Shown piece after piece: positions 1-35,929 of a stretch of DNA of 35,929 bases. Both the position numbers and the translations under genes were made by a program. Position 1 is the first letter of the stretch. Each line of letters begins with the position of its first letter. Under the pieces are notes generated by a model. It ran no database searches, was not told where the DNA came from, and worked only from the letters and a program-made list of their open reading frames with translations. Source of the DNA: an uncultured Bacilli bacterium (GTDB lineage: Bacteria; Bacillota_I; Bacilli_A; RF39; UBA660); contig CALVIF010000004.1 of assembly GCA_944329395.1 (NCBI GenBank), positions 1 to 35,929 of the forward strand, written 5' to 3'.

Positions 1-251
1 GTATTTATTTCATCAACTGTATCTCTAATCCAATTAACAGCACTTACTTTATTCAAATGTAAAAATGTATCTTTAAAATGCTTTCCTAAATATCCAATAG
101 CAATAGAACTAGCAACCTCTCCGGCTGAATGGCCACCCATTCCATCAGCAATTGCAATTAAATATGAACCTTCATTATTCTTAACAATAATTACACTATC
201 TTCATTGTGATCACGAACTTTTCCAGCATCAGTCAAATAAAATGATTTCAT
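1..251 (-). CDS. PP2C-family Ser/Thr protein phosphatase, N-terminal part (cut by window edge)
   Basis: Translation from the ATG at 251 gives [18 protein letters not shown], then an [12 protein letters not shown] motif around residues 34-45. These are the metal-binding Asp motifs of bacterial PP2C phosphatases (PrpC/Stp). The protein would dephosphorylate Ser/Thr phosphoproteins in the cytoplasm, usually opposing a PASTA kinase encoded next to it. The start overlaps the rlmN stop by 4 nt (ATGA) and GGAGG lies just upstream, so the two genes are translationally coupled. In B. subtilis prpC also follows rlmN. Only about 83 codons are present; the gene continues beyond position 1, and a kinase gene would be expected there. 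Family is seen directly; the symbol prpC is likely but cannot be proven from a fragment. Confidence 0.88.
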
Positions 252-1267
252 ACATCCTCCTTTTTACTTCTAAGTTGCCCACAAGCAGCACTGATTTTTC
301 CGCCAAACTCTTTTCTAATCGTAACATTAATCTTATTTTTTTTAAGTATATCATAAAACTTCATTATTTGAATAGTACTACTTCTCTTAAAATTTAAATT
401 ATTAGTTTCATTATATGGTATTAAATTAACATAACAGTTTAATTCCTTAACCAAATGACTAAGTTGCAAAGCACATTCTTCACTATCATTAATACCATTA
501 AGTAACACATATTCAAAAGTTATGCGTCGATTAGTATTATTATAATACTCTTTTAATACTGGTATTAAATTATCCAAAGAATAAACCTTATTAATTGGCA
601 TTATCTCATTCCTAATCTCATTATTAGGAGCATGTAAACTAATAGCTAAATTAAACTGCAAACCTAAGTTACTAAACTCTTTAATTTTAGGCACAATACC
701 ACAAGTAGAAACTGTAATATGACGCGCACCAATAGCTAAACCTTTTGGATTGTTAATAATCTTTAAAAATTTAACAAGATTATCATAATTATCAAATGGT
801 TCACCAATTCCCATCACTACAACATGACTTATTCTTTCACCAAGTTCTTCCTCAATCATCATAATTTGCAAAACCATTTCATAAGCTTCTAAATTACGAA
901 CCCTTTTTCTTCTACCAGATTCACAAAACTTACATCCCATATTACAACCAACCTGACTAGAAACACAAATACTATTACCATAATCATGCTTCATAAGAAC
1001 AGCCTCAATATGTTCACCATCACATAATTCAAACAAATATTTACAAACATCAATATCCTTCTCAATATTAACAATTTTTAATTTATTAATACTATAATCT
1101 TTTTCAATTATATTTAACAATTCTTTCTTCATATTAGTAATTTGTTCATAACTATCAATTCTTTTTTCATATAACCAAGAAAACAACTGATCAGCATGAA
1201 ATCTCTTATATCCTAAAGAAATAAAATATTTTTCCATATCATCAATAGTTAATCCATATATATTCAT
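248..1267 (-). CDS. rlmN: 23S rRNA (adenine2503-C2)-methyltransferase / tRNA A37 methyltransferase, radical SAM
   Basis: 339 aa, the normal length for RlmN. It has an N-terminal accessory domain of roughly 90 residues, then the radical-SAM cluster motif CNMGCKFC, the GIGEP glycine-rich SAM segment ([10 protein letters not shown]) and [10 protein letters not shown]. The C-terminal AACGQL segment holds the Cys that forms the methyl-transfer adduct. The enzyme methylates C2 of A2503 in 23S rRNA and usually A37 of some tRNAs, using two SAM molecules and a 4Fe-4S cluster. TGGAGTGG precedes the ATG. It overlaps the downstream PP2C gene by 4 nt. A gap of about 110 nt separates it from the upstream 242-aa gene, and that gap contains a possible promoter. 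Confidence 0.97.
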
Positions 1268-1291
1268 AATACCACTCCAAAATATATCTTA

Positions 1292-1327
1292 ATTATACTA
1301 TATTTATTTTAAAAATAAAACTGTCAA
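1292..1327 (-). promoter_or_regulatory. possible promoter for rlmN-PP2C
   Basis: On the minus strand a perfect TTGACA (1322-1327) precedes TATAGT (1297-1302) by 19 nt; an overlapping TATAAT lies at 1292-1297. Neither spacing is the ideal 17 nt, so this is suggestive only. It sits in the only sizeable gap of the fmt-to-phosphatase gene run. Confidence 0.35.
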
Positions 1328-1378
1328 CTAGACATAATTATATTAATAAACATGAATTATTAATAATTAAAAAAATTG

Positions 1379-2107
1379 TTATTCAATAGGACTAACAATT
1401 TCTTCTATTTCTCCAAAATTAGAGTATTCCAAAGTAATTTTAAAAATTTCTGAACTAATGCCTTTAAATTTTCCATAACTACTAAAATCAAGTTCAATTG
1501 TATTTAAATGAAAATTATCTCCACTTCCTGTAAAAACAACACTATTAGGTATCTCATCAATATCCAAATCTATTCCATCAATAACCTTACATATACTATT
1601 TGACGAAATTAAATAATTAAATTTAGCTGTACCATTTCCAAACTCAGTCTTAGAAATATAGGTAGCATCAAATAAAACTTCACCTAACCTAGAAAAATTT
1701 AAAAAGTCAGTATACATATATGGATTATCTGTTATTGTCCATATATTATTACTATCAACTGTATAATAATTAACTCCATCATAATAATAATTAACATCAT
1801 TAAATGTAAATAGTTCAATATTATTATTTTTCTTACCAACATAAACAAAATTATTATTATCAATATTTATTCTATAAGTAAAATTATAATTACCCTCAAA
1901 TATTTTATCATAAGTATACAATTGAGAGTTATTATTACTATTAATTTGACTAACAGGTTTACTAGGCATAGTTCTAAATAATATAATTAAAACTAAAAAG
2001 AAAACAAAATAAAATCCAAAAAATAAAATTCCTCTTCCTTTTTCTGTTTTTCTCAGTTTCTTAATTAATTGAAAAAATTTTTTTACATAATTTTCTTTCT
2101 TTTTCAT
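1379..2107 (-). CDS. uncharacterised single-pass membrane protein between fmt and rlmN
   Basis: 242 aa, no family recognised. The first 26 residues are Lys/Arg-rich and are followed by one hydrophobic segment (about 27-45, GILFFGFYFVFFLVLIILF). The remaining 195 residues, rich in Asn, Tyr and beta-type sequence, would be extracellular, so the topology looks like a type II anchored protein. The start is coupled to fmt through a TAATG overlap. In B. subtilis this position between fmt and rlmN is occupied by rsmB (yloM), which is absent here. The extracellular part resembles a small lipoprotein-like sensory or binding domain, but I cannot assign a function. Confidence 0.8.
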   Translation of the reverse strand: MKKKENYVKKFFQLIKKLRKTEKGRGILFFGFYFVFFLVLIILFRTMPSKPVSQINSNNNSQLYTYDKIFEGNYNFTYRINIDNNNFVYVGKKNNNIELFTFNDVNYYYDGVNYYTVDSNNIWTITDNPYMYTDFLNFSRLGEVLFDATYISKTEFGNGTAKFNYLISSNSICKVIDGIDLDIDEIPNSVVFTGSGDNFHLNTIELDFSSYGKFKGISSEIFKITLEYSNFGEIEEIVSPIE

Positions 2108-3048
2108 TATTTAAGCACCTTACCAATTATATCATTTCTATTTTGAATACCATTAATATAACTAGAAGCCGTCATTTTATTCTTTCCATATGGCTTAATA
2201 AGTGTAAAAATTATTTCCCCATCACCACATTTAACACCTATTCCATCTTTATATAATCCAGTAATCTCACCAATACTCTTATTTGAAAAAACATTTTCAC
2301 TAATAATAGAACTATATACTTTAAATTCCTTATTATCAAATAAAAAGCAAGCACCAGGAACAGGAGATAAACCTCTAATTAAATTAAATATTTCTCTCCT
2401 TGTTTTATTAAAATCAATTCGTTCTTCATCTCTTTTTATATTCCAAGCATAAGTAACCGCATTTTCATCCTGCCTAATACGCATATTTTTTTCTTCAAAT
2501 ATACTAGGCAATGTAGAAAGAAGTAAATCTCTTCCTATTAAACTCAACCTATCATGTAAACTTTCTAAATTATCACTATCTAATATTTCAGTTTCAGCTT
2601 GTGAAATAATATCACCACTATCCATTTTTACATCCATATACATAATTGTAATTCCGGTTTTAAAATAGCCATCAATAATAGCCTTATGAATCGGTGCACC
2701 GCCACGTAACTTTGGTAATAATGAAGCATGAACATTAATACAACCAAACCTTGGATAATCCAAAATATTCTTAGGAATTATTTGCCCATAAGCACATGTT
2801 ATTATTATATCAGGATTAAATGCAAGTACTTCTTCATACTCATCTTTTATATTTTCAGGTTGAATACACACTATATTATTCTCTAAAGCCACTTTCTTAA
2901 TAGGTGTATTAACAATTTCTTGATGTCTTCCAACCTTTTTATCTGGCTGACTAACAACTGCAACAACATTATAATTTTCTATTAAACCTTTTAAAATTGG
3001 CACAGCAAAATCAGGCGTACCCATAAATACTACATTAATATTTTTCAT
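2107..3048 (-). CDS. fmt: methionyl-tRNA formyltransferase
   Basis: 313 aa, typical Fmt length. The N-terminus VVFMGTPDFAVPIL is the formyl-transferase Rossmann start, and the catalytic region contains NVHASLLPKLRGGAPI, the family signature with the conserved Asn-His pair. A C-terminal OB-like domain follows. The enzyme transfers a formyl group from 10-formyl-THF to initiator Met-tRNA. AGGGGGG lies just before the ATG, overlapping the stop of the upstream gene (3 nt gap). The downstream gene starts within the stop codon (TAATG). The usual partner def is not next to it. Confidence 0.97.
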   Translation of the reverse strand: MKNINVVFMGTPDFAVPILKGLIENYNVVAVVSQPDKKVGRHQEIVNTPIKKVALENNIVCIQPENIKDEYEEVLAFNPDIIITCAYGQIIPKNILDYPRFGCINVHASLLPKLRGGAPIHKAIIDGYFKTGITIMYMDVKMDSGDIISQAETEILDSDNLESLHDRLSLIGRDLLLSTLPSIFEEKNMRIRQDENAVTYAWNIKRDEERIDFNKTRREIFNLIRGLSPVPGACFLFDNKEFKVYSSIISENVFSNKSIGEITGLYKDGIGVKCGDGEIIFTLIKPYGKNKMTASSYINGIQNRNDIIGKVLK

Positions 3049-3050
3049 AA

Positions 3051-4223
3051 TTATACCCCCCTAATAATCGCAATAATACTTATTATAACACCTAAAGTAA
3101 TAAATAAAGAGCCTAATAATATTAAAAGTGAAACCCTACCATAAGTATTATTAAGACGTTCTTCTCTAATTCTCGCAATTCTATTTTTACTAGTAATTTC
3201 AAATGCTTGACTCTCTCTTACATCAAATAAAAATTTATAATTAGGAATTTCAATAAATTCGATATTAAAATTTTCTAACTTATAATCAACAACTATATCA
3301 TCAAATCTTGAATTTAATATTTTATATATACAATCTCCCAAATCACTTACGCTATTAAATATATAATCAACATCCCTTAAAGAATTAAGTCCTAAGGTTT
3401 TTCTTTTAACCATCAATATATTTATATTTGATAATCCTTTTTGCAATGCTTTCCATTCATCACAACAGACTTTCGTAACATATTTTTTTTCAAAATCATT
3501 AAGTCCAGCCTTTTTCATCATTTTATTTAAATTTCCAAAACAACTTAAATAATCATTCTTAAAATAAGCTTCTCTATCACAGTCTTTAATTTCTAAATTA
3601 CCACCTAATAAACGATAAAAATACATAGGAGCATTACTACCATAATAACATGCCATCATAAAACTATCCGTAAAATAACTATAACCATCATCAAAGTTTT
3701 TATTCATTCCTGATTTAAATCCATGTTTAGCAAAAATTTTTTCGATTTCAATAAATCTAGGATATAAATGCTGATACTGTTCAGGATTAAAACCATACAT
3801 TTTAATTTGTTCTTTATATACACCAGAAAAGCCATGAAAAAAATAGCCCTCTACAACATATTTATTATAAATATATTGTAATATTTCTCTTTTTGAAATT
3901 TCATCATCTAAATTTTCAATATTAAATTTTAAAGCACAAAACCTACCAATAAGCTTAGAAATTCCCAAATTAATATCATTAAAATTATTCATCTTTTTAA
4001 ATAGCTTTCTTAGCTGAACAATATATTCATCTAAAAAAATATCAGTTTCAACAATAATTTTATATTTAAATAAAGCATCAAAAAAAGTAAAAAGAGCTCG
4101 CTCATTACTTGATAATAAAAAATCACTTGCTGAATTATTAATAACTATATTACGAAAATTATATGAAAAAAGTTCTTCAATTAAATCACATACATCTTTT
4201 CTTTTAAATATTTCATCAAACAC
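3051..4223 (-). CDS. uncharacterised tail-anchored protein with an ADP-ribosyltransferase-like motif pattern
   Basis: 390 aa. The first ~110 residues are helical. Then come YFFHGFSGVYKEQIKMYGF (about residues 125-145) and YSYFTDSFMMACYYG (about 182-196). This His-Gly-(F/T) strand, I-x-x-x-G loop and Y-x-T-D/S segment followed by an A-x-x-YG helix resemble the first two conserved blocks of ADP-ribosyltransferase/Kpt1-like folds. A glutamate later in the chain could complete the triad, but I cannot identify it with certainty. A C-terminal hydrophobic segment (about 365-387) makes this a tail-anchored protein with the main domain in the cytosol. The start is GTG with GGTG upstream. It lies directly before fmt. 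The fold assignment is inference from motifs. Confidence 0.72.
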   Translation of the reverse strand: MFDEIFKRKDVCDLIEELFSYNFRNIVINNSASDFLLSSNERALFTFFDALFKYKIIVETDIFLDEYIVQLRKLFKKMNNFNDINLGISKLIGRFCALKFNIENLDDEISKREILQYIYNKYVVEGYFFHGFSGVYKEQIKMYGFNPEQYQHLYPRFIEIEKIFAKHGFKSGMNKNFDDGYSYFTDSFMMACYYGSNAPMYFYRLLGGNLEIKDCDREAYFKNDYLSCFGNLNKMMKKAGLNDFEKKYVTKVCCDEWKALQKGLSNINILMVKRKTLGLNSLRDVDYIFNSVSDLGDCIYKILNSRFDDIVVDYKLENFNIEFIEIPNYKFLFDVRESQAFEITSKNRIARIREERLNNTYGRVSLLILLGSLFITLGVIISIIAIIRGV

Positions 4224-4255
4224 TCGCTTTCACCAACCTCTAAAGCAATAAAAAA

Positions 4256-4594
4256 TTAATCTGCAAAAAACCACAAAAATAAATAAAATGCTACACCAAT
4301 TGCTGCAAAACCAAATAAACCAATCATAATAATTTTAATAACAAGATCATCTCTATCCCAATAAGTATTATACTTTTTAGAAGCATTACTCATTATTTCT
4401 TGAAATTCTTCCTCATTTTTTTGATTAACTACATTTTCTTTTGAAATATCATCAGATTCTTTTTTTGTCCATTTTGCAATATCATCATCAAACGTATCAG
4501 AATTATCCTGAACTCCCATAGATGTAAAAAAGCCAGTATCTTCACCATTATTTAATTCTTCGTTTGTCTCATCATCAAAAAAATCATTATTCAT
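4256..4594 (-). CDS. small acidic membrane protein, unknown function
   Basis: 112 aa. The first ~80 residues are strongly acidic and disordered (rich in Asp, Glu and Asn). One C-terminal transmembrane helix follows (about 86-109, IIMIGLFGFAAIGVAFYLFLWFF). AAGGAG is well placed before the ATG. It lies between priA and the 390-aa tail-anchored protein, with gaps of about 40 and 32 nt, so co-transcription from the priA promoter is likely. No family recognised; its size and position suggest a membrane-tethered adaptor, but that is a guess. Confidence 0.72.
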   Translation of the reverse strand: MNNDFFDDETNEELNNGEDTGFFTSMGVQDNSDTFDDDIAKWTKKESDDISKENVVNQKNEEEFQEIMSNASKKYNTYWDRDDLVIKIIMIGLFGFAAIGVAFYLFLWFFAD

Positions 4595-4635
4595 AAAGAC
4601 AACTCCTTACCATAATAATAGAATAACATAATTTT

Positions 4636-6798
4636 TTAAAAATGACTAGGATTAAAATCAATATCAATCTTAATCTTAATATTTCCTTTATAATGTTCAA
4701 TTATTTTATTAAGTATTTCTCTTATAAATTTGTCATTTTTATATTTAATAATAATACCATATCTATAAATATTGTTTAATTTAAATATAGTACATGAAGA
4801 AGGACCCAAAATTATAGCATCATTTATATTTCTATCAAGTGCCCTTTTTATTTTAAGAGCTTCATTATTAACATTTTCCTTATCCTTACCACTAATTTTA
4901 ATATAGCAAATAAAATAATATGGTGGATATTTTAATTCATACCTAATAGCCATTTCTTTATTATAAAATCCTAAATAATCGTGCATCTTTGTATATTTTA
5001 TAGCATAATGATCTGGATTAAACGTTTGAATAATAACTTCTCCATTTTTATTACTTCTTCCACTTCTTCCAGCAACTTGCGATAATAAAGAAAAAGTATT
5101 TTCACTACTTCTAAAATCAGGAATATTCAAACTAGTATCAGCATTAATAACGCCAACTAATGTAACATTTTCAAAATCAAGCCCCTTTGCAACTATTTGC
5201 GTACCAAGAAGAATATCATACTCATGTTGTCGAAAAGCAGTAATCATTTTTTCATGAGCACCTTTTTTACTAGTAGTATCAAAATCCATTCTTAAAATTC
5301 TACTTTGCGAAAACAACCTTCTAAGCTCCTCTTCAATTTTTTCTGTTCCAATTCCCAAATCATTAAGAGATTTATCATTACATTTTGGACAAACATCATA
5401 AACCTTTGTAGCATAACCGCAATAATGACATCGTAAAGTATTACTACTCTTATGATATGTAAGTGAAATATCACAATTAGGACATTTAAAAGTATAACCA
5501 CAACTTTTACATGTAACAAACGATGAATATCCACGACGATTTAACAATAAAATAATTTGTTCATTTTTTTCTAAACGCTCTGCCATAGCCTCAATCAATA
5601 AATGAGAAAAATGTCCTTTAGCAGTTTTAATTTTATCATTCATATCAACAATTTTAACCAAAGGTAGATCTTTACCATTAACTCTATTTAAAAGCGTTAA
5701 TAGACTATAAACACCCTTCTTAGCTCTTGCAAAATCTTCTAGTAACGGAGTAGCACTTCCCATTACTACAGGACAATTATGATATTTTGCTCGTAAAAAA
5801 GCAACATCTTTTGCATTGTATCTAGGATTAGAATCATCTTGCTTATAAGAGTCACTATGTTCCTCATCAATAATAATGATACCAATATTTTCAAGTGGAG
5901 CAAAAATAGCACTACGAGCACCAATAACAATCTTAGCTTCCTGACGAACAATACGTCTCCATTCGTCATATTTCTCTCCCTCAGAAAGAGCAGAATGAAT
6001 AGCCGCAATATTATCTCCAAATCTTCTTTGAAATCTATCAATCATTTGTGGCGTTAAACTAATTTCTGGAACAAGAACGATACTAGTTTTACCTTCTTTT
6101 AAAACTTGCTCAATTAATTCCATATAAACTTCTGTTTTTCCACTTCCAGTAACCCCATATAATAAATAAATGCCTTCCTTCATCTCAACCGAAGAAACAA
6201 CCCTTTTCTGATCCGTAGTCAACTCTTTTTTTTCTGCAATCAAATTATTATAAGCCAAACGATAATGTTCTTTTTTCTCAGCAATTAAAATATTCTTTTT
6301 AATCAAAGTATTTAAACTACTAAGAGAAATTTCAATAAGTTCCTTCCTTAGCACAGAACCTTTTTTTCTACATATATCAATAATATCTTGTTGTTTACCC
6401 CTTATATCAAATAAATTAGCCTTAGAATTTAATCTATAATATGTATCAAATTTTTTGTTTATTAAAACCCCTTGCTTAGCTTTCAAAGCTTTTGGCAACA
6501 TCACTTGATAACAACTAATTAAAGTTGATAAAGTATTCTTTTGAATAGTCCTTCCCAAATATAACAATTCATCATTTAAAACCACTTCACTATCAACTAT
6601 TCTAATAATTTCTTTTAAAGATGAAACACTTGTATTATTTTTTATCTCCAATACAAAACCTTCAACTTTTTGTTTACCAAAATAAACCTCAACTCTAATA
6701 CCCAACTTAATTAATTTCTGCAAATTTAAAGGCACACTATAATCAAAAATTCTATCTACATTTTTATTTGACAACTCTACCAAAACACCAATGATCAT
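4636..6798 (-). CDS. priA: primosomal replication-restart helicase PriA
   Basis: 720 aa from the preferred ATG at 6798, which has GGAGGTGAT at ideal distance; the reading frame stays open 17 codons further upstream, but without support. Features: Walker A GVTGSGKTEVY, the DEEH box (IIDEEHSDSYKQDD), and a helicase core with GRSGR. Eight cysteines in four CxxC pairs (CKSC, CPNC, CHYC, CPKC) form the PriA-specific zinc-binding module. It unwinds and loads the replicative helicase at stalled forks. An upstream promoter and the rseP terminator show it starts its own transcription unit, followed by the two small membrane genes and fmt, as in the B. subtilis priA-def-fmt block but without def. Confidence 0.97.
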   Translation of the reverse strand: MIIGVLVELSNKNVDRIFDYSVPLNLQKLIKLGIRVEVYFGKQKVEGFVLEIKNNTSVSSLKEIIRIVDSEVVLNDELLYLGRTIQKNTLSTLISCYQVMLPKALKAKQGVLINKKFDTYYRLNSKANLFDIRGKQQDIIDICRKKGSVLRKELIEISLSSLNTLIKKNILIAEKKEHYRLAYNNLIAEKKELTTDQKRVVSSVEMKEGIYLLYGVTGSGKTEVYMELIEQVLKEGKTSIVLVPEISLTPQMIDRFQRRFGDNIAAIHSALSEGEKYDEWRRIVRQEAKIVIGARSAIFAPLENIGIIIIDEEHSDSYKQDDSNPRYNAKDVAFLRAKYHNCPVVMGSATPLLEDFARAKKGVYSLLTLLNRVNGKDLPLVKIVDMNDKIKTAKGHFSHLLIEAMAERLEKNEQIILLLNRRGYSSFVTCKSCGYTFKCPNCDISLTYHKSSNTLRCHYCGYATKVYDVCPKCNDKSLNDLGIGTEKIEEELRRLFSQSRILRMDFDTTSKKGAHEKMITAFRQHEYDILLGTQIVAKGLDFENVTLVGVINADTSLNIPDFRSSENTFSLLSQVAGRSGRSNKNGEVIIQTFNPDHYAIKYTKMHDYLGFYNKEMAIRYELKYPPYYFICYIKISGKDKENVNNEALKIKRALDRNINDAIILGPSSCTIFKLNNIYRYGIIIKYKNDKFIREILNKIIEHYKGNIKIKIDIDFNPSHF

Positions 6799-6819
6799 AG
6801 TATCACCTCCATCATTTAT

Positions 6820-6849
6820 ATTATACAAAATAAACAAGAATACTAGCAA
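6820..6849 (-). promoter_or_regulatory. sigma-A-type promoter of priA
   Basis: TTGCTA (6844-6849) and TATAAT (6820-6825) are separated by 18 nt on the minus strand, placing transcription start shortly before the GGAGGTGAT of priA. It lies right after the rseP terminator. Confidence 0.65.
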
Positions 6850-6851
6850 TT

Positions 6852-6876
6852 AAAAAAATCTTTAAATAAAGATTTT
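6852..6876 (-). terminator. intrinsic terminator after rseP
   Basis: On the minus strand a 10-bp stem (6867-6876 with 6855-6864, 2-nt loop) runs into a T tract. It separates the uppS-cdsA-rseP unit from priA. Confidence 0.7.
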
Positions 6877-6888
6877 TAAATAATATTA

Positions 6889-7938
6889 CTAAAATAAACG
6901 TAAAATATCATTAACTGTTATGATTAACATAAGAAACATTAAAAGCATCAAACCTATAGCATGTATTTTATTTTCTAATTCTGGTGAAACAGGAGATCCC
7001 TTAAGTTTCTCAATTATTATAAATAGTATATGTCCTCCATCAAAAGCAGGTATTGGTAACAAGTTAAGGAAACCAACATTTATACTTAAGATAACAACTA
7101 AATATAAAAGATTATCAATACCAGCCTTACTTTGTCCCTCAACAATTGAATAAATACCTACAGGACCACTCAATTGATTAAGTTTAATGTTACCAGTAAA
7201 TAAATAACCAACAGTATATACCATTTGCTTAAAAATAGCTCCCGTTTTCTTAAATGTATATTTTAATGAATTAATAAATCCATATACACGTTCCTGTTCC
7301 ATTCCAATTCCATACTTATAAACAACATTACCATTTTCTTCAACTTTTTCAGGCATCAATTTAAAAGATAACTTTTTACCATCTCTATTAATTTCAATGC
7401 GAGTTTCTTCTTTCGGATTAGCTACAGTTAAAAACAAAGATACATCATCAGTAGTACTAACTTTATTTCCATTAATTCGCATAATGACATCACCATCTCT
7501 TATTCCAATTGAATAAGCCGGCAACTCCTTATCAACAGAAGTAATAACAGGACTAAGTGTAGTTCCTCCAAAAACAAGTGCAATAAAAAATAAAATTAAT
7601 ATAGCAGAAATAAAATTATTACCCGCACCAAAAAACATAATTAAAAATCTTTGAAATGGACTTTTAGATTGTAATCTCCTATCTTTAGGTATCTTCTTTA
7701 AATTATCATCCTCAACATCCTCACCAGCCAATTGACAAAATCCTCCAATAGGAATAGCTCTTAAAGAATATTCTGTTTCTTTGCCCTTTTTACTAAATAA
7801 CTTAGGTCCCATTCCTAAAGAAAATTCATAAACATAAACTCCCATAAGTTTAGCAAATATAAAATGTCCAAACTCATGAACAAATATAATAAAACCTAAA
7901 ATTAAAATAAACAAAATTAAATTAAAAATTATAGTCAA
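6889..7938 (-). CDS. rseP: site-2 (intramembrane zinc) metalloprotease, RseP/RasP family
   Basis: 349 aa, a normal length. HEFGH at about residues 21-25 inside the first transmembrane helix is the zinc site (HExxH). A PDZ domain follows around 120-205 (YSIGIRDGDVIMRINGNKV). The second active-site segment FDGGH near residue 300 supplies the third ligand Asp, and another transmembrane helix closes the protein. It cuts transmembrane segments of anti-sigma factors and leftover signal peptides. It follows cdsA by 11 nt. In B. subtilis dxr sits between cdsA and rasP; it is missing here. Confidence 0.96.
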   Translation of the reverse strand: MTIIFNLILFILILGFIIFVHEFGHFIFAKLMGVYVYEFSLGMGPKLFSKKGKETEYSLRAIPIGGFCQLAGEDVEDDNLKKIPKDRRLQSKSPFQRFLIMFFGAGNNFISAILILFFIALVFGGTTLSPVITSVDKELPAYSIGIRDGDVIMRINGNKVSTTDDVSLFLTVANPKEETRIEINRDGKKLSFKLMPEKVEENGNVVYKYGIGMEQERVYGFINSLKYTFKKTGAIFKQMVYTVGYLFTGNIKLNQLSGPVGIYSIVEGQSKAGIDNLLYLVVILSINVGFLNLLPIPAFDGGHILFIIIEKLKGSPVSPELENKIHAIGLMLLMFLMLIITVNDILRLF

Positions 7939-7949
7939 AAATACCCCTC

Positions 7950-8750
7950 CTATATAATCCCAAGTAATAAAACAAAAGCTAAAACAACAAATATTAAACT
8001 ATCTAATCTATCAAGTATTCCACCATGTCCTGGAATTAAATTAGAAAAATCTTTCTTACCATATTCCCTTTTAATAAAAGAAAATGCTAAATCTCCAAGC
8101 TGTCCAACGACAGTAAAAAGACAAGTAATTAATATAACTAGTACTAGTGAATGTGCTGGATTAATAACCGTAATATAGTAAAAAGAAGCCACAAAAGTTC
8201 CCATTAAAGATCCACCAATAGAACCCTCTATAGTTTTTTTAGGTGAAATAGTTGGTGCCAATTTTCTTTTACCAATTAAACTACCAGTAATCAATGCAAA
8301 AGTATCTGTAATAGTCGTAATCAATAATAAATATATGACATATGACATATTAAAATTACGTGTAACAATCATTAAATTGAATCCTAATCCAACAAACATA
8401 ATTGAAGCAATTAAAAATAACGCATCATTTAAATCATAAAGTTTAACATTTTTAATAAAAATCATCGGCAATAAAAACACAAATATTATAAAACTAATAA
8501 CTCTATAATCAACATTAAAAACAAAATTAATCGAATCATAATTACTTACCGTAAAAAACATCACAAGTAAATATGCAAAAAATTTAACAATAGATGGAAA
8601 CTTACGTTCACTTTCCCTTGTATGAATAATTTCATAAAGACTCAAAACTGAAAGAATTGCCATAAAGAAAGCAAAAAAAGATCCTCCAACAATTAATAAC
8701 GGTATTGATAAACCTAACATTACAATAGCACTAATAATTCTTAATTTCAT
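7950..8750 (-). CDS. cdsA: phosphatidate cytidylyltransferase (CDP-diglyceride synthase)
   Basis: 266 aa polytopic membrane protein with about seven or eight helices. Near the C-terminus it carries the CDS signature SFIKREYGKKDFSNLIPGHG followed by GILDRLDSL, matching the K-R...KD...PGHGG-x-DR-D pattern. It makes CDP-diacylglycerol from CTP and phosphatidate, the precursor of phosphatidylglycerol and cardiolipin. The start overlaps the uppS stop by one base (TAATG), and rseP follows, so the three are co-transcribed. Confidence 0.96.
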   Translation of the reverse strand: MKLRIISAIVMLGLSIPLLIVGGSFFAFFMAILSVLSLYEIIHTRESERKFPSIVKFFAYLLVMFFTVSNYDSINFVFNVDYRVISFIIFVFLLPMIFIKNVKLYDLNDALFLIASIMFVGLGFNLMIVTRNFNMSYVIYLLLITTITDTFALITGSLIGKRKLAPTISPKKTIEGSIGGSLMGTFVASFYYITVINPAHSLVLVILITCLFTVVGQLGDLAFSFIKREYGKKDFSNLIPGHGGILDRLDSLIFVVLAFVLLLGII

Positions 8751-9457
8751 TATTGACCTCCAAAACGTCTATTTCTCTTATTATATTCAATCAAAGCTAT
8801 ATCAAATTCCTTATTATCAAAGTCTGGAAATTCAACCTGTGGAAAATAAAATTCTGCATATGCATTCTCCCATAATAAGAAATTACTTAATCTCAATTCC
8901 CCACTAGTTCTAATCATTAAATCAACTGGTGGTAAACAATTATATAAATTAGTTGTAAATAAATCCTCGTCAATATCATCAATAGAAATTTCACCAGACG
9001 TAACTTTCTGACATAATTTCTTAGCAGTATCAACTATTTCAGCTCTTCCACCATAATTAACACAAATATTAAAAATAGCACCAGTATTATTCTTTGTTTT
9101 TTCAGTAATATCATCAATCATATTAAGAACTTTCTTTGGCAAAGGATCTCTTCTACCAGAAAAAACAATTCGTATATTTTTCTTATTTTGTTTTTCAAAA
9201 TATCTTTTAAATGCAACCGCAAATAAATTCATTAAATAATCTACTTCTTCCTTAACACGAGAAAAATTTTCCGTTGAAAAAGCATAAACACTTAATACTT
9301 TTACTCCTCTAGAAAAAATATAATCAGCCAAATTTTCTAAATTAGTAAAACCATGATAGTGCCCTTCTTGTGGAGTCATCCCACGTTTACGTGCCCATCT
9401 ACGATTGCCATCTAAAATAATAGCCACATGATTTGGAATTTTAATTTCATCATTCAT
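8750..9457 (-). CDS. uppS: undecaprenyl diphosphate synthase (cis-prenyltransferase)
   Basis: 235 aa from the ATG at 9457, chosen because GAGGT stands 7 nt before it; the longer open frame begins with a hydrophobic run not found in the family. IILDGNRRWARKRG contains the catalytic Asp and Arg residues, SVYAFSTENFSR the second motif, and LMIRTSGELRLSNF with WENAYAEFYF the isopentenyl-diphosphate site. It makes the C55 lipid carrier for peptidoglycan and other wall polymers. It is coupled to cdsA downstream. Confidence 0.96.
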   Translation of the reverse strand: MNDEIKIPNHVAIILDGNRRWARKRGMTPQEGHYHGFTNLENLADYIFSRGVKVLSVYAFSTENFSRVKEEVDYLMNLFAVAFKRYFEKQNKKNIRIVFSGRRDPLPKKVLNMIDDITEKTKNNTGAIFNICVNYGGRAEIVDTAKKLCQKVTSGEISIDDIDEDLFTTNLYNCLPPVDLMIRTSGELRLSNFLLWENAYAEFYFPQVEFPDFDNKEFDIALIEYNKRNRRFGGQ

Positions 9458-9489
9458 ATACATTACCTCAAAACTATTATATAACAGTA

Positions 9490-9518
9490 AAAACAAAAAA
9501 GGAAGTCCAAAAGACCCC
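9490..9518 (-). terminator. weak hairpin with T tract between khpA and uppS
   Basis: On the minus strand AAGGGGTC-TTTT-GGACTTCCTT can form an imperfect stem followed by TTTTTTGTTTTT. The stem is interrupted, so it may only attenuate. The distance between khpA and uppS (61 nt) also leaves room for a promoter. Confidence 0.35.
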
Positions 9519-9767
9519 TTAAAATTTATCAATATTGATTTTTACATACTTGCCATCAGTTAAACTACTACTAGCCTGTACAAGTGTCCTTAAAGCATTA
9601 GCACATTTTCCGCCTTTACCAATTACTCTTCCAAAATCATCTTCAGAAACAATAACTTGGATAAGAATAACATCGCTATCCTCAGTAGGAAATTCTTTAA
9701 CACTAACAGCATCAGTATTTACAACCAAAGATTTTACAATTTCTTCTGTTAAAAGAACTAAATCCAT
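9519..9767 (-). CDS. khpA: KH-domain RNA-binding protein KhpA
   Basis: 82 aa. A single KH domain with the GKGG loop (VIGKGGKCANALRTLV) near residues 50-65, the usual size for KhpA. In Bacillota it binds RNA, usually together with KhpB/Jag, and affects cell division and elongation. It lies 2 nt after rpsP, the conserved rpsP-khpA arrangement of many Bacillota. The rimM-trmD genes that often follow are not here. Confidence 0.95.
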   Translation of the reverse strand: MDLVLLTEEIVKSLVVNTDAVSVKEFPTEDSDVILIQVIVSEDDFGRVIGKGGKCANALRTLVQASSSLTDGKYVKINIDKF

Positions 9768-9769
9768 AA

Positions 9770-10048
9770 TTAGTTATCCTTCTTTATTTTTGAATCAGCA
9801 TACTTCTTCATAATACCAGCTTTACTTAATAAGTTTCTAACTGTATCAGTAGGAATAGCTCCATCATTTAACCATTTTAAAGCAACTTCTTCATTAATTT
9901 TAACATCTGCATTATTTCCAACAGGTGCATATGTACCAACTAATTCTAAATATTGACCACTTCTTGGACGTCTTGAATCAGTTGCAACAATTCTATAAGT
10001 AGGTTTTTTCTTAGCACCCATTCTTGTTAATCTTAATTTAACAGCCAT
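9770..10048 (-). CDS. rpsP: 30S ribosomal protein S16
   Basis: 92 aa from the ATG at 10048, preceded by GGAGGGATAAA. The sequence starts [20 protein letters not shown], the invariant S16 N-terminus, and contains [15 protein letters not shown]. The open frame extends six codons upstream but without support. It is the first gene of the rpsP-khpA unit, with a TTGACA-type promoter upstream. Confidence 0.97.
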
Positions 10049-10076
10049 TTTATCCCTCCATTTCAAAATACTGAAA

Positions 10077-10105
10077 ATATTATATTATACAAAGAAAGCA
10101 TTGTC
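10077..10105 (-). promoter_or_regulatory. promoter of rpsP-khpA
   Basis: Perfect TTGACA (10100-10105), 17-nt spacer, then TAATAT (10077-10082) on the minus strand. An overlapping TATAAT at 10082-10087 is only 12 nt from the -35 box, so the exact -10 is uncertain. Confidence 0.6.
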
Positions 10106-10122
10106 AACCATTTTTTTATAAC

Positions 10123-10151
10123 ACAAAAAAAATAATAACCAAAGTTATTAT
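10123..10151 (-). terminator. intrinsic terminator after cotE
   Basis: On the minus strand ATAATAAC-TTTG-GTTATTAT forms an 8-bp stem followed by a long T tract. It begins almost at the cotE stop, which makes cotE a single-gene unit. Confidence 0.72.
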
Positions 10152-10156
10152 CTTTT

Positions 10157-10699
10157 TTATATTGCTTGATCATCAATAAAATTATCAGATACAACCTCAT
10201 CAATTTTATTAACTTCCTCTTCAATTTTTGACTCTTCCAATATTTCTTCCCAAGGGTCCTCTTCTAAATTAGTTTCTATTTTAACTTTAATATCCCCAAC
10301 CAGTTCAATTCCAAGTTCTTTTTCTATAATATACTTAATATTTCCATCAATGATATCTACTTTAACACAATTTGGCTGTTTTAAGCTTCTAATAATTATT
10401 TCTTCACCACTAGTCTCTTCCTCTCTATCACGTAAATGAACTATTTCCGTATATGTTTTATTTTCTTTTAATACCTCTGTTTTAGTATCATTATCATAAG
10501 AATACCAAATATTAACATCATAACTTCCAGTAATTCTAATTTCATCTCCAGATTTAACACCGTTAAAATTATGGTTAATTACCCAACACCCTAAAATTGT
10601 AGATGGAAAATTACTAACACTAACCGTATATTCATCAGTAAAAGTTTTCTTTCCTTTGGCAATCACTGCTTTAGTAACAATTTCCTTATAAGATGGCAA
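10157..10699 (-). CDS. cotE: CotE-family outer spore coat morphogenetic protein
   Basis: 180 aa, against about 181 aa in B. subtilis CotE. I recognise the family from the N-terminal pattern (YKEIVTKAVIAKGKK), STILGCWVINHNFNG, NIWYSYDNDTKTEV, and QPNCVKVDI, followed by the acidic tail (EEDPWEEI and beyond). CotE directs assembly of the outer coat layers around the forespore. The start is TTG, with GAGGAGG at correct distance. It has its own terminator, and a 10-bp palindrome lies just upstream. The nearby YmcA-like and miaB genes reproduce the B. subtilis miaB-ymcA-cotE order, interrupted only by an ABC exporter. Identity is firm; whether this organism sporulates is not shown by the window. 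Confidence 0.93.
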   Translation of the reverse strand: MPSYKEIVTKAVIAKGKKTFTDEYTVSVSNFPSTILGCWVINHNFNGVKSGDEIRITGSYDVNIWYSYDNDTKTEVLKENKTYTEIVHLRDREEETSGEEIIIRSLKQPNCVKVDIIDGNIKYIIEKELGIELVGDIKVKIETNLEEDPWEEILEESKIEEEVNKIDEVVSDNFIDDQAI

Positions 10700-10716
10700 A
10701 TATATCCCTCCTCATT

Positions 10717-10739
10717 TTAATTTATGAAACATAAATTAA
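10717..10739. repeat. perfect 10-bp inverted repeat before cotE
   Basis: TTAATTTATG-AAA-CATAAATTAA: ten paired bases around a 3-nt centre, located about 10 nt before the cotE ribosome binding site. It could be an operator or a 5' hairpin. In AT-rich DNA such palindromes arise by chance, but a perfect 10-bp match at this position is notable. Confidence 0.6.
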
Positions 10740-10744
10740 TTTGT
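10718..10744 (-). promoter_or_regulatory. possible sigma-K-like promoter of cotE
   Basis: On the minus strand AC (10743-10744), a 16-nt spacer and CATAAATTA (10718-10726) match the sigma-K consensus AC-N16/17-CATAnnnTA. The -10 is one arm of the palindrome. The leader would be very short. Both consensus parts are weak in information content, so this is tentative. Confidence 0.3.
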
Positions 10745-10835
10745 GCTATTAAACATTAAAATTTATATTAACACCTCAATAAATTATATTTAAATTCATC
10801 TATTTTATGAAAAATATATATAAATATTTAATAAT

Positions 10836-10867
10836 AAAAAAACTATTAGCAAAAACTATGCTAATAG
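10836..10867 (-). terminator. intrinsic terminator after the ABC exporter genes
   Basis: CTATTAGCA-TAGTTTT-TGCTAATAG followed by seven T on the minus strand; a strong 9-bp stem 8 nt past the permease stop. Confidence 0.82.
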
Positions 10868-10874
10868 TAAAAAT

Positions 10875-12212
10875 TTAATTCTTTAAAGCCTTAAACATCT
10901 TTTTCCACAATCCCTTAGAAGAATAATTCAAAATTCCAACTTTATAAATTCTTAATCCATATTTAATTAATAACAAATTAGTAATTATAACAAGAATAAT
11001 TGCAATAATTATATCAAAAATACCGATTTGATCAACAAACAATAAAGAAGGAGCTAAAATAGCTGAAATAAACGGAACATAAGCAAAAATTTGAATAAAT
11101 AATGAACCAGGAAAAACAGTTGACATTGTCGCTAAATAATATCCAACTAAAGAAATAATGATAATTGGTGTTTGTAGCTGTTGAAAGTCTTCAATATTAG
11201 TTGTCATACTTGCCAAAATACCTGCAAGTAAAGAATATGAAATAAACGTTATAATCATAAGTAACAATGTAATTGGAATAATATAAATTAACTTATCACC
11301 TATACCACCAGCTAAAACGTCTTTTAAAACATCAAATATTTCAGAAGTAACACCTCCCAATTTGTCTCCACCAACAAGAAAACGGAAAAATAAACCTATC
11401 AGTGCATAAACAAATAACAAGCCACCTTGAATAAGTACAAAAACATTACCAGCAATAACTTTAGAAAAGAAATGAACTTTAGGTGAAACATTAGAAATAA
11501 TTATCTCCATACCACGAGTTGTTTTCTCATCATTTACTTCAGCTCCAATCATTTGTACTAAAAATAATGTTAACATAAAAAACGGTAAAATAAGAACAGG
11601 AAATAGAAAGCCAAAAATTTGCTCATTGTTTTCTCCCTTTTGACTCATATCTTTTTCCAAATATTCTCGCTTTATTTCAACAGGTTCAGAAATCTTTAAA
11701 AGATCATCAGGACTTATATTAAATTTCTCAATCATCAAAATTTTCTTTGTATTATTTAAAGCAGTATTTAATATTTGAAATTTTGAAGCATTTAAATAAC
11801 TTTGAGTAATCATCTTAACATCAAGCACAGAATTATCAGTAGAATTAAACACTAAAATAATTGCGTCTTCATCTTCAGCAAGGATTTTTTTTGCCTCATT
11901 TTCTGATTTATTATACTTCTTTATAACAAAATCAGACTCTTTTTGATCAGTATCAAAATTATCAGACATTTGTCCTAATAAACTAGCACTATCGACATTA
12001 CTTTTAAATACATTATATATTTGATTCGATTTATCAATAACATAAACATTTGTTTTCTTATTAAAATCCCCACCAAAAGAAGTAATAATTGTATCAATAT
12101 TAAGACCTGCAATAATTATAAATGCTATTAATAAATTAGCAAGTAAAAACCACTTCGTTTTAATTTTTCTCATTAACGAAATATTAGTTAAAAAGCCCAA
12201 CTTATTTATCAT
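10875..12212 (-). CDS. ABC-2 type exporter permease (NatB/YhaP-like)
   Basis: 445 aa from the ATG at 12212 (AGGTGA upstream; a GTG three codons earlier is possible). One N-terminal transmembrane helix (about 20-45) is followed by a large extracytoplasmic region of about 150 residues. Five or six helices then fill the C-terminal half, beginning around residue 200 (IFGFLFPVLILPFFMLTLFL). This is the NatB/YhaP layout. It is translationally coupled to the ATPase upstream (11-nt overlap). The pair would export an unknown substrate such as sodium or an amphipathic toxic compound; the sequence does not tell which. Confidence 0.88.
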   Translation of the reverse strand: MINKLGFLTNISLMRKIKTKWFLLANLLIAFIIIAGLNIDTIITSFGGDFNKKTNVYVIDKSNQIYNVFKSNVDSASLLGQMSDNFDTDQKESDFVIKKYNKSENEAKKILAEDEDAIILVFNSTDNSVLDVKMITQSYLNASKFQILNTALNNTKKILMIEKFNISPDDLLKISEPVEIKREYLEKDMSQKGENNEQIFGFLFPVLILPFFMLTLFLVQMIGAEVNDEKTTRGMEIIISNVSPKVHFFSKVIAGNVFVLIQGGLLFVYALIGLFFRFLVGGDKLGGVTSEIFDVLKDVLAGGIGDKLIYIIPITLLLMIITFISYSLLAGILASMTTNIEDFQQLQTPIIIISLVGYYLATMSTVFPGSLFIQIFAYVPFISAILAPSLLFVDQIGIFDIIIAIILVIITNLLLIKYGLRIYKVGILNYSSKGLWKKMFKALKN

Positions 12213-13101
12213 ATGATTCACCTACTTTTGCAATAAAAATTTCATTTAATGATGGCTCTTCCACAACAAATTTCATAATATTCTTATGCTTACTAACCTC
12301 CTTAAAGACTCTTTGCGAAACATCTATATTTTCAATTTTAACTTCATACTCATCAGCATGTTCCACTACATCTATTACACCATCTATATCTAATAAATCT
12401 TTTTTTGTTAAGTCACCTTTTACAAAAATATTTTTTTTTCGATATTGCTCTTTAATTTCCTTCAAATCACCACTTAAAACAGTTTTGCCTTTCATAATAA
12501 TAGCTAATTTTTTGCAAAACAATTCAACATGTTCCATTCTATGAGAAGAAAAAATAATCATACTACCTTCCTTAGACATTTCCGTAATCTCATTTTTAAA
12601 CAACTCGACATTAAACGGATCAAGTCCACTAAAAGGTTCATCCAAAATCAATAATTTAGGCTTATTAATAATAGCTAAAATAAATTGAATTTTTTGTTGA
12701 TTACCTTTAGATAACTCCTTAATTTTTTTATCCTTATATTCCAAAACACCAAATTTTTCTAACAATTCGTCAAGTCTTTTAAGTATATCTTTTTCATTCA
12801 TTCCCTTTAAACGACCATAAAAGATAGCCTGTTGTCTTACTGTTAATTTTGTAAGCAAACTTCTCTCTTCTGTTAAAAAGCCAATTTTATCAGTCACAGA
12901 ATAATCAATAGGCTTATTATCTAAGGTAATTTTACCCTCACTACAATCTAACAAACCCATAATCATTCTAAATGTAGTAGTTTTTCCCGCTCCATTAACC
13001 CCAAGCAATCCAAAAATTTCTCCAGGTTTAACTAAAAAAGACAAATTGTCAACTGCCAAAAAATCTCCATAATATTTTGTTACATTCTCAACTTTTAACA
13101 T
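12202..13101 (-). CDS. ABC exporter ATP-binding protein (NatA/YhaQ-like)
   Basis: 299 aa. Walker A GVNGAGKTTT, signature LSKGNQQKIQF, Walker B LLILDEPFSGLD and the switch His in SSHRMEH are all intact. The C-terminal ~80 residues form the DUF4162-type extension seen in NatA/YhaQ ATPases. It works with the permease encoded next. The unit lies between a terminator after the ymcA-like gene and one before cotE, so the two ABC genes form their own operon inserted into the miaB-ymcA-cotE neighbourhood. Confidence 0.93.
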   Translation of the reverse strand: MLKVENVTKYYGDFLAVDNLSFLVKPGEIFGLLGVNGAGKTTTFRMIMGLLDCSEGKITLDNKPIDYSVTDKIGFLTEERSLLTKLTVRQQAIFYGRLKGMNEKDILKRLDELLEKFGVLEYKDKKIKELSKGNQQKIQFILAIINKPKLLILDEPFSGLDPFNVELFKNEITEMSKEGSMIIFSSHRMEHVELFCKKLAIIMKGKTVLSGDLKEIKEQYRKKNIFVKGDLTKKDLLDIDGVIDVVEHADEYEVKIENIDVSQRVFKEVSKHKNIMKFVVEEPSLNEIFIAKVGESYDK

Positions 13102-13167
13102 TTTATCACGCTCTCTTTAAATTAATTTTACACCTATTTATTTTTATTGTATATATTTTTTTTAAAT

Positions 13168-13189
13168 AAAAAGACCTCAAAATGAGGTC
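13168..13189 (-). terminator. intrinsic terminator after the ymcA-like gene
   Basis: GACCTCA-TTT-TGAGGTC followed by TTTTT on the minus strand: 7-bp GC-containing stem, 27 nt after the stop. Confidence 0.82.
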
Positions 13190-13215
13190 ATAACTATAAA
13201 TTAAAAATAACTATT

Positions 13216-13530
13216 CTAATTATTAATTATTTTAGAAAAATAATCATTTATTTCATCGTTTACATAACCTATTTTATCATTTATTTTCTCTAGATATTGC
13301 ATATAAATGACATATATAGGAATTGAGTTAAGTTTTGCATCTATTACTTTTATTTCTTCTAAAATATTATCATCACATGTTTTAATATATTTTTTTTGTA
13401 ACAATTTAATCTCATCAATTAATTTCATTAACTCTAAATTAGTACTCATCTTTTTTTTAATTTCTATAAGTCTTTTATAATCATCCGATTCAACAATACA
13501 ATTAACAACTTCTTCTAATGCTTTATCCAA
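13216..13530 (-). CDS. ymcA: YmcA/YlbF-family (Ric complex-type) regulator
   Basis: 104 aa, shorter than B. subtilis YmcA (about 143 aa). All-helical with the YlbF/YmcA pattern: an N-terminal helix ending at SDDYKRLIEIKKKM, a second LMKLIDEIKLLQKKY, and a terminal helix with INDKIGYVNDEIN. Start is TTG, overlapping the miaB stop by 8 nt, with GGTGAG upstream. In B. subtilis ymcA directly follows miaB and belongs to the RicA-RicF-RicT complex, which affects RNase Y and also biofilm formation and sporulation. Position and fold pattern support the family; the exact orthology (YmcA versus YlbF) rests on gene order. Confidence 0.8.
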   Translation of the reverse strand: MDKALEEVVNCIVESDDYKRLIEIKKKMSTNLELMKLIDEIKLLQKKYIKTCDDNILEEIKVIDAKLNSIPIYVIYMQYLEKINDKIGYVNDEINDYFSKIINN

Positions 13531-14938
13531 CTAACTCACCATCTAAACTCCATGTCTTAGCAGAAGTTACTCTAACATCAACAATATCACCTATTTTAAC
13601 ATCTCTATTTACAGTAAAATTAATCAACTTATTAGTATCAGTATATCCAAAATACATATCATTTTTTTCTGATAAACCTTCAACTAATACAGAAACAACT
13701 TTTCCCTCCAACTTTTTATTATTGAAAAGAAAATATTTATTTACAATTTCATTTAAACGTTGTAATCTCTCCTCTTTTTCTGTAATAGTAACATCATCTT
13801 TTAACTTACAAGCTGGAGTTCCTTCTCTAGGAGAAAAAATAAAAGTAAAAGCATTATCATATTTACATTTTTGAGCTAAATCCAAAGTTTCTAAAAAGTC
13901 ATTTTCTGTCTCACCAGGAAATCCAACAATAATATCAGTAGAAATAGCCACATTTGGAACAGAACTCTTTATTTTATTAAATAATTCCAAATAACTTTCT
14001 TTAGTATATCTTCTACCCATAAGTTTTAAAATACGATTAGATCCACTTTGCACCGGCAAATGCACACTAGGCATTATATTTTTATACTTTCCAATTACAC
14101 TAACCATCTCATCAGTAAAATCCCAAGGATGAGAAGTCATAAATCTAATTCTAGGAATATCTTTTTTAGCAATATCTTCAAGTAAATTTCCTAAATTATA
14201 GTCACTATACAAATCTTTTCCATATGCATTTACATTTTGACCAAGCAAAGTAATTTCTTTATAACCAGAATTAATTAATTCATCTACCTCTTTTAAAATA
14301 TCTTCCTTAGCTCTACTTCTTTCCTTACCCCTAGTATAAGGAACAATACAATAAGTACAAAATTTATTGCAACCATAAATAATATTAACATATGCTTTAT
14401 AACTATTAGCCCTAACTACAGGAAGCCCCTCAACCAAGTCACCCTCTTTAGAAAAAACCTCAATTTCCTGTCTTAAAGAAGAAATAGCTGAATCTAAAAT
14501 CTGCGGTAACTGATATAAATTATGAGTTCCAAATACAAAATTAACATACTTATATTTATTTAAAATATCTTCTACAACAGAAGCTTCTTGAGCCATACAA
14601 CCACAAAGACCTATAATTAGATTATGTTTTTTCTCTTTTAAATGCTTTAATCTTCCTAACATTCCAAAAGCTTTATTATGAGCATTTTCTCTAATTGAAC
14701 AAGTATTTAATAAAACCAAATCAGCATCCTCATAATCATCTACTTTTGAAAAACCAAGTTCAATAAGTAAAGCATCAATATTTTCACTATCATGCTCATT
14801 CATTTGACAACCATAAGTTTTTAAAAAATAAGTCTTTCCCAAATATTTATTTCTAATTTTATCATCAAATTTAAATTCTACTCTTTTATAATCATTATTT
14901 TCTCTTCTTCTTGCATCAACATAATTAGGTAAATGCAT
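13523..14938 (-). CDS. miaB: tRNA-2-methylthio-N6-dimethylallyladenosine synthase
   Basis: 471 aa. N-terminal UPF0004 domain with TYGCQMNEHDSENI, then radical-SAM YGCNKFCTYCIVPYTRGKER, and a C-terminal TRAM domain of about 65 residues. It adds the methylthio group to i6A37 in tRNAs reading UNN codons, using two 4Fe-4S clusters. GGATGTGA precedes the ATG. The downstream ymcA-like gene overlaps it, and the upstream 240-aa gene ends 53 nt before its start, so readthrough from that gene is possible. Confidence 0.97.
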   Translation of the reverse strand: MHLPNYVDARRRENNDYKRVEFKFDDKIRNKYLGKTYFLKTYGCQMNEHDSENIDALLIELGFSKVDDYEDADLVLLNTCSIRENAHNKAFGMLGRLKHLKEKKHNLIIGLCGCMAQEASVVEDILNKYKYVNFVFGTHNLYQLPQILDSAISSLRQEIEVFSKEGDLVEGLPVVRANSYKAYVNIIYGCNKFCTYCIVPYTRGKERSRAKEDILKEVDELINSGYKEITLLGQNVNAYGKDLYSDYNLGNLLEDIAKKDIPRIRFMTSHPWDFTDEMVSVIGKYKNIMPSVHLPVQSGSNRILKLMGRRYTKESYLELFNKIKSSVPNVAISTDIIVGFPGETENDFLETLDLAQKCKYDNAFTFIFSPREGTPACKLKDDVTITEKEERLQRLNEIVNKYFLFNNKKLEGKVVSVLVEGLSEKNDMYFGYTDTNKLINFTVNRDVKIGDIVDVRVTSAKTWSLDGELVG

Positions 14939-14991
14939 AAAATCACATCCATTTCCACTTCCACATATAATAAACTAATAAATTTTAAAAA

Positions 14992-15714
14992 TCAACTTTC
15001 AAAATTAAATTTATATTGAATACCATGTTCTTTAGAAGAATTTGCAAAAGTAAAATCATCACTTACCTTTACACCATCATACTTATATTTTTCTTTCATA
15101 AAATCTAACAATAATTTTCCTTTACCATCATCTCTAATTGCAACAGCTAAAGATAAATAATCTATCATTTTAGAAACATTAGTTGTATCTTCAGCAATTA
15201 ACTGTTGATAAGAAAAACTCATCTTAAAACATGTATCACTATCAATATCAATATTTGCCAAAACTGCATTCATCGTATCAATATATCCATCATAAAAACC
15301 AAAATCATATAAACAATTAGCTCTTTCCATATATTCATCAAGATTATCATATTTATTTTCAACAACATGACGTAAAAAAATTCTTTTCTTATCTCCTACA
15401 TCTATAACCAAAGACTTTATCTCAGAAATATCATCAATTGTTTTTAAAATATATTCTGCATCAGCACAAGACAATAATTCTAACATCACCATTGATTCTC
15501 CTGATTTTATTCTTTCAATAATATTAATAAGAGGATAAACTAATTCTCTATCAGGCAAATTTAAAGAATAAAAACCCCTACCATTTTTCTTTAAATTACC
15601 ACATTTTACTAATCTTGTTAAATCACTACCCGTTAAACCTGTTGCTAATAGTTCACTTCTACTAAGAACATCTTTTTTCATAAATAAATCATTCATCATT
15701 TTATAATTAACCAT
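14992..15714 (-). CDS. winged-helix-like protein, short paralog of the neighbouring 678-aa protein
   Basis: 240 aa, function unknown. The N-terminal ~50 residues (DVLSRSELLATGLTGSDLTR, then GRGFYSL) resemble the winged-helix start of AbiEi-type antitoxins and related regulators. The C-terminal part (MIDYLSLAVAIRDDGKGKLL then YDGVKVSDDF) is clearly related to the end of the upstream 678-aa protein (DYLSLADFLSERDGMGRK then YNGIRIDINDNF). The long middle of that protein is missing. It is thus a compact paralog keeping both ends. GGTGAG precedes the ATG. No AbiEii nucleotidyltransferase is nearby, so this is not a toxin-antitoxin pair as known. It may be transcribed with miaB. Confidence 0.75.
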   Translation of the reverse strand: MVNYKMMNDLFMKKDVLSRSELLATGLTGSDLTRLVKCGNLKKNGRGFYSLNLPDRELVYPLINIIERIKSGESMVMLELLSCADAEYILKTIDDISEIKSLVIDVGDKKRIFLRHVVENKYDNLDEYMERANCLYDFGFYDGYIDTMNAVLANIDIDSDTCFKMSFSYQQLIAEDTTNVSKMIDYLSLAVAIRDDGKGKLLLDFMKEKYKYDGVKVSDDFTFANSSKEHGIQYKFNFES

Positions 15715-15735
15715 TCAAACTCACCGTACTACTTC

Positions 15736-15744
15736 ATAATAACA
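15736..15744 (-). promoter_or_regulatory. extended -10 promoter of the 240-aa gene
   Basis: TGT-TATTAT on the minus strand, about 22 nt before the start codon; no clear -35. The TGT extension is seen at several other promoters in the window. Confidence 0.4.
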
Positions 15745-15753
15745 TAAATTAGT

Positions 15754-15781
15754 AAAAAAAAACAATAATATTAAATTATTG
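15754..15781 (-). terminator. intrinsic terminator at the end of the 678-aa gene
   Basis: CAATAAT-TTAAT-ATTATTG followed by nine T on the minus strand; the stem overlaps the stop codon of the 678-aa gene. Confidence 0.7.
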
Positions 15782-17812
15782 CTTTTTATATTTTGTTTTA
15801 TTAACATTTTTTTCACAAGAAAAATTATCATTAATATCTATCCTAATTCCATTATAACCACTTCTTATTTTTAATTTTTCAATTAAACTACCATTTTTTC
15901 GACCCATACCATCACGTTCAGATAAAAAATCTGCTAAACTTAAATAATCAATCGCATCAGAAAAATCAGTATTTTCAGCACTTCTATAATAAGCAAATCC
16001 CAATTTAGCATACAAATATGGTTTTGGATTCTTTATAACCGGCAATACATCTTCATATAAATTAATTGCCTCATTATATTGTTCATTATTATAAGCAAAA
16101 TTAGCCATTCTTAATGTTTCACCAATATTTATATAGTTAGAAACTCTTCCGCAAAACTTCAAAACCACATGCTTATCTTCACCTCTAGCAGAAGTAATTA
16201 CAAAAGCATCAACATCATTAATACCATCAATCAATGCTAGCACCTTACTAGTATCCTCATCACTCATAGGAGCAAGCATAGCTATATTGTCGTTTTCGCG
16301 AACATTAGCTATAACATCAGCTAAACTCAAAAGCTTCTCTTCCTCAACTTCATCTTTAATCGGCAATTCTTCCTCTGTTAAAACAACAGGTTTTAATTTA
16401 GGATAAATAACTTCTAAATCATCCTCTGATAAAGCTAATTTTTTCATTTCCAAAGATTTTCTTAAATCATCAATAGCAACTTCAGCACCACCAAGCTCTT
16501 TTGAATATGAAATAATATCTAAAAAAACTTTAGCTTTTTTTAAATCACCACTATCAAGGCTTAAGAAAAAATCTTGAATGTAAACAGCAGAAGTAAATTG
16601 ATAATCACTCTTACGTATCTTAGAAAGAGCAATCATAGGTTCAGTAAATAATGCATCATTATCTAACAAACTAAGTTTAATCAATGAAATAATATAATTA
16701 CGACAATTAGATTTATTAATATCAGCCAAATATTGGTCAAGCAATAAAATCGCACCATCAATATCACTAACCATCAATTTATTAAATATTAAAGAAAAAT
16801 CTTCATCACCAATTTTTTTCACAGTATTATCAAGTTGTAATTCTCTTTCTTTTGTCACAACCTTCTCCAGCATTTTCCTAATACCATTATCAAAAACAAT
16901 ATATGGATCAGTCATTTTATAACGATTATATAAATTATAAATATAAATCTCTCTCGCCAAAGAATATCTGCGTTTAATAATCGCCTCATTAAAATCAAAT
17001 GAAGAAAGTCCTTTGGCTACAGGTAATTTACCATCATTACACATTGACATATATTCTTTAGTTAAACAATATAAATATTTTTCATATAAACAAAAAGGTC
17101 TAACTTTTTTATCTTCTTCTAATAATCTAACAATTGTCTCATAGCTTCCATCATCAATCAAGTTATCATAAACATTCATTTTCCAAAGCATATGGCCAAA
17201 AACTTTTCCCACTAATTTTTTTGAAATTAATTCAGAAGGAGTTAACTGTTCATCATGAGCGGGATACAAACTACTAATAATACGAAAGTCACCTTTAAAA
17301 ATTGCCCATCTAACTTTATCATCAAATATATAATTATCAGATAACAATATATTATCAATTTTTGTATTTTTTACTTCGCTAAAAGGACTATCTTTAATTA
17401 AAAAACTAAGTAAAAATGCCCAAGAATTTAATAATTTATTATCAAAATAAGAAAATTCTCTCATTCTAAAAATACACTTAGACGCAAAGTCATAATTATG
17501 AACAGATATAGAAATATCAAATAGTTCCAATAAATCATTTTCTGAAAAATCCAAAATATCAATATTGTTATTTATTATATTACTAACATTATCATACTTT
17601 CCATCAGCAACTAAGTTTTTCAAATAAGATAAATATACACTACTATCATTAATTTCATAAAATCCACGCTCAGATGAAGATAAAATACCTTTTTCTTTTA
17701 ATCTTGTTAAATCCCGATTAGTAAAACCAATACTTAATAACTCTTTAGTAGTAAGTACATTTTTATCCAAAAAAATACCATACATACTATTTAAATATTC
17801 ACTTTTTATCAT
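15776..17812 (-). CDS. large winged-helix plus TPR-like helical repeat protein
   Basis: 678 aa, function unknown. The N-terminus (about 18-60: NVLTTKELLSIGFTNRDLTR, then ERGFYEIND) is the same AbiEi-like winged-helix pattern as in the 240-aa neighbour. The middle ~450 residues are helical with repeat character. Residues about 565-640 look like TPRs (YNNEQYNEAINLYEDVLPVI, YLYAKLGFAYYRSA). No transmembrane segment or catalytic motif seen. TGGAG precedes the ATG at moderate distance. A cytosolic scaffold or regulator with peptide-binding repeats is the most I can say. Confidence 0.8.
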   Translation of the reverse strand: MIKSEYLNSMYGIFLDKNVLTTKELLSIGFTNRDLTRLKEKGILSSSERGFYEINDSSVYLSYLKNLVADGKYDNVSNIINNNIDILDFSENDLLELFDISISVHNYDFASKCIFRMREFSYFDNKLLNSWAFLLSFLIKDSPFSEVKNTKIDNILLSDNYIFDDKVRWAIFKGDFRIISSLYPAHDEQLTPSELISKKLVGKVFGHMLWKMNVYDNLIDDGSYETIVRLLEEDKKVRPFCLYEKYLYCLTKEYMSMCNDGKLPVAKGLSSFDFNEAIIKRRYSLAREIYIYNLYNRYKMTDPYIVFDNGIRKMLEKVVTKERELQLDNTVKKIGDEDFSLIFNKLMVSDIDGAILLLDQYLADINKSNCRNYIISLIKLSLLDNDALFTEPMIALSKIRKSDYQFTSAVYIQDFFLSLDSGDLKKAKVFLDIISYSKELGGAEVAIDDLRKSLEMKKLALSEDDLEVIYPKLKPVVLTEEELPIKDEVEEEKLLSLADVIANVRENDNIAMLAPMSDEDTSKVLALIDGINDVDAFVITSARGEDKHVVLKFCGRVSNYINIGETLRMANFAYNNEQYNEAINLYEDVLPVIKNPKPYLYAKLGFAYYRSAENTDFSDAIDYLSLADFLSERDGMGRKNGSLIEKLKIRSGYNGIRIDINDNFSCEKNVNKTKYKKQ

Positions 17813-17856
17813 AAAAACACTCCAAAAATAAAATTATAACTTTATATTATCATAAA

Positions 17857-17886
17857 ATAAAAAAAAAAAGCAACTAAACAGTTGCT
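17857..17886 (-). terminator. intrinsic terminator at the end of the ankyrin gene
   Basis: AGCAACT-GTTT-AGTTGCT followed by eleven T on the minus strand, overlapping the last codons of the ankyrin gene. Confidence 0.82.
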
Positions 17887-18566
17887 TCATTTATAGATGT
17901 TTCAATAATATTTTCAAGTACTGAATAACCATCATCCATCAATTCATTTTTAATCTCTTCAAAATTTTCATTAATTTTATCAACTAAACTTTTCATACTT
18001 GGAACCAATTCTTTTTTTTCCAAACTTTCAACTATTATTTCTAAATTATTAAGTTTAGAATATTTTCCATAATAAACGTTTTTAATAGACGCATGACACA
18101 ATTTTCTAAAAGATAAAACACTTATATTATTAAATCTTTTATCCTCCAAAATTTTAAAAGCAGCTCCCATATAATTATTGTAAATTGCTCTATCAAAAAT
18201 AGTCTCACCCTTATTATTTTTAAGATTAGGAAGATAATTTTTCTTTTTTATTAACTGTGCAATTATCATAAGTGCTGAAACAGAATTATCAAGTGCTAAA
18301 ATATGTCCAAAAGTATCTCCTTCAATATTTTGGTGATTTACATTCCAATTACGTTTTTTCATAAGTTCCAATACAAACTCATACTGCTTAGCTTTTAATA
18401 ATCTAGTAACAACATCATTACCAAAACTATCACATAAGTTGACATCTATTTTATTCTTTTTAATTAATTGACCAATCACACTATAATGCCCTTCTTTAAT
18501 TAGAGCAAAAATCAGGGATGGTTCCTCACTACAAGCATTAAAAGCTTGTTGTTCATCATAAAACAT
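17874..18566 (-). CDS. ankyrin-repeat protein
   Basis: 230 aa from the ATG at 18566, which has GAGGTG 7 nt before it. An alternative TTG start at 18629, preceded by GGAGGA, would add 21 residues. Four or so ankyrin units can be seen: SLIFALIKEGHYSVIGQLI, then DSFGNDVVTRLLKAKQYEFV, NIEGDTFGHILALDNS, NNKGETIFDRAIYNNYMGAA. The last ~60 residues are helical without repeats. No signal peptide, so it is probably a cytosolic binding protein. Its partner is unknown. It lies downstream of the CPBP protease gene with a gap of about 120 nt. Confidence 0.8.
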   Translation of the reverse strand: MFYDEQQAFNACSEEPSLIFALIKEGHYSVIGQLIKKNKIDVNLCDSFGNDVVTRLLKAKQYEFVLELMKKRNWNVNHQNIEGDTFGHILALDNSVSALMIIAQLIKKKNYLPNLKNNKGETIFDRAIYNNYMGAAFKILEDKRFNNISVLSFRKLCHASIKNVYYGKYSKLNNLEIIVESLEKKELVPSMKSLVDKINENFEEIKNELMDDGYSVLENIIETSINEATV

Positions 18567-18688
18567 TTCATACACCTCTTTGTTCATGTGACAGTTACAT
18601 ATTCTATCAAATTTTCTAAAATTTGTCAAATCATCATCTCCTCCATCTACTAAAATAGTGATAAAAAAGAAATGATTTTATACAAATT

Positions 18689-19741
18689 TTAAATAAAAAT
18701 AATAACTAACATCGCAACAAAATTATTAAAAGCATGAACCATCATACTAGTAAATATATTATTTGTTTTAGTATATGAATAAGCAAGTAAACTTCCCATT
18801 GCAACATAATTTAACGATTGAACTATTACTAAATATAAACTTTCTTCACTTCCAAGTGTATGAAGTAATCCAAATGAAATGCTAGAAATAACAATAAATA
18901 AAATATCATTTCTAATAAAGCGTCTAATAACCCCTCTAAAAATTGCTTCTTCCACAACTGGAGCAAAAAATACAGCTAATGGGAAAGTATACCATATTGG
19001 TAATGACTCTAAAGTCATTTGATTAACAGATTGTCCTCCAGCCTTAAAAACAAATTGTTGAATAGCTACAACTAAAAACATTACCAAATACATTATTCCC
19101 CAAAATTTGAGAGCATTTTTAAAATAACCACTAAAATTGCTTTTTAAATACTTAAAATCTCTCTTATAAACATTCTTAAATATTAAAATAGTTATTCCAA
19201 ATATAATAATTTGATAAAAAATTGATGAAAATTCTATACTATTAGTCACTTTTTCTAACAATGGAACAAATAATATTTGCCCAAAATAAACTAAAATAAG
19301 AATAAGTCCATAAAAATAATCTTTCTTAGTATAAGATATATTAGAAATAATAGGAAGATCCTTCTTCTGCTTCTTTTCGACAACTGCACTTTTATCTGTA
19401 AATACCATAATTAAAGCAATTATTGATAAAATAGGAATAATACTAAAAGAAAATAAAATAGAACCAATTAATAACACTATTGTTAATGTTTTACGCTGTA
19501 AATTCTTATGTCTAACAAGAGTCCCCAATAAAATAATACTTATAATGATTATTATTACTGCCGAAACTTTAGCACCACTTATTAAAGTTTCCAAAGATAA
19601 CGACTTAGTAAATACTTCTGGTAAAGATTCACTAATCATTTTAAACTCTTCCTGTGCAAGTTTTTCAGCATTTATAAATCCATAAATACCAAATAAAAAC
19701 TGAGTTACAATATAAAAGATATAATATAAATTTTTTTTCAT
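18689..19741 (-). CDS. CPBP-family intramembrane metalloprotease (Abi/CAAX protease-like)
   Basis: 350 aa with about eight transmembrane helices. All conserved CPBP motifs are present in the C-terminal third: EEAIFRGVIRR (EExxxR), FGLLH (FxxxH) and MMVHAFNN (HxxxN). These are the catalytic Glu and zinc or water-activating residues. The N-terminal ~150 residues add an extra membrane region. Such proteases act in membrane protein processing, bacteriocin self-immunity or surface-protein export; none can be singled out. AAGGAGTGA precedes the ATG. Confidence 0.9.
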   Translation of the reverse strand: MKKNLYYIFYIVTQFLFGIYGFINAEKLAQEEFKMISESLPEVFTKSLSLETLISGAKVSAVIIIIISIILLGTLVRHKNLQRKTLTIVLLIGSILFSFSIIPILSIIALIMVFTDKSAVVEKKQKKDLPIISNISYTKKDYFYGLILILVYFGQILFVPLLEKVTNSIEFSSIFYQIIIFGITILIFKNVYKRDFKYLKSNFSGYFKNALKFWGIMYLVMFLVVAIQQFVFKAGGQSVNQMTLESLPIWYTFPLAVFFAPVVEEAIFRGVIRRFIRNDILFIVISSISFGLLHTLGSEESLYLVIVQSLNYVAMGSLLAYSYTKTNNIFTSMMVHAFNNFVAMLVIIFI

Positions 19742-19822
19742 AAATAATTCACTCCTTCAAATATATTATACAAAAATATTAATAATTATTTATATCAAAA
19801 TAAACATTAATACTTAAACAAA

Positions 19823-22501
19823 TTATAAAGGATAATTAGAAGCCTTATAAATTTCCTTCATAAAAATATTATAGTAGGTTGCCGTATTATTATCATCAAG
19901 AACTACTAAATTATTAGACTTAGCTATATAACGATTATTACTATTACTAAATCTTAATATTTTACCAGTAATCAAATTATAAATAACATCCTCTTTAGTT
20001 GTTGAATTATCGTTTGCTTCAAAAACTAAAAACATACTCTGACTATTATTTACAAGAGAAACATTATTCATTTCCAAAATATTCTTCTTCAATAACAAAT
20101 CATATAATACTACTTCATCATTCTTAGTAAGAATAACATATTTCCTAAAAATTTTACTTTTAATAAATTCATGAACCTTAATATCCAAAAAAGAAATATC
20201 ATCATATTCACAATTAAAAATATCATTATCATCTTTCATTAAACCATATTTAAAATTAGGCTCATCACCACAAATAGTTTTCGTATAATCGTAATATTTT
20301 TCATCAAAATCCACTAAATTTTTAGAATCAATTTCACTTAATTCAGTATTATTAATAGAATCATAATAATACATTGAATTTACTGTTTTAACCTGAAGAA
20401 TACCAGCATTAAAATTAAACATATTAACATCAATAGCATCAGTAAATTCTTTATGAACCTTACCATCTCTAAAATACAAAAATTTAACTACATCACCTGT
20501 TCTATCAGAAAATATTGCATTTCCATAATCAGATATATTATTAGAAGCAGATTTATATACAACTTTTTTCTCTTTATTACTAACAATAACATCCTCCATA
20601 TTTGGAACATGAACTAATGCATAAACATCATAATTATAAGACTGACTAACCCCAACCTCAATTGATGTACCAGAAGCAAAATATAAAGTTTCACCTAAAT
20701 AATTAACAACTCCAACTTTTTCACTAGAAGAATTAACATAAGAATAAATTCCATATCCCACGCTTTTTACATTAGAAGCTAATTTTTCCATCGACTCATT
20801 ATATAAACAATCATCAATTATCCACACACTATATTCTACATCATAAACTGGAGCTATTTTATTTTTGACTGAAACAACAGTCTCACCAGCCTTATTTATT
20901 ATTTTATATTCTTCATTTAACGAAACTGCCGCATATTCGCCATAAAATTCTGTTGCAAAGTCATATGTCGGTTCAATTATAGACTTACCATTAAAATCAA
21001 CATAACCAGCCTTACCATCTTTATATACAACAATAGGCTTAAACGGATTAAATATAAAATTTAAATTAGCATTACCAGTATAATTACTCTTCCTAAAAAA
21101 CATAACATAAGCAATAAAACAAACTATTGCTAAAAGCAATATTTCAAAAATAAATTTAACTATACCAGACTTTTTCTTATAAATTTTTTTATCTATATTA
21201 GTATTATTTCTAGTATTTGTTGATAAGTTTTGATTAATTATTGGAGCAGAAGCTCTAACACTTCCCATCTGCGCAGCAGACGTATTATTATATGGAACTT
21301 GATTAACAGACTGCATACCACGAGTAGCATATGTTGCAGAAGAAGCTTGATACATTGTAGGAGCATTGACTTGTCCAAAAGCTTGCTGTCCAACTGCCAT
21401 ATTTGAAGAATTAATACCACCATTTAAATTAGATGTTTGATACATCCCCATCAATCCTTGATTTGCATTCAAATAAGGTTGATTGATATTGCCTTGACTA
21501 GAATATTGTAAAACATTATTTGGAAAATTACCACTTCTATTAATATTTATATTATTAGCATTATAATTACCAGTATTTTGAACAGAATATTGAAAATTAC
21601 CTTGGTTCATATTAACCGCATTCGGAATTTGATATTGTGAAACAAACGATTGTCCCTGAGTCATTAATGGCACCGGAATTTGACCAGGAGGAATTTGATT
21701 AGTTACTGCTTGATTAGGATATACTTGAACACCACAATTAATCAAATTACCATAATTTTGATTACTAGAATTATAGTCCAAACTCTGATTACTTACAATC
21801 TGATTAAAATTACTCTGATTATTACTTGATAACTGCTTTTCTAAAAAATTAGATTCTTGATTAATATCTTGTACAGTACCATTTCCAACATTCGTCAAAG
21901 ACTTAGCCTGTTTTTGTAATATCTCATCAGAAGCTAAAGAAGCCCTCTCCTCATCTGTAAAAACCGAATGATGCTCTTTTTTATCAGAATCGTTATTCAA
22001 AACATTGTCATTAGAAATATTATCATCACCTAAAATAACTTCATCTGATTCAACATTTTCAGTCAAAACAAGTGCATCTTCTAAAGATTCTTCATCTGAT
22101 GAAATATTATTGTTAGAATCACTAGAGTAAGATAAATTTTGTCCATCATCAATAATAACTTCTTCATATTCAACTTCTTCATATTCCTGATTATTATCTA
22201 TATTATTATTTTCAACGTTGCTGCTTTCTTGATTATCATCTATATTATTATTTTCAACATTAATACTTTCTTGATTATTATTTATATTAGTATTTTCAAC
22301 ACTACTATCATTTCCATCTTGATATGCAATATGTTCTGCACCATTATCATCATACTTATAAAAAACGATTGCATCATTATTTGATACTTGTTTTTCATTA
22401 ACATCCGATTTTTTTGAGGCTGTAACATTACTTTTTTCATCACTGTTTTTAGTATCATTTAAACTATATTTATCAACATTATTATGCAAATCGTTCTTCA
22501 T
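19823..22501 (-). CDS. large membrane protein: Asn/Gln-rich cytosolic part, one TM helix, WG-repeat-like outer domain
   Basis: 892 aa. Residues 1-180 are acidic and Asn-rich and include three tandem 14-residue repeats. Residues about 200-430 are low-complexity Asn/Gln/Ser/Tyr sequence. A Lys-rich stretch and one transmembrane helix follow near 445-470 (FIFEILLLAIVCFIAYVMFF). The C-terminal ~420 residues resemble WG-type beta repeats (YKDGKAGYVDFNGKSIIEP, then EPNFKYGLMKDDNDIFNCEY). By the positive-inside rule the disordered half is cytosolic and the repeat domain is outside. GGAGGTG precedes the ATG. Function unknown; the prion-like composition suggests a scaffold or condensate-forming region, which is inference. 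Confidence 0.82.
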   Translation of the reverse strand: MKNDLHNNVDKYSLNDTKNSDEKSNVTASKKSDVNEKQVSNNDAIVFYKYDDNGAEHIAYQDGNDSSVENTNINNNQESINVENNNIDDNQESSNVENNNIDNNQEYEEVEYEEVIIDDGQNLSYSSDSNNNISSDEESLEDALVLTENVESDEVILGDDNISNDNVLNNDSDKKEHHSVFTDEERASLASDEILQKQAKSLTNVGNGTVQDINQESNFLEKQLSSNNQSNFNQIVSNQSLDYNSSNQNYGNLINCGVQVYPNQAVTNQIPPGQIPVPLMTQGQSFVSQYQIPNAVNMNQGNFQYSVQNTGNYNANNININRSGNFPNNVLQYSSQGNINQPYLNANQGLMGMYQTSNLNGGINSSNMAVGQQAFGQVNAPTMYQASSATYATRGMQSVNQVPYNNTSAAQMGSVRASAPIINQNLSTNTRNNTNIDKKIYKKKSGIVKFIFEILLLAIVCFIAYVMFFRKSNYTGNANLNFIFNPFKPIVVYKDGKAGYVDFNGKSIIEPTYDFATEFYGEYAAVSLNEEYKIINKAGETVVSVKNKIAPVYDVEYSVWIIDDCLYNESMEKLASNVKSVGYGIYSYVNSSSEKVGVVNYLGETLYFASGTSIEVGVSQSYNYDVYALVHVPNMEDVIVSNKEKKVVYKSASNNISDYGNAIFSDRTGDVVKFLYFRDGKVHKEFTDAIDVNMFNFNAGILQVKTVNSMYYYDSINNTELSEIDSKNLVDFDEKYYDYTKTICGDEPNFKYGLMKDDNDIFNCEYDDISFLDIKVHEFIKSKIFRKYVILTKNDEVVLYDLLLKKNILEMNNVSLVNNSQSMFLVFEANDNSTTKEDVIYNLITGKILRFSNSNNRYIAKSNNLVVLDDNNTATYYNIFMKEIYKASNYPL
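22184..22309 (-). repeat. three tandem 42-bp coding repeats
   Basis: Units at 22184-22225, 22226-22267 and 22268-22309 are highly similar and in frame, encoding variants of NVENNNIDDNQESS. They lie in the disordered N-terminal part of the 892-aa protein. Copy number in such repeats is often variable between strains. Confidence 0.85.
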
Positions 22502-22545
22502 AGCAACACCTCCAACTAATAACTACACACTACATTACTATAACA

Positions 22546-22554
22546 ATTATAACA
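22546..22554 (-). promoter_or_regulatory. extended -10 promoter of the 892-aa gene
   Basis: TGT-TATAAT on the minus strand, about 45 nt before the start; no recognisable -35 box. Confidence 0.5.
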
Positions 22555-22565
22555 TATAAACACAC

Positions 22566-22592
22566 AAAAAGAATATAGATTTAACTATATTC
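22566..22592 (-). terminator. hairpin terminator in the gap after the first signal peptidase gene
   Basis: GAATATAG-TTAAAT-CTATATTC then TTTTT on the minus strand. It lies about 140 nt beyond the signal peptidase stop, so that mRNA would have a long 3' tail. The rest of the 228-nt gap (22502-22729) is AT-rich and shows no gene. Confidence 0.6.
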
Positions 22593-22729
22593 AAAAATTT
22601 TATCTAAATAATATACAATTAATTATATATATTCATACATTGCACAAAAACAAAAAAAAGAAAATATTAATATTATTTAAATATAATTTTATACAACAGC
22701 AATAATTATAAAATTAATTTTTTAATAAT

Positions 22730-23980
22730 TTAACACTCATTTTTCTTTTCCTTATCTAATAAATTCAATTTCTTTTGAATTTCTACATACTCTCTAATTT
22801 TATCTAATTCTAATAAATTTTCTTTATCAAACCGTGAAGAAAACAGATTCATAAACTGAATTTGTTTATTCAAATCATCTAAACTATTCTTTTTTACTAC
22901 AGCTTTCATTTTACTTAAACTTGTAAACTGTTGATTTTTATCCACCCAAATACGATATTTCAAAATTTTAAAAATTGCATCAAAAAAATATTCATCATTA
23001 TATATCATACAAGTATTTAAAATTCTTAAAAAAACATAAAAAGGCATATCATAAAGCTTATTCTGTATAGCTTTAGTAATTCCCACATCCTCAAATTCAT
23101 AATCATACATTTCATCAAAAGGAATATTATAAACGATATTTTTTAATTCAACTTGATCATCTAATAAAAATAATTGTATTAAACGATATAAATAACAAAA
23201 TTTAATAGACCATTCTTGATCAAAAGTAATTTTTTTACAATTTTTATTCTTTACTTGTAAAAGACGCAACATCTGATTTAAAAATTCCTGTTCCTTAGCA
23301 CATACAATATCAGATAAAACAAGTTCCCTTGTAAAATCATCTAGCAATTCTATAGTAGCTTCATCATTTAAAACTTCAATCTCTTTTTGCTGTAAAACCA
23401 TTTTATCGCTTTCTTTTTGCAGTTCTAATAATTCATTTAATGATATTTTAATTGAATCAGAACGCGATTTCTTATATTTCCTTTTTTTAAATGATTCATC
23501 AACTTGAAAAATCCATTTTTTAAAAATAACATCAAAATTAACCAATGTAAAAACAATAACAATAATAATAAATAACGCTAATAATTGAAGTAATAAAGAT
23601 GTCGAAATAACCGTAGTAACCTTTCCTATAATTTGACTTTTATCAACCGGATCGTCTTCAACATTATTTACATCACCTTTAGTAATTACTTTTGACCCCA
23701 AATCTTTAATTAACCGATGTGTTATAAAAAAACCGTTTGACTGATAAGTAATAATATCTCCAGAACTATAATCATTCGTTAATTTTACAATAACAATATC
23801 TCCAACATCAATGCTACCAGTCATACTTCCAGTCTTAACTTGAAAATAAGTATATCCAAAAATATTAGCATAATCTTGTTTTAAAATACCTGTTGTAACA
23901 ACAACATAACAACTAAGTGCAAGAAACAAAGTCAACAAAAAATATGCCATATATTTAAAAAATGTCTTTACTATCTTCAT
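22730..23980 (-). CDS. sipW: SipW-type signal peptidase I with long C-terminal cytosolic extension
   Basis: 416 aa, against about 190 for SipW. Transmembrane helix 1 lies at about 8-30. VKTGSMTGSIDVGD contains the catalytic Ser52. THRL holds His88 in place of the usual bacterial Lys, marking the ER/SipW type, and KGDVNNVEDD is the conserved third block. Helix 2 is at about 126-148. It should cut signal peptides of TasA-like precursors outside the membrane. The remaining ~265 residues are charged and helical (coiled-coil-like at 175-205) and cytosolic by topology; I recognise no domain there. It has its own extended -10 promoter and GGGTGATG before the ATG. The extension is the oddity. Confidence 0.88.
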   Translation of the reverse strand: MKIVKTFFKYMAYFLLTLFLALSCYVVVTTGILKQDYANIFGYTYFQVKTGSMTGSIDVGDIVIVKLTNDYSSGDIITYQSNGFFITHRLIKDLGSKVITKGDVNNVEDDPVDKSQIIGKVTTVISTSLLLQLLALFIIIVIVFTLVNFDVIFKKWIFQVDESFKKRKYKKSRSDSIKISLNELLELQKESDKMVLQQKEIEVLNDEATIELLDDFTRELVLSDIVCAKEQEFLNQMLRLLQVKNKNCKKITFDQEWSIKFCYLYRLIQLFLLDDQVELKNIVYNIPFDEMYDYEFEDVGITKAIQNKLYDMPFYVFLRILNTCMIYNDEYFFDAIFKILKYRIWVDKNQQFTSLSKMKAVVKKNSLDDLNKQIQFMNLFSSRFDKENLLELDKIREYVEIQKKLNLLDKEKKNEC

Positions 23981-24006
23981 GACATCACCCTTTATTCTTA
24001 TACTTT

Positions 24007-24015
24007 ATTATAACA
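24007..24015 (-). promoter_or_regulatory. extended -10 promoter of the 416-aa signal peptidase gene
   Basis: TGT-TATAAT on the minus strand, 27 nt before the start codon. The -35 region is poor. Confidence 0.5.
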
Positions 24016-24042
24016 TAAAAAAACAAAATTTTCTCTTATTGA

Positions 24043-24071
24043 CAAAAAAAAAGAAACAAATTAATTTGCTT
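24043..24071 (-). terminator. intrinsic terminator after the 539-aa coiled-coil gene
   Basis: AAGCAAA-TTAA-TTTGTTT (one G-T pair) then a T tract broken by one C, on the minus strand; the loop contains the stop codon. Confidence 0.7.
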
Positions 24072-25680
24072 GACATAAATTAATTGCTTCAATTAACAGC
24101 TGAATATCTTCAATTGATATATTAGATGATGATAAATCCCATACTCTCAAAATAAAAAGAACTTTCTCTTTTAAATTCAAAAGATTTTCAGCTAACAACT
24201 CATTTTCATGTAATGCAATATGAAAAATACGATATTTTTCACAAATCATAGAAGCAATAGAATAATCGGAAATAACTGTAATCTTATTTAAAAATGAATG
24301 ATGTGGAGCATAACAAAACAAGAAAAACTTATGAATCATATTTTCAATCTCATTACTAGAAAGATTTTGTTTTGAAAAGAAAAATCTTAGATAATCTTGA
24401 TTAGAGTCAGCAATTCTAAACAAATCAAGATAAGTGGAACCATCATTTAATTTATTTAAAATAAAGTCTTGCATTCTAAGTATAATACATTGTTGATAAA
24501 GAGAAGATAATTTTTCTATTTGTTGATTAATATTTTGTTGAAGTAAACGTAATTTATCTTTTTTACGATTACGTAAAAAAACTGATTTCTGAATATTTTT
24601 ATATTCAGCTATTAGCTTCTTACGAACTTTTTCCTCTTTTTCAATTTCTTTTAATTTGCTAGATAGTTGTCCCTTAAATGAAGACCGTTCCTTATACAAC
24701 TTTAACAATTCATTTAATAATGGCAAAAATTGATAATATCCTTCTAACTCTTCAATAGTCCAATAAAGGCTTAAAAAAATATCTTCAAAATGCTCTTTGT
24801 TAAAAGAAAATTTTTCCTTATCCTCATCTAATAAAAAAGAAAAAAAATACTCTTTTCGAATTGCACTATCTTCTAAATAATCAGATATTTTAAACTCACC
24901 ATTTAAAAATTTTTGAAAATTAAAATGTAAATTAGTACGCATTTTCTCTAAATATTGTGATTTTTTTTGATAATAAACGTTTTTAATATTTTCATTAGAA
25001 AGACCACTATCAAAAAAAGATTTTTCCTTTTCCAAACAAACAATTTCTAACTGTTTGCGATAAAGTAATAAAGTATTATAAAAAGAAAGCCGAATGTGAG
25101 TAAGAAGGTTAGGACAATCCCAATATATTTCTTCATAAATTGATTTCATCTTTATAAAGAAATCATCACTTTCCATATTTTCAAAAAAAGATTTCATATA
25201 CAATTGACAAGAAAGACTATAAGAAAAATCTTTATATGTAAGAAAAATAGAATATTGTTGAAATAAATTTAACAAATCTAAAATACATTTATTAGCAGTT
25301 TCCAAATCCAACTCTTCTTTATCAAACAAGCACATAAAATATGGAGAAAAGCCAAGTTTTTCAGCAATATTACGATTTTCATTACAATAAAAAATAATTT
25401 TTTCCAAATATTTTAATTCTTCTTCCTGTTCTTTTATTTCTTCAGAAATATCAATAGGTAAAAGTTCTTTAACTTTTTCAGAAATTAAATTTTGAACATT
25501 TTTCCTTTTTATTTCCATTTCTTTTTTTTCTGCTTTCACAAATTTATTACGATAAACAATTGCACTCCTATGATACTCATCGCGTACCTTAGTAGTACCC
25601 TTATCCATTGTAAGTGGATATTCATCTATTTTCTTTTTTCCTTGAACAATTTTATCTCTTAAAATATCAACTGTTTTCAT
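24061..25680 (-). CDS. uncharacterised coiled-coil protein in the TasA/SipW locus
   Basis: 539 aa, no family recognised. Strongly helical, with coiled coils at about 55-105 (AEKKEMEIKRKN and the Glu/Lys-rich run after it) and about 335-395. There is no signal peptide or transmembrane helix, so it is cytosolic. The middle is rich in Phe, Tyr and Leu. GAGGAGGAG precedes the ATG. The upstream 46-aa gene overlaps its start by 14 nt, giving translational coupling. It belongs to the unit with the two TasA-like proteins upstream and may be a cytosolic component of the same process. Confidence 0.78.
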   Translation of the reverse strand: MKTVDILRDKIVQGKKKIDEYPLTMDKGTTKVRDEYHRSAIVYRNKFVKAEKKEMEIKRKNVQNLISEKVKELLPIDISEEIKEQEEELKYLEKIIFYCNENRNIAEKLGFSPYFMCLFDKEELDLETANKCILDLLNLFQQYSIFLTYKDFSYSLSCQLYMKSFFENMESDDFFIKMKSIYEEIYWDCPNLLTHIRLSFYNTLLLYRKQLEIVCLEKEKSFFDSGLSNENIKNVYYQKKSQYLEKMRTNLHFNFQKFLNGEFKISDYLEDSAIRKEYFFSFLLDEDKEKFSFNKEHFEDIFLSLYWTIEELEGYYQFLPLLNELLKLYKERSSFKGQLSSKLKEIEKEEKVRKKLIAEYKNIQKSVFLRNRKKDKLRLLQQNINQQIEKLSSLYQQCIILRMQDFILNKLNDGSTYLDLFRIADSNQDYLRFFFSKQNLSSNEIENMIHKFFLFCYAPHHSFLNKITVISDYSIASMICEKYRIFHIALHENELLAENLLNLKEKVLFILRVWDLSSSNISIEDIQLLIEAINLCQAN

Positions 25681-25807
25681 TTTTTTTCTCCTCCTCTTCA
25701 GGGAGTTCTAAAATACTATTATCCAAAAAAGAAATATATTCATCAAGTAAGTGATATAATTCAACCAATGTCTTTAAGTCTTCTTGTTCTAATAAAGTAG
25801 ATTCCAT
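25667..25807 (-). CDS. 46-aa acidic peptide, overlapping the coiled-coil gene
   Basis: ATG at 25807 with AGGAGGG at good spacing; ends at TGA 25667-25669. The peptide is MESTLLEQEDLKTLVELYHL followed by LDEYISFLDNSILEL and an acidic end (PEEEEKKNENS). It is predicted to be one or two amphipathic helices. Its 3' end carries the GAGGAGGAG ribosome binding site of the 539-aa gene and overlaps that gene by 14 nt. It could be a real small subunit or a leader cistron that couples translation after the upstream terminator. Coding status rests on the strong ribosome binding site and overlap. Confidence 0.6.
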   Translation of the reverse strand: MESTLLEQEDLKTLVELYHLLDEYISFLDNSILELPEEEEKKNENS

Positions 25808-25818
25808 ATTACCCTCCT

Positions 25819-25844
25819 AAAATAAAAGGACCTAAAAAGGTCCT
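25819..25844 (-). terminator. intrinsic terminator after the 344-aa TasA-like gene
   Basis: AGGACCT-TTTT-AGGTCCT then TTTTATTTT on the minus strand. It separates the highly expressed-looking fibre gene from the 46-aa and 539-aa genes, which may be reached only by readthrough. Confidence 0.78.
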
Positions 25845-25847
25845 ATA

Positions 25848-26882
25848 CTAACCATTATTTTGGTTAGAAGTAAATTGTAAATTATATGTTAATGAACCAC
25901 CAGAAGCATTATTTTCGCAATCTACATCTTGACCTTCAACCCACATATAAACTCTTACTTTTGTAATTCCAGGTTGTAACGTAAAAGCACTAGCATATGC
26001 ACCACTTGGAATTCCAGATTGAACAGAAGTAATTTGTGGATCTACTTTTGAAAAATAAGTAGAATCCTTAGAGTTTAACGGAATATCAGCATCTCTTTCA
26101 ATATCAGCTTTTACACCATAATACTCTAATCTCTCATCACCAGTACCTGTCAAATCATCAACTCCAGTATATCCTGAATAATTACTTTTTGCATTAGCAA
26201 TTGCAGATGCGGTGTGAACATCATAATTTGGTTCCCAGAAATATACAACACTTGAACCACCAGAAGTCGTAAACTTTTGTTGAATTTCAGTAGCACCAGT
26301 TCCCGCTGGTACATTTCCTTCAATAACAAATGCTACTCTACCAGCATTTTCAATTCCTGTACTATTATTTTTAGCAACAACATTTGAATTAGATGATAAA
26401 TAAATTGGTGTTACAGCATTAACCTGGAAAAAAAGGTCAAATGCAATAAATTTACCAGAAGTACCATGAGTTTCTTTATCCTGTTTTGCAGTTAAAATCA
26501 AGCTACCTTCATCATTACTATCAATTTCTCCTGCAAACATTTTCATAAATCCATTAGAACTATCAATATCTCCAATAGTAGAAATTGGTGATAATGAACT
26601 TAATTCACTTGGCAATTGATTAGTAGCAGTTGGATAAGTAGTTTGAGCACCAGTTATATCACTATTACTAATAATAGTTTTCCAATTAATTGCATCAACA
26701 GATACTTGTAATCCTTCGCTAGCAGCAACATTAACATTAATACTGTTTACTGTTACTGTTTTATTAGCCGTAAACCAAGCATAAGTACTAGTTGTCAATA
26801 AAACCCCCAAAAAAGCAATCATTAACAATGATAAAAATAATTTTCTACGTTTGCTTTGTTTTTTTCTTGCGTTAGTTCGCAT
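25848..26882 (-). CDS. TasA/CalY-like secreted fibre-type protein (YAWF class)
   Basis: 344 aa from the ATG at 26882 (AAGGAG 8 nt before; an in-frame GTG three codons earlier is less likely). Lys/Arg-rich N-terminus, hydrophobic segment at about 14-32, then TSTYAWFTAN, the typical end of a SipW-dependent signal peptide. The mature part is Asn/Ser/Thr-rich and beta-type. It ends with VRVYMWVEGQDVDCENN and LTYNLQF, a C-terminal motif shared with the upstream gene. It is probably the major secreted subunit of this unit. It starts 5 nt after the upstream stop and has its own terminator. TasA family membership is inferred from the signal peptide and motif, not from full-length similarity. Confidence 0.78.
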   Translation of the reverse strand: MRTNARKKQSKRRKLFLSLLMIAFLGVLLTTSTYAWFTANKTVTVNSINVNVAASEGLQVSVDAINWKTIISNSDITGAQTTYPTATNQLPSELSSLSPISTIGDIDSSNGFMKMFAGEIDSNDEGSLILTAKQDKETHGTSGKFIAFDLFFQVNAVTPIYLSSNSNVVAKNNSTGIENAGRVAFVIEGNVPAGTGATEIQQKFTTSGGSSVVYFWEPNYDVHTASAIANAKSNYSGYTGVDDLTGTGDERLEYYGVKADIERDADIPLNSKDSTYFSKVDPQITSVQSGIPSGAYASAFTLQPGITKVRVYMWVEGQDVDCENNASGGSLTYNLQFTSNQNNG

Positions 26883-26887
26883 AATTT

Positions 26888-27598
26888 TCACTCCTTATCT
26901 TTAATATGTTCTTCATTAACATCCATATGTAATTTTACTTCTCCACCAATTAAATCATTTGTACAATCAGGATCATCACCTTCAATCCAAACAACAACTG
27001 TAAAACGATCTTTCTCACCTGGGGCAAAATTCTGCTTTTGTTCCAATACCGCAATTTCATCAGATACAAATTTCTTTGTACCATCTTCAGCTTCACCAGT
27101 TGAAGAATTTTCCTTTGCATAGACAGTACGAACACCATTATGATAAATCATAATTCGCAATGCTTTATCAACTTCTTTAATCGAATCATCAATATCCATT
27201 TGATACCAATAATGAACCACTTCTTCTCCCGCATTTACAACATAAAACGTATAAGCAATATAATTAGTTCCATTATGCGAGCCTGTTCCTTGTTGATCAA
27301 CATCATTATCAATCCAATGAATCGAAATATTATCCATATAATCTAAAGACTTTGCATCCAACTCTAATGTTTTTTTCTCAAAAGTACCATCTTCAGACAA
27401 GTAAACATTTTTTGAATTACTCTTATTTTGATCTAAAGAAATAGTAAAATGTCCTTCATTATAGATAATATAAAGAAAGAAATAGATAACCGTAATAATG
27501 ACCAATAAGAGCAAAAAAACAATTTTAGAAATTTTAGAAAACAATTTTCTACGATATACTTGTTGAGCTGTAACATTAACAAAGAAATTCTTTTTCAT
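26888..27598 (-). CDS. TasA-like membrane-anchored protein
   Basis: 236 aa. Lys/Arg-rich N-terminus and one hydrophobic segment (about 25-47) without an obvious YAWF or AKY cleavage motif, so it may stay anchored. The outer domain ends with FTVVVWIEGDDPDCTND and GGEVKLHMDV, the same W-(I/V)-EG-x-D-x-DC block as in the 344-aa protein encoded next. This gene is first in its unit, with a strong promoter. It could act as an anchor or accessory subunit, as TapA does for TasA in B. subtilis; that role is inference. GGTGA precedes the ATG. Confidence 0.76.
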   Translation of the reverse strand: MKKNFFVNVTAQQVYRRKLFSKISKIVFLLLLVIITVIYFFLYIIYNEGHFTISLDQNKSNSKNVYLSEDGTFEKKTLELDAKSLDYMDNISIHWIDNDVDQQGTGSHNGTNYIAYTFYVVNAGEEVVHYWYQMDIDDSIKEVDKALRIMIYHNGVRTVYAKENSSTGEAEDGTKKFVSDEIAVLEQKQNFAPGEKDRFTVVVWIEGDDPDCTNDLIGGEVKLHMDVNEEHIKDKE

Positions 27599-27655
27599 TT
27601 TTTCACCGTATCTCTAAAATAAACTAGCTATTATCCTTACATTATTTACAAAAAC

Positions 27656-27684
27656 ATTATATTAAAAACATCAACAAATTTCAA
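27656..27684 (-). promoter_or_regulatory. sigma-A promoter of the TasA-like unit (27598 to 24061)
   Basis: TTGAAA (27679-27684), 17-nt spacer, TATAAT (27656-27661) on the minus strand. This gives a leader of about 50 nt before the start codon. Near-consensus. Confidence 0.75.
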
Positions 27685-27746
27685 GAAAATTGTCGAATTT
27701 TAGTCAAAATAAAAAAATTAAGTGTCAAGCAAAGTAAATAATCAAC

Positions 27747-27775
27747 TTGAAGGAAAATCTAATATGTGATAAAAT
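27747..27775 (+). promoter_or_regulatory. divergent promoter of the plus-strand TasA-like gene
   Basis: TTGAAG (27747-27752), 17-nt spacer, TAAAAT (27770-27775), with a TGA extension upstream of the -10. The two divergent -35 boxes are about 62 nt apart. Confidence 0.65.
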
Positions 27776-27799
27776 ATTTACTGAAAATAGGAGTTTAAT

Positions 27800-28393
27800 A
27801 TGAAACAAAAAAAATTTTTTATTATTTTTTTTATTATCTTTTTAAACATATTTACATTATTATTATTGCAAGGAACACAAGCAAAATACCGTAAAAAAAT
27901 AGAAGGACAAGGCCAATTAAATATTGCCAGTTGGAATATAAAAATAAATAGTGAAACAATTTTAAATAAAGAACAATTAACAAAAAAGATAGAACCAAAA
28001 TTTTTCAATAATGAGAATATAAAAGACAATGTTCTAGCACCAGGAGCAAAAGGATATTTTGATATAGAATTAGACCCAACTGAAAGTGATGTTAGCTTTC
28101 AATATAAAATTATTGCCACAGTATCAGAAGATTCAACAATCAAAGACTTTATTACAACAGGATACGAAATAAATCCCAAAGAAATTCCAAATCCAGAGCC
28201 ATACGATTCTTCAATAGGAATAATAGGAGAATTAGAACACAACTCCCAAATTCAAAAAATCCGTGTTTATATTGAATGGAATGATAATACAGAAGAAGAA
28301 ACAATGAATAATCAAGAAGACACAGAAGCAGCGACCACTGAAAATGCTAAAGCAATAATGAATGTAATATTTAATTTCACACAAAAAAAATAA
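27800..28393 (+). CDS. CalY/TasA-like secreted protein (AKY class), the only plus-strand gene
   Basis: 197 aa. Signal peptide with a hydrophobic core at about 5-24, then GTQAKYRKKIEGQG, where cleavage after Ala is likely. The mature domain has IASWNIKINSE, VLAPGAKGYFDIELDP and IRVYIEWND. It is a paralog of the 206-aa protein at 35174-35794 (VATWNILINEK, VSPGSVGVMKLVIDP, LISLMWEND). AGGAG precedes the ATG at 7 nt. It has its own promoter and a shared bidirectional terminator with the convergent gene. Role as a fibre subunit is inferred from the SipW context. Confidence 0.82.
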   Translation: MKQKKFFIIFFIIFLNIFTLLLLQGTQAKYRKKIEGQGQLNIASWNIKINSETILNKEQLTKKIEPKFFNNENIKDNVLAPGAKGYFDIELDPTESDVSFQYKIIATVSEDSTIKDFITTGYEINPKEIPNPEPYDSSIGIIGELEHNSQIQKIRVYIEWNDNTEEETMNNQEDTEAATTENAKAIMNVIFNFTQKK

Positions 28394-28416
28394 AGCCTTT
28401 TACAAAGGCTTTTTTT
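28394..28416. terminator. bidirectional terminator between convergent TasA-like genes
   Basis: AGCCTTT-TAC-AAAGGCT with T tracts on both sides (TTTTTT on plus; a run of T on minus reading the other way). It serves both the plus-strand gene and the 254-aa minus gene. Confidence 0.85.
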
Positions 28417-29179
28417 ATGAAGCTTTCTCTTGTTGAACGATTAATTTTAAATTAAAAGTTAAACAAGGTACATCCGGATGATTTTCTTTCCAAGTAATTG
28501 CTGATTCTCCCCATATAGTATCCCAATCATCTGATTCAACATATAAACCTTGTTTTTTCTTTTCTTCAAAGTTAATTTCATCAACTGTTTCATCAAATTG
28601 ATAAACCCCATCATTAAAAATATAATAATCAATTCCACTATGATATTTAAAATTACCTATAACTTTAGAATATGGATTATTAGATTCATATGGCCAATAA
28701 GCCTGAATAGTAAACCTAGAATATCCATTTCCAGATTCCAAATGCTCATTAGAAGAAATAAATTCAAATTGAAATGGAAAACCACTATTAAGAAAATTCA
28801 AAATCTCTTCATTAGTCATATCTTGAAATTCACCAAATAAATATAAATCTGATAATTCATAAGAAAATGTAGCTTCAAAGTCACTTGAATTTAAAATATT
28901 AATTGATTTTTCGAAAACGCTCATTCCAGGATAAAGTTGATCTATTTCAATATCAAAATCCATTATTTCCGATGATTCATCATGAAACTTTACATCCCAA
29001 CTGACGACATTACCACTTAATGTTAAATCAGCTTTGGAAACATAAACAAACCAAGCATAAGAATTAACTACTAATAAAAACAAAGCAAAAATAATACTCC
29101 TTGTTTTTAATAATTTCTTTTTCTTTTTTAACACTTGATAAAAATATTTTAAATTATGATTTTTTTTCTCAATCTTCAC
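28415..29179 (-). CDS. TasA-like secreted protein (YAWF class), last gene of the AAA+/SipW operon
   Basis: 254 aa. Lys-rich N-terminus, hydrophobic segment at about 27-40, then NSYAWFVYVSK, the SipW-type signal end. Mature part: VVSWDVKFHDES, then DQLYPGMSVFEKSI and a C-terminal FNLKLIVQQ, similar in plan to TasA/CalY domains (a W-x-V strand, then a P-G loop). Start is GTG, overlapping the signal peptidase gene by 11 nt with only a weak GAGAG before it, so it is coupled to that gene. Probably a substrate of the signal peptidase encoded just before it. Confidence 0.8.
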   Translation of the reverse strand: MKIEKKNHNLKYFYQVLKKKKKLLKTRSIIFALFLLVVNSYAWFVYVSKADLTLSGNVVSWDVKFHDESSEIMDFDIEIDQLYPGMSVFEKSINILNSSDFEATFSYELSDLYLFGEFQDMTNEEILNFLNSGFPFQFEFISSNEHLESGNGYSRFTIQAYWPYESNNPYSKVIGNFKYHSGIDYYIFNDGVYQFDETVDEINFEEKKKQGLYVESDDWDTIWGESAITWKENHPDVPCLTFNLKLIVQQEKAS

Positions 29180-29744
29180 TTTTTTTCTCTCTTTCTGAAC
29201 GAAATTCTACAATAGTATCAGCAACTTCTAAAAATATAACAACAACAAAAGGACAAAATATTAAAAAGAAAAAGCCAAATGGATTACGAATAATTTTATT
29301 TAAGTAAGTCATAATAGTCAATCTACATTGAACTTTTCCATAAACATTATCCTTACTCAACAAAGGATCATATTCAGAATTTGCAATTCCCTTCGTTCTA
29401 ATCATTTCAACATTAGAAACTGGATCGTTTTCAAAGCCAATAATTCTATGTGTTACAATCTTATTACTCATTTCATTTTTTTCTCCCAAATAAGTAATAT
29501 CATCGCCAATAGAAAGAGAAGAAATGTTAATTTCCTTAACTAATATAACATCACCAATCTCATAATCCGGAGACATACTAGAAGATGCAATTTGAAAAAC
29601 ACGATAGCCAAACAAACTAGAATTATTACTTAAACGCTGAAAAATCAATAAAAATAAATACAAAAAAATCATAATAGAAATTAAAATTTTTATACTACCA
29701 TAAATATAATTAAAAATTTTATTTTCTTTTAAACATTTAAACAT
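29169..29744 (-). CDS. sipW: SipW-type signal peptidase I
   Basis: 191 aa from the ATG at 29744 (a GTG four codons earlier is possible but leaves no room for a binding site). Helix 1 is at about 17-36, IASSSMSPDYEIGD carries the catalytic Ser56, and THRIIGF carries His99 (Ser/His dyad, ER/SipW type). TKGIANSEYDP is the third conserved block and helix 2 lies at about 155-175. Normal SipW length, unlike the extended one at 22730-23980. It lies between the DUF2357-like gene and a TasA-like gene, overlapping the latter, so it is the dedicated processing enzyme of this operon. Confidence 0.92.
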   Translation of the reverse strand: MFKCLKENKIFNYIYGSIKILISIMIFLYLFLLIFQRLSNNSSLFGYRVFQIASSSMSPDYEIGDVILVKEINISSLSIGDDITYLGEKNEMSNKIVTHRIIGFENDPVSNVEMIRTKGIANSEYDPLLSKDNVYGKVQCRLTIMTYLNKIIRNPFGFFFLIFCPFVVVIFLEVADTIVEFRSEREKKSED

Positions 29745-29759
29745 AATATTTCTCACATC

Positions 29760-30881
29760 CTATGACAATATTTCTAATGCTAAATCAATTTCTTTTTGAA
29801 CATTTAAAAGTTCTTTTTGAAATACTTTTGAAATCATTTCATCCCTAATCTTTAACTGTGTTCTAGTTTGCTGCAATTCTTTCATAAAAATAGCCTTCAT
29901 GTTAGCATCAGTTAAAGAAATATCCATTTCCAACAAACTTTCAATTAATTGTTTCATCATAGATGAAACCGCTCTTTTAGTAGAAACAGCATTATTCTTT
30001 AATGCTAAAGATTGTTTTATCAAATAGCTAAATGAAAAAAGCTGATCAAATTGATTTTTTAATTCTCCAGTATCTAAATAATTTTGAATATCGCGTTTCA
30101 TTTCATAATCATCTTCACTATAAGATTGAATAAAATTCCAAAGTTCTATAGCTTTCTGAAAGTTTGGATTTTTTAAAATAACATTCGTTTTACGTATAGG
30201 AGATCTAACAGGTTGAACATTTAATTTAGAAAGATTTTGCATCAATTCTGTACCAGCAAAGCCATCTAACTGTACTTTTATCTTTTTTATTCTTGTTACA
30301 ATATCATCTGTAGATATATTAGAAGATATACTCTTTTTTTCATCCAACGAATGAAAGAAAAGTTGAATATCAACCTTCTCTTCACCAAGAATTGTTTTCC
30401 CATCATATTGAAATTCAACTTTATCATAATAAGATGAATCACCAGTAAAATTTTGTAACCTTTGTTCATAAAAAGTTCTCATATTTTGAATTAAAGTATA
30501 AATAAAACGATTCTCATAAGTATCCAAACTTTCTTCCTTATTAATATTTAAAATCTTAGAAGGTTTAACATCACCAGTTTTCTGATCATAATCCTGTATT
30601 AAATTAGTATGCTGTGTCAAATGAATAACACTTTCTACTGTAATTTTTTTGGCAAGTTCTACTTTTACTATTTCTTCATCATTTATAATAAAACGTTTGG
30701 GATTTCTTAAAATATTATCAAGATATGGCAAAACATCTTCAAAAATAATAATCCAATTATCATTTAATTTCTTATCTTCATAATTTCTCTTAACAGATAA
30801 TAAAGAGGTTAAATGAGCTGAAAAGTCATCTTGTGTAATTCCATTATTTAAAAAATTACTATCATCAATAATATTTTCCAT
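29760..30881 (-). CDS. DUF2357/McrC-N-like partner of the AAA+ ATPase, no nuclease domain seen
   Basis: 373 aa. The central part contains ESLDTYENRFIYTLIQNMRT (about 115-135), like the conserved D-T-x-EN-R-F block of DUF2357 proteins, which pair with McrB-like ATPases. The usual C-terminal PD-(D/E)xK nuclease domain is not apparent. Instead the last ~110 residues are helical and coiled-coil-like (residues about 330-370). No transmembrane segment. AAGGAGG precedes the ATG, and it follows the ATPase gene by 11 nt. If the family call is right, it would be the ATPase-activating or linker subunit, without DNA cleavage. The family call is from motif only. Confidence 0.65.
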   Translation of the reverse strand: MENIIDDSNFLNNGITQDDFSAHLTSLLSVKRNYEDKKLNDNWIIIFEDVLPYLDNILRNPKRFIINDEEIVKVELAKKITVESVIHLTQHTNLIQDYDQKTGDVKPSKILNINKEESLDTYENRFIYTLIQNMRTFYEQRLQNFTGDSSYYDKVEFQYDGKTILGEEKVDIQLFFHSLDEKKSISSNISTDDIVTRIKKIKVQLDGFAGTELMQNLSKLNVQPVRSPIRKTNVILKNPNFQKAIELWNFIQSYSEDDYEMKRDIQNYLDTGELKNQFDQLFSFSYLIKQSLALKNNAVSTKRAVSSMMKQLIESLLEMDISLTDANMKAIFMKELQQTRTQLKIRDEMISKVFQKELLNVQKEIDLALEILS

Positions 30882-30892
30882 AAGTCCCCTCC

Positions 30893-32425
30893 TTATACCA
30901 TTTTCTTAAGACGCAACAAATATTCTTTACACTCATTAAAATTTTCTTTTCCAAACTCTTGATCTAAGTATGTAATAAATCCATCTATTTCATCACGTAT
31001 ATAAGCAAGATTTAATTGTTCAAATTTTCTTAATATTTTTCTTGCTATAAAATAATCAACACCCTCTACTTCACTTCCACCACATTCCACATAAGTTGCA
31101 ACAAAATCTTTTAATTGTTTTACAATACGATTACCAAAAGCAATACGAAAATGCTTAATTACATAATCATCCATTTTATTAATTTTATCTTGCATTTCTT
31201 GAGATAATGGATGTTTGTTCTTTGCTTGTGCAAATAAATTTTCTAAATAAGAACTATTTATATGCATAGCATCTGTAGGTACTGGAGTAAAAGGGGTCCC
31301 CTTATCATTAATATCAATTGGCATAGCACGGTCATATACTTTATCAGTAACCGCAAATGTAGAATCATCATTATTAATTGTCCCAATATACCACATATTA
31401 TCTGGAATTTTTAATTTACCACCAATTAATTTTTTTGGATCAGTCTCCCAAACACTAGGAACAAGTTCAATCACCCATTCATCACGACTTGGCATTTCCA
31501 ATATAGATAACATTTCAGCAAAATAATATTCAACACGAGCAATATTCATCTCATCCAAAACAGCAATATAAACATCATCATTATACCCTGCTTCATACAT
31601 TTTTTTCAAAATTTCTGTCTCATTAAATTTTTTTGTAAATTCATTAAAATACCCAAATAATTCTGTTCTATCACGCCATGAAGGTTGAACAGAAGCAATA
31701 ATTGCATCATTTAAAATAAATTTACCCCAAGCATAAGCAAGAGAAGTTTTTCCAGTTCCAGAAATACCTTGTAAAATAACAAGCCTTGTAGCAGATAAAG
31801 AAGCAATAAACAATCTAATCATATTAGTCGTATAGTAAAGTCTTAGTTTTGAAGCTGCAAAATTACGAAATAATTCAACTAATTCTTCCAAAGTAAAAGT
31901 ATTATGATAATCAACTACTTTATAATTCTGATATTCTAAATCGATAGCATGCAACTTAGAAAAACGAATATTATCCAAAGAAACATCTAAATCAGATTTT
32001 TCTTCAATTTGTGTATCATCAACAACATTACTTTCATCAGGCTTTAATCCAAGTTGAGAAACCTTCATAGCTAATATTTTTTCTTTTTCTACAACTAACT
32101 GTGCCACTTTATTATTAAGCTCTGCAATTTCTTCTAACATAGATTCCTGTTCTACCAAAGTTCTATGAAAGCGAATATATTTACGAATTAAAAAAGAAAA
32201 AAAGAAAAAAACAAGTAATAAAATAACAAGCATCACAATAATCGCTATAACTACTAAAATCCACTCACTTATTTTAAATTCATCTTTATAGTATTTTAAA
32301 ACAAATAAGTACTGATTAAAATTAAACATCTGAATAATTCCAGAATAAAATCCCAAAAAAATCTTTTTTAACCCTGAAAAAAATACAGACATAAATTCAT
32401 ACAAAAAACGCACATATGTATCCAT
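30893..32425 (-). CDS. membrane-anchored McrB-like AAA+ ATPase
   Basis: 510 aa from the ATG at 32425; AAGGAG stands 13 nt away, overlapping the stop of the upstream gene, and a TTG ten codons earlier lacks any site. A transmembrane helix at about 55-80 is followed by a coiled coil (about 90-125). The AAA+ domain has Walker A LQGISGTGKTS (about 218-228), Walker B VYIAVLDEMNIARVEYYF, sensor-1 WYIGTINNDDS and an Arg in KVYDRAMPI. The DEMN-x-ARVEYYF and GTINNDD-x-T pattern is that of McrB/MoxR-type AAA+ proteins, not of transposition or protease AAA+. McrB itself is a soluble GTPase; a membrane anchor is unusual. Operon partners are the DUF2357-like protein and SipW. Confidence 0.88.
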   Translation of the reverse strand: MDTYVRFLYEFMSVFFSGLKKIFLGFYSGIIQMFNFNQYLFVLKYYKDEFKISEWILVVIAIIVMLVILLLVFFFFSFLIRKYIRFHRTLVEQESMLEEIAELNNKVAQLVVEKEKILAMKVSQLGLKPDESNVVDDTQIEEKSDLDVSLDNIRFSKLHAIDLEYQNYKVVDYHNTFTLEELVELFRNFAASKLRLYYTTNMIRLFIASLSATRLVILQGISGTGKTSLAYAWGKFILNDAIIASVQPSWRDRTELFGYFNEFTKKFNETEILKKMYEAGYNDDVYIAVLDEMNIARVEYYFAEMLSILEMPSRDEWVIELVPSVWETDPKKLIGGKLKIPDNMWYIGTINNDDSTFAVTDKVYDRAMPIDINDKGTPFTPVPTDAMHINSSYLENLFAQAKNKHPLSQEMQDKINKMDDYVIKHFRIAFGNRIVKQLKDFVATYVECGGSEVEGVDYFIARKILRKFEQLNLAYIRDEIDGFITYLDQEFGKENFNECKEYLLRLKKMV

Positions 32426-32435
32426 ATTATACCAC

Positions 32436-33539
32436 TTACTCCTTAACCTGCTCAATTAATAATTCTTTACCTGAAGAAAAGTTATATTTAGAAACAATTG
32501 CATAGTCACTTTGTTTAATATTATAAATATATACATAGTTAAATAATTTTAAAGAAGATATTGCATCCAACTTTTTAGTAGCATCTCTTACTCTAGAAAA
32601 ATCAACAGCTAAACAAAAAAAATAAGAATTAACAAAGCGACTTAAATATTTACGATGATTCAAATAAACATCAAAATCAATCATAAAAACAAGATGTTCT
32701 TTTAAATAATCATAATCAATACAAGATAAAATCTTTAAAAAACTTTTTTTTCTAGACAAAATAATACTGGAAATATTTAAAAAATAAAGCCCAAATTCCT
32801 TTTGAGCCAAAACATTTCGTAATGCCATAAAAGAAAATAACTGACAAATAATCTTAGATTTATCAAAAGAAATAACCTCATCTTCAAAAACTCTAGATAA
32901 TGTATTACTTTTATATTTTTTTTGTAATTTAGGAATTGAATAAATCAAATTTAATTTATAATAATTTAAATTTTGTGAAAACTTAAAAGTACATAAAGAC
33001 ATAGAAAATTGATGATAAGAATCTAAAAAAGTTTTTTCTTTTTTTCTTTTCTCCTTTAGCCAAGATAAAACATTAGAAGTAATAACAGAAACATTTTCAA
33101 CTTTAATCATTGAATAAGAAGAAACAATTCCTTTGATTTTTTCAATAAGATAATTATCAACTGTTTCATCTGAAATATCTAAAAAATCAATATTAACTGC
33201 CATCAATGCAACATAGTAGCAATATTCAATTAACTGCTTTTGATGTGCATAAGTATATGCATCCTCAAGAACATCGGCATGATCTAAATAATATAACAGT
33301 TCAACACGTACACCATCTAATTCATTTTGAATCAAAGAAATATCATAATTTACAACACACTCAGGCAAAACAGTTTCTAATTTATGAAAATAAAAACAAT
33401 TAAAATAAGTAGAAAAAAATCTTTTCAAAATATTATCTTTTTCTTTTTCATCACAAGGATAAGACAAAATTAATTTTTCAAAAGAAAGAAATTTATTCAT
33501 TTGAAAAGAGAAATAATAATTAAAAATATTCTCACCCAT
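32436..33539 (-). CDS. uncharacterised helical protein, first gene of the AAA+/SipW operon
   Basis: 367 aa from the ATG at 33539 (GGTGATAAG before it). A longer frame exists, but it would begin upstream of the promoter's start point, so the shorter form is right. Rich in Tyr, Phe, Leu and Lys, helical, no signal peptide or transmembrane segment, no recognised domain. It ends 10 nt before the ATPase start. The large proportion of aromatic residues and lack of catalytic motifs suggest a structural or adaptor subunit that works with the ATPase; this is only context. Confidence 0.8.
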   Translation of the reverse strand: MGENIFNYYFSFQMNKFLSFEKLILSYPCDEKEKDNILKRFFSTYFNCFYFHKLETVLPECVVNYDISLIQNELDGVRVELLYYLDHADVLEDAYTYAHQKQLIEYCYYVALMAVNIDFLDISDETVDNYLIEKIKGIVSSYSMIKVENVSVITSNVLSWLKEKRKKEKTFLDSYHQFSMSLCTFKFSQNLNYYKLNLIYSIPKLQKKYKSNTLSRVFEDEVISFDKSKIICQLFSFMALRNVLAQKEFGLYFLNISSIILSRKKSFLKILSCIDYDYLKEHLVFMIDFDVYLNHRKYLSRFVNSYFFCLAVDFSRVRDATKKLDAISSLKLFNYVYIYNIKQSDYAIVSKYNFSSGKELLIEQVKE

Positions 33540-33566
33540 CTTATCACCAATCCTACTACAATTCAT

Positions 33567-33595
33567 AGTATACCAAATCAACTATAAAAAATCAA
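33567..33595 (-). promoter_or_regulatory. promoter of the AAA+/DUF2357/SipW/TasA-like operon
   Basis: TTGATT (33590-33595), 17-nt spacer, TATACT (33567-33572) with a TGG extension, on the minus strand. The start of transcription would fall about 20 nt before the ATG at 33539. Confidence 0.75.
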
Positions 33596-33626
33596 ATTTG
33601 CAACATCATATTTTAAAACAATTTAT

Positions 33627-34562
33627 TTAAAATGAAGCAGTCACTACATCAACATCAATAATAGAACTACCTATTCCAGAAAAAGAATAATCTTTATCTA
33701 TATCTTTTTTATAAAACAATACTTTCTCACTAGAACTAGCATCAATATAAAAAGAATATGAAGAGATATAAGAATTTCCATCAATAGAAATAGTTTCTAA
33801 ACTTCCAGGAATCATATTCTTATAGCTTTTATTAGTCATATCTAAAAAAACAAGATTAGAAGGAATACTAAGTTTAACCTTTGCCGAAAAACAATATTTA
33901 CGTTTATCAGTAGATAAACTTAAATATTCTTCTATTGACAAATGATCACCAACACTATAAGAATCAAAAGCTGTATGAACCTCATAATAAGAAATAGAAT
34001 TTGTTAACTCTAACGTAAAAAATTTATCACCTGAATGATCTATAATTTTATAAGAAAAATTTTTTGTTTGAACACCAATTTTATACTTTGCAGACAATTT
34101 TTTTTGATATGGAAAAGAAGAAATTGCCTCAACTTCAACATCAATCACCTGACCATCATTAATTGTGGATTTAGGGTGAATATTTACAATAAAACTATCA
34201 ACTTTTTTACTTTGATAAATAATACCATCACTTTTATCAGTACTACATTCAACATAATCAGGACAAATTACATTAATTTGATACTGAATATCAGACTTAG
34301 TCCAAATTAAATCATTTTTTTTAGAATTAACATCAATTGTTAAAGAATAATTATTTACTCCATCCCAATTACTTATAGAATATGAAGCTCCATTCTTTTT
34401 TAAAATAGAACTAGAAAAATAAAATCCTTGACTCTCTAAAATAAAATTATGAATTGAACTATAAATATATCTAGCCAAAGAAGATTGCAAAAATAAAATA
34501 AATAAAAGTAATAAAATAAGAAAAAGTAATAACAATTTCTTTTTTTTTGACAGTTTTTTCAT
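33627..34562 (-). CDS. secreted TasA-unit protein (ARY class), third gene of its unit
   Basis: 311 aa from the ATG at 34562 (GAGGTG before it). Very Lys/Leu-rich N-terminus with hydrophobic core at about 11-26, then QSSLARYIYSS, the same small-Ala-(K/R)-(Y/F) end as in its neighbours. The mature part is beta-type, with Ser/Asp/Asn-rich sequence and two Cys close together (INVICPDYVECSTDK). It may be two related beta domains. It starts 1 nt after the upstream stop. No family recognised beyond the signal peptide class; its larger size suggests an adaptor or adhesin within the fibre set. Confidence 0.76.
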   Translation of the reverse strand: MKKLSKKKKLLLLFLILLLLFILFLQSSLARYIYSSIHNFILESQGFYFSSSILKKNGASYSISNWDGVNNYSLTIDVNSKKNDLIWTKSDIQYQINVICPDYVECSTDKSDGIIYQSKKVDSFIVNIHPKSTINDGQVIDVEVEAISSFPYQKKLSAKYKIGVQTKNFSYKIIDHSGDKFFTLELTNSISYYEVHTAFDSYSVGDHLSIEEYLSLSTDKRKYCFSAKVKLSIPSNLVFLDMTNKSYKNMIPGSLETISIDGNSYISSYSFYIDASSSEKVLFYKKDIDKDYSFSGIGSSIIDVDVVTASF

Positions 34563-34563
34563 A

Positions 34564-35160
34564 TTACACCTCACCTATTACCTGTTTTGCCTCAATTGTA
34601 AATTCTACTAAATCTAATGAATCAGCATATGCATCCGAAAAAGAATATGCTAAAGGAAATTTAATAGCTAATATATAAACATCTTTACTTTGAACCCTAT
34701 AGGAAAATAAAGTCTCCTCTGTTTTAGAAAATTCATAATACCAAGAACCATCTTCATCTTGAATGGTATTACAATTTTTTAATAAATTAATTGCATCTTC
34801 TCCAGGACTTTCATTTTTATAAAGTTCATACGTTATTGGCAAATTAGTAGTAGTTCTAATTTGCAAAGAATAACTCAAATCAACATCACTCATTTTTTTA
34901 TTATCATAATTACTTACACTAAAAGTATAATAATAAGGTTCCTCTCTTGGTACAATTCCCTCAGTATTCATTTGAAATGAAAACAACTCTTCTTGAAATA
35001 GAAAAACTGCATAATCAACATCTAAAGATATGTTTGTTCCAGATTGAAATTTTGCAGATGTAATTGGTTTTAATAAAAAAAGAGAAAAAAAGAAAAGAAA
35101 AGTTAAAGTAAAAGATAAAAATAAAAATCGAATTTTATATTTCATCATTCTTTTTTTCAT
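34564..35160 (-). CDS. CalY/TasA-like secreted protein (AKF class)
   Basis: 198 aa. Basic N-terminus, hydrophobic segment at about 11-31, then PITSAKFQSGTN (cleavage after Ala expected). The mature domain has YYYTFSVSNYDNKKMSDVDL, a typical N-x-D-x-x-x-S-x-V-x-L fibre-domain strand, and ends VEFTIEAKQVIGEV. GGAGGAAG precedes the ATG. Second gene of the unit beginning at 35794. Assigned to the family by signal peptide type, length and SipW context. Confidence 0.78.
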   Translation of the reverse strand: MKKRMMKYKIRFLFLSFTLTFLFFFSLFLLKPITSAKFQSGTNISLDVDYAVFLFQEELFSFQMNTEGIVPREEPYYYTFSVSNYDNKKMSDVDLSYSLQIRTTTNLPITYELYKNESPGEDAINLLKNCNTIQDEDGSWYYEFSKTEETLFSYRVQSKDVYILAIKFPLAYSFSDAYADSLDLVEFTIEAKQVIGEV

Positions 35161-35173
35161 ATTTTCTTCCTCC

Positions 35174-35794
35174 TTACTCTATATAGCTTTCAATTACCTC
35201 TCCCTGATATTGACTGGCTCTAAAATGAAGTTTTGCATAACTAGGTTGTTTTATACCAGTACCAATCATTGTATCATTTACATTTTGATTTTCATCATTC
35301 TCCCACATAAGCGAAATCAAAATTTCTTTCTTTTTTTTATTATTGATATCATCTAAAGAAAAAATTCCTGTATATGTATTTTCACCTGTACGAATTAACT
35401 CATCATTATCAACTGCAATTGATAAAATATGTAACAAATATTCATCACTAAATCCACGATCTTCATAAGTAATATCATAACGAATTGCAACTTCAGTAGT
35501 AGAAGGATCAATCACCAATTTCATAACACCAACACTTCCCGGAGATACTTTTCCTTCTCTAGTATGATTAGTATCCCACGTAATATTATCAACTAACAAA
35601 TCTTGTTCTATAAATTCATTTAAATTTTTCTCATTAATCAAAATATTCCAAGTAGCAACTTCCACTGAAGCATCTCCAATAACTTCTGATTCAAACGCAG
35701 TATAAGTTTTTCCCCCCATTTCGTAAATTATCCAAAGACAACAAAAAAAAAGTATTGGAAAAAGAAAAAACCTCTTTACCATAAAATCATCCAT
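35174..35794 (-). CDS. CalY/TasA-like secreted protein, first gene of its unit
   Basis: 206 aa from the ATG at 35794 (AGGAGG, 6 nt). Hydrophobic core at about 8-24, then GKTYTAFESEVIGD. The mature domain has VATWNILINEK, VSPGSVGVMKLVIDP and LISLMWENDENQN, clearly paralogous to the plus-strand 197-aa protein. It ends LHFRASQYQGEV, the Q-ending strand typical for camelysin-like proteins. Followed by the 198-aa and 311-aa secreted proteins with gaps of 13 and 1 nt, forming a three-gene secreted-protein unit. Confidence 0.8.
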   Translation of the reverse strand: MDDFMVKRFFLFPILFFCCLWIIYEMGGKTYTAFESEVIGDASVEVATWNILINEKNLNEFIEQDLLVDNITWDTNHTREGKVSPGSVGVMKLVIDPSTTEVAIRYDITYEDRGFSDEYLLHILSIAVDNDELIRTGENTYTGIFSLDDINNKKKKEILISLMWENDENQNVNDTMIGTGIKQPSYAKLHFRASQYQGEVIESYIE

Positions 35795-35816
35795 CGAAAT
35801 CCTCCTAATTTACCAC

Positions 35817-35825
35817 ATTATAACA
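35817..35825 (-). promoter_or_regulatory. extended -10 promoter of the three-gene secreted-protein unit
   Basis: TGT-TATAAT on the minus strand, 22 nt before the start codon; poor -35. Confidence 0.55.
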
Positions 35826-35833
35826 TATTTTAT

Positions 35834-35874
35834 AAAAAAAGAAAAAGATATTAGAATTCTTTTCCAATATCTTT
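35834..35874 (-). terminator. intrinsic terminator of the gene upstream of the window's end
   Basis: AAAGATATTGGAA and TTCTAATATCTTT pair (one G-T) around a 5-nt loop, followed by a T-rich tract on the minus strand. Confidence 0.75.
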
Positions 35875-35888
35875 TTTATTACCTTTAA

Positions 35889-35929
35889 CTAAATTTCTTT
35901 TTCATCCTTTAATAATAAAATTAAACTAT
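35889..35929 (-). CDS. probable 3' end of an unidentified gene (cut by window edge)
   Basis: The only open minus-strand frame entering at the right edge gives SLILLLKDEKEI and a TAG at 35889-35891, 15 nt before the terminator stem. Twelve codons are too few to name the protein; the charged end and the terminator are the only support. Confidence 0.35.
   Translation of the reverse strand, partial: SLILLLKDEKEI

Follow-up and report, generated by a model that had tools for sequence, protein, structure and literature searches.

Relatives of McrBC are filed as defence systems. In the window analysed here, the whole stretch of 35,929 nucleotides from an uncultured Bacilli bacterium, a gene for a McrB-like NTPase lies among genes for a signal peptidase and secreted proteins, and it is asked whether this NTPase serves restriction or the cell envelope. 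Five open reading frames on the minus strand, encoding helix1, the NTPase, a DUF2357 protein, a SipW-type peptidase and YAWF5, follow each other closely, as the initial annotation had described; the intergenic distances lie between -20 and +11 nt (Table 1). The conserved start of the NTPase is an ATG near 32425, and helix1 probably starts at the ATG at 33539.

Table 1. Features of the locus with their supporting evidence; gene positions (-4 to +4) are counted from the NTPase gene
Feature	Coordinates	Strand	Evidence
u35174, secreted protein, probable first visible operon member	35174..35794	-	-4 position in 41/77 loci
u34564, secreted protein, operon member	34564..35160	-	-3 position in 58/79 loci; SipW fusions in other genomes
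u33627, conserved secreted protein, operon member	33627..34574	-	-2 position in 74/79 loci; NTPase co-occurrence
helix1	32436..33581	-	ORF; -1 position in 80/83 loci; SipW-helix1 fusions, 10 genomes
Membrane-anchored McrB-like NTPase	30893..32455	-	ORF, TM segment, PDB profile match, NxD motif
DUF2357 (McrC N-domain) protein, nuclease undetected	29760..30881	-	PF09823 in 55/55 members; AF2 model
SipW-type (ER/archaeal, Ser-His) signal peptidase	29169..29756	-	Family models; +2 position in 85/87 loci
YAWF5, secreted, SipW-type signal (SYAWF), beta-sandwich domain	28415..29179	-	A-W-F invariant; AF2 pLDDT 91; fold searches
Bidirectional intrinsic terminator	28392..28412	.	Hairpin scan; common to convergent gene p27800
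p27800, convergent secreted protein (QAKY signal), terminator in common	27800..28393	+	+4 position in 56/82 loci
u26888, membrane-anchored secreted protein	26888..27598	-	Conserved beside NTPase in distant families
YAWF25848, secreted, TIGR04088 SipW-dependent signal (STYAWFT)	25848..26891	-	Family-model match
Coiled-coil-rich protein	24061..25680	-	Partly conserved in cluster
Second SipW-type peptidase, C-terminal extension	22730..23980	-	TIGR02228 1.7e-15

The five genes had been placed between one promoter (33567-33595) and one terminator. The terminator was recovered as a 9-bp bidirectional hairpin, and seven such hairpins were found in the region against 1.9 expected. The promoter, scoring 9 out of 12, was given no weight, as the scan showed no excess of such sites (77 in the region versus 74 expected by chance). 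In related genomes the operon continues upstream through u33627, u34564 and u35174, the median gaps being 24, 9 and 8 nt, respectively; the unit therefore comprises at least eight genes (28415-35794). Because these three secreted-protein genes lie upstream, the proposed promoter is probably not the operon start, and the view of one promoter enclosing exactly five genes was not supported. The contig ends at 35929, just beyond u35174. An Rfam scan of the window gave no match.

Gene order was counted in related loci that had been selected by the ATPase alone and of which 87 were usable. The DUF2357 gene follows the ATPase gene in 87/87 loci, SipW comes next in 85/87 and YAWF5 then in 80/85, while helix1 and the three further upstream genes occur with the frequencies given in Table 1. 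Since this order is conserved in loci picked by the ATPase alone, chance is ruled out, and the five genes do co-occur in the same order among related genomes. It had been considered that homologues of the ATPase might be found mostly beside nucleases or methylases; in this family they are found beside SipW. The combination of SipW, secreted protein and NTPase with transmembrane segment was found again in nine other families of the class. Across 145 genomes, the NTPase occurs together with DUF2357 in 39 (Fisher 9e-32) and with u33627 in 29 (Fisher 3e-19). Distance matrices of the operon members correlate with r values of 0.75-0.93, obtained without a housekeeping-gene control and for related sequences, which correlate by common descent.

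Profile search of the NTPase against the PDB returned McrB as the sole match (6hz4, E 2e-5). The protein carries Walker A (GISGTGKTS), Walker B (VLDEMN) and GTINNDDST motifs, and the NxD motif N-[NKR]-D-[DE]-S-T is present in all window-like members aligned. A conserved N-terminal segment is followed by one transmembrane segment (residue ~66-86), kept in all 27 aligned members, then by a coiled-coil-like linker rich in Glu, Lys and Leu, and finally by the GTPase core with the NxD motif. No Pfam domain scored above cut-off in the N-terminus, which consists of the transmembrane segment and linker and not of a DNA-recognition domain. Judged by its sequence, the protein belongs to the NxD branch of McrB GTPases and has a conserved transmembrane helix at its N-terminus; its description as a membrane-anchored McrB-like ATPase holds. 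The closest plasmid relatives share 32-42% identity with it, and the four closest plasmid loci in which a DUF2357-like gene follows look CoCoNuT-like. A mobile plasmid or phage origin was rejected, the plasmid and phage matches spanning the GTPase core only (<80% of the query).

The third protein was likewise correctly recognised as a DUF2357/McrC-N-like protein without visible nuclease. It matches PF09823 with an E-value of 1.6e-12, and PF09823 was recovered in 55/55 members of its family. In the family alignment no acidic residue is conserved at >=90% after residue 123, the part in which a PD-(D/E)xK site would be expected. Scans of the 55 members, of ten distant ones and of a set of window proteins detected no nuclease family. 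The DUF2357 proteins of distant relatives are longer. The AF2 model shows a long C-terminal helix (325-372) and a poorly modelled core of low pLDDT (60-116), so that the Foldseek and VIA searches, in which no match was confident and neither McrC nor PD-(D/E)xK appeared, are uninformative; the missing fold match was not counted as proof of nuclease absence. Searches for a HEPN motif, a DNA-binding domain and an RNA-binding partner also gave no result. Helix1 was rejected as a HEPN candidate, its alignment having no conserved Arg or His column.

The fourth protein is a signal peptidase of the ER/archaeal type with Ser (SSSM) and His (THR) motifs, confirming the proposed Ser/His SipW peptidase. 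It matches TIGR02228 with an E-value of 5.6e-21 and 75 bits (cut-off 51.85) and the SipW model at 6.8e-19, and reaches 68 versus a required 190 with the strict Bacillus SipW model. Helix1 is helical with an unmatched fold, and its PDB profile search gave chance matches or none. In other genomes it forms the C-terminal part of a SipW fusion; SipW gene fusions were found with helix1 in ten genomes, with u34564 in five and with YAWF5 in three. These fusions tie peptidase, helper and substrates together.

Several of the encoded proteins are secreted and have a membrane helix at the N-terminus, and the SipW-type cleavage motif A-x-aromatic occurs in most of these. YAWF5 carries NSYAWF, of which A-W-F is invariant among its members. 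The pattern A-x-[FWY] after the N-terminal helix was present in 78/78 YAWF5, 40/42 YAWF25848 and 57/69 p27800 sequences, above shuffled expectation, and absent from u35174 and u26888. YAWF5 had been called a TasA-like protein. This is true of the signal type and the beta-sandwich but not of sequence homology, as four profiles gave no TasA match at E-values up to 5. Fold comparison with the TasA fibre (8aur) gave Z 5.1 over 110 aligned residues, tied with unrelated generic beta-sandwiches. PDB profile searches with u33627, YAWF5, YAWF25848 and p27800 resulted in chance matches or none, and neither Pfam (p27800) nor NCBIfam (YAWF5 members) pointed to a consistent family.

Nearly every good genome of the family has SipW (108/113), against 32/113 with the NTPase; the ATPase module is therefore an add-on to SipW, and the NTPase was rejected as a general need of SipW export. 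Genomes with the NTPase carry on average 4.2 SipW genes versus 1.9 in those without it (p 1e-11). In related NTPase loci without SipW, the neighbouring genes still encode exported proteins, either giant or multiple.

The combination had been regarded as undescribed. However, CoCoPALM systems have already been named, in one paragraph giving no substrates or mechanism (Bell et al., eLife 2024, PMC11090510). They comprise an NxD McrB GTPase with an N-terminal transmembrane helix and a coiled coil described as FtsB-homologous, a DUF2357 McrC homologue usually, but not always, fused to a coiled coil, and an adjacent signal-peptidase gene (PMC11090510). The present locus shares the NxD GTPase with an N-terminal transmembrane helix, here followed by the coiled-coil-like linker, the DUF2357 homologue and the adjoining peptidase gene, and is of CoCoPALM type, a kind named before but uncharacterised. 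Beyond the published account it shows that the peptidase is SipW-type, and adds seven secreted families as substrates, helix1, the SipW fusions, nuclease loss and the distribution across Bacilli lineages. CoCoNuT systems (PMC11090510) also have an NxD GTPase and a DUF2357 partner, but here the GTPase is membrane-anchored and no nuclease was detected on the DUF2357 protein or elsewhere in the operon. McrBC of E. coli K-12 shares the GTPase core and the McrC N-domain, whereas the locus lacks its methylcytosine-binding domain and PD-(D/E)xK nuclease, has NxD instead of NxxD and carries a transmembrane anchor. The tapA-sipW-tasA and sipW-tasA-calY operons of Bacillus resemble it in the SipW peptidase, the secreted proteins and the aromatic residue after the cleavage site, but have no NTPase; the locus has more substrate families, which are not TasA sequence homologues, and giant proteins are encoded nearby in relatives. 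The logic proposed for the locus is similar to that of type IV pili, with a peptidase, a hexameric motor and helix-anchored subunits, but would be built from McrBC and SipW parts.

Conserved order, co-occurrence and fusions, together with the membrane anchor and the absence of a visible nuclease, fit an envelope role better than restriction. The locus probably encodes a CoCoPALM-type, envelope-dedicated motor for surface-filament biogenesis (probability about 0.6). McrB subunits would assemble into a hexamer at the cytoplasmic side of the membrane, the conserved first ~55 NTPase residues would lie outside according to the positive-inside rule, and DUF2357 may sit within the ring and stimulate hydrolysis by analogy with McrC. 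Through the membrane anchors and SipW/helix1, the hydrolysis cycle could reach secreted subunits still held in the membrane and thereby control how these are cleaved, released or built in an ordered way into a surface filament or layer. Of the proposed repurposing of the ATPase for envelope work, the tie with SipW and secreted proteins is supported. Driving fibre assembly cannot be a general SipW requirement, since most related genomes export without the module. A more specific version is put forward tentatively: the hexameric GTPase/ATPase, restriction-derived and held in the membrane, would be stimulated by a McrC stalk lacking the nuclease and would power or time how SipW-processed extracellular filaments are assembled.

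The NTPase and DUF2357 could instead act on SipW itself, as an unfoldase clearing stalled precursors or as a peptidase gate and not as an assembly motor. AAA+ proteins commonly partner membrane proteases, and both the SipW adjacency and the SipW-helix1 fusion agree with such quality control, but the linkage extends to specific secreted families (u33627, YAWF5), SipW works without the NTPase in most genomes, and the relatives beside giant secreted proteins have no SipW; this explanation appears rather unlikely. An envelope-linked defence, in which the NTPase would sense either membrane insertion or nucleic acid of a phage while the secreted proteins serve as surface shield or effector, is unlikely as well. 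Its GTPase core groups with CoCoNuT-like plasmid systems, its presence in the family is patchy, and it matches the PADLOC candidate-defence model PDC-M26A (E 7e-37), the best stretch covering about 150 positions (284-433) of 724. Against this stand the negative searches for nuclease, HEPN motif and DNA-binding domain, the inheritance patterns common to the operon members, and the secreted genes in long runs and the fusions of SipW, neither of which resembles effectors; the PADLOC scan, covering three window proteins, yielded no other family of weight. That two neighbouring modules are co-inherited without functional connection is very improbable and already disfavoured: small genomes keep many stable gene orders and SipW genes are common in the family, but the order is kept across ten families with otherwise rearranged flanks, the gaps are of a few nt, and the NTPase is jointly present or absent with DUF2357 and u33627.

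The NTPase family ties one branch of McrBC relatives to cell-surface building. In the literature searched, no energy-driven component was found for SipW/TasA-type fibres. If correct, the motor reading would add to spontaneous donor-strand exchange and type IV pili a third route to surface fibres, using a recruited immunity motor, and would warn against calling McrB-like genes antiviral from homology alone. The gene set of the locus is compact, contains pairings open to test (SipW-helix1 and SipW-substrate fusions, NTPase-DUF2357) and is widespread among small-genome gut Bacilli.

The window spans an entire contig (35,929 bp) belonging to a metagenome-assembled genome of 1.21 Mb. The five ORFs described in the initial annotation were recovered and its terminator is convincing and bidirectional; the proposed promoter is not convincing. 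The unit is larger than five genes, since three more exported-protein genes sit on this strand upstream of the five; their order is conserved among relatives, where the genes are spaced about 8-24 nt apart. The gene block is real and widely conserved.

Genes of the block and neighbouring features
Feature	Coordinates	Location	Recurrence
Exported proteins u33627, u34564, u35174	33627-35794	upstream	order kept in relatives
helix1 (helical protein)	32436-33581	core	
McrB-like ATPase	30893-32455	core	
DUF2357 protein	29760-30881	core	
SipW peptidase	29169-29756	core	
YAWF5 (exported)	28415-29179	core	
Convergent exported protein (p27800)	27800-28393	downstream	part of relatives
Two further exported proteins (u26888, YAWF25848)	25848-27598	downstream	part of relatives
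Coiled-coil-rich protein	between exported-protein genes and second SipW	downstream	part of relatives
Second SipW	22730-23980	downstream	part of relatives

Relatives were gathered by a scan with the ATPase only (449 found, 80 kept), and gene order was counted over 87 usable loci; those named are uncultured gut MAGs labelled Bacilli, Tenericutes or Erysipelotrichaceae. The co-occurrence in fixed order that the initial annotation proposed to look for was observed. Relative to the ATPase gene, DUF2357 is at +1 in 87/87 loci, SipW at +2 in 85/87, YAWF5 at +3 in 80/85, helix1 at -1 in 80/83 and u33627 at -2 in 74/79. In relatives, 39 neighbouring proteins, mostly of 1000 to 2100 residues, fall into a single family of large surface proteins. 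Within the own family, the ATPase occurs together with DUF2357 in 39/145 genomes (Fisher 9e-32) and with u33627 in 29/145 (Fisher 3e-19). When the search was widened to the class, 140/395 genomes had the ATPase. In fetched loci of nine other families (f7, f10, f12, f14, f16, f18, f20, f21, f22) it has its TM helix and lies beside genes for DUF2357, SipW and exported proteins; second ATPase copies are the exception, lacking DUF2357. Genomes G250 and G251 (L172, L175) have a duplicated block with one copy lacking DUF2357, the copies being about 15 kb apart in G250.

McrB was the sole PDB match of the ATPase profile, as expected from the initial annotation. A conserved N-terminal segment is followed by a TM helix (about residues 66-86) flanked C-terminally by basic residues, then by a charged linker and the GTPase core, in which Walker A, Walker B and N-N-D-D-S-T are invariant among aligned members, in agreement with the NxD variant of Bell et al. 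(PMC11090510). Among 39 GTPase domains placed in a tree, those of the ATPase and its class relatives form a clade (99% ultrafast bootstrap), separate from CoCoNuT-like plasmid proteins and with L185 outside. In two families (L182:7763-12477, L183:7998-12658), tandem McrB-like genes flank DUF2357, with giant exported proteins downstream. Because their GTPase parts (~1080 nt) share 93-100% DNA identity within a genome while their anchors are unrelated and the sequences diverged between genomes, the copies suggest gene conversion and rings bearing two anchor kinds. At L184:5737-17493, two small exported proteins are encoded ahead of a related multi-TM McrB-like protein of 614 aa, and behind it come genes for a zinc-ribbon protein, an ABC transporter and exported proteins.

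The assignment of the third protein to DUF2357 was borne out by Pfam (PF09823, 55/55 members), as was its lack of a visible nuclease: no nuclease family was consistent among the 55 members, and none was found in ten distant DUF2357 proteins. A PD-(D/E)xK active site is unlikely, because the alignment holds no acidic column conserved at 90% or more beyond residue 123. The C-terminal end of the AlphaFold model (pLDDT 79) is helical, and fold searches with this model yielded no confident match; as the DUF2357 core is modelled poorly, they are not counted as proof of nuclease absence. Extra short DUF2357 proteins (331-336 aa) occur at G102:C18:67069 and G109:C2:41457, with no McrB-like partner detected in genome G109.

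The SipW product scored above the cut-off of the archaeal/ER-type signal peptidase model, as its annotation implied. SipW-type peptidases occur in 108/113 good genomes of the family and the ATPase in 32/113, with on average 4.2 SipW genes per genome with the ATPase versus 1.9 without. SipW is thus the common base and the ATPase module an add-on, which therefore serves particular export products and not SipW export in general. In 10 genomes, a SipW-helix1 fusion stands immediately before the ATPase; fusions of SipW with u34564 occur in five genomes and with YAWF5 in three. These fusions tie peptidase, helical protein and exported proteins together, separately from operon order. SipW substrates typically carry an A-x-aromatic cleavage motif with an aromatic P2' residue (PMC10269814), found in 78/78 YAWF5, 40/42 YAWF25848 and 57/69 p27800 proteins, and not above expectation in u35174 and u26888. 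The TasA likeness claimed for YAWF5 failed at the sequence level, where profile searches do not reach TasA; its model (pLDDT 91, N-terminal helix and beta-sandwich) gave PapD/MSP/Ig-like folds as top matches (Z ~6), and the TasA fibre, at Z 5.1, is tied with unrelated beta-sandwiches.

CoCoPALM, to which Bell et al. devote one paragraph, deferring a fuller account to a later paper, combines an NxD GTPase that carries a fused FtsB-like TM/coiled-coil domain with linked signal-peptidase genes as likely pilus assembly factors (PMC11090510). A literature search found no further paper on it. The window locus shows three CoCoPALM features; two more, an FtsB-like coiled coil on the GTPase and a coiled coil on the McrC homologue, may be present, given the TM helix with its charged linker and the helices that end the DUF2357 model. 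No nuclease such as those of CoCoNuT and McrBC was found. The locus belongs to this named kind, itself uncharacterised. The context supports an envelope function well, and we give the reading as an envelope machine a probability of about 0.6. A role as assembly motor is inferred, and we hold a true motor of this kind to be less likely than not.

On contig 23 of the same genome (L191:37-8284), another SipW adjoins a 2551-aa protein resembling the large surface proteins of relatives, with a transposase-like ORF alongside. Elsewhere in the window, the products of two genes (14992-17812) resemble each other over a short stretch at the N-terminus, and the first weakly matches AbiEi_4 (E 3e-4); an ankyrin-repeat gene (17874-18629) comes next.
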